Shown here piece by piece: positions 1 to 64,000 of a stretch of DNA of 64,000 nt. The notes under the pieces are model-generated. The model made no database searches. It saw only the letters and a program-made list of their open reading frames with translations, and was not told the origin of the DNA. Made by a program: the position numbers and the translations under genes. Each line of letters begins with the position of its first letter. Within the stretch, counting starts at the first letter, position 1. Origin of the DNA: Conchocele bisecta (taxonomy: Eukaryota; Mollusca; Bivalvia; Lucinida; Thyasiridae); NCBI GenBank assembly GCA_029237695.1, contig JAQRGA010000042.1:992001-1056000 (forward strand), given 5' to 3'.

Positions 1-476
1 AAACTGGGGCGATGGTTATTATCGGGTTATTCACCCTATTAATGGGAGTAACTAACTATGGCTGGACTGCTTCTGGCCCTTTTGGAATATGGTTTGGTAA
101 GTTACTTATGCTATTTGGAGTATCAGCTGATAAATTATCAGCGTTCACTCATAGGCCTATGAAGGAATTTACAATATCGTTCTTTGCAAATCCTACATCT
201 GTTCAAAATGTTGGGATTGTATTAGGTACGATTATTTATTTTTTACTAGCGGGCAAGTTTCATACAGCGGTTACTTCCAAAATAAGGTTCAGAGATGTAA
301 TTTTATTTGCTACCGGTGGTTTAATGATGGGATTTGGCACCAGGTTATCAAATGGATGTAATGTTGGTGCACTCTACACCCCGATTGCAACATTTTCGCT
401 ATCAGGCTGGCTATATCTGTTATGCATTGTTGTTGGTGGAGTATACGGGAGTAAAATTACTAGAAAAATAGGTTAA
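1..476 (+). CDS. YeeE/YedE-family (thiosulfate/sulfur) transporter, 3' part
   Basis: The reading frame is open from the first base of the window, so this is the C-terminal part of a longer gene; the first Met inside (base 12) is internal. Roughly 157 residues are visible, with several hydrophobic membrane segments. The motif GFGTRLSNGCNVGAL near residue 115, with its conserved Cys, is typical of YeeE/YedE permeases, which are known or proposed to move thiosulfate or other reduced sulfur compounds across the inner membrane. No TusA/YedF partner follows; the next kilobase holds only decayed sequence. The family call is firm, the substrate is inferred. Confidence 0.8.
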   Translation, partial: TGAMVIIGLFTLLMGVTNYGWTASGPFGIWFGKLLMLFGVSADKLSAFTHRPMKEFTISFFANPTSVQNVGIVLGTIIYFLLAGKFHTAVTSKIRFRDVILFATGGLMMGFGTRLSNGCNVGALYTPIATFSLSGWLYLLCIVVGGVYGSKITRKIG

Positions 477-1586
477 TTATGCGTTAAAGCTATAGGTTAG
501 TAATTTTTAAGGTAATGTTAAATATATCAGAATAAATATTCTCTCACGGTTTGATATATTACTTTGAAGATTTGAGCCTCTACTACCTACAGCCTCTGCC
601 ACAGTATAATTATACTGTGGCAAGTTACCAAACGACGACTACTTTAAAAAAGCTACTAGGTTTATAGTGCCATCATCCTATTAAACATATACCTTAGCCA
701 AAAAAATAATAGTAGAACTGCCTAAATACGTAAGCTAAAAATTTAAAATTATAAGCATAAAATGATTAAACTTTTTGTCATTAAGCAGCAGATGATTCAT
801 GAGCTACTTCGCCAGTTTGATAGAATTTACGAACCAATTTAATGTAATCAAAAAAATTATAGTTCTCTTTTGTGAAGCTATTGGTTGTATTCTAGTCAAT
901 CTCATTTCTTCCTCCAGCTGGAATTATAATCTAACTTTTTGAAGGATTTTAATGTTGATCCTAATAAAACCAATGCCATGTATTGGTTAGCATTTGAATC
1001 TTTTTTAAGGCAGCTTTTCTTATTTTACCGGCTACTAAATATCCAAAATTTGCCTGTAAAAAGTTACTGAGTGCTTGAAAAAGACCTCTCTTAAATTCTG
1101 TTGATTTCAATTTTAAGTTCAAATGACCATAACTTTGGAGTTGTTAATAAATAATTTGACTAATAACACTCTTACAGTATAATTCTTTACGGATTTACAA
1201 AAAAATATAAAATTTCATTTTTATTCAATCGGAAATTGTTTAAATGAACAAACAAAATACCTGTGGTGTGCTGCAGAAGCAGAGCATTGAATTATGGCGA
1301 AATTGCAGTAGTAAATAAAGCTACTAAAGTAGCAAGAGGGATTATTACTGCACAACTCTAAAAGAAGTAAATTTTTATCAATTCTATTAGAGCATATATA
1401 TTTTTTGTCTAAAAGTATATTTTCTACTTAACACATTAGGATACCAAGAAGTTTTGATCGTATTTATATCATTAATTATAGTTATATGCGGTTTAGAATA
1501 TTAGTTTTTAATTTTTAGAATATAATAAAATTTTATATTATTAATCGTATACATTATAATATGTGATTTTAAAAATATATAGTAAA
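477..1586. other. gene-poor region with decayed coding remnants
   Basis: No intact gene was found in this 1.1 kb. There are coding-like pieces broken by stops and frame changes. One is on the minus strand (781-1095, listed separately). Another is an open run on the plus strand at about 1275-1361 that encodes 28 residues (RSRALNYGEIAVVNKATKVA and onward) before a stop, which I could not assign. The rest is AT-rich with no recognisable RNA gene. Confidence 0.5.
781..1095 (-). pseudogene. decayed gene remnant of unknown family
   Basis: On the minus strand one frame from about 1095 to the stop at 781-783 reads like real protein but is interrupted by several stops. Its first part includes FLQANFGYLVAGKIRKAALK and LTNTWHWF; its end reads NYNFFDYIKLVRKF and GEVAHESSAA. 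In the middle the coding-like signal moves to a neighbouring frame (LEEEMRLTRIQPIASQK), which suggests small insertions or deletions as well as point mutations. The parent may be a mobile-element protein, but I do not recognise it. Confidence 0.4.
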
Positions 1587-1796
1587 TTATTCAAATCCTG
1601 TGCCGCTCATACAGTCACGACCTGCTGCAGTACCCGATGAACATCTGCTGGATGCTGCTGATCCTGCATTACATCCTCCAACAGCTTCAGGACCTGCTGA
1701 ACATGAATTTGAGCCAGCTTGATTGCCGCTACAGCAGGCAGCACTGGAATATGAATATGGAAATATTTTTTGTATGCTTGGTCTATTATATTTCAT
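1587..1796 (-). CDS. candidate RiPP precursor peptide with CxxG decapeptide repeats
   Basis: This 69-residue peptide has a strong ribosome binding site (AGAGGAG, five bases before ATG). The first 20 residues look like a short leader (RPSIQKIFPYSYSSAA). The rest is almost only Gly, Ala, Ser, Thr, Asn and Cys. Cysteines sit at 21, 22, 32, 42, 52 and 62, so the last five are exactly ten residues apart. Each unit carries C-x-x-G: CCSG, CSAG, CNAG, CSSG, CMSG. It is the last gene of a minus-strand operon with a PqqD-like protein, two radical SAM/SPASM enzymes, an exporter and a signal peptidase. The likely role is substrate for radical SAM modification, perhaps thioether links from the Cys residues. 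Residues 18-20 (SAA) before Cys21 fit a signal-peptidase-type cleavage site. The modification and the bioactivity are inferred. Confidence 0.75.
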   Translation of the reverse strand: MKYNRPSIQKIFPYSYSSAACCSGNQAGSNSCSAGPEAVGGCNAGSAASSRCSSGTAAGRDCMSGTGFE

Positions 1797-1815
1797 TTTA
1801 TCTCCTCTGCTACTT

Positions 1816-2238
1816 TTATTTTTTACTAAAGATAAATTTATATTGAGATTTATCTATAAATTGAATTTTCCCTTTATCTACACTAAATGTAATTTTAATA
1901 TAGGATGCATAAATTCCTTTTAACAGTTTACTGCTAAAATCTGATCTAATATTTTTACCTGATGGATAAAATTGGTTTATTTTATAAGTATATAAATTTT
2001 TATGACCAGGAATTGAGACAACATATTTAAGTATGGCACCTTTTTCTATTATAGGCATTTTCCAAAAAAATGAAAAGCTATTGTAATGTTGTGGAATTTC
2101 AGTTTTGCTTATAAAAGTTACCTTTTTTAATGGTTTTGATATATTCCTTTCTACTTTTGAGCATGATGTAGTACTGAATACGAAAGTAGATAAAAGTAGA
2201 CTACATCCAATTAATTTCACAAATTTAAGACGATTCAT
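1816..2238 (-). CDS. small predicted lipoprotein in the RiPP operon
   Basis: The product has 140 residues. The N-terminus has basic residues (MNRLKFVK), a hydrophobic stretch and a lipobox-like end (STTSC), so it is probably a lipid-anchored exported protein of about 114 mature residues. The mature part is rich in Lys, Ser, Tyr and Phe and may be a beta-rich fold; I recognise no family. It lies 14 bases after the signal peptidase gene and 19 bases before the precursor gene, so it is surely in the same transcript. It could be an immunity, docking or receptor protein for the modified peptide; this is inference from position only. Confidence 0.65.
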   Translation of the reverse strand: MNRLKFVKLIGCSLLLSTFVFSTTSCSKVERNISKPLKKVTFISKTEIPQHYNSFSFFWKMPIIEKGAILKYVVSIPGHKNLYTYKINQFYPSGKNIRSDFSSKLLKGIYASYIKITFSVDKGKIQFIDKSQYKFIFSKK

Positions 2239-2252
2239 ATTTTATCCTCTAA

Positions 2253-2852
2253 TTATAATTTATCTTTGTTAATAAATAATTTATAGGGAAATTTGATTTG
2301 CCATTGATTATTCGTATTAGGAGATTTTTGACCAATGGGCTTATTTTTATATTTTAGTATATTGCTTTCTATATTGTTTCTTTTAATTGATATTATTTGA
2401 ACATTAAAGAGATTATGTGCAAAATTCAGTATTTTAAATTCTGTTATCTTACATGTAATAAAGCTAATAGGAGTAATTATATATGGTTTTATAAATTTTC
2501 TGTAGATTAACATTCTATGTAGAATATATCCTGCTGCACCAGATTTTAGCTGAATAGTAGTATTTCCTCTTCTGGCTGAGATCACTTTTCCAATAATATC
2601 TTCATAACTAATAACATGAGGATCTATTTGATTATTATTGTCTCCCCGTGTTACAACGCCAGAATCCAATTTTTTGATTATTCTGTGCACAATATCAAAA
2701 GATTTTTCAAAGTGAGGATAGAGTATGATATCTCCGACTTTTATTTCATCGATATTTTTATACTCATACATTATAAGACCATCCCCACTTTTTAATGTTG
2801 GGAACATACTTGGTCCTACACATGTATTAAATTTTGATTTATAGTTTTTCAT
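2253..2852 (-). CDS. S26-family (SipW/ER-type) signal peptidase
   Basis: This 199-residue protein has the S26 box with nucleophile Ser15 in GPSMFPTLKSGD. The second conserved box carries His56 (DIVHRI) where bacterial signal peptidase I has Lys, so it belongs to the Ser/His type seen in SipW and in archaeal and ER signal peptidases. The third box VVTRGDNN follows. There is no N-terminal membrane anchor; weakly hydrophobic stretches lie at about residues 110-150. The ABC exporter of this operon lacks a C39 peptidase domain, so this enzyme is the best candidate to remove the leader of the Cys-rich peptide. No clear Shine-Dalgarno is visible before the start at 2852. Confidence 0.8.
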   Translation of the reverse strand: MKNYKSKFNTCVGPSMFPTLKSGDGLIMYEYKNIDEIKVGDIILYPHFEKSFDIVHRIIKKLDSGVVTRGDNNNQIDPHVISYEDIIGKVISARRGNTTIQLKSGAAGYILHRMLIYRKFIKPYIITPISFITCKITEFKILNFAHNLFNVQIISIKRNNIESNILKYKNKPIGQKSPNTNNQWQIKFPYKLFINKDKL

Positions 2853-2864
2853 AAAAGGAATTAA

Positions 2865-3083
2865 TTAAGAATTATGGTAAATTGAATCCTTTATTCTTTT
2901 TGGGATTAAATTTATATTTTTTAGTATTTTCTTAGAATCTAAGATTAAAGAATTAAAAGTTTTTGTCATCAGATAGTCCATATTTTTGAGTAGACATAAC
3001 CAGTAATGAGTTTCTCTAGCTTCTCTATACAAAAATTTATATAGTTTAACTATTCTGATTGCATATATATGGTTTTTTCTCTA
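2865..3083 (-). pseudogene. four-helix-bundle (23S rRNA intervening-sequence-type) protein, internally deleted
   Basis: Between the S26 peptidase and the HPr-kinase-like gene the minus strand holds an open run of about 70 codons with no good start. Its beginning (AIRIVKLYKFL) matches the first helix of the four-helix-bundle family, and it runs directly into REARETHYWLCLLK, a motif from near that family's C-terminal part. About 40-50 residues that normally lie between are missing. I read it as a remnant made by an internal deletion. It shows that the gap inside the RiPP operon once held an unrelated inserted gene. Confidence 0.5.
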
Positions 3084-3112
3084 TATAATATTATCTTTCT
3101 TCATTGGTAATT

Positions 3113-4015
3113 CTAAATAACCTTCTCAATTTTCTTCCAAAATTCTCCGTTTAATGTTGCTTTTAGTTTATAACATGGAATTTTAATTGCCATATCAAAT
3201 GCATTATTAAATATTTTATGCACCATTTTTTTTTTATCCTCGACTTCAATCTTAGGCCAAAAAGATTCCCAAACCTGCTTGAAACTATCGAAAATTCTTT
3301 GAGAGCTTTGAGGATTTCTCATCGGGATTACTTCATCAACATCTGACTGTTCTAAAAAGAAGATTGCTTTTAGCGGAACTGAATATGACGTTCTAAACGT
3401 GCTTGATTTTTTACTCCATAGGTGATCACTCCATGTAGGCATAGGATGAACACAGTAGTTCTTATTTTTATCTTTAACAATTAGTGATATATCATCAGAT
3501 AGTGGTGTCCAATAAGATGGAAGTCTTATGCTGCATGTTGATTTTCCTGTACCACCATGGGCTGCAATTAATATGCCTTTACCATTTAATTCTGCCAAAG
3601 CAGCATGTGCAGGTCCGCCACCATTTTTTTCTGTATAGTATTTATAAATTGGTATTAATGACGTTGACATATTAATGAATTTAATTTCCTGATGGTCTAT
3701 GAAATCATTGTTTAGTTCTATAAAAGTTTCTGGTTTATGATTATGATACCATACTCTATATACTATGCCCTGCTTAAAATGATTCCAATCATCATGATTA
3801 TCTTCTAGCGGAAGTTGATTATCATTCTTCAGTGCTAAAAAAAATAATCTTCTATAGATGTTATTTACATCTGCGATATTCTCTTTCAGCTGCATTATTT
3901 TAGAAAAATCTTTAAGCCATGGTGCCATTGTTTCGGTAGCTTTAAATTCCCATGTTTGACCATCACTTAAAGCAAGAGTGTATCTTTTTTCATTCCCTGA
4001 AAATTGTTTTAGCAT
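3113..4015 (-). CDS. HPr-kinase-like P-loop protein (ScmC-like)
   Basis: The 300-residue product has a Walker A motif at residues 154-160 (GGTGKST) and a following SDDISLIV segment at about 172-179, the pattern of HPr(Ser) kinase/phosphatase C-terminal domains. The first 130 residues are not similar to HPr kinase. Such proteins recur in RiPP and lasso-peptide clusters and in the SynChlorMet cassette (ScmC). Its neighbours are the ABC exporter upstream and the S26 peptidase downstream. It probably phosphorylates a peptide or protein, or acts as an ATP-dependent accessory; the substrate is not known. There is no other PTS gene in the window, which speaks against a role in sugar regulation. Confidence 0.72.
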   Translation of the reverse strand: MLKQFSGNEKRYTLALSDGQTWEFKATETMAPWLKDFSKIMQLKENIADVNNIYRRLFFLALKNDNQLPLEDNHDDWNHFKQGIVYRVWYHNHKPETFIELNNDFIDHQEIKFINMSTSLIPIYKYYTEKNGGGPAHAALAELNGKGILIAAHGGTGKSTCSIRLPSYWTPLSDDISLIVKDKNKNYCVHPMPTWSDHLWSKKSSTFRTSYSVPLKAIFFLEQSDVDEVIPMRNPQSSQRIFDSFKQVWESFWPKIEVEDKKKMVHKIFNNAFDMAIKIPCYKLKATLNGEFWKKIEKVI

Positions 4016-4121
4016 TTTTGTATCTAAACTTCCTTTTTAAAATTTTATATTAATTAATAAATTTGAGTAAATCCTTAAAGTTTTTAATCATGTATTTATT
4101 TATAATTTGTAATTCATAAAA

Positions 4122-5918
4122 CTATCCATCAAAAAAAGTTTTATAATCATCATGTTTTAATAAATCATCGTGATAACCTATTAACGGGGTTTTATTTTCT
4201 CCTCTCAGGAATATTATCCTGTCTGCATTTTTAATTGTGCTTAGCCTATGAGCTATTGTAAACATAGTTTTATTTTTGACTATTTTCGGTAAAAGATTAT
4301 AAATAGAGTTTTCAGTTACATTATCCAGTGATGCTGTAGGTTCATCTAATATTAGAATATCAGGTCTTTTGACAAGAGATCTTGCAATAGATAGACGCTG
4401 TCTTTGACCTTCTGATAAATTGTCGGCTCCTTCTGCTAAAATAGTATCATATTTTTCTGGTAATTTAGTGATAAAATCATGGATATCAGCAATTTTTGCC
4501 GCAGCTATTACATCTTCCAGTCCAGCATCTGAATTTCCATATTTGATATTATCAATAATTGTTCCTGATAGGAGTTCTGTTTTTTGTGAAACATATCCAA
4601 TTCTATTTCGTAGAGATCTTACATTATAGTTAGAAATTTTTCTATCATCAATAAATATTTCTCCATTCTTCGGTTTATAAAATCTCATTATAAGGCTTAT
4701 AAGTGTGGTTTTTCCTATACCGCTCAATCCTATAATAGCCCAGTGTTCTCTAGGTTTTACCGTAAAGGAAATATTTGTTAATATAGGTTCCTGAGGATTA
4801 TAGGAAAAGGAAACATTTTTAAATTCAACTTTTCCATTTATATCATTAACTTTTAAGCCTGTTTCAGTATTTTCTTCAGGTGTAACTTCAAAAAGAGAAG
4901 CAAGTCTTTCAAGTCCTGCTCTTGTGTTTTGGAGTTGGCTTGTACTAGATGCTAAAAATCCCACAGGGCCATATACAAATCCAAGATAAGATTGGAATGC
5001 AAGAAGTGACCCTACGCTCCAGTCACCTTTAATGACCCAGTATGATCCAAAAGCAAGTACAAAAAACCTAGCAAGTGTTGGCAGCAGATTCATTACATTG
5101 CTGTTAAGACTACCCAATACCATATTTTCATTAGCGATTGTGTAGTTCTTTTTTATTTCAGTTACAATTGTATTTTCACTTCTCTTTTCATTTGAAAAGG
5201 TTTTAATAAGTGGAATTGATGAGATAAGTTCCTGAAATGCTGATTGATAATTGGCACTTCTTTCTCTGTTTCTATGACTCAATATATAAGTTCTTCTTGC
5301 AAAAAATATAGTCAGTATAAATGGGACAGGGAGAGTTATCATTATTGGAACTGCAATTCTCCATTCAAGATAGAATAAAAAATATATACCACCTATTAAT
5401 CTAGTTATCTGTATGAATATCTGAACAAATGTTCCTGAGATGAACCAGTTAACACAGCTTACGTCCGATGTGAGGCGTGACATAAGGTAGCCTTTATGGA
5501 TATTGTCAAAAAACATTTTTGGAAGGGAAAATACACGTTTTATCAATTTTTGCTGTAAATGGAGTGTGACTTCCTGTGTGAATCTTGTATTCAGAAACTG
5601 CCTTATCTGTCCAGCAATACTGTTTATTAGACCTATGGCAATTAAAAGTATTATTACCGGAGCAAGAAGTTTTAAATCTCTCTGTATAAGTACATGATCA
5701 ATTAAATATCTTGTAATCATTGGACCTGGAAAAGCAAGCAAAGAGGTAATTAATAATAAAACCATACTCACTAAACCGAGTTTCCATTGAGTAAATATAG
5801 ATGGGTATATATACTTAGCATTATCCCTAAATCGACCATATTTATGATTCGGTGAAATATGATCTTTAGGGAGTTTGCAGTTTAGTGCATTTTTAAGATG
5901 TACAAACCAATTATTCAT
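4122..5918 (-). CDS. ABC exporter, permease-ATPase half transporter
   Basis: This 598-residue protein has a cytosolic N-terminal tail of about 45 residues, a six-helix type-1 exporter domain to about residue 330, and an ATPase domain. Walker A is near residue 396-403 (GLSGIGKT), the signature is LSEGQRQR near 498 (Glu in place of the usual second Gly), and Walker B is ILILDEP. There is no N-terminal C39 peptidase domain, so leader removal needs another enzyme, for which the S26 peptidase of the operon is suited. The predicted role is export of the modified Cys-rich peptide across the inner membrane as a homodimer. A lipid or drug exporter cannot be excluded by sequence alone, but the position in the operon supports the peptide. 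Confidence 0.88.
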   Translation of the reverse strand: MNNWFVHLKNALNCKLPKDHISPNHKYGRFRDNAKYIYPSIFTQWKLGLVSMVLLLITSLLAFPGPMITRYLIDHVLIQRDLKLLAPVIILLIAIGLINSIAGQIRQFLNTRFTQEVTLHLQQKLIKRVFSLPKMFFDNIHKGYLMSRLTSDVSCVNWFISGTFVQIFIQITRLIGGIYFLFYLEWRIAVPIMITLPVPFILTIFFARRTYILSHRNRERSANYQSAFQELISSIPLIKTFSNEKRSENTIVTEIKKNYTIANENMVLGSLNSNVMNLLPTLARFFVLAFGSYWVIKGDWSVGSLLAFQSYLGFVYGPVGFLASSTSQLQNTRAGLERLASLFEVTPEENTETGLKVNDINGKVEFKNVSFSYNPQEPILTNISFTVKPREHWAIIGLSGIGKTTLISLIMRFYKPKNGEIFIDDRKISNYNVRSLRNRIGYVSQKTELLSGTIIDNIKYGNSDAGLEDVIAAAKIADIHDFITKLPEKYDTILAEGADNLSEGQRQRLSIARSLVKRPDILILDEPTASLDNVTENSIYNLLPKIVKNKTMFTIAHRLSTIKNADRIIFLRGENKTPLIGYHDDLLKHDDYKTFFDG

Positions 5919-6040
5919 ATAGGTATCGAAACTTGAAATTATAAATTTAAAACTTAATACAGTCTAGCTGAAGGTAGGAAAAATTGCGAGCTGGGAACTT
6001 CTAGATTTTTTTAATAATTAAATTATTATATAGTAGAGCT

Positions 6041-6076
6041 ACTGAAAATAATTTTAATATTGAAATATTTTTCAGT
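6041..6076 (-). other. hairpin between radical SAM gene and exporter gene
   Basis: The 191-base gap between the two genes contains an inverted repeat: ACTGAAAA at 6041-6048 and TTTTCAGT at 6069-6076, with the AT-rich interior (TAATTTTAATATTG) able to extend it. It lies just after the ScmF-like gene. It could be a weak terminator or an RNA-processing site that sets the relative amounts of enzyme and exporter mRNA. There is no clean run of T after it on the minus strand, so the role is uncertain. Confidence 0.4.
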
Positions 6077-6109
6077 AACTCCATCAATTTATTTACTCAA
6101 TTTTTAGTA

Positions 6110-7255
6110 TCAAGTTTTCATTCTTTTCTCATATTCACTTCCTGGTCTTAATCTACTTTTTGGAAAAATACCAGCATTATAGGCTTCTTCGCAATACCAA
6201 AAAGGTGCCATAAGATCTTTATGTCTGTAATAATTCATTGCGATACATGCTCCCAAACACATATTTTTCATGATACAGTCTCTGCAAATACCCTTTAGAT
6301 TACTTGGTAATTCTTTTCTTATTGTATCTAAAACAGTACTATCATTCCATACATCAGCCAGTTTGTCTTCAGATGCAGGCCCAAAGCAAAGTTCAGGTAC
6401 AGTTTCACCAATGCCGCAAAGTGCATATTTTCCGCTGCCTAAAACTCCCATGATACCTAAAATACCGCATCGGCCACTTGATTTTGAAAATATTTTACTT
6501 AATGGACGAAATGCTGAAGTATGAGAATAAACTACTCTGATTTTTGAATTTGGTTCTAATTCACTTTCAACCCATTTACCTAATTCGACAAGTTTTTCAA
6601 TAGAGATAGTTTCTCCGGCATCATGCATCTGTTCGCCTCTAGCAGTTGGCATAACAAGGTTAAATTTGACAGATTCAGCTCCTATTGTCTCTGCAAGTCT
6701 AACTACAGATTCCATTTGGTTTACATTATTATTCATAATAGACATGATGAATTGTGGGCGTAATCCTACTTTTATAAGATTTCTAGCACCATTTAAAGCG
6801 GCTTCAAAACATCCATCGACACCTCTAACCCATTCATGAGTCTCTGCATCTGAACCATCTAAACTTATTGAGACAAAAGGGTTATTACATTTTATTATTT
6901 TTTCAACAATCTCAGGTGTGCATTCTACGCCGTTTGTTTCGATAGTTAAGCGAAGTCCCTGTTCTGCAATATGATCAATTATTTTGCCGATATCAGGATG
7001 TATCAATGGCTCTCCGCCAGTAAGTTTCACACCGCTCATTCCAAGCTCTTTACCCTGTTTTATAATATCTTTAAAAAGTTTAAAGTCCAATGTTGGAAAT
7101 TTCGGTGTTCCTTTTTCAAATTTCGGTGCTAACCAACAGTGTCTACACCTTAAATTACAGCCTTCAGTTAGATAAAAGTATATAGTATTTAAGTAATATC
7201 CGCATTCTGGCAGAGGTATCTGTTTTATATTTTTTTTACTTTTTTGATCAGTCAT
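6110..7255 (-). CDS. radical SAM/SPASM peptide-modifying enzyme, ScmF-like
   Basis: The 381-residue protein carries the radical SAM cluster motif CNLRCRHC (Cys33, Cys37, Cys40), preceded by LNTIYFYLTEG and followed by WLAPKF. The SAM-binding GGEP motif is near residue 100. The C-terminal SPASM-type region has many cysteines for auxiliary Fe-S clusters (CGIL, CGIG, CRDC, CLGAC). The N-terminal wording is, from memory, very like ScmF of the SynChlorMet cassette. It lies directly after the ScmE-like enzyme and the PqqD-like gene. The expected job is one of two radical modifications of the CxxG-repeat peptide, for example carbon-sulfur links; the actual chemistry is unknown. Confidence 0.85.
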   Translation of the reverse strand: MTDQKSKKNIKQIPLPECGYYLNTIYFYLTEGCNLRCRHCWLAPKFEKGTPKFPTLDFKLFKDIIKQGKELGMSGVKLTGGEPLIHPDIGKIIDHIAEQGLRLTIETNGVECTPEIVEKIIKCNNPFVSISLDGSDAETHEWVRGVDGCFEAALNGARNLIKVGLRPQFIMSIMNNNVNQMESVVRLAETIGAESVKFNLVMPTARGEQMHDAGETISIEKLVELGKWVESELEPNSKIRVVYSHTSAFRPLSKIFSKSSGRCGILGIMGVLGSGKYALCGIGETVPELCFGPASEDKLADVWNDSTVLDTIRKELPSNLKGICRDCIMKNMCLGACIAMNYYRHKDLMAPFWYCEEAYNAGIFPKSRLRPGSEYEKRMKT

Positions 7256-7441
7256 AAATAAAAATCCTTATATATTCTTATTATTATCATATGTTAAAGT
7301 TAGCAGGTTTATTATTCTTACCTTTGCCTTAAAGTGCTCAAATATTTAATAAGTGCAGAAAATTTTTTAAAAACACTATAAATTTTGGGCTATTATTCTT
7401 GAAAATCTCCATAATTCAATATCATCAAACTTTAATAACTT

Positions 7442-8542
7442 TTAACAGCCTTTAGGTAATTTACCTCCAGCTTCAAGAAATGTTCTATAACATGAATCTG
7501 GTGATGGTTTATTTTCATCGCCTGTGAGAGTATATGCGAGGGCAGGACACCCGCCTCTGCAATATGCTGTATAATTACACTCACTGCAAAATTTAAACTT
7601 TTTCAAAGGCGTATCTCTTCGATCACGCAAACGTATTAATTCTGTATGGTTATGCCAGACATCTTTTAATCTGTCTTTATTGATTCTTCCTAATTCCATA
7701 TGAGGTATCTGTGAACATGGAATCATAATTCCATCTGCTCTAACTGCCATTTTACTAAAAACACCACCACAGCTCCTTAAATAGCCGCATCCTGGTGTTT
7801 CTTTTATCCCGGCTTTAATTGTATCTTCTATTTCTTTCCAGTGCTTACCACTGGCAAGAGGTCCTGCCTGGGCATTAATTCTTCCGTTATATTTTTTATT
7901 TAATTCAAAAAGTTTGGCTACTACAAAAGAATATTCATCTGCATTCAATTCTGTGTCATCACTATTTTGACGACACAGTCCAAGAAATGATGCTGAATTA
8001 GTAGAAAAAGATTGTAATCCTACATCTTCAAGTAGAAGTTCAGCGACTTCATCAAGATCCTGATAGTTGTGTTTGTGAATTGTAACTCTAGTTGTTGCAG
8101 GAATTTTATATTTGAGAAGAAGGTTTAGTCCTCTTAATGCGGCAATAAATGAACCTTTGCCCCTTGCAATATCATGAGATTCGGGACCTGGACCATCAAT
8201 TGAAACCTGTATACTGTCACATCTTCCTGTTGATTTTATAAACTCCAGAATTTCTTCTGTAATTAAACCACCGTTGCTTAGCATAGAAAATCTCATTCTA
8301 TTAGCTACTACTCCACTGATTAGTTCTTTTATATCTTTTCTGTAGAATGGCTCCCCGCCAGAAAGACATATATCAAGCACAGCACATTCTTTGAGCTCTC
8401 TAAAAAATTTAAGCCATTCTTCTGTAGGGAGATCAGTATTGGTTTCTCCTTCACTACTGAAGTGTGAGCAGTAGGTACATCGAAGATTACACTTTGATGT
8501 GATATTTATATCAACACTCTTTGGTGTGTTCATTACACGCAT
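7442..8542 (-). CDS. radical SAM/SPASM peptide-modifying enzyme, ScmE-like
   Basis: This 366-residue protein has CNLRCTYC (Cys18, Cys22, Cys25) close to its N-terminus, then SGGEPFYR near residue 60-67 and a SPASM region at about 250-345 with CGYLRSCGG, PCSQ, CSEC and CRGGCPA. The start MRVMNTPKSVDINIT and the SHFSSEGETNTDLPTEEW segment are typical of ScmE-type proteins as I recall them. Together with the ScmF-like gene it makes a pair of enzymes for one substrate, as in the SynChlorMet cassettes. The gap to the PqqD-like gene is 90 bases. Target residues on the peptide are not known. Confidence 0.85.
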   Translation of the reverse strand: MRVMNTPKSVDINITSKCNLRCTYCSHFSSEGETNTDLPTEEWLKFFRELKECAVLDICLSGGEPFYRKDIKELISGVVANRMRFSMLSNGGLITEEILEFIKSTGRCDSIQVSIDGPGPESHDIARGKGSFIAALRGLNLLLKYKIPATTRVTIHKHNYQDLDEVAELLLEDVGLQSFSTNSASFLGLCRQNSDDTELNADEYSFVVAKLFELNKKYNGRINAQAGPLASGKHWKEIEDTIKAGIKETPGCGYLRSCGGVFSKMAVRADGIMIPCSQIPHMELGRINKDRLKDVWHNHTELIRLRDRRDTPLKKFKFCSECNYTAYCRGGCPALAYTLTGDENKPSPDSCYRTFLEAGGKLPKGC

Positions 8543-8632
8543 AATTTATATCCGTATTATATTAGAATTTTAAATTTAAATATTAGCTATTAAATTGATT
8601 TCAAATAACTAAAAATTCGTAACTGCTAATTC

Positions 8633-8920
8633 TTAATCCTTTTCGTATCCAATAAGCCCTCTATTTTTTAGATCAGTTACAAAATCTTCAATATGTACGG
8701 TAGAATCTTTTGGAATTCCATTTTCACAAGCTTCTTCTAACTCACTTAATATTTCTTTCAATGAATGTTTTCCATCCATTTTTTTCCAAATAAAAGCACT
8801 TACAGGGTCTAATCCAAAAGTTTCATTTGCATCTGGATCAAATAAAACAGCCCAGTCATCAAATTCTTCTCTGAAAACTACCATTGGGTTAACTGTTGGA
8901 ATATTAGTTTTTAAGTCCAT
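8633..8920 (-). CDS. PqqD-like RiPP recognition element, ScmD-like
   Basis: I place the start at 8920, where ATG is preceded by AAGGAG with eight bases between; an in-frame upstream ATG at 8962 has no such site. The product then has 95 residues. It shows the PqqD winged-helix pattern (DDWAVLFDPDANETFGLDPVSAF in two blocks, then FIWKKMDGKHSLKEI and a C-terminal helix). PqqD-type proteins bind the leader of the precursor and present it to the radical SAM enzyme. It sits immediately before the two radical SAM genes, as ScmD does. It has no cysteine except one near residue 73, so it is a binding protein rather than an enzyme. Confidence 0.82.
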   Translation of the reverse strand: MDLKTNIPTVNPMVVFREEFDDWAVLFDPDANETFGLDPVSAFIWKKMDGKHSLKEILSELEEACENGIPKDSTVHIEDFVTDLKNRGLIGYEKD

Positions 8921-9030
8921 TTTTCTACTCCTTAAATTTTGTTTTTTTATTTTATAAATCATTGATTTGGTATTTTTTTCTATGTATTTAGCATATTCTG
9001 ACTATTTTAGAATGTCAAGTATAAAATTTA

Positions 9031-10272
9031 TCATTCCTTTAACCAGTTTAAAATCTGTATATAATTAATGGATTTATTTTCTAAATTATTATTTTTCTTT
9101 AAAAAATATAAAATAAAAGTTTTTTTAAAATAATTTTTTAGAATAAATAGAGCTCTTGGAATATAATAAAAATATTTCTTATTTGAGTTTTCATCTAAAC
9201 CATAAGTTCTACAAATTACATGAGTAGAAAAAAAACCATAAAACAGATATATAATTTTTTCTTTTAATGAACGATTTTGAAATTCACTGATAATGTTATC
9301 TTCAACACTATGTGCATTTGTATTTACGACAGATAATAGATGATTTTCTATTATTTCCATTATCTGATAATTTTCAGTAGTGAACTTATTGATCTCATCA
9401 TAAAAATCATTTAATTTTGTATTAAAAATATTTTCTACCGAAGAGATAATAATAAAAAGAATTTTATTAATGTTCCAAATTTTAGCCCTATCTTTTACAA
9501 TATTCCAATTGATATTTTCTTTACTAATTAAGTTATGAATGTCTAACATTTTAATTAGACACTGTTTGAATTTATCCTGAACTATTTCCATACATAAGTG
9601 AAGAATAATATCTTCTACAGACATAGTATAGCCTATTTTTCCTTTAATATCTTTTTGTTCAGCTCTATTCCATATATTATCTGTATTGATGCGAACTTCC
9701 GGAGTTCCCGGTAGTTTGACAAATTTTAATTCACAGTGAAGTTCAATTGCACGCTTATTTGACATTATAAGTTCTGGTAGATGTTTTTCATGTTTTAGCC
9801 AGGTTTCAGGTTCAAATTTACGATTGAACCTATACCCTAGCTCTTGAATTAATTCTGCTACATGCATAGCATCATCTTTTTTGACAAGCAGATCTATGTC
9901 ATGCATCGTTCTTGTTACAGGATTATTATAATATTTATCTCCTAAATAAACACCTTTTATCAGGATTACATCCAAATTTTGCTCATTAGTAATACTTAAA
10001 ATTTTATTTAGATCATGTGCTCCCTTCATGTACTCTGCAGAAGCTGCATGATAATATATTTTTAAATTATTTAATATATTTTTAGGAACAAGTTCAGCAT
10101 GCTGTCTAGTTTTAGAATAAAATAGTGGACATACTTCAAAAAAAGTTAAGAAATTAAATACTTTATACCAATCATTTTCTTTTATACGTGATAAAAAATT
10201 ATAGATTTGTTTATTGTCTTCAGTCACAAGTATGGAACAAATTATTTTTTTGAAGATTAAATCTTTTGGCAT
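9031..10272 (-). CDS. nucleotidyltransferase-fold protein (NTP_transf_5 type), first gene of the RiPP operon
   Basis: The 413-residue protein has the pattern LIKGVYL at residues 104-110 and HDIDLLV at 124-130, with Asp125 and Asp127 as likely metal ligands; this is the family often annotated as uncharacterised nucleotidyltransferase and found beside HPr-kinase-like proteins in RiPP clusters. The C-terminal third is helical, rich in Asn, Lys and Ile, and unassigned. The ribosome site CAGAGGAAGAGT precedes ATG. It reads away from the XRE-PAS gene over a shared 150-base control region. It may transfer a nucleotide to the peptide or to another cluster protein; this has to be shown. Confidence 0.78.
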   Translation of the reverse strand: MPKDLIFKKIICSILVTEDNKQIYNFLSRIKENDWYKVFNFLTFFEVCPLFYSKTRQHAELVPKNILNNLKIYYHAASAEYMKGAHDLNKILSITNEQNLDVILIKGVYLGDKYYNNPVTRTMHDIDLLVKKDDAMHVAELIQELGYRFNRKFEPETWLKHEKHLPELIMSNKRAIELHCELKFVKLPGTPEVRINTDNIWNRAEQKDIKGKIGYTMSVEDIILHLCMEIVQDKFKQCLIKMLDIHNLISKENINWNIVKDRAKIWNINKILFIIISSVENIFNTKLNDFYDEINKFTTENYQIMEIIENHLLSVVNTNAHSVEDNIISEFQNRSLKEKIIYLFYGFFSTHVICRTYGLDENSNKKYFYYIPRALFILKNYFKKTFILYFLKKNNNLENKSINYIQILNWLKE

Positions 10273-10321
10273 ACTCTTCCTCTGTTTTTTATTAATTTTT
10301 ATAATGTTTTTTGGATATTTC

Positions 10322-10410
10322 TATATATAATAGATTATTTAATGTAAAAAATATTGAAATAATTTCTTATTTGCTGTTTATTTAAAAAATAAGAGGAAAT
10401 AATTTCTTAT
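10322..10410. promoter_or_regulatory. divergent control region with a 15-base direct repeat
   Basis: Between the RiPP operon and the XRE-PAS gene the sequence GAAATAATTTCTTAT occurs at 10356-10370 and again at 10396-10410, 40 bases apart (about four helical turns). The second copy is also part of an inverted repeat, ATAAGA followed by TCTTAT. For the minus strand a TTTACA / TATATA pair (10348 to 10322) with roughly 15-17 bases between could be the -35 and -10 of the RiPP operon, directly next to the first repeat copy. The layout fits binding of a dimeric regulator at two sites, most simply the XRE-PAS protein itself. Confidence 0.5.
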
Positions 10411-10426
10411 AAAATTAAAAGATGTG

Positions 10427-11170
10427 ATGATTGAAATTATGAAAGCTAATATCAAAAAAATTATAGAATTTAGAAAGTTAAAATCTATATCAATAAACAA
10501 ATTTGCTGAACTTTTGGGTATTTCTACTCGTACTATTTATAATTGGGAAAATAAAAAATCAAATCCAGGAAAAACAGATTTGATGGCTATTGCTCATTTA
10601 TTAGATATTAAATTAAATGATATATCTGATTACAGAGAGACAAGATTTTTTTACGAAAAACCTAATTTACAAAAAGGTGATGCTCTTAAAGAAAGTGCTA
10701 ATTATCTTAAATATATAATTAATAATATGCCGTGCGGTGAGTATGCTAAATTAGAACCTATTCTTGATTCCTATAATGATATATATAAATTAAATAGAGA
10801 AAATATTAGACTTAAAGAAAGAGTTTTTAAGCTTAATTTTATTCTTGATTCTATAGATTCTGCTGTATATGTTAAAAATTCTAAGCAAATTGTGACATAT
10901 GTGAATCAAAAGTTTATGAATATACTGTCTGAAAAATTTATCGAAGGAGAGATAATCGGACATAAATTTTCTGATATATTACCTATAAATGAAATAAAAC
11001 CTATTATTAGTTTAGAAAAAGAGGTTTTTAATGGCAATTTTATTTACAATAAATCCATAAAATTTCCATTTTGCGATCAAAGTAAAATGTATGCTATATC
11101 TATAGTTCCAAATTTTTCAAAAAATTGTGTCAATGAAATTCTTATAACACTTATCCCTCTACCATGTTGA
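10427..11170 (+). CDS. XRE-family regulator with PAS domain
   Basis: The first 65 residues form a Cro/CI-type helix-turn-helix (SINKFAELLGISTRTIYNWE). After a helical linker, residues about 140-247 read as a PAS domain (LDSIDSAVYVKNSKQIVTYV, then GHKFSDILP). The start is ATG at 10427, or 10439; neither has a Shine-Dalgarno, and a GTG at 10424 is also possible. Being divergent from the RiPP operon and next to a duplicated 15-base motif, it is the best candidate for a local regulator that senses a small molecule or redox state through the PAS domain. The C-terminus has no enzyme or dimer motif I can name. Confidence 0.75.
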   Translation: MIEIMKANIKKIIEFRKLKSISINKFAELLGISTRTIYNWENKKSNPGKTDLMAIAHLLDIKLNDISDYRETRFFYEKPNLQKGDALKESANYLKYIINNMPCGEYAKLEPILDSYNDIYKLNRENIRLKERVFKLNFILDSIDSAVYVKNSKQIVTYVNQKFMNILSEKFIEGEIIGHKFSDILPINEIKPIISLEKEVFNGNFIYNKSIKFPFCDQSKMYAISIVPNFSKNCVNEILITLIPLPC

Positions 11171-11657
11171 ATAAAACAGTTCTTAACTTTTTATTTTTAA
11201 TCGTTTTATAAGTATTTCCTTCATTTTTATAATCCGTACATTTATTTTAATTATGCCCATATAATAATTTATCTACAACTTAAAGTCAATTTTTACTTTA
11301 TATCTATAATTTATCAAAAATTAGCTGTAAACGATTTATGGCAATTGCAGTCTGATCTGCTAATGATTGAGAGAAATCATATTCTTCAGGATTTTAAAAT
11401 AGTAATTTATTAATAAGTTTAAGATTAATTATTACAATTTTAGATTCACCAATTTTCAACCAATTTTTTTGAGTATATAGCCAATTGGAATGATTTAAGA
11501 AAATACATAAACAATTAAAAGAAAAACCTGCTGACAATGATATTATTTTTTTTGGCGATGCTGTACATCCTTAATTACTAGTTTTTAGTTTTTATAAGAA
11601 AAAAGTCCATTCCGTGTTTATTTAAATGAGGAGAGTTTGTCTGCATGAGCAATGATT
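11171..11657. other. gene-less region with an IS630-type remnant
   Basis: No intact gene is present in these 487 bases. The one readable piece is the transposase remnant at 11498-11574, listed separately. The rest is AT-rich and I see no structured RNA. Confidence 0.45.
11498..11574 (+). pseudogene. IS630-family transposase remnant
   Basis: A 25-codon stretch reads KKIHKQLKEKPADNDIIFFG and then DAVHP before a stop. The end resembles the DAVHP block around a catalytic Asp of the IS630/Tc1-type DDE transposase. No flanking transposase sequence or terminal repeats are visible, so it is a deep remnant. The assignment rests on a short motif recalled from the family. Confidence 0.4.
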
Positions 11658-12749
11658 TTATTTGTCAGTGAGGGGATTAGGCAGGCTTTTATAAATATAA
11701 TCTGTAATATCAGCGAAATAACCAAATAGTATTTCCTTTTTATCAATAATCCTAACATTGAAATGTGTTTTTAATATTCTTAATCCTTTTTTCGGATGGT
11801 TATATTTGAATATTGTCGGCTTTTTGTGATTTGCCTGATTTACATAATATAACATTCTTTTATGATCTTCTTTATCAATATATTTACACCATAGTTTTGT
11901 GTCTTTTCTTAGGTCGGATTCTGTCAAGGCTAAAACTTCATATACACCTCTTGAAATAAATACATATTCATTTTTATTCAATTTTGCAGAAAAATAACAT
12001 GTTTCAGGGATTTCATTTAGTGCTAATGCCATAATTTTAATTCTATAATTAGCCTGTTCTATTATTTGAAGATCTGATTTATCTACTAAATGCCCTATCA
12101 AATATTCGATACCATCATATTTATATGTCCTTACTCTGAGTCCATATAGGTGTTTTTTTATTTTTATATTATTTACTGCAATTTTATTTATTTCTGCTTT
12201 AGCTTCTGTATATCTAATTTTTATTCTTGCATCTAAGGGGATTAATGTATTGAAAAAGTAATTTATATTTTCTTTTGAAAGATTAAAATGCTGATAAAAT
12301 CTTTCTGACGCGAGAATTAATATAAAACCCTTATTTGTTTTCATCCTCAAATATAGTAAACTTGGACTTTTTAAAAATGCATATTGATAATAATTAAGCT
12401 GATCCTGTAGATAGTCATTTTCTTTTAATATCGTATTATGCAATGATTTTATCTCTTTAAGATAAGATTTATCTTCTTCTTCAAAATTATATTTATTTAA
12501 TATATTATTCAATTCTATTTTTCGCGTGTTGAGTGAAAAACTGTTTTGAAAGTCATTGAGTTTTGATATTTCCTGTACTGGTACATCTAATATTATAGCC
12601 AAAATTCTGATGTCGTTATGCGTAGGAGTAACTTCACCTTTTTCCCATCTCCAGTAAGTCGAAGGATTAATATTGCAAATTTCACATATTTTTTTTATTT
12701 TTATTTTTTTTGCTTTTCTGATTTTTTTAGCAACAATGTGATAGAACAT
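11658..12749 (-). CDS. second XRE-family regulator with PAS-like domains
   Basis: The 363-residue product begins with a helix-turn-helix (residues about 6-60, CEICNINPSTYWRWEKG). It has a helical linker with LKEIKSLHNTIL near 105-115. A first PAS-like region follows at about 125-225 and a second at about 245-355, ending in FGYFADITDYIY, the usual PAS/PAC end. It is organised like the 10427 gene but longer, so the two are probably distant paralogs. A GGGAT ribosome site lies six bases before ATG. It is divergent from ygeW with 252 bases between and may regulate the purine-catabolism genes; this is only suggested by position. Confidence 0.72.
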   Translation of the reverse strand: MFYHIVAKKIRKAKKIKIKKICEICNINPSTYWRWEKGEVTPTHNDIRILAIILDVPVQEISKLNDFQNSFSLNTRKIELNNILNKYNFEEEDKSYLKEIKSLHNTILKENDYLQDQLNYYQYAFLKSPSLLYLRMKTNKGFILILASERFYQHFNLSKENINYFFNTLIPLDARIKIRYTEAKAEINKIAVNNIKIKKHLYGLRVRTYKYDGIEYLIGHLVDKSDLQIIEQANYRIKIMALALNEIPETCYFSAKLNKNEYVFISRGVYEVLALTESDLRKDTKLWCKYIDKEDHKRMLYYVNQANHKKPTIFKYNHPKKGLRILKTHFNVRIIDKKEILFGYFADITDYIYKSLPNPLTDK

Positions 12750-13001
12750 TTAAATCCCTATTAATTTATTGAATTAGCTGAATAATTTTTAATCTATCAC
12801 CAGTATTATGATATTAAATAGCTCAATTGTCAATAAATAAAATAATAATATGCAATTTGCAATGAAAATATTGATGATTTTTCCTATCTATTAATATGGG
12901 ATTTAGTTAAATTGTTTAATTTAATATTCAATCAAAAAATAATTTATTTGCCTAATCAGGTATTTAATAACTAAGAAAAAATTTAAGTGAGAGAATTGAA
13001 G

Positions 13002-14198
13002 ATGGATAGAATCGGTTTGAACGAAATGATAAAAGAGTTGTCAAAGAAAAGAACTAATAATATGTACTTGAATGATTTTTTTCATACATGGCAGAAAACA
13101 GATGATGAAATACAGGCAACTTACCTCGTAGCAGATCTTCTCAGAGGAATGAGAGAGAATAATATTTCAACTAAAATATTTGAAAGCGGATTGGGTATTT
13201 CTTTATTTAGAGATAATTCTACAAGAACTAGATTCAGTTATGCAAGTGCATGTAATTTGCTTGGTTTGGCTGTTCAGGACTTAGATGAAGGAAAATCTCA
13301 GGTTGCCCATGGTGAAACAGTCCGTGAAACAGCTAATATGATTTCTTTTATGGCAGACGTTATCGGTATTCGTGATGATATGTATATTGGAAAAGGTTAC
13401 ACATATATGAAAGAAGTTGCTGAATCAGTTTATCAGGGACATCTTGACGGCGTACTCGAGCAGAGACCTACACTTGTTAACCTGCAGTGTGATATTGACC
13501 ATCCAACTCAATCTATGTCAGACGCTCTTCATATTATTAATCACTTTGGTGGAATCGAAAATCTTAAGGGCAAAAAAATTGCTATGACATGGGCATATTC
13601 GCCTTCATATGGAAAACCTTTGTCAGTTCCTCAGGGTATAGTTGGTTTATTAACTCGTTTTGGAATGGATGTTTCATTAGCGCATCCTGAAGGTTATGAA
13701 ATAATGCCTGAAGTTGAAGATGTAGCACGTGTGAACAGTACAAGGTGCGGTGGAACTTTTACTAAAACTAATAATATGGCCGATGCATTTAAAGATGCTG
13801 ATATCGTTTATCCTAAAAGCTGGGCTCCTTTTGCTGCAATGGAAAAAAGAACAGAGTTTTACGGTAATGGCGATACAGACGGTATTAATAGGCTTGAAAA
13901 AGACTTACTAGCTCAAAATGCTAATCATAAAGATTGGGAATGCACTGAAGAGTTAATGAAAACAACTAAAGAAGGTAAAGCTCTTTATATGCATTGTCTT
14001 CCTGCTGATATTACAGGCGTAAGCTGTAAAGAGGGTGAAGTTGAAGCATCTGTATTTGAAAGATATAGAATACCTCTCTACAAAGAAGCCAGTTATAAAC
14101 CTTATATTATTGCTGCTATGATTTTCTTGAGCAAGATTAAAAATCCTTCAGAAAAATTAATAGAAATGGTAAAAAATGATATTAAAAGGATATTATAA
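13002..14198 (+). CDS. ygeW: knotted carbamoyltransferase YgeW
   Basis: From ATG at 13002 (GAGAG ribosome-type site; an in-frame GTG lies at 12987) the product has 398 residues. It has the carbamoyl-phosphate site FRDNSTRTRF near residue 70, HGETVRETANMI, CDIDHPTQSM, WAYSPSYGKPLSVPQG and HCLPAD near 330, all characteristic of YgeW. YgeW is an ornithine/aspartate transcarbamoylase relative tied to anaerobic purine (urate) breakdown, where it handles a ureido intermediate and frees carbamoyl phosphate. It is followed by ygfK after 90 bases and leads an island with ygeY and arcC. Confidence 0.93.
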   Translation: MDRIGLNEMIKELSKKRTNNMYLNDFFHTWQKTDDEIQATYLVADLLRGMRENNISTKIFESGLGISLFRDNSTRTRFSYASACNLLGLAVQDLDEGKSQVAHGETVRETANMISFMADVIGIRDDMYIGKGYTYMKEVAESVYQGHLDGVLEQRPTLVNLQCDIDHPTQSMSDALHIINHFGGIENLKGKKIAMTWAYSPSYGKPLSVPQGIVGLLTRFGMDVSLAHPEGYEIMPEVEDVARVNSTRCGGTFTKTNNMADAFKDADIVYPKSWAPFAAMEKRTEFYGNGDTDGINRLEKDLLAQNANHKDWECTEELMKTTKEGKALYMHCLPADITGVSCKEGEVEASVFERYRIPLYKEASYKPYIIAAMIFLSKIKNPSEKLIEMVKNDIKRIL

Positions 14199-14288
14199 TT
14201 TATAGCTATTCTTTGCTTTTGTCTGTTTTCTAATTATATATAAAAATATAAAATTTATTAATCGCTTACTTTTGAAGGAATCTATCTG

Positions 14289-17200
14289 ATGTCTGATAAA
14301 TTTATGCCACTTAGTATGGAAGCCCTTACACATTGGGTTTTTGAAGAACTAGAGAAAAAAAACTCAATTTTTGGTATTCCTAAAGATCTTTTTTTTACTC
14401 CTCAACCTTCTGACAAATTTTCATTGAATATATACGGTTCAAAACTTGATACTCCTTTTGGTTTAGCGGCTGGTCCACATACTCAAATGGCACAAAATAT
14501 TATTGTTTCATGGTTATGTGGTGGTCGTTTTATTGAATTAAAAACTGTCCAGACACTCGATGAGCTGGAAGTATCAAAACCTTGTATTGATATTCTTGAT
14601 GTTGGTTATAATGTTGAATGGTCTCAGGAATTAACACTTACACAGTCTATTGACGAGTATGTTAGAGCTTGGGTTATTATCCATGCATTACATAAGAAGT
14701 TTGGTTTTATAGATGATAAACCAGGTATTATTTTTAGTACCAGTGTTGGGTATAATATGGAAGGTATTTTGCAGGATAATATGCAAAACTTTTTGAAAAA
14801 AATTGTTAACTCAGCTGATATGGTGGAAAAATATACTGAAATAGTTGCTAAATATTGTCCTGAAGTAAAAAATATCGAAATACCTGCTCAATTGTCTAAT
14901 AATGTCACCCTTTCAACTATGCACGGATGTCCTCCTGATGAAATAGGAAAAATTGCTTCTTATTTAATACAGGAATGGGGTTTTCATACTAATGTGAAGT
15001 TGAACCCTACACTGCTTGGTTCTGAAACTTTGAGAGGAATCTTAAATAAGGAGCTTGGTTTTCGTGAAATTACAGTACCTGATATAGCTTTTGAACATGA
15101 TTTGAAATATCCTGATGCACTACTTCTTTTACGAGACCTTCAGGCTAAAGCTGATAAAAAAGGTGTAACTTTTGGAGTCAAACTTTCTAATACACTTGAA
15201 GTTGAAAACCATAGAGATATTTTCAAAAAAGAAGAAAAAATGATGTACCTTTCAGGGCGTCCATTACAGGCTGTTACTGTTAATCTTGCAAAAAAACTTT
15301 CGATTGAGTTTAACGGACAGCTATTAATGTCATATGCAGGTGGAGCAGACTGCTTTAATATTGCAGAACTTCTTTATTCAGGAATGAAAACTATTACTGT
15401 ATGTTCAGATGTATTACGTCCTGGTGGCTATACAAGGATGTTGCAGTACATAGAAAATACTGTCAAAGCTTATTCTGATGTATCTGCAAAAGACACTGAT
15501 GATTATATCTGCAAAACTGCAAAAAATTTTACAGGATATAAAGCGTTGTCAAATATTACAGAGAAAACAGAATTAGTTAAAGCTTCTGCACTCTTAAATC
15601 TTCAAGAATATGCTAATTATGTATTAAGCGATCCTTTATTGCTTAGAGATACTTTTGAAAGAAAACATACTAAAACATCTAGAGAGCTTGGACTTTTTGA
15701 CTGCATTAAAGCCCCATGTACTGATGAATGTCCTATTAGTCAAAAAGCTGCTGAATATATTGAATGTGTAGATAATAAGGATATTCAAAAAGCTGCTGAA
15801 TTGATTCGGGAAGATAACCCAATTCCTAATATTCTCGGACGTGCCTGTAATCATCAGTGTGAAACGACATGCACAAGAACGCACTATGATGAACCTATTG
15901 CCATTCGTGAATTGAAACGCTATATCATGGACAACGGTGCTATTCCTACTTTTGAAAAAGAAGCAGATAAAGATATTAATGTTGCAGTTATCGGTGCAGG
16001 ACCATGTGGCTTATCTACAGCTTATTTCTTATTGCAGAAAGGCTATTCTATAACTATATTTGAGGAAAAATCAACACCGGCAGGAATGGTAAATGAAACA
16101 ATACCTATTTACAGAGCTATTCCTTCTTCTATATCCAGTGATATTGATGTAATCAAAGAACTTGGTGTTAAAATTGAATACGGCAAAAAAGTTGGTACTG
16201 ATATTACTGTCTCCAATTTAAAATCACAAGGTTTTAAATATATTGTTATTGCTGCCGGTGCACAAAAAGGTATGGCTCTTGGAATTAAAGGTGAAGATAA
16301 AAAAGGCGTAATAGATGGTATTGAGTTTCTCCGAGGAGCTAGAAAAAATAGAGCCATTGATCTTGGAACATCAATTGCAGTTATCGGTGCCGGTGATGTT
16401 GCAATGGACTGTGGCAGAGTTGCAAACCGCTTAACAGGCGGCAAAGTTACTGTTGTATATCGACGTACTATTGAAGAAATGCCTGCTCATAAAGAAGAAC
16501 TTGATGGATTGCGTGAAGAAGGCATTGAAATTAAAGAATTATCTTCTCCAAAAGAAGTTATATCTGAGAATGGTAGAATCAAAGCACTGAGATGTGCAAA
16601 AATGCGTTTAGGTGAACCTGATGATTCAGGAAGAAGAAGACCTGTTGAAATACCCGGTGAAGAATTTGATATAGAACTTGATAATCTAATTATTGCTATA
16701 GGACAGCAACCTGACTTTGATTTTTTTGATGGTAATGCCATTGAATTAAATAGAAAAGGTTATATAAATGTTGATCCTCAAACTATGTCTACTTCTACTA
16801 AAAATATTTTTGCTGGCGGAGATGCCATTGAGAATGGTCCTCTAACTATAGTAAAAGCTTGTGATGATGGCAAAAAAATTGCTGCATCTATCGAATATAT
16901 AGAAACAGGTAGTATTATTAATGACAGTTTGAGTATTGATGAAGATGTTGATTATTTTGAAATACTCAAGAAAAAATCTTATAGAGAATTCAGAGTAGAA
17001 GTACCTGAACTGCCTTTGGAAAAGAGAGATGGATTTGATGAAGTTATTCAAACTCTTTCTGATGCGGATGCTGTAAAAGAAGCAGCCCGTTGCTTAAAAT
17101 GCCATACCATTTGCAGTACCTGTACAACAGTATGTCCAAATAGAGCAATATTCACTTATAGGACAATTCCTATGAGTTTAGACTTGCCAGTGTTTAGGAT

Positions 17201-17648
17201 TGACAATAAGAAATTGAATGTTATTGGTTCTGAGATATTTAAATTAGAACAAAAATATCAAACAGCGATATTTACTGCATTTTGCAATGAATGTGCAAAT
17301 TGCACTTCTTTTTGTCCGGCAGGTGGAAGTCCATATAAGGATAAACCTCGTTTTTATACTGATCAAATAGAATTTGATGGTCAGGATAATAATGCATTCA
17401 TGCTCTTTAATAATTCTATTATCGGTAAATTTAATGATGAAATTTTCAAATTAACAGTTTCTGGTTCTACCTTATCCTGTAGCTGTAATATGTATGAAAT
17501 TAATCTTAATAGAGATAATTTTAATATGCTGTCAGAAGAAGAAGTTTTAACGGAATCTTCAAATACAGAGTCACTTAAAGCCTTTGCAATCATGTATGCT
17601 TTGTATGTGGGTGTTAAAACATCAAAACCTGGAATGCCTATTAATTAG
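14289..17648 (+). CDS. ygfK: YgfK, multi-domain Fe-S flavoprotein (annotated putative selenate reductase)
   Basis: The 1119-residue protein starts after a GAAGGAA site. It has a dihydroorotate-dehydrogenase-like N-terminal half (HGCPPDEIG near 220; SYAGGAD near 355). Then come Fe-S cysteines near 472-520 (CTDECP, CNHQCETTC). A GltD-type FAD/NADPH region follows, with VIGAGPCGLS near 565 and VIGAGDVAMDCGR near 698. C-terminal ferredoxin-like clusters lie near 934 (CLKCHTICSTC) and 999 (CNECANCTSFCPAG). The old name comes from E. coli; recent work places it in anaerobic urate reduction. Here it lies between ygeW and the PLP enzyme gene and is followed by a strong hairpin terminator. Confidence 0.92.
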   Translation: MSDKFMPLSMEALTHWVFEELEKKNSIFGIPKDLFFTPQPSDKFSLNIYGSKLDTPFGLAAGPHTQMAQNIIVSWLCGGRFIELKTVQTLDELEVSKPCIDILDVGYNVEWSQELTLTQSIDEYVRAWVIIHALHKKFGFIDDKPGIIFSTSVGYNMEGILQDNMQNFLKKIVNSADMVEKYTEIVAKYCPEVKNIEIPAQLSNNVTLSTMHGCPPDEIGKIASYLIQEWGFHTNVKLNPTLLGSETLRGILNKELGFREITVPDIAFEHDLKYPDALLLLRDLQAKADKKGVTFGVKLSNTLEVENHRDIFKKEEKMMYLSGRPLQAVTVNLAKKLSIEFNGQLLMSYAGGADCFNIAELLYSGMKTITVCSDVLRPGGYTRMLQYIENTVKAYSDVSAKDTDDYICKTAKNFTGYKALSNITEKTELVKASALLNLQEYANYVLSDPLLLRDTFERKHTKTSRELGLFDCIKAPCTDECPISQKAAEYIECVDNKDIQKAAELIREDNPIPNILGRACNHQCETTCTRTHYDEPIAIRELKRYIMDNGAIPTFEKEADKDINVAVIGAGPCGLSTAYFLLQKGYSITIFEEKSTPAGMVNETIPIYRAIPSSISSDIDVIKELGVKIEYGKKVGTDITVSNLKSQGFKYIVIAAGAQKGMALGIKGEDKKGVIDGIEFLRGARKNRAIDLGTSIAVIGAGDVAMDCGRVANRLTGGKVTVVYRRTIEEMPAHKEELDGLREEGIEIKELSSPKEVISENGRIKALRCAKMRLGEPDDSGRRRPVEIPGEEFDIELDNLIIAIGQQPDFDFFDGNAIELNRKGYINVDPQTMSTSTKNIFAGGDAIENGPLTIVKACDDGKKIAASIEYIETGSIINDSLSIDEDVDYFEILKKKSYREFRVEVPELPLEKRDGFDEVIQTLSDADAVKEAARCLKCHTICSTCTTVCPNRAIFTYRTIPMSLDLPVFRIDNKKLNVIGSEIFKLEQKYQTAIFTAFCNECANCTSFCPAGGSPYKDKPRFYTDQIEFDGQDNNAFMLFNNSIIGKFNDEIFKLTVSGSTLSCSCNMYEINLNRDNFNMLSEEEVLTESSNTESLKAFAIMYALYVGVKTSKPGMPIN

Positions 17649-17660
17649 TTATAGTTAATG

Positions 17661-17700
17661 AAATAGGAGTTCAGGTTGTAGCTTGCACTCCTATTTTATT
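17661..17700 (+). terminator. rho-independent terminator after ygfK
   Basis: A perfect 10-base stem AAATAGGAGT (17661-17670) and ACTCCTATTT (17687-17696), with a 16-base loop and TTATT after it, lies 12 bases past the ygfK stop codon. It separates ygeW-ygfK from the downstream half of the island. Confidence 0.75.
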
Positions 17701-18111
17701 GCCCCAGTATTTAAAAGATCTTGCATAAAATGATTTATAAATTATTATATATTAAAATAAGTTAATGACTATCAGTAAAATCGCCTTTAAAATATATTAA
17801 TATTCACCATATGAAAATTAATTTTTCGGCATAGAATATGAATATAGGCATTCATCAACAATCAGAATAAGTTTAGGTGAGAATTAGTAATTTGCCCCGC
17901 TTTACTAAAATAAAATATTGCTAAATGGAAGATAGCATCAAGATTATTTCATTATGAGATATTTAAATTATTTTTTTTAAAGATCATTCTTTGTCAGATC
18001 CATAGAAGTTTATACATTAGCAATATCAAGAAAATATCGACAAAATATTAATTAAAGATAATAATAAATTTTGAATAACATTTAACACACGAATTTTTTG
18101 GAGGAAGAACA
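17701..18111. other. gene-less gap upstream of the PLP-enzyme gene
   Basis: No open frame or RNA gene was seen in these 411 AT-rich bases. It must hold the promoter of the downstream genes. A strong GGAGGAAG ribosome site lies at the right end, just before ATG at 18112. Confidence 0.5.
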
Positions 18112-19602
18112 ATGGCTAAACTAGGTTTAGAAGATCATGTTATAAACGAACAGGTATTAAATCAAACTGTATCAAGATTCAAAGAAAGAAGTATCCAATT
18201 ACCTACACTATCAGAATTAAGTGATCCATCAACTATTTCAGCAGAAGTAAAAAAGCAGTTACTTGATGTAGATCCGGGTGAAGCACATCCATTAAATCTC
18301 TATAGAATTAACTGGTATAATGATCCTGAAAACAAAACCTTCAGAGATGTTCCTTATTATTTTGAAGTCCCTAAATCAATTACAGGAATTGATGCAAAAA
18401 TATTAGTTATGTCAGGTGCATTTTTTCCAATGGTTAACTGTCATAAAGTACTTGCTGCTTATGGCTGCTTAGCACCAAGATTAATAACAGGTCAATTTGA
18501 CCCTACAGAACATAAGGCTATTTGGCCTTCAACTGGTAACTATTGCAGAGGCGGTGTAGCTGTTTCTAAAATTATGGACTGCCATGGTGTAGCTATTCTT
18601 CCAGAAGAAATGAGTGAAGAACGTTTTAACTGGTTAGAAGAATGGACAATGGATCCAGCTAATGATATATTTAAAACATATGGTTGCGAAAGTAATGTTA
18701 AAGAAATTTATGACATGTGTAAAGAATTAGACAAAGATGATAAAAATATTATTTTTAATCAGTTTTGTGAATTTGGTAATACGGTAATACATTATCATTG
18801 CACAGGTAAAGCTTTATCTAATGTTTTTGAAGACATTAAAAAATCCAATCCTAATTCTAAACTCAGAGCATTTACATCTGCTACTGGTTCTGCTGGTACA
18901 ATTTCAGCTGGCGATTATCTAAAAGATAATTATAGGGATGTTAATATTGTTGCAGTAGAAGCTCTTGAATGTGCAACCCTTCTTTATAATGGTTTTGGTG
19001 GACATAATATCCAGGGTATTGGTGACAAACATGTACCATATGTACACAATATAATGAATAATGATAATGTTGCTGCTATTTCTGATTCTTCAACAGACTC
19101 ATTAAATCTTCTCTTTAATACAGAAGAAGGTAAGAAATATCTTAAAGAAGTAAAAGGTCTTTCAGATACTGAGATAAAAAATCTTTCACTACTTGGACTA
19201 TCATCTATCGGTAATATGCTCGCTGCAATTAAAACAGCTAAATATTATAACATGGGAAAAGATGATGTTATTTTAACTGTTGCAACTGATGCAGCTATAA
19301 TGTACAAAACTGAAATGCCAAAGCAGAAGAAAAAATATTTTAATGGTTCATTCGGTGAATTTGATGCTGCAGAAACTTTTGGACAGCATTTAAATGCTGT
19401 TACTGTTGATCATTTTGAAGAATTAACTAAAATGAGCAAAGAAAGAATTTTCAACTTAGGATATTATACATGGGTTGAACAACAAGGTGTTGAAATTGAG
19501 GACTTTGTTGCACGTAAAGATCAGAGCTTCTGGAGAGATCTTAAAAAATATATTCCAATTTGGGACGAATTAATTGTTAAGTTCAACGAAAAAGCTAAAT
19601 AA
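18112..19602 (+). CDS. PLP-dependent enzyme (fold type II) of the purine-catabolism island
   Basis: The 496-residue protein has features of the tryptophan synthase beta/cysteine synthase superfamily. There is a likely PLP lysine at about residue 111 (VNCHKVLAAYG), as in the SxK pattern of fold type II. A glycine-rich phosphate loop SATGSAGTISAG lies near 256. SLLGLSSIGNMLAAIKTAKY follows near 360. It is about 100 residues longer than DpaL/YgeX (diaminopropionate ammonia-lyase), which occupies this place in other ygeW-ygfK-ygeY clusters. It probably performs the ammonia-releasing or sulfur/amine elimination step of the same pathway, but its substrate is not shown by the sequence. GGAGGAAG is its ribosome site. 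Confidence 0.78.
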   Translation: MAKLGLEDHVINEQVLNQTVSRFKERSIQLPTLSELSDPSTISAEVKKQLLDVDPGEAHPLNLYRINWYNDPENKTFRDVPYYFEVPKSITGIDAKILVMSGAFFPMVNCHKVLAAYGCLAPRLITGQFDPTEHKAIWPSTGNYCRGGVAVSKIMDCHGVAILPEEMSEERFNWLEEWTMDPANDIFKTYGCESNVKEIYDMCKELDKDDKNIIFNQFCEFGNTVIHYHCTGKALSNVFEDIKKSNPNSKLRAFTSATGSAGTISAGDYLKDNYRDVNIVAVEALECATLLYNGFGGHNIQGIGDKHVPYVHNIMNNDNVAAISDSSTDSLNLLFNTEEGKKYLKEVKGLSDTEIKNLSLLGLSSIGNMLAAIKTAKYYNMGKDDVILTVATDAAIMYKTEMPKQKKKYFNGSFGEFDAAETFGQHLNAVTVDHFEELTKMSKERIFNLGYYTWVEQQGVEIEDFVARKDQSFWRDLKKYIPIWDELIVKFNEKAK

Positions 19603-19617
19603 GTCTTTTTGAATAAT

Positions 19618-19694
19618 GCTGATTCATTGGAGCTATCCAAATAACAATCTACTAGAATCAGCAAACCTTAAAATAATATCCGTTTAAAACGGTT
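19618..19694. other. two inverted repeats between the PLP-enzyme gene and ygeY
   Basis: GCTGATTC at 19618-19625 pairs with GAATCAGC at 19655-19662 (long loop). A second, tight palindrome CCGTTTAAAACGG lies at about 19680-19692, flanked by AATAAT and ATTATT-like arms. They may act as an attenuator, an operator or an mRNA-processing site ahead of ygeY. Neither is followed by a convincing T run. Confidence 0.4.
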
Positions 19695-19736
19695 TAATTA
19701 TTTAAATTTTATATAAAGAATAAGAGGGGAATTATT

Positions 19737-20939
19737 ATGAGTATTGATTTTACTGCAATAAGAGAAAAAGCTGAATTTTATAAGCCTCAAATGGCACAGT
19801 TCTTACGTGATATGATAGCTATACCAAGTGAAAGCTGTCAAGAAAAAGAAGTTATTTTAAGAATTAAAGAAGAAATGTTGAAAGTTGGATTCGACAGAGT
19901 TGATATCGATCCAATGGGTAATGTTTTAGGTTATATCGGTAATGGTAAACATCTTATTGCGATGGATGCACATATTGATACAGTTGGTGTTGGCAATATT
20001 AATAACTGGAATTGTGATCCATATAAAGGTAAAGAAGAAGGTGACGTTATTTTTGGACGTGGTGGATCTGATCAGGAAGGTGGAATGGCTTCAATGGTTT
20101 ATGCCGGAAAAATTATAAAAGACCTAAAGCTTGAAGGTGATTTTACATTTTTAGTAGTAGGTACAGTTCAAGAGGAAGATTGTGATGGACTATGTTGGCA
20201 GTATATTATTGAAGAAAGCAAGATTCGTCCTGATTTTGTAGTAAGTACTGAGCCTACCTCATGCCAAATCTATAGAGGACATCGTGGCAGAATGGAAATA
20301 AAAGTTGAAACTCACGGTATCAGCTGTCATGGTTCTGCTCCAGAAAGAGGCGACAATGCTATTTATAAAATGGCTCCAATTATAAATGAACTTAAAGCTT
20401 TACATGAAAATCTTCACTATGATGAATTCTTAGGTAAAGGTTCTTTGACAATCTCTGAAATCTTTTTCAGTTCTCCTTCAAGATGTGCTGTTGCTGATGG
20501 ATGTTCTATCTCTGTTGATAGAAGGCTTACAGATGGTGAAACATGGGAATCTGCTCTACAGGAAATCAAAAACCTTCCTGCAGTTAAAGAGGCTAAAGCT
20601 GAAGTTACAATGTATAATTACGAAAGACCTTCATATACCGGTCTTGTTTATCCTACTGAATGTTTCTTTCCAACATGGGTTATTCCTGAAGATCATCCTG
20701 CAACACAGGCTGCAGTCAATGCTTTCAAGGGATTATATGATGAAGCACCTGTAGTTGACAAATGGACATTTTCAACAAATGGTGTTTCAATAATGGGACG
20801 TTATGGCATTCCTGTTGTTGGATTTGGTCCAGGTCATGAAGATCAGGCTCATGCTCCAAACGAATGTACTTGGAAGAGTGAATTAGTTAAAGCTGCTGCA
20901 ATGTATGCTGCAATGCCTTCTGTTTATACTGCTAAGTAA
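19737..20939 (+). CDS. ygeY: YgeY, M20-family metallohydrolase
   Basis: The 400-residue product follows an AGAGGGG ribosome site. It has the M20 dinuclear metal-site pattern: DAHIDTVG near residue 77, [10 protein letters not shown] near 104, TVQEEDCDG near 142 with the catalytic Glu pair, STEPTS near 170, and HAPNE near the C-terminus. YgeY-type proteins are known as selenium-metabolism-linked hydrolases in older naming and now as part of anaerobic purine/urate catabolism, where they cleave a ureido or amide bond. It lies between the PLP enzyme and arcC. Confidence 0.92.
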
Positions 20940-20961
20940 TAAAATTTATGTACAACATATA

Positions 20962-20991
20962 AATAATGGGATGGCATGCCATCCCATTATT
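20962..20991. terminator. perfect 30-base palindrome between ygeY and arcC
   Basis: The two arms AATAATGGGATGGCA and TGCCATCCCATTATT meet with no spacer, giving a perfect 30-base palindrome. It is followed by ATTTAAATTT. It could fold as a strong hairpin, so it is probably a terminator or attenuator, active in both directions. Being perfectly symmetrical it could also be a protein-binding site. Confidence 0.65.
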
Positions 20992-21028
20992 ATTTAAATT
21001 TGAATTTTAATAATAATGGGGTAAAATC

Positions 21029-21994
21029 ATGGGAAAATTAGCTATTGTTGCAATTGGTGGAAATTCATTAATAAAAGATAAACAACACCAAACAATTAAT
21101 GATCAGTTTGAGGCTGTTTGTGAAACATCTAAACATATCACCGATCTAGTAGAACATGGCTATGATGTTGTAATCAGTCATGGAAATGGACCACAGGTCG
21201 GATTTATTCTAAGACGTTCAGAAATTGCCGTAGAATATGAACATATGCATGAAGTACCATTGGTCAACTGTGATGCAGACTCTCAAGGTGCTATTGGGTA
21301 TCAGATACAGCAGGCTATGGATAATGAGTTTAGAAAAAGAAATATAAAAAAAGGTGAAGGTTATAAAACTGCACTAACTGTTGTAACACAGGTTGCTGTA
21401 AATAAAGATGATCCTGCATTCAAAAATCCTGCAAAACCAATTGGAACATTTTATACTCCTGAACAGGTAAAAGAATTAAAAATAAAAAATCCTAACTGGA
21501 AATTAATGGAAGATGCCGGAAGAGGTTTTAGACGTGTAGTTCCATCACCGATGCCTGTTAAAATACTTGAAAAAGAAGCCATTCAAAATTTGCTTGAGCT
21601 AGGTTATTGTGTTATAGCTGCAGGTGGTGGTGGTATTCCTGTTATTGAAGAAAATAATCAATGGAAAGGTGTAGATGCTGTAATAGATAAAGATTTTGCG
21701 ACAAGTCTTCTTGCCAATCAACTGAATGCAGATGTGCTTATAATTTCTACTGGTGTTGAAAAAGTTTATCTTAACTTTGGTAAACCTGAGCAAAAATCGT
21801 TGGATAAAGTTACTGTTTCAGAAATGAAACAATATATTGAGGAAGGTCATTTTGCACCAGGTAGTATGCTTCCTAAAATTGAGGCTGCTGTGCAATTTAT
21901 TGAAAATGGTGGAAAAGAAACGATTATAACTTCACCTGAATTTTTAGGTCGTGCAGTAAAAGGTGAAACAGGAACACATATTATCGAAGGATAA
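21029..21994 (+). CDS. arcC: carbamate kinase ArcC
   Basis: The 321-residue protein has the amino-acid-kinase motifs of carbamate kinase: AIGGNSL at the start, SHGNGPQVG near residue 50, AGRGFRRVVPSP near 163, AAGGGGIPV near 198 and DKDFATSLLA near 214. It makes ATP, carbon dioxide and ammonia from carbamoyl phosphate and ADP. In this island the carbamoyl phosphate would come from YgeW, so ArcC gives the energy yield of the pathway. The ATG follows AATGGGGT, and the perfect palindrome lies 37 bases upstream. Confidence 0.95.
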   Translation: MGKLAIVAIGGNSLIKDKQHQTINDQFEAVCETSKHITDLVEHGYDVVISHGNGPQVGFILRRSEIAVEYEHMHEVPLVNCDADSQGAIGYQIQQAMDNEFRKRNIKKGEGYKTALTVVTQVAVNKDDPAFKNPAKPIGTFYTPEQVKELKIKNPNWKLMEDAGRGFRRVVPSPMPVKILEKEAIQNLLELGYCVIAAGGGGIPVIEENNQWKGVDAVIDKDFATSLLANQLNADVLIISTGVEKVYLNFGKPEQKSLDKVTVSEMKQYIEEGHFAPGSMLPKIEAAVQFIENGGKETIITSPEFLGRAVKGETGTHIIEG

Positions 21995-23010
21995 TATTCA
22001 GTAAAATTTAGTTATAATATAAATGATGCTGTCATCAGGTAGAATCTTTTGAGGCTTTTTAAAGGTGTTCTATACGCTACTCAAATTTTATAATAAAATG
22101 AGCCATTGCCAAATTTCAATTTTTAATTGGCATTGACCATTTTTTAGTAATATAACCTATAGCCAAATATAGATTTTTAAAAACAGAGTCATCGGTTGGG
22201 AAAATATGTTTTTTTAGTAACTTTCCGTAATTGACTGTTTAACAATTCATTTTTTTACAAAATCTAATACCAGCCGGGTATCATTTTATCTAATCGCAGT
22301 GTGAACTGATTTTAAATCACGAGCCAGCTTTTTTCTGTACTTATAGGATAATATTTTAAACTGTTTCTAAATGCATAACCGATGTTCAGTTTTAGGATAT
22401 ACTGTACCAATGACATTTGATATTCCAGTCAAATTGTCAGCACACGCAATCAATATATCCTTCACCCCCGCGATTCTTTATTTTTATAGATTACCTTGCT
22501 AAAATTTTTAATCTTTATTTTCACTTATCTATAATCCCAAAATATCTTTTCTACCTGCTATATACAGATATTATTGATAATACGCTTATCCTGCTCTAGT
22601 TTAACAACTATATAGTCAAAATATATGATCAGATAAACTGTGAATCCAAAGGACGGATCTGATAGCCTACATCAAGTTGTAGAGTATATTTCTTTGTTAT
22701 TGAATTTTTTACTGCCACAATAATTACGTGAGTTCTTGGAGTGCCTCTGTTCATATTTACTGTTCTCTCATCTCAGCTTTTAGAGCGTGTACTATAAGCA
22801 CTTTGGTAAGCTACTTTAAAATCCACCTCCTGAAAATATACTGGATAAACCTGTATGTTTATCGGCAATGAAACCTAAGACCTGATTTACTACTTTATCA
22901 ATTACTAAATTTTTTATATATAATACTTCTCTGCTGTATCGTTTTTATGTTAATATACAACCTTTGAAAAATTATACACTTTACTGGAAAGCCCCAATCT
23001 TTTTTTACTA
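21995..23010. other. gene-less kilobase with IS256 remnant
   Basis: No intact gene is found. The middle holds the IS256 remnant listed separately. Bases 21995-22250 contain no coding signal I can read. A short plus-strand frame at 22417-22599 is the antisense of the remnant. Confidence 0.5.
22260..22860 (-). pseudogene. IS256-family (Mutator-type) transposase remnant
   Basis: Reading the minus strand, pieces typical of IS256 transposases appear in the right order but in broken frames. First comes a block ending in QIRPLDS (about 22640-22730), as in the family's NRPLDS before the catalytic region. Next is GVKDILIACADNLTGF and then VYPKTEHRLCI (about 22395-22480). Last is LARDLKSVHTAI (about 22290-22340). 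Stops and frame changes separate them, and about 100 bases of the middle are unreadable. No terminal inverted repeats are seen. The order and motifs make the family call fairly safe. Confidence 0.6.
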
Positions 23011-23733
23011 TTAAGTAGATATTATTGTTGATATGTTAGTTTCACCTGATAATATTTTAGTTAAGTTTTCAGGGTCTGAAAAATTAAAAACTATAATTGG
23101 CATATTATTGACTTTGCATAATGAGAAGGCTGTGGAGTCCATTATTTTTAAATTTTGACAAAGAGCTTCATCATAAGTTATTCTGTCATATCTAATAGCT
23201 TTTGGATTTTTCATAGGGTCATCTGAATAGACTCCATCTACCTTAGTTGCTTTTAGAACAGCTTCGGCTCCTATTTCAAGTGCTCTTAATGCAGCAGCAG
23301 TATCTGTGGTAAAAAAAGGATGTCCTGTTCCGCCAGCAAAAATTACGATACGTCCTTCTTCTAAGTATTTTATGGCTTTTGAATGATCAAAAGGTTCTGC
23401 AATAGGATACATATGAGTAGATGTCTGAACTTCACAGTTAATACCAGCTCTTTCAAATGCATCTTTCAAAGAAAGTGCATTCATTATAGTTGCAAGCATT
23501 CCCATATAATCCGCTTTTACAGGATCCATTCCCAAGCTTTTACCTGTTTCGCCTCTCCATATATTTCCTGCTCCAACTACGAGTCCTACTTCAACTCCTT
23601 CGTTTAGGATTGTAGATATATGTCTCACTAAGTTGCTTACAGAATCAGGATCATATCCAAACTCTTTATCTCCTCTTAGTGCTTCACCGCTTACTTTTAG
23701 CAGTATTCTATGATAAATAAAATCTGAATTCAT
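23011..23733 (-). CDS. pyrH: UMP kinase
   Basis: The 240-residue protein matches the bacterial UMP kinase family: LKVSGEALRG at the start, VVGAGNIWRG near residue 54, DYMGMLATIMNALSL near 75, TGHPFFTTDTAAALRA near 140 and KATKVDGVYSDDP near 162. It converts UMP to UDP. It follows the V-ATPase operon on the same strand, after a hairpin terminator, so it is likely expressed on its own. Length and motifs are normal. Confidence 0.96.
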   Translation of the reverse strand: MNSDFIYHRILLKVSGEALRGDKEFGYDPDSVSNLVRHISTILNEGVEVGLVVGAGNIWRGETGKSLGMDPVKADYMGMLATIMNALSLKDAFERAGINCEVQTSTHMYPIAEPFDHSKAIKYLEEGRIVIFAGGTGHPFFTTDTAAALRALEIGAEAVLKATKVDGVYSDDPMKNPKAIRYDRITYDEALCQNLKIMDSTAFSLCKVNNMPIIVFNFSDPENLTKILSGETNISTIIST

Positions 23734-23789
23734 TTACTTTCTTCTTTAATATTGAAAATAACTTATTGTTAAAATATAAAAATTATGAT

Positions 23790-23820
23790 GATAAAAAATA
23801 TCCTGCTTAATTGCAGGATT
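23790..23820 (-). terminator. rho-independent terminator of the V-ATPase operon
   Basis: On the minus strand ATCCTGC, a six-base loop and GCAGGAT (23819 to 23800) are followed by ATTTTTTAT. It lies seven bases after the atpK stop codon, so it ends the V-ATPase transcript before pyrH. Confidence 0.85.
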
Positions 23821-23825
23821 AAAAT

Positions 23826-24290
23826 TTAATTTATGGAGGATAGTAGCACAATACCGAATGCCATTACAAAGATGGACACTGTTTCTATAATACCTATAAC
23901 CATAAGATAATTAACAAAACCTTTTTCGTTCTCCCCAAATGCATCACATGCTGCTGCTCCTGCAACTCCCTGCATCCATGATGAAAAAGAGAGACCGAGT
24001 CCACTTAGAACACCAAAAATAAGATAAAATGGCCATAGAGCAGGACTTGTTGACACTTTTCCAAGAATAACAAACATTATGATCATGCCATAAATAGTCT
24101 GTGACAGTGGTGCACCGGCAAAAACTACTAATTGGAAAGATGCCGGTTTATTTTGAGCATAACATTTTTTCCATGCACCAATGGTTGCAGATCCTGCTGC
24201 ACCTGTTCCTAAACCTGTGCCTATTGATGCGATTGCAATTGATGCAAATGCTCCTGCCTGACCTAATGCATTCATTAAATGTACATCCAT
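23826..24290 (-). CDS. atpK: V-type ATPase subunit K (rotor ring)
   Basis: The 154-residue protein has four predicted membrane helices made of two similar hairpins. The pattern fits Na+-binding NtpK: PLSQTIYG (Ser63, Gln64), MQGVAGAAA (Gln107) and IIETVSIF (Glu136, Thr137). These match the Thr-Gln, Gln and Glu ligands of the Enterococcus Na+ ring except that Ser replaces Thr. The ring is therefore probably Na+-coupled, which is inference from residue identity. It is the last gene of the operon. Confidence 0.93.
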   Translation of the reverse strand: MDVHLMNALGQAGAFASIAIASIGTGLGTGAAGSATIGAWKKCYAQNKPASFQLVVFAGAPLSQTIYGMIIMFVILGKVSTSPALWPFYLIFGVLSGLGLSFSSWMQGVAGAAACDAFGENEKGFVNYLMVIGIIETVSIFVMAFGIVLLSSIN

Positions 24291-24322
24291 AAAAAATATC
24301 TCCTTTTAAGATTTATATTTGT

Positions 24323-26143
24323 TTAATGTTTATGTGTTATATTTCTAAATTCTTTTTTATGTTTTCGTGTAAAAGGTTTATACGCAGAACCACTCCATTC
24401 AAGTTCCATATGATTTGAAAACTCCAATGTATTCAGCCTTATGCCATGAACTAGTACTCCCATTAGTGCTAATCCAATATTTAGTAAATGTCCAAATAAT
24501 AGTACAAAAATAGTCAGTAAGATCAAATAAGGTGATACATGCATAATCATACTACCCATATTATTAAAGCTTTCAGCAATATAATAGGATGCTAATCCTA
24601 CAGCAAAAAGCCTTATATAGGAAAGTACATCTGTAAAACTGCCTATAAAATCAAAAGGTAAATTGAATACACTGCCAATATTTTTCCAGTGCACATAGAA
24701 TAGTAGTATTAACACAGCACCTATTCCATATAAGTAGTATGCAAACTGAGGGTATGGAGCCTTACTGAATACTATTAATTTCACTGCAGTGAAAAAATTC
24801 CCCCATATAAAAAGCGCCCATCCTATTTCACCAAGTGCTTTTAGACTGTTCCGAAATATTGTTGCTCTCCATATTCTGGCAAGAGATAGGTGTATTCCTG
24901 CAAGTAAAAAACATAAATACTGTATATTCTTATCCTTAAGGGAAGGGGATGTAAGAGCTTCTATACCATGTAACTGTTTCGGCAATATTTCTTGTGGTAA
25001 GCCAAAAAAACTACCAGTCAAACCACCCCAGGTAATTGTTGCAATACTTAATATAAAAAAGAGATTTAATGGAAGTTTATATTTTTCATTTTTCCAATAT
25101 ATTATTTTAAGAACTAAGGCAATAGCAAAGAATAGAATCCCATAGCCGGCATCTCCAACAATCATCGCAAAGAATATTGTAAAAAAGAATAGAAAACATA
25201 TACTTACATCCCATTCATGATAACCCGGAAAAATGTCTATAAATTTAAAAATAGGTTTTACTATTTTAAATATTTTGGGAACAGTAATCATTGTAGGAAC
25301 TCTATCATCTGATGATGGTTCCTCAAGTAGTATAGCCCAATGTAATTTTTTAGAAGTTCCTAATAAAATTTCTTTTCTTTTTGCAGGTATAAATCCCTCA
25401 ATATATGATAGTTTGCCATCATTCCCCATAGAATCACGATGCTTTAAAAGCTCTAATTCTACTTCGAGAAAATTAATATAAGTAATTATTTTAGATACAT
25501 TTCTTGACAGATTTTTTAAGATTTTTTCATTTTTTATGTACTTCTTATTCAGAAGTAATATCTGAATATTTGTTTCGCTAAGTGATTTTTTATTCGATGG
25601 AAGAGGGGCAATAGGTAATTCTGTTTTATCAATTTTTTCCTCTGAAATAAGAGCAAAATAAACTCTAATTTTAGATTTACTGATAATTTCAATTATTCTA
25701 TTTTTATCTTTATATTTATTTAGTTCACTTTCGGTACATGAGCATAAATAAACATAAAAACCTTTTTTTTCTAATTCATCAATAGTTTTATAAGAAAAAC
25801 TGCCCCATGGCAGAAGTTTTTCACGCTCTCTTCTGTAGAGATCTCTTTTATTTTTAATGTCAGAATTATGTTCTATAATATCAATAACTTTTTGTGTCAG
25901 TTTATAAGGTATAATCCTGATACTTGTAGGACCAATTTGTTTATTTTTTTTTGCATGAGCAGATAAAACCTGTATTGCCTGTTTTATTTTTGAAATTTTA
26001 GTTTCAAGTGTGCTTACATCATGAGAAACAGTTGCTGATGTTTGTTCAATATGCATAACACCCATTGCACCAAGTTCTTTTAGAGAACTTTCACAATCTT
26101 CATTTTTGCAAATGACAGTGGCTTTGAGCATTTTTTCAATCAT
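24323..26143 (-). CDS. atpI: V-type ATPase subunit I (stator membrane protein)
   Basis: This 606-residue protein has a cytosolic coiled-coil-rich N-terminal half (to about residue 290) and about seven to eight membrane helices in the C-terminal half. Motifs such as GDAGYGILFFA near 330 and DVLSYIRLFAVGLASYYIA near 495 are those of the NtpI/a-subunit family; the Arg in SYIRLFA is the expected essential residue for ion transfer. Its start overlaps the stop of atpD by four bases, so the two are translationally coupled. Confidence 0.94.
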   Translation of the reverse strand: MIEKMLKATVICKNEDCESSLKELGAMGVMHIEQTSATVSHDVSTLETKISKIKQAIQVLSAHAKKNKQIGPTSIRIIPYKLTQKVIDIIEHNSDIKNKRDLYRREREKLLPWGSFSYKTIDELEKKGFYVYLCSCTESELNKYKDKNRIIEIISKSKIRVYFALISEEKIDKTELPIAPLPSNKKSLSETNIQILLLNKKYIKNEKILKNLSRNVSKIITYINFLEVELELLKHRDSMGNDGKLSYIEGFIPAKRKEILLGTSKKLHWAILLEEPSSDDRVPTMITVPKIFKIVKPIFKFIDIFPGYHEWDVSICFLFFFTIFFAMIVGDAGYGILFFAIALVLKIIYWKNEKYKLPLNLFFILSIATITWGGLTGSFFGLPQEILPKQLHGIEALTSPSLKDKNIQYLCFLLAGIHLSLARIWRATIFRNSLKALGEIGWALFIWGNFFTAVKLIVFSKAPYPQFAYYLYGIGAVLILLFYVHWKNIGSVFNLPFDFIGSFTDVLSYIRLFAVGLASYYIAESFNNMGSMIMHVSPYLILLTIFVLLFGHLLNIGLALMGVLVHGIRLNTLEFSNHMELEWSGSAYKPFTRKHKKEFRNITHKH

Positions 26144-26748
26144 AAAGTTGCCTCTGCCAATTTTTTCTTTGCAATTTTAGAACGTCCTACTGCAGACGTT
26201 TGCTGATCACCTAGATAAATCTGAATTAGACGTATATTTTCTTTGCTTTCAGGTATTTTAACTTTTTCAAATAAATTTACTCTTTGAGTAGTAGTTCTTA
26301 ATTCTTTACTAATTCTCTTAAATTGCTCTATTAAAACATCACATTCAGTTTTAATTTCAATTAAATCACAAATAGCTTTGATGCCATCATCTATCCATGC
26401 TGATTCACAGAATAGATCATAATTTTCTATTGAAAATATTGTTTTATCATAGATGGGAATTGTGACTCCGGCAATATTATGACTTGTTGTTTTAATATTA
26501 TCTACTTTGATATATTTTATAATCCTTTCAACATCATCTGAAATACCAAACATTGCAATCCATGAAGAAAGATGAGTTTTAAATTTTTTCTCTTTCATCT
26601 TATTTTTATTAACACGCTCTTGGGATTGCCGTGTTTCCAACTGAAGCTGTTGTTTTTTTAGCTGCAGGGTGGGCAGAAAACGACTGAACTGCTTTAAAGC
26701 ATCACGTTGAGTTTTTAGTTCACTTTTAGTTAATTTTATTTTTGCCAT
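26140..26748 (-). CDS. atpD: V-type ATPase subunit D (central stalk)
   Basis: The 202-residue protein is mostly helical, with long N- and C-terminal coiled-coil parts that form the rotary shaft. The start KIKLTKSELKTQRDALKQF and the end RRLNLFEKVKIPE-like segment (here QRVNLFEKVKIPESKENI) match the NtpD family. The terminal residues resemble V-ATPase D subunits of spirochaetes and chlamydiae in length. It lies between atpB and atpI. Confidence 0.92.
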   Translation of the reverse strand: MAKIKLTKSELKTQRDALKQFSRFLPTLQLKKQQLQLETRQSQERVNKNKMKEKKFKTHLSSWIAMFGISDDVERIIKYIKVDNIKTTSHNIAGVTIPIYDKTIFSIENYDLFCESAWIDDGIKAICDLIEIKTECDVLIEQFKRISKELRTTTQRVNLFEKVKIPESKENIRLIQIYLGDQQTSAVGRSKIAKKKLAEATL

Positions 26749-26775
26749 ACAATATTCTCCAAACTTGAGACTAAT

Positions 26776-28086
26776 CTATTCCTCATATTCACGAGGCCAG
26801 TATTTTTTCAGAATATCAGTTTTTATTCCTGTTTCATTTTTTTCAAAGCATTCAAAAAGAGTTTTCCAGCCTAAGTCCAAAGCTTTTTCAAGAGGAATAT
26901 TTACAGAAAGATCCATCAGTCGTGATTCAAATAAGTCGCCATACTTGAGTAGTTTTTTATCCCAGTCACTCATTTGAAATCCCATTGACTGCTTTTCACA
27001 TGTTTCACGATAGTCAGCATAAAGTCTTATCATTGTATCCATAATTACTCTATGGTCGCCACGTGTTTTATCATTAACATTTTGCTTTAGTCGACTTAAT
27101 GATCCAAAAGGTTCTATTCTTCCATTTTTTAGGTAGAATTGTCCTTCAGTTATATATCCTGTGTTATCAGGAACTGGATGAGTTACATCATCTCCTGGCA
27201 TAGTTGTTACTGCTAAAATTGTAATGGAGCCAGCACTGTCAAAATCAACTGCTTTTTCATATCTTGCAGCCAGCTGACTGTAAAGATCACCAGGATATCC
27301 ACGATTTGAAGGTATTTGTTCCATTGTTATTGCTATTTCTTTTAACGAATCTGCATAATTAGTCATATCTGTTAGTAGAACAAGTACATCTTTTCCTTCA
27401 AGTGCATATGTTTCGGCAACAGATAAAGCCATATCAGGTACAAGAAGACACTCTACAACAGGGTCAGATGCAGTATGAATAAACATTACAGAGTGAGAAA
27501 GTGCACCATGCTCATCCAAAGTATTTTTAAAATAAAGGTAGTCATCATATTTTAGCCCCATGCCGCCAAGAACTATAATATCTACTTCAGCTTGCATTGC
27601 AATTCTAGCTAATAACTGATTATATGGTTCTCCTGCAGTAGAAAAAATCGGTATCTTTTGTGAAACGACCAATGAATTAAAAACATCGATCATTGGTATT
27701 CCTGTACGTACCATTCTCTTAGGTATAATTCTTTTTGACGGATTTACGGATGGTCCGCCTATCTCTTTTAAATCTTCCTGAATCGGAGATCTCGAATCCC
27801 TAGGTTTTCCTGCACCGTTAAATACTCTGCCCAGTAAATTTTTTGAAGAAGAAACCTGCATAGGTTTTCCTAAAAATTTCACTTCATCACTAGTTGAAAT
27901 ACCACGACTTCCAGCAAAAACCTGTAAGTAAACTTTTTTATCCTGCAGACGAATAACCTGGGCTAATGAAACTCCATGTTTTGTTGTAATTTCAGCTAAA
28001 TCATTGTAGACAATACCTTCTGCTTCAACAGTAATAACATTTCCTGCTATCTGTAATATTCTATGATATACTTTACGCATTGACAA
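26776..28086 (-). CDS. atpB: V-type ATPase subunit B
   Basis: This 436-residue protein is the non-catalytic nucleotide-binding-fold subunit: [21 protein letters not shown] (near residue 135) replaces a true P-loop, and [14 protein letters not shown] and [17 protein letters not shown] are signature segments. Two in-frame ATG codons (28086 and 28080) lie inside the end of atpA, so translation is coupled; the second, reading MRKVYHRI, gives the more usual N-terminus. Confidence 0.94.
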
Positions 28087-29806
28087 ATTCCTTTAGTTTA
28101 CTATCTATTGAACTTTCATATTGTAAAAATTCATCCGATTTAAGTTTTACATAATTCCAGTCAATAAACATTTGCCTAAGTTCAGCAAAGAACTTTCTTG
28201 CTTGTTTATTGTCATCCAGTTTGTATGAAGAATCAATGATAGTAATTACTTTATCAAAGATGTGTATCTGTCTTTCTTCACTAGTTGCTCCATCTACTTC
28301 ATCAAAAGTATTTTGCTGTAAATATACAGAATCGATGAATTCACTTTTTAGATATGTGATAAAATCTCCGATACTTGTGCCTTCCTCACCGACGACACTC
28401 ATCATTTGGCTGACTTCATTACCGTGTCTTAATGTGTTTCTAGCTTTAGTTATTTTATCATTATCTATAATGCTTTTGTAGTGGCTCCAGCTGTCTAAAG
28501 GATGTATAGATGGATATCTTCTTGCATCAGCTCTTTCTTTTGACAACCCCAGAAAAGCTCCTACCACTTTTAATGTAGCTTGGGTCACAGGCTCTTCAAA
28601 GTTACCACCGGCAGGACTTACTGCTCCGCCAATTGTTATTGAGCCGCGTTCTCCATTATTTAATTCCACGAGACCAGCACGTTCATAAAAACTTGCTATC
28701 AATGATTCTAAATAGGCTGGGAAGCCTTCTTCGCCCGGTATTTCTTCTAATCGCCCAGACATCTCTCTGAGAGCCTGTGCCCATCTTGATGTTGAGTCTG
28801 CTAAAAGTAATACATTTAACCCCATCTGACGGTAATATTCAGCAAGAGTTACTGCTGTATAAACAGATGCTTCTCTTGCTGCTACAGGCATAGAACTCGT
28901 ATTGCAGATAATGATAGATCTTTCAATTAAAGTACGCTTTGTTTTGGGATCCTCTAAATGAGGGAACTCTCTTAATATTTCAACTACTTCTCCAGCACGT
29001 TCTCCGCAGGCTGCAATAATAACAATATCAGTTTCAGCATGTTGGCTTATTGCATGTTGTAAAACAGTCTTTCCAGCACCAAATGGACCAGGTGTACAAA
29101 ATGTTCCTCCAATGGCAACAGGGAAAAATGTATCAATTATTCTTTGTTGTGTTATCAGCGTTTTTTCAGGCAGTACTTTCTCTTTATAACATGTAATCGG
29201 CATTTTGACGGGCCACTTTTGAAGCATGGATAAATCCATGGATTCTTCACACTCATTTATTATTGTAGCAATAGTTTCTACTATTGTATATTTACTTTTT
29301 TTGCAAATTGATTTGAGCCGCCATGTCCCCTTAAGTCCAAATGGTGCGGATATATAATGGGTATAAATACCTTCCGGTACATGACCTAAGTGATCTCCTG
29401 CTGTTATCTTATCTCCAATTTTTACAGAGGGAGTAAAATCCCATAGTTTTTCTTCATTTAAAGCTGGAAGATATACACCTCTTTCCAGGAAAAAACCTGA
29501 TTTAGCTGCCAGTTTATCGAGAGGGTTTTGTAAACCGTCGTAAACCATAGTCAGAAGTCCGGGACCTAAGTCGACACTTAAGAGCTCATCTGTAAACTCT
29601 ATAATATCGTTAATTTTTAATCCGTTAGTTGATTCAAATACTTGAAGATCTGCACTGTCGCCTCTGACTCGGATAACCTCACATTTGAGTTTTATATTTC
29701 CAGTAATTGCATAGCCTACTTCATTTTGTGTTACAGAAGTATCAAATTTAACGGTAATCATATTCCCGTTTATTCCAATAATATGACCTTGGTTGTCATC
29801 AAGCAT
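28073..29806 (-). CDS. atpA: V-type ATPase catalytic subunit A
   Basis: The 577-residue protein has Walker [12 protein letters not shown] near residue 237, the A-type non-homologous region about 110-200, and [28 protein letters not shown], the catalytic-subunit signature. It hydrolyses or makes ATP in the A3B3 head. A good ribosome site (GGAGAG) precedes ATG. It is preceded by the DUF2764 gene and overlaps atpB. Confidence 0.96.
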
Positions 29807-29830
29807 AATTGTTGCTCTCCTATGATTATC

Positions 29831-30391
29831 TTAAGAATAAATTATTTTATTTACTTGGTTGTTGTAAAGTAAGGATAGGATATTATCCAATTTTTTTTTC
29901 CCTTTATCTTCAGATCTTTTTATTCTTTTTTCGGATAGCATTAATCTAATCTTATAGATACATAGTTTGCCAAAATCAAATTGATGATTTGCTTCTATTG
30001 TATCAAGAGATCTCCATCTTAGTTTATCTATCACATCTTCTTTTTCTAAAGGATTGTCTGCAGAATAAGCTTCCTGTACCCCTTTATCTATTTCAGAAAA
30101 ATAATTTTTTTCATTTTTTAAAAAAAAAGTAGAATCTTTCTTAAAAACTAATGACCGTATTTTAACTATACTATTTCTTAAACAAGTTTCCCATTCGTAC
30201 CAGTTGTTTATTACTTTCGTCTTTATTAAAGAATCGTCATTTGGAATTAAACTCAAATTTGAAAGTTCACTCATCTGCTGTTCACTTATAAATGTTTTAC
30301 ACATATTTAGATATGTTTCAGTAGTAAATGGAAGTTTTTCTCCCAGAATGAGAAGAGGCAAACTACTGACTAGGTAGTATAGGGATGCCAT
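29831..30391 (-). CDS. V-type ATPase-linked DUF2764 protein (probable C-like subunit)
   Basis: The 186-residue protein begins MASLYYLVSSLPLL and has a middle segment DNPLEKEDVIDKLRWRSLD; this is the DUF2764 family, found only between subunits E and A in the V-ATPase operons of chlamydiae, spirochaetes, Bacteroidetes and relatives. No standard subunit C or F gene occurs in this operon, so it likely has the place of C (the link between rotor and shaft). Its ATG overlaps the atpE stop by one base (TAATG), so the two are coupled. Confidence 0.85.
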   Translation of the reverse strand: MASLYYLVSSLPLLILGEKLPFTTETYLNMCKTFISEQQMSELSNLSLIPNDDSLIKTKVINNWYEWETCLRNSIVKIRSLVFKKDSTFFLKNEKNYFSEIDKGVQEAYSADNPLEKEDVIDKLRWRSLDTIEANHQFDFGKLCIYKIRLMLSEKRIKRSEDKGKKKLDNILSLLYNNQVNKIIYS

Positions 30392-31002
30392 TAATCTTCT
30401 CCGTTTAATACATGAGTTAGGCGTGGTCCAACATAAGCTGATATTATATCTGTAATAGTATTATCTGAAAAATCAAAAAATACATTTTCGTCTTTAAATC
30501 CTATTTTTACTCCTGTGGTAAAATTATGTCCTGCTAGTATATGAGGTTTTTCTTTTAAATTTTCAAATAAATTTGTTCGTACTAATTTAGTCATTTCTTC
30601 AAGATCTTTGGTTGAAAATATTAATTCCATTGTGAGGTCTCTATTACTATCCTCAGAATAGGTAGTCACCATTTTCTTAATTATTTCATTCATTAATTTA
30701 GGCGTTAAAGCTTCTTTTGAAAGAGTATTTACACATAAATTTAGGCGTTCTCTAAGTTCTGTTTCTAATGAAATTAAAATATCTCTTGAAGCTTGTAATA
30801 TTGTAGCTCTAGATCTTTTTTCATCTTTTTTTGCTTCTTCTTTAGCTATTTTTATTAAGACTTCTGCTTCAGATTTTGCAGCCTTGAGAATGAACTGTGC
30901 TTCTTCTTTGGCTTTTTTTAATATTTCAACTTTTTCATCCTCTGTTTTCTCAATTCCTTCTTTATGTATGCGATCCAGTAAACCTTGAAGTTCTTGCGCC
31001 AT
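30391..31002 (-). CDS. atpE: V-type ATPase subunit E (peripheral stalk)
   Basis: This 203-residue first gene of the operon has a long charged coiled coil at residues about 5-100 (KEEAQFILKAAKSEAEVLI and similar) and a compact C-terminal domain with GVKIGFKDENVFFDFSDNTI near 165. This is the typical NtpE form. The ribosome site GAGGAGAG is strong. No G/H subunit gene precedes it; the upstream gap (31003-31247) is shared with the divergent Rrf2 gene and must hold both promoters. Confidence 0.9.
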   Translation of the reverse strand: MAQELQGLLDRIHKEGIEKTEDEKVEILKKAKEEAQFILKAAKSEAEVLIKIAKEEAKKDEKRSRATILQASRDILISLETELRERLNLCVNTLSKEALTPKLMNEIIKKMVTTYSEDSNRDLTMELIFSTKDLEEMTKLVRTNLFENLKEKPHILAGHNFTTGVKIGFKDENVFFDFSDNTITDIISAYVGPRLTHVLNGED

Positions 31003-31247
31003 TATTCTCTCCTCAAATAAAATACAAATATATTAAAATTGTGATTGTTAATTGACACTTTAATATTTTCTTGAATAAAACTCATTATTTCATATAAACT
31101 AAAATAGTGATAAGTATAATTCAAGCTAAAAGATTTATTTTATTGATAATATATTTATTCTATAACACTTTTAAAATAGTTGAAGTATTTCTTATATAAT
31201 GCTACCTTTCATGTGTCTATATTGTTTTTTAAAAGGAAGTTTATTAT

Positions 31248-31646
31248 ATGATCACAAGAGAAGCAGATTATGCTATTAGAGCTTTACTGTTTTTAATGAA
31301 CAGTGAAGATCAAAGTTCAATTATTACAACTCAGACTTTATCAGAAGAAATGGATATACCTTATCGATTTCTTAGAAAAATATTGAAAAAATTAAGGGAC
31401 AGCAATTTTATTGAAACCAAAAAAGGTAAAACGGGTGGAATAAAACTCAGCAGGAAGAAAAAACAAATTTCTGTTTTAGATATACTTCATTCCGTAGCAA
31501 GAAATTCTGTAGAGCTAAATTCATGTTTACCAAGAAATAATGGATGTAAAAGAAATAAATTTTGTAAATTGCATAAAAAGCTAGAAATTATTCAAAGTCA
31601 TATAGATTCGTATTTAAAGGATTTGACATTAGATGAATTAGTCTGA
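31248..31646 (+). CDS. Rrf2-family transcription regulator
   Basis: The 132-residue protein has the Rrf2 winged-helix start MITREADYAIRALLFL and the DNA-binding part DIPYRFLRKILKKLRDSNFI. Near residues 88-107 it has Cys88-type, Cys96 and Cys103-like cysteines in CLPRNNGCKRNKFCKLH, a spacing that could bind a [2Fe-2S] cluster as in IscR. It lies 60 bases before nifU/nifS, so it probably regulates Fe-S assembly by sensing cluster supply. A TATAAT lies at 31195-31200, about 45 bases before the start codon, a likely -10. Confidence 0.88.
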   Translation: MITREADYAIRALLFLMNSEDQSSIITTQTLSEEMDIPYRFLRKILKKLRDSNFIETKKGKTGGIKLSRKKKQISVLDILHSVARNSVELNSCLPRNNGCKRNKFCKLHKKLEIIQSHIDSYLKDLTLDELV

Positions 31647-31706
31647 TTGGTGAAATTACAGACCTAACTGAATATAAAATATAAATATTGAAGGATATAA
31701 AATATT

Positions 31707-32561
31707 ATGTGGAATTATACAGATAAAGTTATGGAACATTTTTTGAATCCCAAAAATGTTGGTGAAGTTAAAGATCCTGACGGCGAAGCTACTGTTGGAA
31801 ACATTAGCTGCGGTGATGCTCTTAAATTATCTTTTAAATTAGATAATGAAGGTAAAATAGCAGATGTAAAATTCAAAACATTTGGTTGCGGAAGTGCAAT
31901 AGCATCTTCCTCTATCTTAACTGAAATGATTAAGGGTATGACAATAGAAGATGCAACTAAATTGACAAATCAGGACATAGTGGATGAACTTGGCGGTTTA
32001 CCTGACGCAAAAATACACTGTTCGGTAATGGGAATGGAAGCTCTTCAGGCAGCTATTGCTAATTTTCATGGTGAAGAATACGAAGAACCTGACGAAACGG
32101 ATCATATGGGAAGAGTAGTATGCCACTGCTTTGGTGTTACAGATGCTAAAATTAGAAAAATGGCAAAAGAGAATGAACTGAAAACTTTAGCAGATGTTAC
32201 TCATTATTGTAAAGCCGGTGGTGCATGCGGCAGATGCCATGAAGAGATAAAAGAAATATTAGACGGTATCTGGCAGGCAGATATATCTAGTAAAGTAAAA
32301 AATAGAAAAGAAGAAGCGCCACTGACATTTGCACAGAAAGTGATTAAGGTGCAGACTGTTATTGACTCTGATATTAGACCTATGCTTGAACAGGATGGTG
32401 GAAGTATTGAATTTGTCGATTTAAAAGATAATACTGTTATTGTTAGACTGAGAGGTCGTTGTGCAATGTGTCCAAGTTCAGGAGTAACTTTGAGAAATAC
32501 AGTGGAAAGCAAACTGAAAGAGTTTGTTGATCCTGAACTTAAAGTTGAAGAAGTTAAATAA
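31707..32561 (+). CDS. nifU: NifU Fe-S cluster scaffold
   Basis: The 284-residue protein has all three NifU parts. The IscU-type domain has Cys35, Cys61 and Cys105. The [2Fe-2S] ferredoxin-like central region has cysteines 139, 141, 174 and 177. The C-terminal Nfu domain has CAMC near residue 253. The substrate-assembly partner is the cysteine desulfurase just downstream. The standalone pair with an Rrf2 regulator points to a main NIF-type Fe-S assembly route, usual in anaerobes such as Helicobacter and Entamoeba-like systems, and not to nitrogen fixation (no nif genes nearby). Confidence 0.94.
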   Translation: MWNYTDKVMEHFLNPKNVGEVKDPDGEATVGNISCGDALKLSFKLDNEGKIADVKFKTFGCGSAIASSSILTEMIKGMTIEDATKLTNQDIVDELGGLPDAKIHCSVMGMEALQAAIANFHGEEYEEPDETDHMGRVVCHCFGVTDAKIRKMAKENELKTLADVTHYCKAGGACGRCHEEIKEILDGIWQADISSKVKNRKEEAPLTFAQKVIKVQTVIDSDIRPMLEQDGGSIEFVDLKDNTVIVRLRGRCAMCPSSGVTLRNTVESKLKEFVDPELKVEEVK

Positions 32562-32606
32562 AAAAAAAGAGAATAAATACAGATGTATTTGAGAGAAGGT
32601 ATTAAA

Positions 32607-33776
32607 ATGGAAAAAAAAGTTATTTATGTAGATAATAATGCAACAACGGCAATTGATCCTGAAGTCTTTAAAGCTATGACACCTTTTTTAACTGACTTCT
32701 ATGGTAATCCTTCAAGTATTCATAGATTTGGAGGTCAGATTGCTAAGCATATTGAAAATGCAAGAGCAGAGGTTGCTTCTTTGTTAGGTGCAGATTCAGA
32801 AGAGATTATTTTTACAAGTTCTGGTACGGAAAGTGACAGTGCTGCTATTTACAGTGCTTTGAATAATTGTCCTACAAGAAAAAAAGTAGTTGTGAGTAAA
32901 GTAGAGCATCCTGCAGTTTTAAATTTAGGAAAACATCTAAGACAGATGGGATATATAGTTACAGAGATACCTGTAGATAAAAAAGGTAGAGTTGACTTAG
33001 AAGTTGTAGATGAAATCATTGATACAGATACAGCTATTGTTTCTATTATGTGGGCAAATAATGAAACAGGTAATATTTTTCCAGTTGAAAAAATTGCAGA
33101 AATAGCTAATAAAAAAGGTGCTATATTTCATACAGATGCAGTACAGGCGGCTGGTAAAATTCCTATAAATCTCAAAAAAACCAAAATAGATATGCTTTCT
33201 CTTTCTGGGCACAAACTGCATGCTCCTAAAGGTGTTGGTATTTTGTATGTCAAGAGAGGTGTTCGTTTTAAACCTTTTATTGTTGGTGGTCATCAAGAAT
33301 CAGGAAGACGTGCAGGAACTGAAAATGTTGCCAGTATTGTAGCATTTGGCAAAGCCTGTGAACTTGCTGGAAAATATATGGATTATGAGAACAAAGAAGT
33401 TAAAGAATTAAGAGATTACCTTGAACAGGGTATTATGAATAAGATTCCTAAGTGTAGAGTTAATGGAGATATAGAGAACAGAGTTCCAAATACTACTAAC
33501 ATTGCATTTGATTATATTGAGGGCGAAGCAATATTACTACTTTTGGACAGAGCAGGTATTGCAGGGTCAAGCGGTAGTGCCTGTACGACAGGAAGTCTTG
33601 AACCTTCACATGTCTTGAGAGCTATGGGAGTTCCATATACTTCAGCTCACGGTTCTTTAAGATTAAGCTTATCGAGATTTAATACTAAAGATGAAATGGA
33701 TTATATAATTAAAACATTAATTCCCATCATTAAAAGATTAAGAGAAATTTCTCCCTATTGGGAAGAAAACAAATAA
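32607..33776 (+). CDS. nifS: cysteine desulfurase NifS
   Basis: I place the start at 32607, where GAAGG lies eight bases before ATG; an in-frame ATG at 32583 has no such site. The product has 389 residues with YVDNNATTAIDPEV at the start, the PLP lysine in LSLSGHKLHAPKG near residue 200 and the catalytic Cys in SSGSACTTGSLEPSHVL near 325. It supplies sulfur to NifU. It ends 92 bases before ribBA. Confidence 0.95.
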   Translation: MEKKVIYVDNNATTAIDPEVFKAMTPFLTDFYGNPSSIHRFGGQIAKHIENARAEVASLLGADSEEIIFTSSGTESDSAAIYSALNNCPTRKKVVVSKVEHPAVLNLGKHLRQMGYIVTEIPVDKKGRVDLEVVDEIIDTDTAIVSIMWANNETGNIFPVEKIAEIANKKGAIFHTDAVQAAGKIPINLKKTKIDMLSLSGHKLHAPKGVGILYVKRGVRFKPFIVGGHQESGRRAGTENVASIVAFGKACELAGKYMDYENKEVKELRDYLEQGIMNKIPKCRVNGDIENRVPNTTNIAFDYIEGEAILLLLDRAGIAGSSGSACTTGSLEPSHVLRAMGVPYTSAHGSLRLSLSRFNTKDEMDYIIKTLIPIIKRLREISPYWEENK

Positions 33777-33871
33777 TTTAAATTTTTGAAGTCTTGCTAT
33801 TCTACTTTTAGTATGCAGGGCTTTAAAATTAAAAACTTAATATTTGAAACTGTTTTAAATAGGGTACAGTG

Positions 33872-35074
33872 ATGTCTGAAAATTTTGATAGTATATCATC
33901 TGTTATAGAAGATTTAAAAAATGGAAAGATGGTGATTATAACAGATGATAAAAATAGAGAAAATGAAGGAGACCTTGTAGCTCTTGCTTCAAAAATAACA
34001 CCAGCAGTAATCAATTTTATGGCTACTTTTGGAAAAGGACTTATCTGTGTTCCAATAACTTCAGACAGAGCTGAAGTACTTGGATTAAAAAAAATGGTTC
34101 CATATGGTGAAAAAGATAAATATAAAACAGCATTTACAGTTAGTGTTGACGCAAAAGATGATACAACTACCGGAATTTCAGCATTTGATAGATCTATGAC
34201 AATTAAAAAACTTGTAGATCCATTGGCAACAGGAGAAGATTTTCTTCTTCCCGGTCATATTTTTCCTCTCATAGCCAAGGCAGGAGGTGTACTTCAAAGA
34301 GCTGGACATACTGAAGCTGCTGTAGATCTTGCAAAACTCTCAGATACTTATCCTGCTGGTGTTATATGTGAAATTATGAATGAAGATGGCAATATGGCTA
34401 GAATGGATGATCTTATAGCTTTTAAAAAAAAATATAATTTAAAGCTTTGCACTATCGATGATTTGATCGTTTACAGAAGAAAAACTGAAAAACTTATAAA
34501 AAAACTTCATACAGTTAAACTTCCGACAAGATATGGAGATTTTGAACTTCATTTATATAAATCTACTATGGATAATTTAGAACATATGGCTTTGGTTTAT
34601 GGTGATGTGAGTAATGGAGATAATATTCTTACAAGAATCCATAGTGAATGTTTTACTGGTGATGTTTTCCATTCTTCCAGATGTGATTGCGGGGATCAGC
34701 TTGAAGCATCTATGAAAATGATACCCAAAAATGGGAAAGGAGTTATCGTTTATATGCGTCAGGAGGGTAGGGGGATTGGACTTGCTAATAAACTACACGC
34801 TTATAAGTTACAGGACGAAGGTGCCGACACAGTTGAAGCTAATGAAAAACTTGGTTTTCCTGCAGATTTAAGAGAATATGGTATAGGTGCACAAATCTTA
34901 CTGGATTTGAACATAAAAAGTGTAAGGCTTCTTACTAATAATCCTAAAAAAATTATTGGTATTTCAGGTTATGGTATAGAAATTAAAGATAGAGTTCCGA
35001 TCATTATGGTACCACATACTCATAATGAATTTTACCTGAAAACTAAAAAAGAAAAAATGGGACACATGATTTAA
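33872..35074 (+). CDS. ribBA: RibBA, bifunctional riboflavin-synthesis enzyme
   Basis: The 400-residue protein has an N-terminal 3,4-dihydroxy-2-butanone-4-phosphate synthase domain ([15 protein letters not shown] near residue 27, [11 protein letters not shown] near 148) and a C-terminal GTP cyclohydrolase II domain ([20 protein letters not shown] in two blocks near 260 with zinc cysteines, [13 protein letters not shown] near 305, LLTNNPKKI near 355). No other rib gene is present here, and the 92-base leader is too short to hold an FMN riboswitch, so control must be elsewhere. ATG at 33872 is preferred over the adjoining GTG at 33869. Confidence 0.95.
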
Positions 35075-35104
35075 AATAATTGAATAATTTGAAATTATAT
35101 AATT

Positions 35105-35389
35105 TTGATAGATGATGCTAGACTTTTTTTAGCACCACCACCTTATCCTCACAAAATAGAGAATTGGCCATCATTAGTCAATATATTACAAATATTACCA
35201 CCAAATTGGGACTTGATAGAATTTGAAGATGTTATATATCTATTTTCAAAAAAAATAAAAATCAAATTTAGAATTTTTATTCAAAAACTTACTACGAAAA
35301 GATGGGAAAAATATAGCAAAGATATCAAATCAAATTTAATTATTAGATTAAAGATTGCTATTAAGAGATTATTAAGAAGAAAAATATAA
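35105..35389 (+). pseudogene. 5'-truncated methyltransferase-like fragment of a glycan locus
   Basis: The 94-residue frame opens with a TTG and reads IDDARLFLAPPPYPHKI, LVNILQILPPNWDLIEFEDVI and a basic C-terminus. IDDARLFL..PP normally lies in the second half of FkbM-linked or related methyltransferase-like proteins in surface-glycan loci, so the 5' half is gone. No ribosome site is seen. Confidence 0.5.
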
Positions 35390-35459
35390 GAATGGATAAC
35401 GAATATGATACTAATAGTGGTTTTGGAACAGGATTATATATGTTTAAAAAGGAGATATA

Positions 35460-35753
35460 ATGTTTACTAAAATATCATATATAAAAAGAAAATTTAGAGG
35501 GTTGGTTCTAAAAATATTTAATTGTATTGAGAATAATGAAAATTGTAATTTTGAAACAAATGGAGAAAAAGTTTTTATTGATAAGTTATTTCATAAATTA
35601 AGAACAAAAAGTAAGATGGTCAAAGTGGTATTTGATATAGGAGCAAATGTTGGAGATTATTCCCAAATGGTTGTTGATAAATCAGATATCATAGATATGA
35701 ATAATTTTAATTATGCAAATTATGTAGCCATTTCAAATAAGAGATTAAAATAA
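35460..35753 (+). pseudogene. FkbM-family methyltransferase, internally deleted
   Basis: The gene has a good ribosome site (AAGGAGATATA) and encodes 97 residues. The SAM-binding motif VVFDIGANVGDYSQM lies near residue 55-70 as expected for FkbM methyltransferases, but the chain then jumps to FNYANYVAISNKRLK, which is how FkbM proteins end. About 150 central residues are missing, so it cannot be active. The frame is kept, which suggests a clean deletion. Confidence 0.6.
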
Positions 35754-35756
35754 AAG

Positions 35757-36620
35757 AAATTTTTTTTCGCAGAAGGACGACTTGAAAATCAAATTTTTCA
35801 ATATCTTTTTTTAAAAACTATTCAAAAAAATAATGAAAAATTAATTGTTTCAGGTTTTGAAGAGTTGAATGAAGTTTTTGAGATAGACGATGTAGTAAAT
35901 TTAAATAAGGAATCTAGATTGAGTAAGATTTTTTTATTTAGGATTGTTAAGCCTATCCTTATTTTTTTGAGTGATAAAAAAATAATATCTTCCGTCTCTG
36001 TACAGCATGAAAAAGTTTTTAATAAATATCGTAGAGAATTAACAAATTTTAATGAAGCTATTGGTATTATTAAAAATATTATTTTTGTAAAGGTTGGATT
36101 TTTTCAAAGTGAGACTTTTTTTAATAAAAAAATAGCAAATGCTCTAAAAATAAAAAATATTTATGTTAAAAAAGCTTTTGAATCTTTAAAGCATATTCCC
36201 AATGATAGTTATAAAATTTTTATTCATATCAGAAGAGGTGATTATGGTGATTATAAAGTATTGGGAAAAAGTGCTTTATTGCCTATGAATTATTATAAGA
36301 ATCAAATAGATTGGTTTTTAGAAAATAGGAAGGATTGTTATTTTATATTTTTAAGTGATGAACCAGAGTTTATAAAAGAAGAGTTTAAATATTTAGAAAA
36401 TAAGCTGATTTCTATAGATAACGATTTTGGGACAGATTTGACTATTATGACACTTTGCAATAGTGCTATTCTTAGTCCTAGTAGTTTTGGATGGTGGGGT
36501 AGTTATTTTATGAAAGATAGGAAAGTTGTATTTGCACCTAAATATTGGTTAGGATTTAATTCTAAAGTGGAGTATCACGTAAAGGCTGTACCAGGTTTTT
36601 ACAAGGAGATAACAATATGA
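35757..36620 (+). pseudogene. GT11 fucosyltransferase-like gene without a start codon
   Basis: The frame is open from just after the stop at 35751-35753 and encodes about 287 residues with GT11 features: EGRLENQIFQYLF at the N-terminus, FIHIRRGDYGDY in the middle (around base 36220) and SPSSFGWWGSYF near base 36480. The family transfers fucose (alpha-1,2) to surface glycans. No ATG, GTG or TTG lies before the N-terminal motif; the first in-frame ATG (35865) would remove it. The start was probably lost next to the T8 run at 35760-35767, or a rare start codon is used. Confidence 0.6.
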
Positions 36621-36820
36621 GTTTATCACTAATAGTACTTTTTGTATATAATAGTCCATGGCATACAGGACAAACAGTTGAAGCATTACAAAAAAATGAG
36701 TTAGCAAGTTATAGTGAGCTTTTTATATATAGTGATGAAGTTAAAAATAAAGATGTACGAGAGAGTGTAGATGAAGTACGGAAGTATAAACCGGTAGGTA
36801 CAGACTGTTTCAGCATATAG
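36617..36820 (+). pseudogene. glycosyltransferase N-terminal fragment
   Basis: The frame starts with ATGA overlap to the GT11 gene. Its 67 residues (LIVLFVYNSPWHTGQTVEAL, then SELFIYSDE and SVDEVRKY) match the first part of a GT2/GNT-I-like glycosyltransferase of about 300 residues. It ends early in VGTDCFSI and a stop; the following 200 bases contain only scraps. This marks the broken right end of a glycan locus. Confidence 0.6.
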
Positions 36821-36955
36821 CAAGATTGTGCAAAGATTTAATATTCAATAAAATGAGTATTATCAAAGAAGATATAAGTCAAATATTCACTAAAACCGGA
36901 TTGGAAGTTTTTGTCAGTATTATTTATAAGCATCTGAAACGGGATTAAAAGTTAG

Positions 36956-36990
36956 AAAAGGATTCAAAGAGAATATGAAAATCCTTTTTT
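36956..36990. terminator. hairpin terminator between glycan remnants and the formyltransferase gene
   Basis: AAAAGGATT (36956-36964) and AATCCTTTT (36979-36987), with a 14-base loop and more T after it, form a rho-independent terminator for plus-strand transcription. It lies 71 bases past the end of the convergent formyltransferase gene and could serve both directions. Confidence 0.65.
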
Positions 36991-37060
36991 ATAAAGTATT
37001 GCCAAAATGAAATTATTTAACAGTTTCAGTAAGGTTGGTTACTTAATTTGAATGCATTCC

Positions 37061-37981
37061 TTAGTATACTTTTGTCCCAATGCTTAAATTTAATTTTTCA
37101 GCTAAATCAATGCCTGACATAACCTCACTATTATTAAGTTGAGCATTAAGAATTTCTAATCTGCCTTTTCCTGTAGAAATTTGCATGGGAGAAATGCTTA
37201 CTATAAGTCCAGGGAGTCCATCATCTCCTGTTTCAGCAATAATTTTACTGCTCCAAATTATTAATTTACCTAGAGATGATTCAGAATAAGCACCGGGAAA
37301 AGGGTCTGCGACAGCTCGAATCAAATTATGTATTTCAATTGTAGTTTTGCTCCAATCAATTATACCATCCTCCGGCTTTCTACCACTGAAGTATGATGCA
37401 TTTTCTTCATTTTGCATAGTAAAAATAGCTCTGCCATCTTTTAACAACGGCAGTGCTCTATTCAGTAATATGGTAGCAGCCTGTTCCATTTTGGGCTGAA
37501 GCGTTTTTGCTGTATCATCAATTAAAATAGCAAAACTTTCTTGGTCAATAATATATCCTCTATCTGCTTTTTTTACCATTTTATGCAGAGTTACTCCAGT
37601 TTCAGTTTCTCCAAAAAGTAGTGCCCAGTTTAGTGGACACCTACCTCTAAATTTAGGTAAAAGCGACCCATGTAGATTATAAGCATTGCCATGAACAATA
37701 TTTAATATTTTCTGTGAAATCATATTACGATAATAAAAAGAAAAGATAGCGTCAGGTTTAATTGATTTTAATATATCAATAAACTCATCTGTATTTGGAG
37801 ATTTTGGTGTATAAACTTTTATCCCTTTAGACTTAGCAAAATTTGCTACTGAATTAAAATAAATTTTTTCATCAGGATTATCTTCATGAGTAACCAAGGC
37901 TAATATTTTGATATCATTCTCTAATAATTTCTTAAATCCCAGTAAACCCAAAATATTGTATCCAAAAACTACAACATTCAT
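37061..37981 (-). CDS. ArnA-type formyltransferase (stand-alone)
   Basis: The 306-residue protein matches the N-terminal formyltransferase domain of ArnA: VVFGYNILGLLGF at the start, THEDNPDEKIYFNSVANF near residue 32, FSFYYRNMIS near 82, NLHGSLLPKFRGR near 102 with the catalytic Asn and His, and HKMVKKADRG near 132 with the Asp. It also has the C-terminal IIDWSKTTIEIHNLIRAVADPFPG region. It would formylate a UDP-4-amino sugar for lipid A or O-antigen decoration; the ArnA decarboxylase half is absent. Ribosome site AAGGA precedes ATG. Confidence 0.88.
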   Translation of the reverse strand: MNVVVFGYNILGLLGFKKLLENDIKILALVTHEDNPDEKIYFNSVANFAKSKGIKVYTPKSPNTDEFIDILKSIKPDAIFSFYYRNMISQKILNIVHGNAYNLHGSLLPKFRGRCPLNWALLFGETETGVTLHKMVKKADRGYIIDQESFAILIDDTAKTLQPKMEQAATILLNRALPLLKDGRAIFTMQNEENASYFSGRKPEDGIIDWSKTTIEIHNLIRAVADPFPGAYSESSLGKLIIWSSKIIAETGDDGLPGLIVSISPMQISTGKGRLEILNAQLNNSEVMSGIDLAEKLNLSIGTKVY

Positions 37982-38042
37982 AAAAAAATCCTTAGTTTAA
38001 TATTTATTTAAGAGCTGTATTAAATTATATTTTAACTGTTAA

Positions 38043-38312
38043 CTAAATATTTTTAAATTTATCCCATTTGCAAACATCAGTAAAACCATTTTTTTTAACA
38101 ACTTTATTCCAGATATTTTCACTTACTGAATTTTTGAGTCCAATTAATTTTTCGTGGGTATAACCTAAATTATTTTTTATTGACTTTAATTGTTTATCAT
38201 TTTTATCAATCATGCTGTTTCCATGCAATAAACTATTAATCATACAAAAACTTGATTGATATAATCCTAAGAGATCTTTTAAATCTCCCAATACTTCACT
38301 TTTTTTATCCAT
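38043..38312 (-). CDS. small hypothetical protein, helical
   Basis: The 89-residue protein begins at ATG 38312 with AGAGGA upstream (a TTG at 38315 is the alternative). It is charged and helical, with a possible coiled-coil stretch near 25-60, and it ends VCKWDKFKNI. I recognise no family. It lies 62 bases upstream of the formyltransferase on the same strand and may share its transcript. Confidence 0.5.
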   Translation of the reverse strand: MDKKSEVLGDLKDLLGLYQSSFCMINSLLHGNSMIDKNDKQLKSIKNNLGYTHEKLIGLKNSVSENIWNKVVKKNGFTDVCKWDKFKNI

Positions 38313-38489
38313 CAATTCCTCTAACTTTCATACAATTATTTAAATATTATAAATCGACTGGCATAGCTTAAAGTTTATAAAAGTAAAAAATAATGCATCA
38401 AAACAATATATTATTAAAATCAAATATTACTTTTATAAAAGCAAATATACATAAAATAAAAGACTAAACAGGCAGGATATAAAATATAT

Positions 38490-38678
38490 CTACTGTTTAT
38501 AATACACTAATATTTTCTTAATAGTATACGAGAAAACAAGAACAGCACATACCCATAGCATAATAGGCAGCCATAATATAAATAAAACAACAAAAGCTGT
38601 TGGTATAAAAGTAATTAAAAAGATAAAGCGTTTTTTCAGCATACGCCTTTTATCCGCAGTTTTTTCAAATTTATCCAT
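38490..38678 (-). CDS. small membrane protein, two predicted helices
   Basis: The 62-residue product has a basic N-terminus (KRRMLKKRF) and two hydrophobic helices at about residues 18-35 and 36-54. It is probably an inner-membrane protein with both ends inside. No ribosome site or family is visible. Bases 38679-38906 beside it contain no gene. Confidence 0.4.
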   Translation of the reverse strand: MDKFEKTADKRRMLKKRFIFLITFIPTAFVVLFILWLPIMLWVCAVLVFSYTIKKILVYYKQ

Positions 38679-38918
38679 AAAATTTATCCATTTTAACTAA
38701 AAAAAATTATCAATTATAGTAAGATATCAATATATCTATTTTTATCAATCTCTTAAATCTGCCCGCCACTAGAATGCATAATATTATTACCAATCAATAA
38801 TCTATTGTTAGTTTTATGTTAACAATATTACCTACATCTTGATGAATAATAATATCCCATGTACATATTTATATAGTTTTACATTTATATTAATTAGATA
38901 TTTAAAATGAGATTAGAA

Positions 38919-39080
38919 ATGGGTAAAATATCAAAATGTAAGTGGTGCGGAATAAAAATTAATTCTGAGCACGTAAAAACCTGCTTTGAATGCTGGCAGT
39001 TATTTTATAGAATTGAAGAAAGGGTGGAAATTGCAGAAACTATGTTAAAGAAAATAAGAAAGAAAAAGATAAAACAATAG
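38919..39080 (+). CDS. small zinc-ribbon protein
   Basis: A 53-codon frame (ATG at 38919; 38907 is an alternative) encodes two CxxC knuckles: CKWC at residues 7-10 and CFEC at about 23-26. A basic helical tail ends in KIRKKKIKQ. The two knuckles, 13 residues apart, suggest a zinc ribbon, and the basic tail suggests nucleic-acid binding. It is short, but coding is likely because of the cysteine pattern. The neighbours give no clue to its role. Confidence 0.5.
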   Translation: MGKISKCKWCGIKINSEHVKTCFECWQLFYRIEERVEIAETMLKKIRKKKIKQ

Positions 39081-39198
39081 AAATATTCTTACTGTTTTTT
39101 TTATATCACTACTGATTATAATTAAATAATCAGCTTAGGAAGTGTACATAAATAAATCAAAATTTTTATATCTATAAATTTTTTCTAACAAATTTTAC

Positions 39199-39321
39199 TC
39201 ACTCTGCTTTGTATGATTTTTTAATGCTCTTATTATTGACATCATCATTAATATTATTTAAATCATTCTGAGGTAATTTCTTTTTACCTACATCTTTTAT
39301 TATCTTTTTTTCTTTACCCAT
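39199..39321 (-). CDS. doubtful 40-residue basic ORF after murB-ddl
   Basis: A 41-codon frame begins at ATG 39321 (GKEKKIIKDVGKKKLPQND). The same frame stays open up to the murB-ddl stop at 39385, reading SIEQTKFLLKQLCIPPAPMG before that Met. It is thus either a C-terminal extension that was cut off by a new stop codon, or a small gene of its own. No ribosome site is seen. Confidence 0.25.
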   Translation of the reverse strand: MGKEKKIIKDVGKKKLPQNDLNNINDDVNNKSIKKSYKAE

Positions 39322-39384
39322 TGGAGCGGGAGGAATGCAAAGCTGCTTAAGTAAAAATTTGGTTTGTTCGATAGATGTATTTTT

Positions 39385-41238
39385 TTATTCCAATATATAT
39401 GCCATTTGTATTAGCTTGCTACATAGTTGAATATATGGTATACTGCTGGCTTTTGCTCCTTTTGGTAGTAGACTGCCTGCAGTAAAACCGGGTATGCTGT
39501 TCATTTCTATAAAATATAGTTTTTTATTCTTATTGGAAACTATTACGTCAACTCTAAGCATATGTCTTGCACCAATTTTATTATAGGCTCTTATGGAATA
39601 TTCTTTTATTTTATTTTGAATTTCTAGTGATATTTTTGATTCCAAAGGAGGTGATGTATAAATAGTTTTTCCTGTTTTATATGTATATTTAGCATCATAA
39701 TCATATAAATCACCTGGTGGAGAAATATGAACAAGATGCAGAGCTTTACCATTAAGAATTGGTGCTGTAAGTTCTATTCCTCTAATAAATTCTTCAATCA
39801 TGATAGTGCCAGTAATATCACCTGATGCTTTTTCCAGTGCATCATGCCATTGGTTCATATTTTTAACAATAGAAATACCAAAAGTTGAACCCTCTGTAGG
39901 GGGCTTAACAATAACAGGCAAATTTAAATTTTTGGGAAAAGATGTTTCACCAACCTTCAGCACTGTATCTTTAGGAATAGGTATACCATTAAGTTTGAAA
40001 AAATCTTTAGTCCTAATTTTATCAATAATTATTTGCGATACTTTACTTGAGCATCCAACATACTTTATTGATTTATTTTCCAACTCCTGTTGTACTTCTC
40101 CATTTTCTCCAAAACCACCATGTAGGACAGGAAATACCACTCCTTTAAAATTATTATATTTTTCTGGAATATTTGGTGTAGTAATATCTAATTCTTCAAC
40201 AAGATATCCGGCATCTCTTAGTGCTTTTGAGACTCCTTGAGCTGATTCCAAGGAAACTTCACGCTCCCTTGAACTGCCACCTTTAAGAATTAATACTTTT
40301 AAAGGTTTTGTTGAATTATTAAATTTTTTATATGTATTTTTATTAGCAAAAATAACTTCAGTTTCTAAGTAAATTCCTGTATGTTTAACTACATTTTTTT
40401 TTATTTGTATAGCTAAATCAAGTATATTTTTCTCGGATGCATTATTAATATTGATTATAAAATTTGCATGTCGGTCACTTATTTTAGCATCGCCGTAACT
40501 TATATTTTTACAACAGCTTAGTTCAATGAGTTTTCCTGCACTATATCCTTGTAAGGGATTTTTGAAAAAACAGCCGGCATTTCTTTCTTTCAAACAATTG
40601 ACCGGAAGACTCTTTTTCAGTATGCTATGGTTCACATCTAATTTTGTATTATCACTATTTAATTTGATTGAAGTAACAATTACATCGCTAGGTATTGAAG
40701 ATGATCTATAGTTCCATTTTATTGGGCTGTTTTTTGATGACCATACATTTCCTTTATAATCAAATCCATTTAGCTCTATAATAAAATCTCCGATGCAGAC
40801 TCCTGATCTTCCAGCATTTGTTTTCAAAGAACCTCCGATGCTGCCTGGAATTCCGGCTAGATGACATAGTTTACTATTAGGTGAAATACTTTTTATTATG
40901 GAATGGATAGATGCACCGGCACCACATGTAATAATACTGTTTTCTATCCTGATATATGAATAAAATTTTGAAGTTAGCTTTAATACAATAGAATCAATTT
41001 TTTCATCAGTGCCTATAATATTGCTGCCATTACCGATAGGAAGAATATTAATATCGTTATTATAGCAATAATTAAGAAATTTTGAGAGAGCATTATTTTT
41101 CTCTATTTCAACTAATAAAGGATATGCATTTCCGACACCGAGAGTAGTAAAATCTTTCCAAGAATAATCTTTATTAATTTTTAATTCTGGAAAGACGTTT
41201 TTAATTTTATTTAATAATGAATTATCCACTGCTGCCAT
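39385..41238 (-). CDS. murB-ddl: MurB-Ddl fusion, peptidoglycan precursor enzyme
   Basis: This 617-residue protein joins two enzymes. Residues about 1-305 are UDP-N-acetylenolpyruvoylglucosamine reductase (MurB): FTTLGVGNAYPLLVEI, PIGNGSNIIGTD, LAGIPGSIGGSLKTNAG, and the active-site segment AGCFFKNP, with Cys where E. coli has the catalytic Ser. Residues about 312-617 are D-alanine-D-alanine ligase: LKGGSSREREVSLESA, VFPVLHGGFGENG, the ATP-grasp middle VIVKPPTEGSTFGI, and MNSIPGFTAGSLLP at the end. The ribosome site GAAGGAT precedes ATG. Joining a step of MurNAc synthesis to dipeptide synthesis is unusual. No ftsQ or murC is near it, so it has left any division-cell-wall cluster. Confidence 0.93.
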   Translation of the reverse strand: MAAVDNSLLNKIKNVFPELKINKDYSWKDFTTLGVGNAYPLLVEIEKNNALSKFLNYCYNNDINILPIGNGSNIIGTDEKIDSIVLKLTSKFYSYIRIENSIITCGAGASIHSIIKSISPNSKLCHLAGIPGSIGGSLKTNAGRSGVCIGDFIIELNGFDYKGNVWSSKNSPIKWNYRSSSIPSDVIVTSIKLNSDNTKLDVNHSILKKSLPVNCLKERNAGCFFKNPLQGYSAGKLIELSCCKNISYGDAKISDRHANFIININNASEKNILDLAIQIKKNVVKHTGIYLETEVIFANKNTYKKFNNSTKPLKVLILKGGSSREREVSLESAQGVSKALRDAGYLVEELDITTPNIPEKYNNFKGVVFPVLHGGFGENGEVQQELENKSIKYVGCSSKVSQIIIDKIRTKDFFKLNGIPIPKDTVLKVGETSFPKNLNLPVIVKPPTEGSTFGISIVKNMNQWHDALEKASGDITGTIMIEEFIRGIELTAPILNGKALHLVHISPPGDLYDYDAKYTYKTGKTIYTSPPLESKISLEIQNKIKEYSIRAYNKIGARHMLRVDVIVSNKNKKLYFIEMNSIPGFTAGSLLPKGAKASSIPYIQLCSKLIQMAYILE

Positions 41239-41395
41239 TGTATTATCCTTCAGTTTAAGTGTCTATTTTCAGTGATTAAATCTGAGATTTATCCTCTTTA
41301 TTCTCTCTAATTATTCTAAGTTATCCACTATATCGACTGCAAGGAAAAAGTGGTGAAATTATATTTTCTCAGCTCTTACCTTTTACTTCTTTTTA

Positions 41396-41779
41396 TTATT
41401 TGTTATAAACTTCATCAGGGTTAAAAACAGGTTTGCCAATTTTTTCTATTTCATTTGTTTTTCTATCTAATTTTCTATAAAAACAGCTTTTATAGCCGAC
41501 ATGACAGGCAGCACCACCAATTTGATTAACTTTGAAAATAACGGTATCCTCATCACAGTCGAAATAGATTTCTTTAATTTTCTGTACATTTCCTGATGAT
41601 TCACCTTTTTTCCATAATTTATTTCTAGATCTAGACCAATAAGTAGCATTGCCAGTTTTTAAAGATAAAATCCAAGATTCTTCATTAATATAAGCAAGCA
41701 TTAAAACTTCATTAGTTTGCCAATCCTGAGCTATTGCGGGAATTAATCCATCTTTAGATTTTGAAAAGTCAAGTTTCAT
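41396..41779 (-). CDS. hisI: phosphoribosyl-AMP cyclohydrolase
   Basis: The 127-residue protein shows HisI motifs: [44 protein letters not shown], and the metal-site parts DCDEDTV and [12 protein letters not shown]. It opens the ring of phosphoribosyl-AMP in histidine synthesis. No phosphoribosyl-ATP pyrophosphatase domain is attached, and no other his gene is near. Ribosome site AAGGATAAT precedes ATG. Confidence 0.94.
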
Positions 41780-42017
41780 TTTTTATTATCCTTATGTTCT
41801 TGTTTTAGTAAATAATACTAAAAATTAAAAGATTAAGTATTTTATTTTATCAAAAAAAATATAAATACGTGTATTTTTGTATATGAAAATCCAATATATC
41901 ATTGATAATATATATTAAGACTTTATTTAAATAATCAAAGCTTTAAATAAAAAGTTTAATATTTTTTCTCATTAGGAAGCTGAGGATTAATGGATTAACT
42001 AAAAAAGGTTATATATT

Positions 42018-42722
42018 ATGGATAGTTTATTTCTATTTTTACTTACTATATTGATTGTTGTCGTTATTGTCCGAATAGGAGCAATTGCTTTTGAACTTAC
42101 AGGAATGAGCTGGAGCCAGGCTAAATTTCAGGCATTATCATGTTTTACATTAACAGGTTTCACTACAAGAGAAGCTGAATCTATTATAAATCATCCGGGT
42201 AGAAAAAAAATTGCATCACTAATGATGATTTTTGGTTATGCCGGATCTGTTTCGCTTTTTGCTACATTTGTTACATTTCTAGGTAAAATGTTTAATTCAA
42301 ATACTCATTATAAACTTATTCCTATTGTAAATATTTGGATTCCAAGTTTTGTAGTAGGAATATTTGCTGTTTCATTATTAATTTTGGTACTTGGTATTAT
42401 TTATAAATTTTTCTTTAAAACTAAATTATGGGTTATGGTTACTTTGAAAATAAGAGATAGAATGAAAAAGTCAAATATAGTTAATTCTGCCTCCTTTGAA
42501 AGTATGCTGATAGGAGATGATCAGTATGGTATAATAAGAATACTCATTGATAGAGAGTGCCAATTTTGCAATAAATCAATTAAAAATAGTGGTTTCAAAG
42601 AGAAGTTTGGTGCCCAAATACTCACAATAGAAAGAAATAATAAAGCTATTCCAAATCCAAAACCTAGTGAAAAAATTCTACAAGGTGATATATTGTATTG
42701 TTTTGGAAAAAGAAAAAATTAA
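42018..42722 (+). CDS. membrane protein with TrkA-C (RCK-C) domain
   Basis: The 234-residue protein has three to four membrane segments in its first 140 residues, with SCFTLTGFTTREAE near residue 40 that resembles the selectivity segment of Trk/Ktr potassium channels. A soluble C-terminal part (about 150-232) reads as a TrkA-C ligand-binding domain and ends EKILQGDILYCFGK. A whole K+ channel has four such repeats, so this is a much smaller protein, perhaps a regulator or an oligomeric channel. The rnpB RNA begins 12 bases after its stop codon. Confidence 0.6.
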   Translation: MDSLFLFLLTILIVVVIVRIGAIAFELTGMSWSQAKFQALSCFTLTGFTTREAESIINHPGRKKIASLMMIFGYAGSVSLFATFVTFLGKMFNSNTHYKLIPIVNIWIPSFVVGIFAVSLLILVLGIIYKFFFKTKLWVMVTLKIRDRMKKSNIVNSASFESMLIGDDQYGIIRILIDRECQFCNKSIKNSGFKEKFGAQILTIERNNKAIPNPKPSEKILQGDILYCFGKRKN

Positions 42723-42734
42723 AATAAGAAATTT

Positions 42735-43083
42735 TGCGACGTTAGTAGGCAGCTGCTCAATGAAAATTGAGAGGAAAGTCCGGACTCCAAAGAGCAGGGA
42801 GTCCTGCAATAGCAGGATACTTTGGACAATACACCAGAGGAAGGAAAGTGCCACAGAAATATACCGCCTTTTTATTTCGGTAAATAGGTAAGGGTGAAAT
42901 GGTGGGGTAAGAGCCCACCGGGTTTTCGCGTAAGCGTGATCGTAAGGTAAACCCCTCTCGGAGCAAGGCCAAATAGGGGATTCGCTGCTGCTCGCGGCTA
43001 AAATCTCGGGTTCTGGCTGCATAGATAGATGGTTGCTAATTCTGTTTTACAGGATACAGAATCCGGCTTATTCTAACGTCGCA
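42735..43083 (+). ncRNA. rnpB: RNase P RNA (class A)
   Basis: The conserved CR-I block GAGGAAAGTCCGGACTCC lies at about 42771, and the CR-V end block ACAGAATCCGGCTTA at about 43056. The P1 helix is clear: GCGACGTTAG at 42736-42745 pairs with CTAACGTCGC at 43073-43082. TTTTCTTTTTTTTA follows, as expected for the terminator. The length (about 349 bases) is normal for bacterial type A. It cuts 5' leaders from tRNA precursors. Short frames on its complement are not genes. Confidence 0.95.
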
Positions 43084-43124
43084 TTTTCTTTTTTTTACTA
43101 AATATAATTATCAGGAAAAAAATA

Positions 43125-43643
43125 ATGGATGCTGATTTAATAAAAAATGCTGTCAGGGATGTAATGGATTTTCCTAAAAAAGGTATTTTATTTAAAGATA
43201 TAACACCTGTTTTACAGGATGGAAAACTTCTTTCGATGATTGTTGATCTTATGGATGCTAACTATAAAGAAAAACCTACTAAAATAATAGGTATTGAATC
43301 CCGTGGCTTTATTTTTGGCACAGCTTTAGCATATAAGCTTGGAATAGGTATGGTTACAGCTAGAAAAAAAGGTAAATTACCATGCAAAACTTATGAAGCA
43401 TCATATGCATTGGAATATAGTGAAGCTACACTGGAAATACATCGGGATGCTCTTGAAAAAGGAGATAGGGTTGTAATTGTAGATGACCTTTTAGCTACCG
43501 GTGGTACTGCTGAAGCTACCCTTAAGCTGGTTAAGAAGTTTGATGTTGAAGTTCTTGGAATTGAATTTTTAATTGAACTTGAAGCACTTAAGGGAAGAAA
43601 AGTACTTGCAGGAGAAAATGTAAATACTATTATTACATATTAA
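43125..43643 (+). CDS. apt: adenine phosphoribosyltransferase
   Basis: The 172-residue product has DFPKKGILFKDITPVL near residue 15, GIESRGFIFGTALAYKLGIG near 52 and the PRPP-binding loop VIVDDLLATGGTA near 122. It salvages adenine to AMP. Length and motifs are standard. It follows the rnpB terminator by 26 bases. Confidence 0.96.
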   Translation: MDADLIKNAVRDVMDFPKKGILFKDITPVLQDGKLLSMIVDLMDANYKEKPTKIIGIESRGFIFGTALAYKLGIGMVTARKKGKLPCKTYEASYALEYSEATLEIHRDALEKGDRVVIVDDLLATGGTAEATLKLVKKFDVEVLGIEFLIELEALKGRKVLAGENVNTIITY

Positions 43644-43764
43644 TAGTTAATTTTTATAATAAAATGATCTACACAATAATTAGTGATATCTATGCCGACT
43701 CTGATGCATTCTAAGCAGTTTTGACAAGGTGTTTTGAAGAACATAAAGATTAGGTTTATTTTAA

Positions 43765-44895
43765 ATGAGGAAAACTTTTACACCTAAAATTGTTAAAATA
43801 AATGATATTAATGCAATTAACTGTAAAGATTATAATATAAAAAAAATCCTTATAATTAAACCAAGTAGTCTAGGTGATATATTTCATGCATTCCCAGCTT
43901 TTTACTTGTTAAAAGGATATTTTCCTGATGCTGAAATTGATTGGCTTGTTAATATTCGTTTTGCTCCAATCTTTTCCTATATTAAAGAAGATTTAAACAG
44001 GGTAATTCTCTTTAGACGCAAGGATTTTAAAAATTGCTTTAAAGGTGTAAAAACATTTTTAAAATTATTTTTTGATATAAGAAAGCAAAAATATGATTTA
44101 GTCATTGATATGCAGGGATTGATGAGAAGTGCGATATTCACATTTATTGCAAGATCGAGTAATAAAGTTGGTTTTTCTGAAGTAAGAGAAAAGATTTCAA
44201 AGTTAGCCTATAATAAAAAAGTATATATTCCTGAAGAAATAGCACATGCTATAGATAAAAATATATATTTAGTTTCATCAATTTTTAAAAAAAATCATAT
44301 TGTTCCCGACTACACTCTACCTATAGATAAGGAGATTGATATAAAAAAAATTCTACAAAGAAAAAAAATAGGAGGAAATGATAAATATATTACAATTTCC
44401 CCAAGTGCAAGATGGACAACTAAAACATGGCCGCCTGAATTTTTTGCAAAAATATCTGATGATATTACTAAAGAACACCCTGATATAAAGATTGTTCTGA
44501 TAGGTTCAAATGCTGAAATAGAAATAGCTAAAAAGTTAACTTTTTTATGTAAAACTGCAAAACCTGTTTCTACTGTTGGAGAAACTACCTTAGGTGAACT
44601 GGTAGAATTGATTAGAAACTCACAATTACTATTGAGTAACGATAGCGGTCCTATGCATATAGCTGCTTTTTTGAGAGTTCCTGTATTTGCTCTTTTCGGA
44701 CCTACCTATTCAGAAAAAACAGGTCCTTATTGGGACTGGAACAGAGTGTATCAATCTGAAAAAGGCTGTATTAAGTGTCTAAAAAGGGATTGTGCTATTA
44801 GCACGCTGGAATGCCAGAGAAATATTTCGCAGAAAGATGTTTCAAGAGATATTAATAATAAATTAAATGAACTATTAACGGATACCAAATTATGA
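43765..44895 (+). CDS. GT9-family heptosyltransferase-like glycosyltransferase
   Basis: The 376-residue protein has the GT9 pattern: ILIIKPSSLGDIFHAFP near residue 28, YDLVIDMQGLMRSA near 112, ISPSARWTTKTWPPE near 212, LLSNDSGPMHIAAFLRVPVFALFGPT near 290. It is expected to add heptose to the lipopolysaccharide core at the inner membrane, which supports a Gram-negative envelope. It has a Cys-rich tail (CIKCLKRDCAISTLEC), common in this family. Its stop overlaps the next start (ATGA). Confidence 0.9.
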   Translation: MRKTFTPKIVKINDINAINCKDYNIKKILIIKPSSLGDIFHAFPAFYLLKGYFPDAEIDWLVNIRFAPIFSYIKEDLNRVILFRRKDFKNCFKGVKTFLKLFFDIRKQKYDLVIDMQGLMRSAIFTFIARSSNKVGFSEVREKISKLAYNKKVYIPEEIAHAIDKNIYLVSSIFKKNHIVPDYTLPIDKEIDIKKILQRKKIGGNDKYITISPSARWTTKTWPPEFFAKISDDITKEHPDIKIVLIGSNAEIEIAKKLTFLCKTAKPVSTVGETTLGELVELIRNSQLLLSNDSGPMHIAAFLRVPVFALFGPTYSEKTGPYWDWNRVYQSEKGCIKCLKRDCAISTLECQRNISQKDVSRDINNKLNELLTDTKL

Positions 44896-45755
44896 AAATC
44901 ATAAAATTTGTTTTAATTGCAGTTTTAGTATTATCTTCTCACACTTCATTTGCACAAATCGGTATGAAATTAGCTTTAAACCATCAAAGCTATATAAAGT
45001 ATGAAAAAATTTATGCCAAGGTTGTACTCATGAATCAGTCTGGTAATCCAATTATATTTGGCTTAAACCCTAAACTCCAAGGAAATATTAAATTTGAGAT
45101 AGAAACTATTTCCGGAAGTGTACCAAAACTTTTGGATAATAATTATAAAGTCGAAGGAAAAGTTATATTGCCAGGAGATAAAGAAACATTTATTATTCCG
45201 TTAACAAGTATATATGACTTCCCCGATAAGGGGAGATATAAGTTGAAAGCTGTTGTTGAGCATTCTAATTTTTCTACATCTTATCAGTCTAATTATATAT
45301 ATTTTAAAATTGCAAAAGGGCATATTGTTTGGAGTACCGTTGTCGGCGTACCAATATCTGAAGAATCTGGAAGTGAAACACAAATTGATAAAAGAAAATA
45401 TATTATTTCAAGGTATTTTGATGGTAAGGATAAAATATATTGCTTAAAAGTAGAAGATGAAAAATATGTATATGGAGTAGCTAAGCTCGGTATTGATATT
45501 GGTACACAGAAACCTGAATGTAGAATTGATAGACTTTCAAGACTGCATGTGATTGTACAGACAAGTTCTAAAATATATTCTTACTTTGTTTATGATATTA
45601 ATTGTAACCTTGAGAAAAAAACTATTTATCGTAAATTCATGGAATCTGTGCCAATACTTGTTGAGAATAAGGAGTCTGGAAAAATAGAAGTAAGCGGTGG
45701 GATTAAGGCTCAGGAAGGTCTAGATTATCAAGAGTATGATGAAGCACCATATTAA
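44892..45755 (+). CDS. exported protein of unknown function
   Basis: The 287-residue product has a Sec signal peptide (MKIIKFVLIAVLVLSSHTSFA, cleavage likely after Ala21). The mature part has two beta-rich halves: a first domain like an intracellular-proteinase-inhibitor or Ig fold (residues about 25-140, IKYEKIYAKVVLMNQSGNPI), and a second to about 260. No catalytic motif is recognised. It overlaps the GT9 gene and lies upstream of an ABC ATPase; it may take part in envelope work, but this is not shown. Confidence 0.7.
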   Translation: MKIIKFVLIAVLVLSSHTSFAQIGMKLALNHQSYIKYEKIYAKVVLMNQSGNPIIFGLNPKLQGNIKFEIETISGSVPKLLDNNYKVEGKVILPGDKETFIIPLTSIYDFPDKGRYKLKAVVEHSNFSTSYQSNYIYFKIAKGHIVWSTVVGVPISEESGSETQIDKRKYIISRYFDGKDKIYCLKVEDEKYVYGVAKLGIDIGTQKPECRIDRLSRLHVIVQTSSKIYSYFVYDINCNLEKKTIYRKFMESVPILVENKESGKIEVSGGIKAQEGLDYQEYDEAPY

Positions 45756-45786
45756 TTTAAAATTTAAAATGCTACGGACTTAATAT

Positions 45787-46581
45787 ATGATGGATGACTT
45801 AGTTGTTAATATAAAGGATGCAGATCTATTTTTTACATGTAAACAGATACTGTTTAATTTAAACTGGAAAATTAAACAGGGAGAACACTGGTTTATTCTA
45901 GGACCTAATGGTGCAGGTAAAACTACTTTGACTAGAATGATTCTCGGATATATATGGCCTAAATATGGTTCTGAAATTACTATATTTGGAAATACCTACG
46001 GAAAGTGTGATCTTTTTCAGGTTCGAAAAAAAATTGCTTGGATAAGCCCCTATCTATTGAAATGGACTTCAAACTCTAAATGGACAGTTCAGGATATTAT
46101 AATTTCAGGCGTTGATTCTACAGTTGGTCTATATAGAACTGCTACAGATGATGAAATCAATAAATCCGGTGAACTTTTGTCTACACTGAATGCATTCGAA
46201 CTAATAAATAAATCATTTTTGGATTTATCTTCAGGCGAACAGGTTAAGGTTTTAATTGCAAGGGCTCTTATGTCAGAAGCTAAAATTATGATACTTGATG
46301 AAGCCTGCGTACACCTTGATTTAAAAAGTCGTGAGCATCTGCTGGCAATGCTTGAAAATTTAACTAAGAGCAGAAATTCTCCTACAATAATTTTTGTAAC
46401 TCAAAGAATTGAAGACATCATACCTGTATTTAATAAAGGTATGATGCTTAAAAACGGTAAGACCTTAGCAATTGGTAATAGAGAGGATATATTGACAGTG
46501 AATAATATCGAGAATTTGTTCGATATAAGTGTAGAACTTGTAAAAACCAAAAAAAATAGATACTGGCCAATTGTAAAATAA
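45787..46581 (+). CDS. ABC ATP-binding protein, ModF/YlmA-like
   Basis: The 264-residue protein has Walker A GPNGAGKTTL near residue 39-48, signature LSSGEQVK near 141, Walker B IMILDEA near 162, and a His switch region (IIFVTQRIEDI, with Gln where His is usual). The SSGEQ signature and the E-A-C-V-H-L-D segment are as in YlmA/ModF-type ATPases. It has no partner permease here, so its transport role is open; such lone ATPases are sometimes tied to molybdate or to DNA photolyase-like genes in other genomes. It is co-directional with the neighbouring unknown genes. Confidence 0.75.
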   Translation: MMDDLVVNIKDADLFFTCKQILFNLNWKIKQGEHWFILGPNGAGKTTLTRMILGYIWPKYGSEITIFGNTYGKCDLFQVRKKIAWISPYLLKWTSNSKWTVQDIIISGVDSTVGLYRTATDDEINKSGELLSTLNAFELINKSFLDLSSGEQVKVLIARALMSEAKIMILDEACVHLDLKSREHLLAMLENLTKSRNSPTIIFVTQRIEDIIPVFNKGMMLKNGKTLAIGNREDILTVNNIENLFDISVELVKTKKNRYWPIVK

Positions 46582-46602
46582 CTAAGAGAATAATTAACAT
46601 AT

Positions 46603-47781
46603 ATGAGTTATAAAATAGAAAATAATAATCCAGCTGAAAAGCATTGGGAAGCTGAATTTGATATAGCTGGAACTGGAGATATGGAGTTTTCCTATAATAA
46701 TCGGGCTCTGCTCAAAAGTAGTGGAACAGAGCTTGGAATGCTTAAAGAAATTACTGGGTTGAGTAAATATACCCGTACACATACTTCAATAAAAACTGGT
46801 TGGCAATGGGTAGATTCAAAAACAATACATCCATTTGGTTCTGAACCTGTAATAAAAAGAAAATGGGAGCAGGCTTCAAATCATATAAAAGTTATTACAG
46901 ATATAACTCTTCACTCTGTGACTCCAATGAAATATATGAAGATAGACTCATTAGAACTACCCGGTAAATGGTCAACAATAGTAGTTATAGGGCAGGATAG
47001 TGTTAATGATTTAAATATTACTTCTAAAAAAATTGATGTTGCTTCATTCAAAAACAGTGAATATAAGTTTACCTGTATTCCTTTAGTTATTTTATTTGAA
47101 GCTGAAGATGGAACTCAGATTGAAGTTGGTACAGGTTATGATTTATGGCGTTGGAATCAGGCCGAACGATTTGAAGCACAATCCACTTATTCACTTACTT
47201 TTAAGAATAATGGAATTTTATTTAATAGGAAGCCTTTTATTTGGAATGAAGATTATGCTTTTCCTAGAAATAATCTTAGATTTACATGGTATTTTGCCTG
47301 GGGAACTAAAACTAAAAATAATAGTGTTGATGTCATAAAAAATAGACTTGAAGTTCATAATAAAAAACTGACAGTGAATAAAATTTCAGATGCATATTGT
47401 TATACGATAGATAAATGCCTGTGGCCTAAAACTGCTATTGCAAAAAATCATAATAATTCAGTAGAAACTCCGTGCTTCATATCCAGACAAACAGGAAATC
47501 TTTTGAAAAAATGGCTGAGGGCTCTGTTTCCTAAAGTAGAAAATTCTGATGACAGTATAATATTGTATGATATTGAGCCGAGCTTATGTGTTAATGCTTC
47601 ACATATGGAAAGAAGTAAAAAAAGCGATACACTCCATTGTGATTATTTTTATATAATGTCCTTATGGGAATGGGCTAATAGAAATTTAGGGGAATCTGAA
47701 AGTAATTTTTTAATAAGTCTTAAACAGGAGTCTCTATTTAAGAATTTACCTTCTGCTAAAGGATTAGAATTTTATAAATAA
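46603..47781 (+). CDS. conserved-looking hypothetical protein, 392 residues
   Basis: I recognise no family. The protein has no signal peptide or membrane segment. It is rich in aromatic residues and beta-type stretches such as TGYDLWRWNQAERFEAQ near residue 178, FIWNEDYAF near 212 and LRFTWYFAWG near 225, giving the look of a carbohydrate-related beta-sandwich. It starts 21 bases after the ABC ATPase stop, so it is likely co-transcribed. A role with carbohydrates is a guess. Confidence 0.6.
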   Translation: MSYKIENNNPAEKHWEAEFDIAGTGDMEFSYNNRALLKSSGTELGMLKEITGLSKYTRTHTSIKTGWQWVDSKTIHPFGSEPVIKRKWEQASNHIKVITDITLHSVTPMKYMKIDSLELPGKWSTIVVIGQDSVNDLNITSKKIDVASFKNSEYKFTCIPLVILFEAEDGTQIEVGTGYDLWRWNQAERFEAQSTYSLTFKNNGILFNRKPFIWNEDYAFPRNNLRFTWYFAWGTKTKNNSVDVIKNRLEVHNKKLTVNKISDAYCYTIDKCLWPKTAIAKNHNNSVETPCFISRQTGNLLKKWLRALFPKVENSDDSIILYDIEPSLCVNASHMERSKKSDTLHCDYFYIMSLWEWANRNLGESESNFLISLKQESLFKNLPSAKGLEFYK

Positions 47782-47965
47782 TAAAAGCCGGCTGATTGAA
47801 AAGCTAAACTATATCATTAATGCTTATTGGTTGGAGTGCTGTCATTAGATGAAAAAAGTATAGCTGTATAAACCTGATAAAGCAGTTACTCTAACTTTTT
47901 ATAATTTTTGCAATTGTCTTAATTATTTAAGAATTTCAATATATAAAAATGAGGATTGATAACTG

Positions 47966-48616
47966 ATGTCTTTTGTAGTGAAAATTATAGATTGCTGCTG
48001 TTTTACTGTGTGGATTAGTTTTCTGTTATTAAATAAAATAGTTTATTGGTGCAGTTTAGGTATAATATTTATTTCATTTGCATTCTGGACTTCTATTGGC
48101 ATAATAAAAGGCATTTCCAAACCTTATAGAAAAATCAATGATTTTTTTAGAACATTTTATCCAAAGATGAAATGTATCTTTGTTTTTCTTTTTGATAATT
48201 ACAGCTTTTTTTTGGATAAAATAACAGACTCTAAAAGATTAAAACGATGTTTTAGTATTATGCTGATTATTATTATAGCTTTTTTTATTTATCCTCCTCT
48301 GCATTGGGGACCATGGCATTTATATCAAACTGGAACAGCTTCTTATTATGGTAAAGGTTTCTATTACAAAAAAACTGCAAGTGGTGATATTTTTTATCCC
48401 GAATCACTTACTGCTGCAAGTCGTACACTGCCTCTAGGCACAGCTGTCAAAGTGGTAAATGTAAAAAATGGAAAAGTTGTTTATGTGAAAATAAATGATA
48501 GAGGACCATTCGTTAAAAGTAGAATTTTGGATTTATCTCAAAGAGCAGCAGAAAAACTGAATATGGTAAAAACAGGAATAGCTATAGTAAAAATATATAC
48601 TCACATCAAACAATAA
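47966..48616 (+). CDS. rlpA: RlpA-like septal lytic transglycosylase, membrane-anchored
   Basis: The 216-residue protein has one or two N-terminal membrane segments (about 10-50) and another at about 97-113. The RlpA double-psi-barrel domain lies at about 120-215, with TGTASYYGKGFYYKKTASG, LPLGTAVKVVN and VKINDRGPFVKSRILDLS, including the catalytic Asp in INDRGPF. It cuts glycan strands lacking stem peptides at the septum. E. coli RlpA is a lipoprotein with a SPOR domain; this one lacks both and is held by membrane helices instead. Confidence 0.88.
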   Translation: MSFVVKIIDCCCFTVWISFLLLNKIVYWCSLGIIFISFAFWTSIGIIKGISKPYRKINDFFRTFYPKMKCIFVFLFDNYSFFLDKITDSKRLKRCFSIMLIIIIAFFIYPPLHWGPWHLYQTGTASYYGKGFYYKKTASGDIFYPESLTAASRTLPLGTAVKVVNVKNGKVVYVKINDRGPFVKSRILDLSQRAAEKLNMVKTGIAIVKIYTHIKQ

Positions 48617-49069
48617 TAATATATGGAACTATTAAACTAAAATCTATAATATTAGCAATTTAATAATTGGATCAAATATTATTTCTGTTTATCAGGCATT
48701 AGTTTTATAGAAAAATCTTTCAATCATCTTAATTTATTGTATGTATTTAAGTTGTTTAGTAAGAGTGATAGTGATATATCTCCGCCACATTCTGTCATAA
48801 TATCGATGGAATTACAAAAAATACCTGCAACAATTAACATAGGTATTTATATAATACCATTCTATAATAAGTAAATTTTCATATCTGATATTTAAAATCT
48901 GTTAACTCATGTGAAATGTAATGAATTGTATATTAAGTTTATAGTCAAAATGATTAATTTTTATGGTATTTAAATGAATCAAATGTATTTTATTATTGTT
49001 TTAATAGTCTACAGATACATCTCATTTTTGATGTTAATGCATGTATAAAATTTATAGGATATATTATAT
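48617..49069. other. gene-less gap before yciB-like gene
   Basis: Nothing convincing is seen. On the minus strand a 38-residue frame (48724-48840, MLIVAGIFCNSIDIMTECGG at the start) has no ribosome site and is not counted as a gene. A small palindrome AGGTATTTATATAATACC lies at about 48840-48858 next to it. Confidence 0.4.
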
Positions 49070-49639
49070 ATGAAATTTTTATTTGAGTTTTTTCCAATCA
49101 TTCTTTTTTTTATAACATATAAAATAGAGGGAATATATTATGCTACTGCCGTTGCAATAATAGCCAGTATAGTTCAGATATTATATGTTGCTCTTCATAG
49201 AAAAAAGAAAATTGAAATGACAATGTGGATAACTCTTGTACTAGTTATAGTATTTGGTGGTTTTACTTTAATATTGCATGATGATATGTTTATTAAGTGG
49301 AAACCGACGATTCTCTACTGGTTTTTTTCTTTAGGTCTTATAATAACAAAGCTGTTTTTTAAGAAAAATATTATAAAATCAATGCTTGGTAAACAGATTT
49401 CATTACCTGAAAAAGTATGGAATAATCTTAACAGAACATGGTCAATATTTTTTGCGGTACTGGGGTTTATAAATCTATATGTTCTGTATAACTATTCTAC
49501 AAATACATGGGTGAATTTTAAACTATTTGGTACTTTGGGGTTAATGATAGTTTTTGTTATTGTCCAATCACTGTATCTTGCACCTCATATAGATAAAGAC
49601 CAATTACAGAAAAATAAAATTCTCAAAAAAAATAAATAA
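49070..49639 (+). CDS. yciB: YciB/IspZ-like septation protein (inner membrane)
   Basis: The 189-residue protein begins MKFLFEFFPIILFFITYKIEGIYYATA in two blocks and has about five or six membrane helices. Other family segments are MTMWITLVLVIVFGGFTLILHDD near residue 58 and LNRTWSIFFAVLGFINLYV near 130. It is the YciB (IspZ) family, needed for envelope integrity and division. The product has normal length. It lies between gaps, with the efpL gene in convergent direction. Confidence 0.92.
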   Translation: MKFLFEFFPIILFFITYKIEGIYYATAVAIIASIVQILYVALHRKKKIEMTMWITLVLVIVFGGFTLILHDDMFIKWKPTILYWFFSLGLIITKLFFKKNIIKSMLGKQISLPEKVWNNLNRTWSIFFAVLGFINLYVLYNYSTNTWVNFKLFGTLGLMIVFVIVQSLYLAPHIDKDQLQKNKILKKNK

Positions 49640-49698
49640 TTGAAATTAGCAGATTTAATATACTGAAACTGCCAATCTCTTCATTCTCAATTAATAGT

Positions 49699-50265
49699 CT
49701 ACGCTCTAGATATAAATTTGCCTGTTTCTGTATCTATTTTAACAATTTCTCCATTTTTCATATATTCAGGAACCTGAATTTCTAAACCTGTTTCTGTAAC
49801 CGCAGGTTTTGTGCGGGCGGTGGCTGATGCACTTTTTATTGCCGGATCACACTCGACTAATTGATGGACTACTGTAGCAGGGAGTCTTATAGCAATAATA
49901 AAACCTTCAACTAAAAGTGCAATAATTCCTTCCATGTCTTCTTTTATATATTTTAGCTCTTCTGAAATATTTTTACTGTTAAGCTCATACTGTTCATAAT
50001 TTTCGATGTCTATAAACGCATGAGTATCACCTGATGCATAAAGATACTGAACTTCGCGTTTCTGAAAATCAGGTTCCCTGAATTGGTCGTCGCCACTGCA
50101 TGTTAAATCAATCTTTCCGGCCTTAATCAAACTCTTTGCACGTATTTTAAACAATGTACTTCCACCGCGGGCTGTTGGAGTATGTTTACCGACATTTTGG
50201 ACTATATGAGGTGAACCGTTAACTTCAATAACAGAACCTGATTTAATTCTACTGGCAGTAATCAT
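49699..50265 (-). CDS. efpL: EF-P-like translation factor (EfpL/YeiP)
   Basis: The 188-residue protein has three EF-P domains. The first-domain loop is SPTARG-like (TPTARGGSTLFKIRA near residue 30) instead of the PGKG loop of true EF-P, and it has ECDPAIKSASATARTKPA, the YeiP signature, near 140. This marks EfpL, which relieves pauses at proline-rich and related motifs. The ribosome site AGAGGG precedes ATG. It lacks the lysine modification site of standard EF-P. Confidence 0.9.
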   Translation of the reverse strand: MITASRIKSGSVIEVNGSPHIVQNVGKHTPTARGGSTLFKIRAKSLIKAGKIDLTCSGDDQFREPDFQKREVQYLYASGDTHAFIDIENYEQYELNSKNISEELKYIKEDMEGIIALLVEGFIIAIRLPATVVHQLVECDPAIKSASATARTKPAVTETGLEIQVPEYMKNGEIVKIDTETGKFISRA

Positions 50266-50828
50266 AATTATTTCCCTCTGATTATCTATTTAAATTCAAT
50301 TTATAAATATTAATTATTAGATTCTAAGATATTGAAAATATCGTCTCACAGAATTTATTACAAGTATAGTAAATATCATTAAAGATGAAATAGATAGATC
50401 TAACTCAATCGATAATGCACCTCCTTAATTCAGAGAGCTAACGGGGCTGTAAAATTATCTTTCATGGCTTAATTTATAACCGTTAAAATAAGAGATATTA
50501 AAATTTAAAAAATGCCATAATAAGAAATTTAAACAGAAGGTTGTGATAGAAGCAGTCAAAGAGGAAAAAACACTGGCTGAGATATCATCTGAATATGGTA
50601 CTCTAGGTAGTAGCATAAGTATGTGAAAAAAATAGAAATTTTACTCTTGTGGGTAAATATATATATAAAATAAAAAGTAATCTTCACATCAATAAACTAA
50701 ATAAGAGGCTCTACTATAATATCTGATAAACTCTTATTTTAAAAATACTATATACTATTTAAACTAAATATGTTATAAAGTGATTTAGTGTATTAAACAT
50801 CGCAGGAACAATTAATAATACATAACAG
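50266..50828. other. gap with IS3-family transposase remnant
   Basis: No intact gene is present in these 563 bases. The one readable piece is the IS3-type remnant at 50525-50600. Around it lie several A+T runs without a clear RNA feature. Confidence 0.5.
50525..50600 (+). pseudogene. IS3-family orfA N-terminal remnant
   Basis: A run of 24 codons reads KQKVVIEAVKEEKTLAEISS and then EYGT, which is the start of an IS3-group orfA helix-turn-helix. It is then broken off. No orfB or inverted repeats are left. Confidence 0.6.
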
Positions 50829-51179
50829 ATGGAAACTATAAATAATATGAAAATTAATATAACTTCTGAAATATGTCAAAAATGCTGTAAATGTTGTAAA
50901 AATTATCCTTTTATTGAATTAACATTAAGTGAGGTTGAGCTGCTGGAAAAAACAACGGGATTAGATGCTGATATATTTATAAACACGAAGAATAAAGAGA
51001 AGGGAGAATACTTTTTAAAATTCAAAAAAAATGGTGAATGTGTCTTCCTGACAGATAAAAATGGCACTCATTTCTGTAGTGTTTATAATGTGCGTTCAAA
51101 AATATGTAGAGATTTTCCATCAACTTCTGATCAAATAGAAAACTGTTATACAAAGTGCAGAGAATTTCTTACAGATTAA
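50829..51179 (+). CDS. YkgJ-family cysteine-cluster protein
   Basis: The 116-residue protein has the cysteine pattern CQKCCKCCKNYPF at residues 16-28, then CVFL and CSVYNVRSKICRDFP near 80-100 and CYTKC at 105-109. This is the CxxxCxxCC (YkgJ/FliB-like) family, thought to bind zinc or an iron cluster. Family members act as Fe-S or methyl-transfer-linked proteins in some cases; the role here is not known. It is upstream of hsdM by 78 bases. Confidence 0.82.
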   Translation: METINNMKINITSEICQKCCKCCKNYPFIELTLSEVELLEKTTGLDADIFINTKNKEKGEYFLKFKKNGECVFLTDKNGTHFCSVYNVRSKICRDFPSTSDQIENCYTKCREFLTD

Positions 51180-51256
51180 ACTATACTTTAAAAAATAAAT
51201 ATGTAACTTCTTAAGTTATAACTATTATTAATCAAAAAAATATAAAGAGTATATTT

Positions 51257-53557
51257 ATGAGTACAAACTTTTCGAATAGAGCCAGCTTTATCTGGTCTGT
51301 TGCCGATCTTCTACGTGGTGATTTTAAACAAAGCCAATATGGACGTATTATTCTACCTTTTACTATTTTGAGACGTTTGGAATGTGTCCTTGAAAGTAGT
51401 AAAGAAGCAGTACTGGAAGAAGCTGGACGTGTTATGCCTAATGAGAAACTGGATGACAGCATAAAAGATAAATTTTTATGCAAAGAATCAGGCGTGGCTT
51501 TTTATAATACCTCTCCTATGAATTTGGCTAAACTAAGTGCTTCCGGTATTGAGGATGATTTAAATAACTATATTTATGCATTTTCTAAAGATGCCCGTGA
51601 GATCTTTAGCAAATTTAAGTTTGAGGAATTTGCAGCACAGCTAAATGATGCGGGACTGCTCTTTAAAATAGTTAAAAAGTTTGCTGCTTATGATTTGCAC
51701 CCTGATGCTCTCTCCAACCATGAGATGGGATTAATATTTGAAGAGCTTATCAGACGTTTTGCAGAAGGTTCTAATGAAACTGCAGGGGAACACTTTACTC
51801 CCCGTGATATTGTTCGTTTAACAACATCCTTAGTCTTTATGGAAGATGATGATGCATTGACTAAGGACGGAGTTATTCGTACAATTTATGACCCGACCGC
51901 AGGAACGGGCGGTTTTCTGTCTGGCGGTATGGAATATGTTCACGGGCTTAACCCAAATGCTGTTATGCGTGCTTTTGGGCAGGAGCTTAATCCTGAATCC
52001 TATGCTATATGCAAAGGTGATATGCTGATTAAAAATCAGGGCATTTCACATATTAAATTTGGCAATACTCTTTCGATGGATCAACTGCCGCAGTATAAAT
52101 TTGATTATATGCTTTCAAATCCTCCATACGGTGCAAATTGGAAGAAAGTAGAAAGCGTTATAAAAACTGAAAATCAGGTGGAAGGTTTTAATGGTCGTTT
52201 CGGCCCCGGTCTACCGGGGGTTTCTGACGGATCACTGCTCTTTTTGATGCATCTGTTAAGCAGGTGCCGCGATGTTCAGGACGGCGGCAGCCGTATCGGT
52301 ATTATTCTCAACGGTTCACCGCTATTTACAGGTAGTGCTGGAAGTGGCGAGAGCGAGATTCGCCGTTATGTGCTGGAATCAGATTTTTTGGAAGCTATTA
52401 TTGCACTGCCGACTGATATGTTTTATAACACTGGCATTGCTACTTATATATGGATTTTAAGTAATAAAAAAACTTCTGAACGCAAAGGCAGAGTTCAATT
52501 GATTGATGCTGCTGGACTCTATTCTTCCATGCGAAAATCGCTAGGTTCTAAACGGCGTATGCTGAATGATGAACATATTAAGCAAATCACCCGCTGTTTT
52601 GGTGAATTTGAAGAGATGGAAATACTACTTGATTCTCCTAAACAGAGAGCAGCCTCCGCAAGAGGTCGTAAAGCAGCAGCGGCTAAAAAAGAAAAACCTA
52701 AAAAATTCTCAAGTAAGATTTTCAAAACTACTGATTTTGGCTATCGCAGGATTACAGTGGAACGTCCTCTTAGAATATCGGCACAACTGTCGGATGAAAG
52801 AGTTGGCAAACTAAAATATGCACCGAAACCACTCAACACAGCAATGAAGTTTCTTGACAAAACCTATACTTCTGTAAATGGTTCATTCAAAGAAAAGGAT
52901 ATTGAAAAAATTCATACTCTATTAAAAAAGAATTTCAAAGAGCTTAAAGAAAAAGAGCTTAAAGAAATTCTATTATCTGAAACATGGATTTTTCAGCAGG
53001 AACTATTAGCAAAAATAGAAAGAGTGCAGTCCGTTCTTGGTAAAGAACAGTTTAATGACTATCAGGACTTTGAGAAAAAATTTAAAACAGCCTTACAGCA
53101 AACCGGGGTCAAGCTGGATAACAGAGAGAAAAAACAACTTGATAACGCAATCAGCTGGAATAATCCAGAGGCTGAACCCGTCATTAAAAAAGTTCATAAA
53201 AACAAACAGGCTAATCCGCTTTATGGTTTATTTAAGGTTGACGGTCAAACTATAGAATATAAAGCCGACAGTAAACTGCGTGATTATGAAAATATCTCAC
53301 TTGATCCGGCTCAACCAACTATTCAGACAGTTGAAACCTATTTCAATAAAGAAGTAGCTCCCCATCTACCTGATGCATGGATTGATGATAGAAAACGGGA
53401 TAAAGCCGATGATGAAATTGGTATAGTCGGTTACGAAATACCTTTCAATCGACACTTTTATCAATATATAGCTCCACGCTCCTTAGAAGAAATAGATTTA
53501 GATCTTGATACTGTTACAAAAGAAATTATGACACTTCTTCAAGAGGTGCATTCATGA
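51257..53557 (+). CDS. hsdM: type I restriction-modification methyltransferase subunit HsdM
   Basis: The 766-residue protein has the N6-adenine methyltransferase motifs [13 protein letters not shown] near residue 211 (SAM binding) and SNPPYGANW near 289 (catalytic). The N-terminal helical region and the segment [11 protein letters not shown] near 176 are typical. The C-terminal 260 residues carry the coiled-coil and subunit-contact parts that make it longer than the usual 500. It pairs with HsdS to methylate the target sequence. Its stop overlaps a small ORF by four bases. Confidence 0.94.
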
Positions 53558-53667
53558 AAAAAAATATTAAAACAGAAGTAGAGAAGTCGGAAATTTACAT
53601 TATTTCTCATCAGGGACAGGACTATATTTCATTTACAAATATAAACATGGCGGAGATAGATTCATGA
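53554..53667 (+). CDS. 37-residue ORF, likely KilA-N-type gene remnant
   Basis: This frame begins at ATG 53554 (overlapping the hsdM stop as ATGA) and ends at TGA 53665-53667 (overlapping the hsdS start as ATGA). It reads [20 protein letters not shown], like the start of KilA-N/RhuM-type proteins that occur in type I RM operons of other bacteria. Nearly all of the parent gene would be deleted with the operon overlaps kept. It may now act only to couple translation of hsdM and hsdS. Confidence 0.5.
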
Positions 53668-55014
53668 ACGAATATAAAATATATCCTGAATATAGAGACT
53701 CAGGCGTTGAATGGATTGGAAAAATTCCTAAACATTGGAAAGTAAGTAAAATTAAATATTTATTTAAAGTTGAAACAGGAGGAACTCCCTTACTACCTTT
53801 TGATAAAGAAGGTATACCATGGGTAAAACCAACAAATCTAAATGAATTTAATCCTATTTTACAAACTGAAAAACATGTATCAAAAACTGGAATAGTTGGA
53901 ATACCAATAATTCCCAAAAACAGTATTTTGGTCTGTGGCATTGGAACTGTTGGGAAATTTGGTATTTCTGGAACTGCTGTAATAACAAATCAACAAATCA
54001 ATTCTTTTATCCCATTAAAAACAATTGGCATTGCTTATAGTAAATATTTAATTTCTTCTTCTAAAGGAAGAATTAGAATTAACTGCAAATAAAGTTGTAA
54101 TCGCAATTTCAAATAAAACGGCAATGCAAAATGTATACCTTTGTTCCCCCTCTTATAAAGAGTCGGAAACTATCGCTGCATTTCTTGATTATGAAACAGG
54201 AAAAATTGATAAACTGATTCAGAAACAGGAAGAGCTTATTGTTTTATTGGAGGAAAAACGCCGTGCGATAATAAGCCATGCCGTTACCAAAGGACTCGAT
54301 TCAACCGTCCCGATGAAAGAGAGCGGTATTGAATGGATTGGAAAAATCCCTAAACATTGGAAAGTAAAAAGGTTTAATTTTATCTTTTCTTTTTCAAGAG
54401 GATTATCAATTACAAAACAAAACTTGCAAGATGAAGGTATACCTTGTATAAATTATGGTGAAATTCATTCTAAATTTGGATTTGAGGTTAATCCTGATAA
54501 GCATATTTTAAAATGTGTTGATAAAAAATATCTTTCTAGTTCAAATAAATCATTATTAAGTAAAGGCGACTTCGTTTTTGCTGATACATCAGAGGATATT
54601 GAAGGTTCAGGGAACTTTACTTGCTTGGATAGTGAAATGCCAACATTTGCAGGCTATCATACTATAATTGTCAGACAGAAAGAAGAATATAATTATAGAT
54701 TTTTAGCTTATTATTTTGATTCATTAGAATTTAGAAATCAAATACGCAGTGAAGTTAAAGGCATAAAAGTTTTTAGTATAACTCAGGTAATATTAAAAAA
54801 TTCTAATGTTATATTGTCTTCCCCTGCAGAACAAACCGCCATAGCTGGCTATCTTGACTGCAAAACAGAAAAAATAGATAATTTAATAATCAAAGCAAAA
54901 ACTGCAATAGAATTAATGTTGGAGCGTCGAACAGCTTTAATATCCGCAGCAGTAACCGGCAAAATAGATATCAAAAATTTTAATACTAGTGAGGCAAAAA
55001 GGATTACTAACTAA
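53664..55014 (+). pseudogene. hsdS: type I specificity subunit HsdS, frameshifted
   Basis: The gene encodes two target-recognition halves. The first (53664-54092) has WIGKIPKHWKVSKIKY; the second, in another frame (open from about 54052 to 55014), has WIGKIPKHWKVKRF and ends with a second conserved helix. Both frames read well near 54040-54090, where the extra G in CTAAAGGAAG (54066-54067) or a loss there breaks the frame: the upstream frame runs into a stop at 54092 while the other continues with KEELELTANKVVIAISN. It could be a recent mutation, a sequencing error or a phase switch. Each half might still be made, since ATG 54124 starts the second piece. Confidence 0.75.
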
Positions 55015-56093
55015 TGGCAAAAATTACAAATATATCTGATAAAAAAAATGAAAATAATTTTTTGAAAGAGCTATATCGGACAATACAGTCAACTCACCTC
55101 AACTTTATTGTTGGTAGTGGGTGCTCGTTACCTGCAATCAAAGTACTTGGTAATATTGAAGAAAAAGTTACAAAGCAAATAGATGCTGGAAATGAGGAAG
55201 AAGCTAATAAAAAGCTTTATGAGTTTATTCTGCCTATGCTAGATTCAACTGATAGTTTAATCTCAAAATCTACTGATAAGGAAAAGGATAAGGAAACTAA
55301 GGAAGAGGAAACTAAGGAAGAGGAAACTATAAAGAATTATTCATTGTTATTGAAATTAATAGCACGGTTTATTTTTGAGAGAAAAGGTAATCTATTTCCA
55401 AAACAAGCTTCTGTATTTACCACAAACTATGATTTGTTTATGGAGAAAGCTTCTGATGAATCCAACGGAGCTTATTATATGAATGATGGTTTTATCCGTA
55501 GTCCATCATTAAACAATGTTCATTTATTTTCTACATCTGAGTTTTTTATTTCACGTAAAAAATGTGGATATCAATTTAATTATGAAGTAGAAGTACCCTC
55601 AATCAACTTAATTAAGCTACATGGGTCTTTTAGCTGGGCGAAACATGGAGATGATGATTTGAAATTTTCAGTCCAAACCCCTGAACGTTTAGAGGATATA
55701 GAATCCCCCGAAAATGTTAAGTCATTTAATGAAAATTTATCAATAGTACTTCCTAATAAAGATAAGTTTGAACATACATTTTTGAAACAAACTTACTACG
55801 ATTTATTAAGGATTTATTCAAATGAGCTTGAAAAAGAGAACTCTCTCATCATTGCTTTAGGCTTTTCATTTGCTGATGAACATCTATTAGAGATTACTAA
55901 AAGGGCATTACGAAATCCTACGTCAAAATTAATTATTTCATGTTTTAATGAGGCAGCTTCAGAATCCTTAGAAAAAAAATTTAAAGGATTTATGAATGTT
56001 GAATGCATTTACAAAGATGAAAATTTTGATTTTAGTAATTTTTTGAAGCTTTTATCAAGGCTTGAGGGGAACTTTTCAGGAGAGATAAAGTGA
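55014..56093 (+). CDS. SIR2-like NADase-type defence protein
   Basis: The 359-residue protein has the SIR2 Rossmann start FIVGSGCS near residue 31-38, TTNYD near 135-139, NLIKLHGSFSW near 200 with the expected catalytic-type His, and ALGFSFADEHL near 280. In defence systems such SIR2 proteins destroy NAD+ on phage infection. Its ATG overlaps the hsdS stop (TAATG), so it is translated with hsdS. A Lys/Glu-rich loop (residues about 88-107) holds a duplicated 15-base unit. It makes a pair with the HerA gene next to it. Confidence 0.85.
   Translation: MAKITNISDKKNENNFLKELYRTIQSTHLNFIVGSGCSLPAIKVLGNIEEKVTKQIDAGNEEEANKKLYEFILPMLDSTDSLISKSTDKEKDKETKEEETKEEETIKNYSLLLKLIARFIFERKGNLFPKQASVFTTNYDLFMEKASDESNGAYYMNDGFIRSPSLNNVHLFSTSEFFISRKKCGYQFNYEVEVPSINLIKLHGSFSWAKHGDDDLKFSVQTPERLEDIESPENVKSFNENLSIVLPNKDKFEHTFLKQTYYDLLRIYSNELEKENSLIIALGFSFADEHLLEITKRALRNPTSKLIISCFNEAASESLEKKFKGFMNVECIYKDENFDFSNFLKLLSRLEGNFSGEIK
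55296..55325 (+). repeat. 15-base in-frame tandem repeat in the SIR2-like gene
   Basis: ACTAAGGAAGAGGAA occurs twice in direct tandem, encoding TKEEE-TKEEE. Because the unit is a multiple of three, copy-number change would vary loop length without breaking the frame. Confidence 0.85.
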
Positions 56094-57919
56094 AAGATGA
56101 AATAATTAGAGATTCTGTTCTTCGCATTGGAGAAGTAACTGGTGTAGAAGGAAGAAAAGTTTATATTTTGGTTGATACTAATAAAAATACATCAGACTTA
56201 CTTCTGAATGGTGATATAATCAAAAATATTTCTGTAGGTGCATATATTGAAATCAGAAAAGGTTTTATGAGTCTAATAGGAAAAGTCGAGGGAGAAAAAC
56301 TAACTGAAAATCGCTTTATAGAAAATAATAACTGTAATAAACGTATATTGTCTATTTCATTAGCTGGTTACATTGACCATTCAAGACATTTTATTGGAGG
56401 AATAAAAGAGTTGCCGCTTATAGGCAATGAAGCGTTTATTTTAACAAAAAATATGATTCAAAAAATTCATACTTTGGGTAAAGAAAAGGTTTCCAATACT
56501 ATAAAAATAGCAGAAACTGATATTGAAAGTATACCTATATCAATCCCAATTGATGGCCTTTTTAATTCCCATATAGCTCTATTTGGAAATACTGGTAGTG
56601 GAAAATCTAATACGCTTGCAGCTTTATACCAAGCACTATTTAAAAAAATAGAAAAGACAGATAAATGTAAATTTTTGTTTTTTGATTTTAATGGAGAGTA
56701 TACAAAAGTTAACTGTTTAAGTGAATCTAAAAAGGTTTATAAACTCTCAACAAAAGATAAGGGAGATAAAATACCAATAAAGATGGAAGAATTATTTTCA
56801 CTTGAAACGTTGTCTATTTTAGTTGAAGCTACAGAAAAAACACAAAAACCATTTTTAAAAAGAGTTCTGCGTTTTTATAAAAACGCAAAGGCTAAAAATT
56901 ATTTTTTTTCTTACACAAAAGGCATAATAAAAAATAAGATCATTGATGTCCTAAAAATGACTGATAAGGATGTAGCCTTTAAAGTTTTGGATTACCTAGA
57001 TATTGTCATAAAAAAGTTTTGTAACTGCGACGAAGATTTTCGCTCAAAAGATGGAATTGGTTTTCATAATAAAAGTGGATGTTTTATGATTAAAGATAAA
57101 TATATAAATCGTGACTCAGATGATGAAATAAAAAAATTAGAATACTATAAAATCGTTGAGGATTATAATGATAATAATAATAAATTAACTCCTTTTGATG
57201 AACTATATATTTACTTACATCTTCAATTAATATCTGATTTATACAGTTATAAAGTTCAAAATGACCACATTTATCCAGTTATTAATAGAATAAAATCTAA
57301 ACAGAAAGATATTGAGAGCATTTTTGAGATTTTTGAGAGCATTTTTGAGATTTTTGAGATTGCTGATATTTGGTGTGAAAAAAATATCATTGTTATAAGC
57401 ATGAAAGATGTAAATATTGATATGCGAAAGACAATACCTCTTTTGATTGCAAAAGAAATGTACGCAGAGCATAAAGAAAAAAATTCTGGTACGACATTTA
57501 ATATTATTATTGATGAGGCTCATAATATACTTTCTAAATCATCATTTAGGGAGACTGCTGACTGGAAAGATTACAGGTTGGAAACATTTGAGGAAATAAT
57601 TAAAGAGGGTCGCAAGTTTGGAGTTTTTTTGACTATTTCAAGCCAACGGCCAAACGACATTTCGGAAACAATTATATCCCAAGCACATAACTATTTTATA
57701 CATCAGCTTATTAATCAACGAGACCTTCAGACAATCGGTAATGCAGTTTCTTATATTGACAAAATAACAGAAGAATCAATACCAACACTGCCTGTAGAAA
57801 CATGTATTTTCAGTGGAATAGCAACTTCAATGCCGTTGAAGATTAAAGTTTACGAATTAAAGGATGAAAATAAGCCTGAAAGTGAGACGATTTCTTTCGA
57901 AAAGTTAATTTCAAAATAA
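56090..57919 (+). CDS. HerA-family ATPase of a SIR2-HerA defence pair
   Basis: The 609-residue protein starts with GTG that overlaps the SIR2 stop (GTGA). The N-terminal HAS-barrel-like part (1-100) is followed by the ATPase: Walker A GNTGSGKSNT near residue 165, Walker B IIIDEAHNIL near 472, and SSQRPNDIS near 520. The middle (about 270-400) is a long family-specific insert. HerA hexamers assemble with SIR2 in the known SIR2-HerA (Nezha-type) defence, where nuclease/helicase and NAD+-consuming activities act together. Residues about 409-422 are a duplicated seven-residue unit. Confidence 0.87.
   Translation: MKDEIIRDSVLRIGEVTGVEGRKVYILVDTNKNTSDLLLNGDIIKNISVGAYIEIRKGFMSLIGKVEGEKLTENRFIENNNCNKRILSISLAGYIDHSRHFIGGIKELPLIGNEAFILTKNMIQKIHTLGKEKVSNTIKIAETDIESIPISIPIDGLFNSHIALFGNTGSGKSNTLAALYQALFKKIEKTDKCKFLFFDFNGEYTKVNCLSESKKVYKLSTKDKGDKIPIKMEELFSLETLSILVEATEKTQKPFLKRVLRFYKNAKAKNYFFSYTKGIIKNKIIDVLKMTDKDVAFKVLDYLDIVIKKFCNCDEDFRSKDGIGFHNKSGCFMIKDKYINRDSDDEIKKLEYYKIVEDYNDNNNKLTPFDELYIYLHLQLISDLYSYKVQNDHIYPVINRIKSKQKDIESIFEIFESIFEIFEIADIWCEKNIIVISMKDVNIDMRKTIPLLIAKEMYAEHKEKNSGTTFNIIIDEAHNILSKSSFRETADWKDYRLETFEEIIKEGRKFGVFLTISSQRPNDISETIISQAHNYFIHQLINQRDLQTIGNAVSYIDKITEESIPTLPVETCIFSGIATSMPLKIKVYELKDENKPESETISFEKLISK
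57314..57355 (+). repeat. 21-base in-frame tandem repeat in herA
   Basis: Two perfect copies of a 21-base unit (first seven bases GAGAGCA) lie at 57314-57334 and 57335-57355. They encode ESIFEIF twice, a heptad that could form or extend a coiled coil. Copy number can vary without frame loss. Confidence 0.85.
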
Positions 57920-57991
57920 GAATAATCTTAAATATAAAAAACTTAATAAATGAAATTATTATTGGAGCAATAAAATATAGGAATCAGCAGT

Positions 57992-60900
57992 ATGACTAAA
58001 TCAGACGAGCGTACATTTCAAAAGGAAATAATAGATTCTATGCTGGCTAACGGCTGGCTTTTGGGCGAATCTAATAAATATAATCGAAAAACTGCTTTAT
58101 ATGAAGAAGATTTGCTTGGGTTTGTACAGGAGTCTCAGCCTGAAGAATGGGCTAAGTATGGAAGGTCTCATCCTAAGGATAGAGAAAAACGTCTTATTAA
58201 TGCAGTAGTTAAGCGTTTGGAGAAAAGTAATCCCAACACTTCAGATTTACGACGTTTTGGCACTTTAGGTATTTTACGCAAAAAAATTAATGACACTCCA
58301 TTCAGTTTCACTCTTTGTCAGTTTAAGCCTGAACATAATCTCAATCCGAAAACTTTAGAACGTTACAAGCAAAATCGTCTGCGGGTCGTGGGGGAACTGG
58401 TTTATTCACCTTATGCCACAGAAGAACATCTAAAGAAAACAGGCACCAAAGCAAAAGCATACCGCATTGATTTAGTCTTATTTATTAACGGTTTACCTAT
58501 TATTACGCTGGAGCTGAAATCAGAATTTAAACAGTCTGTAAATAAAGCTGTAAAACAGTATAAAAAAACACGTCTGCCTAAAGACCCAACCACTGGAAAA
58601 ACAGAGCCGCTGTTGACTTTTAAGCGTGGGGCTCTGGTGCATTTTGCAGTTAGTCAGTATGAGGTTTTTATGTGTACCAAATTATCAGGTACTGAATCAT
58701 TTTTCCTGCCGTTCAACAGAGGTTGCAAAGACGGCGGCAAAGGTAATGATATACCGGAAGATCCTAACCGTTATGCAACTGATTATCTTTGGAATGAAGT
58801 ATTGCTCCCTGATAATATTTTGAGAATTATCAGTGATTTTATTCATTTAGAAATTAAAAAAAAACAGGATGCCAACGGTTTAAAAAATAAAGAAGAAACA
58901 CTTATTTTCCCACGTTATCATCAATGGGATGTAGTTAAAAAGTTAATAGAAGCAACTGGAAGGGAAGGTGCAGGTCATAGATATTTGATACAGCATAGTG
59001 CCGGTTCCGGCAAATCAAACTCAATAGCTTGGACAGCACATCAGCTGTCGGCATTATACGACGCCGGGGGGAATAAACAGTTTGATTCGGTAATTATTGT
59101 TACAGACCGTACTATTTTAGATGCACAACTTCAGGATACTATTTCACAATTTACAGATATTGACGGAGTGGTCGGGCGTATCAATCACAAAGAGGGACAG
59201 GGTTCAAAGTCAGAAAAACTGGCAAAGGCATTGGAATCATGCCAACGTATAATTATCGTAACTATTCAGACTTTTAAATATGTTTTGGACTGGATAGAGA
59301 AAAGTAGTAAACTCAGGCAGAATAGATTCGCAGTAATTGCAGATGAAGCTCATAGCTCCCAAAGTGGTTCAACCGCTAAAGGAATGAAAGGAATTCTCAG
59401 TAAAAAAATAGAATATGAAGATAGTGACGAAGAAGAGAAAATAAATGAACTGGCAAAACGGAACTCACCTAACATAAGCTATTTTGCTTTTACAGCTACT
59501 CCAAAAGATAAAACTTTACAACTTTTCGGCCGCTGTCCGGATTTGGACAGTCCGCCGTCTAAAAATAATTTACCCGCTGCTTTTCATGTTTACAGTATGC
59601 GTCAGGCAATAGAAGAAGGTTTTATTCTGGATGTATTAAAAAACTATATCACTTATAAAGCGGCATATAATTTAGCATTAAAAGCCAGAGAAGGCGACAG
59701 AGAAGTTGACAGCAAAAAGGCACGAACTAAACTTAATCAGTGGGTAATTTTACATGAACACAATATTTCACAAAAAGTAAAAGTAATTGTTGAGCATTTC
59801 AAAACAAATGTAAAAGAGTGCCTGTGTGGTCAGGCAAAAGCAATGATTGTAACCAGTTCACGAAAAACTGTAGTGCGTTATAAACTGGCTCTGGACAAAT
59901 ATCTAAAGGAGCAGGGTTACTCTGATATTGCAGCAATAGTTGCTTTTTCTGGTGAAGTGCGGGACAGTGATATTTCTTATACTGAATCAAATATGAACCC
60001 TCACTTAAAAGGGCGTGATATGTGTAAAGCTTTTGATTCAGAAGATTATCAGTTGATGTTGGCAGCTGATAAATTTCAAACAGGATTTGATCAGCCGAAA
60101 CTTTGTGCCATGTATGTAGATAAAAAGCTCGGTGGTGTGGAATGCGTACAGACTCTTTCAAGACTTAACCGCTATTACCCCGGGAAAAAAGAGACAGGAA
60201 CTTTTGTGCTGGATTTTTATAATAATTCTGAAGATATTCTTGAAGCCTTTCTGCCTTATTATAAAATAGCTGAACTGGCTGATGTTTCAGACCCTGATCT
60301 GGTGTATGATTTATTTGATAAACTTAAGGCAGAGGAAATATATCAATGGACTGAAGTGGAACAGTTTTATAAAGCTTTTCTTACTAAGGGTAAAAGTGCG
60401 GCGGCAATTAGTAATATTTGCAAACCGGCAGTAGAAAGATGGCAGAATCGCTATAAAAAAGCTAATACGCATTTTAAAAAGAGAAAAGAGATATTTGAAC
60501 GTATGCGTAAACTATCGACTGATACAGTTTTGATAACTAATGCCGAAACTGAAATGAAAAACAGCAGGATAGAATTTGATTCTTTAGTAATGTTTAAAAA
60601 AGATTTAGGAAGTTTTACACGTTTTTATGAATTTATGTCACAGATTATTGACTATGAAAAAAAAGAACTTGATGAATTAAGTTTATTTGCCAGACATCTC
60701 CACCCGCTATTACGTGAAAAAGAGGAGGATGAAGATGATATTAATTTGGGATCAGTGATATTAACACATTATCGTCTTTCAAAAATTCGTGAAGAAAATT
60801 TAGTGTTGGACAATAGGGGAGATTATAGAATAGAAGCAGGTTCTGAACTTGGCACGGGAAAAGCCAAAAATGGCGAGGAACTATTTCTGTCGGCCATTAT

Positions 60901-61204
60901 TGACAGGCTCAATGAACTTTTTAATACAGATGAGCTCACACCAAAAGATATGATAAATTATGCTTGTGGAGTGCGAGATAAAATATTAGAAAATAAAAAA
61001 GTAATGGCTCAGATAAAAAATAATACTGGAAAACAAATATTACTTGGTGACTATCCGGCGGCAGTATGTAATGCAGTAATGGAGAGTAGTGCTGCCCATA
61101 ATAATCAGATGCGGCAATGTCTTTCAAATAAAAAAATTCTTAAAGGACTTGAGCTTATTCTTCTTGACATGATACAACATAACTGTGAAGATGAAATTAG
61201 GTAG
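57992..61204 (+). CDS. hsdR: type I restriction enzyme subunit HsdR
   Basis: The 1070-residue protein has the PD-(D/E)xK nuclease segment LPIITLELKSEFK near residue 168-180, the motor domain with Walker A HSAGSGKSN near 333-341 and ADEAHSSQSG near 450, and motif VI AADKFQTGFDQP near 690. It cuts unmethylated DNA after translocation. It follows herA after 72 bases. It has the full length of the family, so the restriction gene itself is intact while hsdS is broken. Confidence 0.95.
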   Translation: MTKSDERTFQKEIIDSMLANGWLLGESNKYNRKTALYEEDLLGFVQESQPEEWAKYGRSHPKDREKRLINAVVKRLEKSNPNTSDLRRFGTLGILRKKINDTPFSFTLCQFKPEHNLNPKTLERYKQNRLRVVGELVYSPYATEEHLKKTGTKAKAYRIDLVLFINGLPIITLELKSEFKQSVNKAVKQYKKTRLPKDPTTGKTEPLLTFKRGALVHFAVSQYEVFMCTKLSGTESFFLPFNRGCKDGGKGNDIPEDPNRYATDYLWNEVLLPDNILRIISDFIHLEIKKKQDANGLKNKEETLIFPRYHQWDVVKKLIEATGREGAGHRYLIQHSAGSGKSNSIAWTAHQLSALYDAGGNKQFDSVIIVTDRTILDAQLQDTISQFTDIDGVVGRINHKEGQGSKSEKLAKALESCQRIIIVTIQTFKYVLDWIEKSSKLRQNRFAVIADEAHSSQSGSTAKGMKGILSKKIEYEDSDEEEKINELAKRNSPNISYFAFTATPKDKTLQLFGRCPDLDSPPSKNNLPAAFHVYSMRQAIEEGFILDVLKNYITYKAAYNLALKAREGDREVDSKKARTKLNQWVILHEHNISQKVKVIVEHFKTNVKECLCGQAKAMIVTSSRKTVVRYKLALDKYLKEQGYSDIAAIVAFSGEVRDSDISYTESNMNPHLKGRDMCKAFDSEDYQLMLAADKFQTGFDQPKLCAMYVDKKLGGVECVQTLSRLNRYYPGKKETGTFVLDFYNNSEDILEAFLPYYKIAELADVSDPDLVYDLFDKLKAEEIYQWTEVEQFYKAFLTKGKSAAAISNICKPAVERWQNRYKKANTHFKKRKEIFERMRKLSTDTVLITNAETEMKNSRIEFDSLVMFKKDLGSFTRFYEFMSQIIDYEKKELDELSLFARHLHPLLREKEEDEDDINLGSVILTHYRLSKIREENLVLDNRGDYRIEAGSELGTGKAKNGEELFLSAIIDRLNELFNTDELTPKDMINYACGVRDKILENKKVMAQIKNNTGKQILLGDYPAAVCNAVMESSAAHNNQMRQCLSNKKILKGLELILLDMIQHNCEDEIR

Positions 61205-61628
61205 AATATGAATAGAGAAATATATAATTCGGGCATAAAACTAAATATGAGTAAATAAGAGTATAAAAATAGTAATCCTCCAATTCTAAATCACTTTTAT
61301 GAAAAACTTCTTCTGCTTAAAAATAGAATGAATATTGAAACAGGCAGTAAAATAGCAATTTATAGGCATAAGTTTATAGAATAAATTTTTGATAAATTTT
61401 ACAAAAAATGGAATAGCGAAATATAATATTTCTACAAAGTATCTCCAGCCTCAGTTTCTGTATATTATTGAATAAAAAGCAGTAGCTCTATCAAATTTTA
61501 CTATACTTAATTATGAGTAATATTTTACCAAAATAATTAAAAAATAAATTAATAATGTACCGCAGCGTTTAAATAGGCGGGTAAGGAATTTATGTCTTGC
61601 AAATGAAGTTGAATAATTATGGAAAATA
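61205..61628. other. gap with HD-domain hydrolase remnant
   Basis: These bases have no intact gene. The stretch 61245-61432 is the remnant listed next; the rest is AT-rich and without visible structure. Confidence 0.5.
61245..61432 (+). pseudogene. HD-domain phosphohydrolase C-terminal remnant
   Basis: The frame reads NHFYEKLLLLKNRMNIETG, then KIAIYRHKFIE, a stop (TAA at 61382-61384), and continues IFDKFYKKWNSE before another stop. HFYEKLLLLK and FYKKW are typical of the end of YedJ-type HD hydrolases. The N-terminal two thirds are absent. Confidence 0.55.
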
Positions 61629-61629
61629 C

Positions 61630-61657
61630 TTGTTTTATATATATTTTATAGTATGAT
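61630..61657 (+). promoter_or_regulatory. sigma-70-like promoter of the rubrerythrin gene
   Basis: TTGTTT (61630-61635) and TATGAT (61652-61657) are separated by 16 bases and lie 26 bases before the likely start codon at 61684. It is a fair match to a housekeeping promoter in an AT-rich genome, where such matches also arise by chance. Confidence 0.4.
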
Positions 61658-61683
61658 AATTTTAAATTAAGGAGAGTATGAAG

Positions 61684-62208
61684 ATGAGTAAGACAAAAAA
61701 GAATTTAGAATGTGCTTTCGCAGGAGAATCTCAGGCAAGGAATAGATATAATTATTTTGCAGATGTAGCAAGAAAAGAGGGCTATCATTATGTAGCTAAA
61801 ATATTTGAAGAAACTGCCGAACATGAAAAACGTCATGCTAAAGATGAATTTAAGCTTCTCAATGGAATTGGAAAAACTGCTGATAATCTAAAAAGTGCTA
61901 TTGAAGGTGAGCATTACGAAACTACAGAAATGTACCCTACTTTTGCCAAAGAAGCAGAAGAAGAAGGTAATATGGAAGCCGCAAGACTTTTTACACAGAT
62001 ATCAAAAGTTGAAACTCATCACAGAGACAGATATAAGAAACTTTTCGAAATGGTTGAAAAAGGTACTGTTTTTAAAAGAGATAAAAAAATTACATGGAAA
62101 TGTAGTGTGTGCGGTTATGTTATGGATGGTACAGAGCCTCCAGTTAAATGTCCGTGCTGTCAGCATCCGAGAGAGTATTATGAACCTACTGATTTAAGTT
62201 TTGAATAA
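61684..62208 (+). CDS. rbr: rubrerythrin
   Basis: I choose ATG 61684, nine bases after AAGGAG; the upstream ATG at 61678 is only three bases after it. The 174-residue protein has the ferritin-like diiron domain (FAGESQARNRY near 14; EETAEHEKRHA near 45; EEEGNMEAARLF and KVETHHRDRYKKL near 100-120) and a C-terminal rubredoxin domain (CSVCGY near 141, CPCC near 157). It reduces hydrogen peroxide in anaerobes. It is followed by the rubredoxin/glutamate-synthase-domain gene after 20 bases, which may deliver electrons. Confidence 0.95.
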   Translation: MSKTKKNLECAFAGESQARNRYNYFADVARKEGYHYVAKIFEETAEHEKRHAKDEFKLLNGIGKTADNLKSAIEGEHYETTEMYPTFAKEAEEEGNMEAARLFTQISKVETHHRDRYKKLFEMVEKGTVFKRDKKITWKCSVCGYVMDGTEPPVKCPCCQHPREYYEPTDLSFE

Positions 62209-62228
62209 TTTTAAATATAGGTTAATTT

Positions 62229-63773
62229 ATGGCAGTTTATCAGTGTAGAGTTTGCGGCTTCAAGTATGATGGTATAAAAGAAGGCAGAAAATGGAGTGAA
62301 TTACATCATGACTGGATATGTCCGCTCTGCAATTCAGGTAAATCTTATTTTTCTACAGTAGAAATATATGAATGCAGTGTCTGTGCATTTTGTTATGATG
62401 AAGAAAAAGAAGATATACAATGGAATAAATTGGACGAAAAGTGGATATGTCCAATTTGTTCTTCCGGTAAAAGTTATTTTAATAAAAAAAATAAGTGTGA
62501 TGCAGTAGATGAAATTATCTCTAAATCGGCGTCAGAAGATTATGTAGAAAAAAAGTATCTCGGTGAATGGGAAAGATCTGCCGATGATATTGAAAATTAT
62601 ATGGATGATATTCATAAAATTTCTATTAGTGGGAAATATATTGTAGAACCGATGAAAAGTAAAAAAAGCTGTTTGGGGTGGGATGATATCTTATTCAAAG
62701 GTTCTCAGCTTTTTAATATGCCGTTAAATGAAGATGAACAGGTATTAACTGAAACAATAATAGGTGCTAAAGCTTCTGTACCACTGATTTTAAATGCACC
62801 GATTATTATTTCACACATGTCTTACGGTGCACTTTCTAAAGAGGCAAAAATAGCATTATCAAAAGGTTCTGCATCTGTTCAAACAGCAATTTGCTCTGGA
62901 GAAGGAGGTATTCTTAACGAATCTCTCGAGAATTCTTACAAATATATATTTGAATATGTACCTAATAAATATTCTGTGACAGATGAATATCTTAAAAGAG
63001 TTGATGCTGTTGAAATTAAAATTGGACAATCTGCAAAACCCGGAATGGGAGGATTTTTACCGTTTAGCAAGGTGACAGAGGATATAGCTATAGTTCGCGG
63101 AAAAGAGCATGGAAAAGATATTATCAGTCCTGCAAAGTTTGCTGAAATTAATAATCGTGAAGATCTAAAGGATACAGTTAGTAAATTAAGAGAGTTGACT
63201 GGCGGAAAGCCTATAGGCATAAAACTGGCAGCGGGAAACATAGAGCAGGATCTTGAAATAGCTGTTTTTGCCAACCCTGATTTTATAACACTTGACGGAA
63301 GATCAGGGTCCACAGGAGCAGCCCCTAAATTTATTAAAGATTCAACTTCAGTACCTACATTATTTGCACTTTACAGAGCTAAAAAATTTTTAAAAAAGAA
63401 CGCTCCTGATATCTCATTAATTATCACAGGAGGTCTAAGGATATCTTCAGATTTCGCTAAAGCTTTAGCGATGGGGGCAGATGTTGTCGCAATAGCTACG
63501 GCTGCTATGATGTCTATAGGCTGCCAGCAGTATAGAATTTGTAATACAGGTAGATGTCCTGTAGGAATTGCAACGCAGGATATAGAACTTAGAAAACGGC
63601 TGGATATTAATAAATCTGCTGAAAGAGTGAAGAATTTTTTATCCGTTTCGATTGAGGAGTTAAAATCATTTGCAAGGTTAACAGGAAATAAAGATATTCA
63701 TAGTTTATCAATTGATAATCTCTGCACAATAAATTCTGAAATATCAGAGCATACAGATATTGATCATGTGTAG
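62229..63773 (+). CDS. double-rubredoxin plus glutamate-synthase-domain fusion
   Basis: The 514-residue protein starts with two rubredoxin-like domains: CRVCGFKYDG ... CPLC (residues about 5-38) and CSVCAFCYDE ... CPIC (about 53-85). From about 130 on there is an FMN-type glutamate synthase central domain, with SHMSYGALSKEAKIALSKG near 195, GSGKP-like KIGQSAKPGMGG near 262, LDGRSGSTGAAPK near 355, ITGGLRISSDFAKALAMGAD near 398 and the Fe-S cysteines GCQQYRICNTGRCPVG near 430. Such two-rubredoxin fusions to a GltS domain occur in anaerobes. Next to rubrerythrin it may take part in peroxide reduction or in an unusual amino-group transfer; the glutaminase domain is absent. Confidence 0.9.
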   Translation: MAVYQCRVCGFKYDGIKEGRKWSELHHDWICPLCNSGKSYFSTVEIYECSVCAFCYDEEKEDIQWNKLDEKWICPICSSGKSYFNKKNKCDAVDEIISKSASEDYVEKKYLGEWERSADDIENYMDDIHKISISGKYIVEPMKSKKSCLGWDDILFKGSQLFNMPLNEDEQVLTETIIGAKASVPLILNAPIIISHMSYGALSKEAKIALSKGSASVQTAICSGEGGILNESLENSYKYIFEYVPNKYSVTDEYLKRVDAVEIKIGQSAKPGMGGFLPFSKVTEDIAIVRGKEHGKDIISPAKFAEINNREDLKDTVSKLRELTGGKPIGIKLAAGNIEQDLEIAVFANPDFITLDGRSGSTGAAPKFIKDSTSVPTLFALYRAKKFLKKNAPDISLIITGGLRISSDFAKALAMGADVVAIATAAMMSIGCQQYRICNTGRCPVGIATQDIELRKRLDINKSAERVKNFLSVSIEELKSFARLTGNKDIHSLSIDNLCTINSEISEHTDIDHV

Positions 63774-64000
63774 AAAAATTATTTGCTAATTTTAATATAT
63801 ATTATACTAATTTAGATACCTATAGTACGACCTAAAAAATTTTCATATTATTTTATACTTATATATATAATATTTGGTTATCTGAATACAGTATTTTATG
63901 CTAATTATTTTCTCTCTTGGGTAAATCTCTAATCCTAAAAGCTTTATCATCTGCCAAAGCTTTGGATGTTATTTTAATATATAGCATAAATTTATAATAT
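63774..64000. other. right end, nothing recognised
   Basis: The last 227 bases are AT-rich and show no gene or clear RNA. Confidence 0.4.

Follow-up and report, generated by a model that had tools for sequence, protein, structure and literature searches.

Gene content and origin of the locus

The window, a stretch of 64,000 nucleotides from a contig of the Conchocele bisecta assembly, contains nine genes that all lie on the minus strand and run from position 10272 down to 1587, with intergenic gaps of 14 to 260 bases. The first encodes a nucleotidyltransferase (9031 to 10272; PF14907, E 5.3e-42) and is followed by ScmD (8633 to 8962; TIGR04248, 106.4 bits against a cut-off of 100; PF05402, E 6.7e-12), which is PqqD-like and a predicted RiPP recognition element (RRE); PqqD-like proteins are recognition elements. 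Two radical SAM/SPASM enzymes come next, ScmE (7442 to 8542; TIGR04250, 554.3 bits, cut-off 400) and ScmF (6110 to 7255; TIGR04251, 544.3 bits, cut-off 400), and then an MsbA-type ABC exporter in which a peptidase domain was not found (4122 to 5918), the HprK-related kinase ScmC (3113 to 4015; TIGR04249, 256.2 bits, cut-off 125), an archaeal-type signal peptidase I with SMFP and VHR motifs that is the probable leader peptidase (2253 to 2852; TIGR02228, 66.2 bits, cut-off 51.85), and a lipoprotein-like protein of 140 amino acids with no family match (1816 to 2238). The last gene (1587 to 1796) encodes a peptide of 69 amino acids that we take to be a divergent ScmA-type precursor, on the evidence of a relative of the same length with the same spacing and the same cassette.

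The motif CxxxCxxC is kept in both radical enzymes, as CNLRCTYC in ScmE and CNLRCRHC in ScmF, and both have SPASM-type cysteines. ScmE exceeds the cut-off of the Pfam SPASM model and ScmF falls below it (18.8 vs 21.5), the cysteine pattern being present nonetheless. Among proteins of solved structure, the sactisynthase SkfB is closest to ScmE by sequence (E 8e-21), and for ScmF the best match is cytosylglucuronate decarboxylase, followed by PqqE, neither of which is a thioether maker. ScmE also matches the family of the ranthipeptide maturase PapB (E 1.9e-29) with 102.9 bits, below the cut-off of 340. The start of the cassette is flanked by two HTH_3 regulators (10424 to 12749), which are candidate controllers. 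A defence function was considered and set aside, three neighbours of the peptide gene having no PADLOC match.

The contig that holds the window carries two bacterial 16S genes. One of them shares 88% identity with its counterpart in G046, a genome drawn from the phylum of the Victivallales locus L001; against four other genomes, it gave a partial match of 76% in G074 and none in G001, G211 and G287. It is likely that the DNA comes from a bacterium with kin in the phylum of the Victivallales, either living with the larger organism or contaminating it. The contig (C895) is a bacterial one within an assembly of 1.89 Gb, in which contigs C676 and C998 match the bacterial 16S model too. Elsewhere in the window, positions 12987 to 21994 hold a row of genes for a carbamoyltransferase, an oxidoreductase of 1119 amino acids with pyridine-nucleotide-disulphide and iron-sulphur domains, a weak match to a PLP enzyme, an M20 peptidase-like hydrolase, and a member of the amino acid kinase family, which we take to resemble the yge-type cluster for purine degradation in anaerobic bacteria of the gut. 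Positions 51257 to 61204, a possible defence island, hold subunits that by eye resemble those of type I restriction-modification systems, with SIR2-like and HerA/DUF87 genes in between.

The probable precursor gene and its repeat

The 69-residue peptide has cysteines at residues 21, 22, 32, 42, 52 and 62, that is, a series ten residues apart from Cys22 onwards with Cys21 added, just as the initial annotation had described. The same annotation placed CxxG units exactly ten residues apart, which is correct for cysteines 22 to 62 and not for the first step between units, given that the first unit (CCSG) begins at Cys21: the units start at residues 21, 32, 42, 52 and 62, so the steps in the CxxG register are 11, 10, 10 and 10. 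Identical steps separate the glycines of the units (residues 24, 35, 45, 55 and 65) as well as the alanines that follow them (27, 38, 48 and 58), the last unit having Phe instead. The core, residues 21 to 69 (1590 to 1736), can be written as five units of C-x-x-G-x-x-(A). Upstream of it, residues 3 to 8 (YNRPSI; 1773 to 1790) form a leader motif of the type [YW]xxPx[hydrophobic], the kind to which RRE binding is ascribed in lasso and LPP leaders (PMC13381572). The initial annotation had included neither this motif nor the kinase, the nucleotidyltransferase and the LPP-type leader peptidase of the cluster.

Five bases 5′ of the ATG lies the sequence AGAGGAG (1802 to 1808), a ribosome-binding site with a computed pairing of −9.0 kcal/mol with the 16S tail. 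It ranks second of 59 when set against the first starts of the 58 open reading frames (ORFs) of at least 100 amino acids, which may differ from the true starts, and by this measure the site belongs, as had been suggested, among the strongest of the region.

Whether such a frame could be due to chance, or to a low-complexity structural repeat, has to be considered, as the peptide is of low complexity and only 69 amino acids long, and as an equally long ORF on the plus strand overlaps it. Shuffling of residues 19 to 69 argues against this explanation: at least five CxxG were obtained in 0.047% of 200,000 shuffles, and a chain of five cysteines ten apart in 0.003%, the latter for a period that was picked post hoc. 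Among the 341 ORFs of at least 30 amino acids in the window, this peptide is unique in having five CxxG, the runner-up having four, and it alone has more than two cysteines chained ten apart. The spacing, the frame and the context are also conserved in its closest noticed relative and in other genomes. Thus, chance is a very remote explanation, and we conclude that the ORF is real.

The closest relative that we noticed (L063, positions 2073 to 2282) encodes 69 amino acids, 33 of them identical to those of the window peptide, with the spacing 11-10-10-10, so the frame is kept in a close relative, as the initial annotation had expected. Between the two genes, 40 of 70 codons agree at position 1, 42 at position 2 and 31 at position 3, as one would expect for a coding frame. 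The neighbours of the L063 gene follow the order and strand of the window, namely signal peptidase, ScmC, ABC protein, ScmF, ScmE and ScmD. This cassette is without the 140-residue ORF, and no match to the nucleotidyltransferase was found on its contig of 9318 bases. The 140-residue protein also had no tblastn match (E 1e-4) across 36 loci of other cassettes.

Distribution of the peptide and its association with ScmE

A search with the window peptide as the single phmmer query found nothing, and a profile of five rows was therefore needed. With an E limit of 1, it retrieved 101 database proteins, and 74 of these also fall within E 1e-3; the proteins lie mostly on short contigs and are all annotated merely as "hypothetical protein"; one of them (P0020) is, by its letters, L001's own peptide. 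A search of genome contigs for ScmE yielded seven loci, one of which (L007) is remote, with 24% identity. In four of the seven (L001, L004, L005 and L006), a peptide with CxxG repeats adjoins the Scm genes. A 25-row profile detected the peptide in five of the six genomes behind L001 to L006, with none in that of L002; in that of L003, the peptide lies on a different contig from the ScmE locus. Similar predicted repeat peptides are encoded beside the same enzymes in several further bacterial groups.

We also collected 32 peptides from the genomes, hand-picked from ORF lists and including the window peptide, that of L063, and the near-alike peptides of L059 to L062; an evident chance frame in L005 (4671 to 5096) was excluded. 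Some of the loci are of interest in their own right. For instance, a single cassette in L075 (1470 to 3779) has four distinct ORFs for CxxG-repeat peptides on both strands, and a Chlorobium cassette in L005 (12911 to 14833) has two consecutive ScmC matches. The peptides of L059 to L062 combine four CxxG units with a long acidic tail rich in Pro and Ser, and the ScmE relatives in their genomes lie within longer open frames (492 to 929 amino acids); these peptides are perhaps a sister class.

The co-occurrence of the peptide and ScmE was surveyed in 585 genomes drawn evenly from two phyla, with thresholds of E 1e-80 for ScmE and E 1e-6 for the peptide profile. Among the 288 genomes of the phylum of L001, 10 have ScmE, with scores over the curated cut-off in five, and six have the peptide; the peptide occurs in 6/10 genomes with ScmE vs 0/278 others (Fisher p 2.8e-10). 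The 297 genomes of the phylum of L003 include 11 with ScmE, all over the cut-off, and eight with the peptide, four being shared, so the peptide is present in 4/11 genomes with ScmE vs 4/286 others (Fisher p 6.7e-5). Because the genomes are related and kin of some of the peptides are in the profile, these p values serve as a guide only. Considering the 21 ScmE-positive genomes together, 16 show the peptide, 10 by the profile and six by ORF inspection (G046, G287, G335, G361, G492 and G564). Neither the profile nor ORF inspection revealed it in the other five (G034, G144, G324, G415 and G584); for two of these, G034 and G144, ScmE scores under the cut-off and has no adjoining match to ScmD or ScmF.

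Seen from the peptide, one or more of the eight other proteins of the window cassette has a relative nearby (tblastn, E 1e-4) in 13 of the 14 positive genomes, and around the peptide of G003 no such relative was found at this threshold. A relative of ScmE or ScmF occurs on the fetched stretch around the peptide in 10 of the 14, in three cases (G074, G101 and G270) at a distance of 13 to 16 kb on the same contig. Four of the eight peptide-positive genomes of the second phylum lack ScmE at E 1e-80 (G344, G365, G553 and G409). In G344 and G365, distant ScmE and ScmF with 32–39% identity adjoin the peptide; in G553, ScmC, the signal peptidase, and an ScmF truncated by the end of the contig are found near it; and in G409, on a short contig, there is a weak ScmC match alone. 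As for other genomes, the nucleotidyltransferase is the sole cassette match near the peptide of G450, and that of G239 has nearby matches to the signal peptidase, the ABC protein and the nucleotidyltransferase. The conserved frame, the repeat and the association with SynChlorMet (SCM) enzymes, all shown at the level of sequence, are the reasons for which we regard the peptide as a RiPP precursor, and it is almost certainly that of the adjoining SCM cassette.

Across the family, the repeat is less strict than in the window. The 136 CxxG steps of the 32 genome-side peptides comprise 59 of ten residues, 31 of eleven, 13 of nine and 33 of other lengths, and the 618 Cys-Cys steps of the 101 database peptides comprise 257 of ten and 133 of eleven, the rows in all these counts not being independent. 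The number of CxxG per genome-side peptide ranges from one to nine, the single-unit peptide (L064) having mainly CxxxG. It had been anticipated that homologues beside ScmE/ScmF-like genes would differ in unit number and share the ten-residue period; other unit numbers and a step of mainly ten residues are indeed found, but the period is not exact, and we have replaced the rule of exactly ten residues by a mode of ten. The position of Gly is more constant. It stands at +3 from 626 and at +4 from 50 of the 718 core cysteines of the database set, with 42 having neither, and these 676 of 718 compare with 37% expected when the other residues are shuffled; in the genome set of 200 cysteines, the corresponding numbers are 168, 23 and nine. 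The core motif of PapB-type ranthipeptides, CxxxD/E, is therefore not the pattern of these peptides. Ala is commonest at +6 after CxxG (348/626) and at +7 after CxxxG (36/50), and since an extra residue before Gly also shifts the downstream Ala, we consider Cys, Gly and Ala to be parts of one unit. We therefore write the unit of the family as C-x(2,3)-G-x-x-A plus a linker, with a step of about ten residues. A repeat-solenoid fold of the core was also considered and rejected: the AlphaFold model from an alignment of 25 rows, whose first sequence was P0036 rather than the window peptide, had a mean pLDDT of 45.7, with only a leader block (residues 11–20) at 82, and because of this low mean we claim no fold for the core.

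The leader pattern [YW]xxPx[LIVFAM] is present in all 102 peptides formed by the 101 database relatives and the window peptide, a count that is partly due to selection because the search profile contained both leader and repeat. A looser pattern is found in 26 of the 32 genome-side peptides, and of the six misses, four are the peptides of L059 to L062, which read YEKPxS, and two are single ORFs of L075 and L092.

Related systems and proposed chemistry

The nearest named system is the SCM cassette of NCBIfam (TIGR04248–04251), with which the window shares ScmC, ScmD, ScmE and ScmF, all over cut-off, as well as a small precursor with a related leader. We had considered the precursor to be unnamed, which is ruled out by the existing NCBIfam model of ScmA (TIGR04252; 49 positions, cut-off 35 bits). 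This model, however, gives no match to the window peptide even at E 10. Four of ten genome-side peptides match it at E ≤10, the Chlorobium peptide of L005 best with 21.8 bits, and none exceeds 35 bits; 32 of the 101 database relatives match at E ≤1, the best at 8e-7 (an estimated 29 bits or so). Searched in genomes, it was found in 0/297 of one phylum, where the controls gave no match either, and in 1/61 of one class, under the cut-off. Its 49 positions appear too few for a whole repeat array. As the model misses the window peptide and no scanned relative was shown to be over the cut-off, the repeat class seems to be under-annotated. SynChlorMet and TIGR04248 to TIGR04252 are unmentioned in the open-licence PMC papers searched, so that, within this scope and despite the NCBIfam models, the SCM cassette is a named prediction rather than a studied system, and we found no published study on the chemistry of these repeat peptides.

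A Cys-containing precursor adjoining a radical SAM/SPASM enzyme, the gene arrangement of sactipeptides, is present in the window. Streptosactin (GggA/GggB) offers a useful comparison. Its alpha-thioethers, installed by a single SPASM enzyme, join Cys25 to Ser28 and Cys31 to Gly34 according to PMC8172795, although Cys15 is printed in place of Cys25 in one passage, and PMC13361665 describes it as a pair of four-residue sactionine rings. The likeness would lie in four-residue rings that stand apart from one another, at C-x-x-G and C-x-x-S in streptosactin and, by prediction, at C-x-x-G in the window peptide. In contrast to the two rings and one radical enzyme of streptosactin, the window has five units (up to nine in relatives) and two radical enzymes; its leader peptidase is of another type, and a separate RRE, a nucleotidyltransferase and a kinase are present in addition.

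A different set of likenesses points to the linear polyphosphorylated peptides (LPP). In the accessible portion of PMC13381572, the leaders that discrete RREs bind, in lasso as well as LPP systems, carry [Y/W]xxP, an SpI-like peptidase helped by the RRE takes off the LPP leader, and LPP are restricted to Bacillota. The LPP gene set given there is present in the window by family name, but that portion does not describe radical SAM enzymes, of which the window has two, and from the LPP leader YxxPxVLxHQxIxFETxxS the window peptide has YxxPxI only. Paeninodin-type lasso peptides, as that portion presents them, share the [Y/W]xxP leader, the RRE, the kinase and the nucleotidyltransferase; neither a macrolactam cyclase nor a B2 peptidase was found among the nine cassette genes scanned.

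We propose that ScmD would bind the YxxPxI leader and present the core to the two radical enzymes. In each C-x-x-G, ScmE and ScmF would remove a hydrogen atom from the Gly alpha-carbon, which would then become bonded to the Cys sulphur. The outcome would be a row of separate four-residue sactionine rings similar to those of streptosactin, one per ten residues or so. ScmC may phosphorylate Ser or Thr and the nucleotidyltransferase may modify the peptide further, both in line with proposals for LPP and paeninodin-type peptides, while the leader would be removed by the signal-peptidase-like protein and the product exported by the ABC protein. Antagonism towards neighbours is our default guess for its role. 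Thioether or beta-carbon chemistry at the repeat peptide is plausible, and some thioether at the CxxG cysteines is probable. The full reading, in which ScmE and ScmF would form a Cys-to-Gly (i, i+3) alpha-thioether in each unit, is close to an even matter and is put forward tentatively. It rests on the alpha-thioethers of streptosactin, the likeness of ScmE to SkfB, the constancy of Gly at +3/+4 and the lack of a confidently predicted fold in the core; against it are the best solved match of ScmF, which is not a thioether maker, and the conservation of Ala as well.

This conservation of Ala, in step with Gly, would instead be accounted for if Cys were linked to the Ala three residues after Gly, with Gly forming a turn, and the match of ScmE to the PapB family, below cut-off as it is, would suit a ranthipeptide-like link to the beta carbon of a following residue. 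Given that Asp or Glu is not common at +4 after Cys and that Ala varies much more than Gly at +3/+4, we consider links elsewhere on the same precursor unlikely. We would judge in the same way the possibility that the radical enzymes epimerise, hydroxylate or cut the peptide and leave its cysteines free, disulfide-bonded or metal-binding. ScmE and ScmF do also resemble PqqE and enzymes of heme pathways, and two enzymes may mean two tasks, but a tight Cys-bearing C-x(2,3)-G-x-x-A unit beside SPASM enzymes would be in the style of thioether makers. That the peptide is in essence an LPP-like one in which the Cys repeat is secondary would explain the shared signal peptidase I, RRE, HprK-like kinase, NTP transferase, MsbA-like exporter and YxxP leader. 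The co-occurrence analysis in the accessible portion of PMC13381572, however, includes no radical SAM enzyme, and of the LPP leader motif only the first part is found in the window peptide, which makes this alternative quite improbable in our view.

Returning to the Cys-to-Gly thioether, its broadest form, which we regard as doubtful, would be a widespread class of RiPPs. Its two radical SAM enzymes would move along the C-x(2,3)-G-x-x-A repeat, the period of which is about ten residues, and make a single small ring of Cys and Gly in each unit, up to nine separate rings in all; the peptide would also be phosphorylated and decorated by a kinase and a nucleotidyltransferase of the lasso and LPP type. 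If true, such a class would combine the sactipeptide and phosphopeptide routes. In any case, the ScmE and ScmF families gain a testable substrate, a repeat rule and a recognition motif, and the natural series of peptides with up to nine units may serve as a ruler for the processivity and register of radical SAM enzymes.
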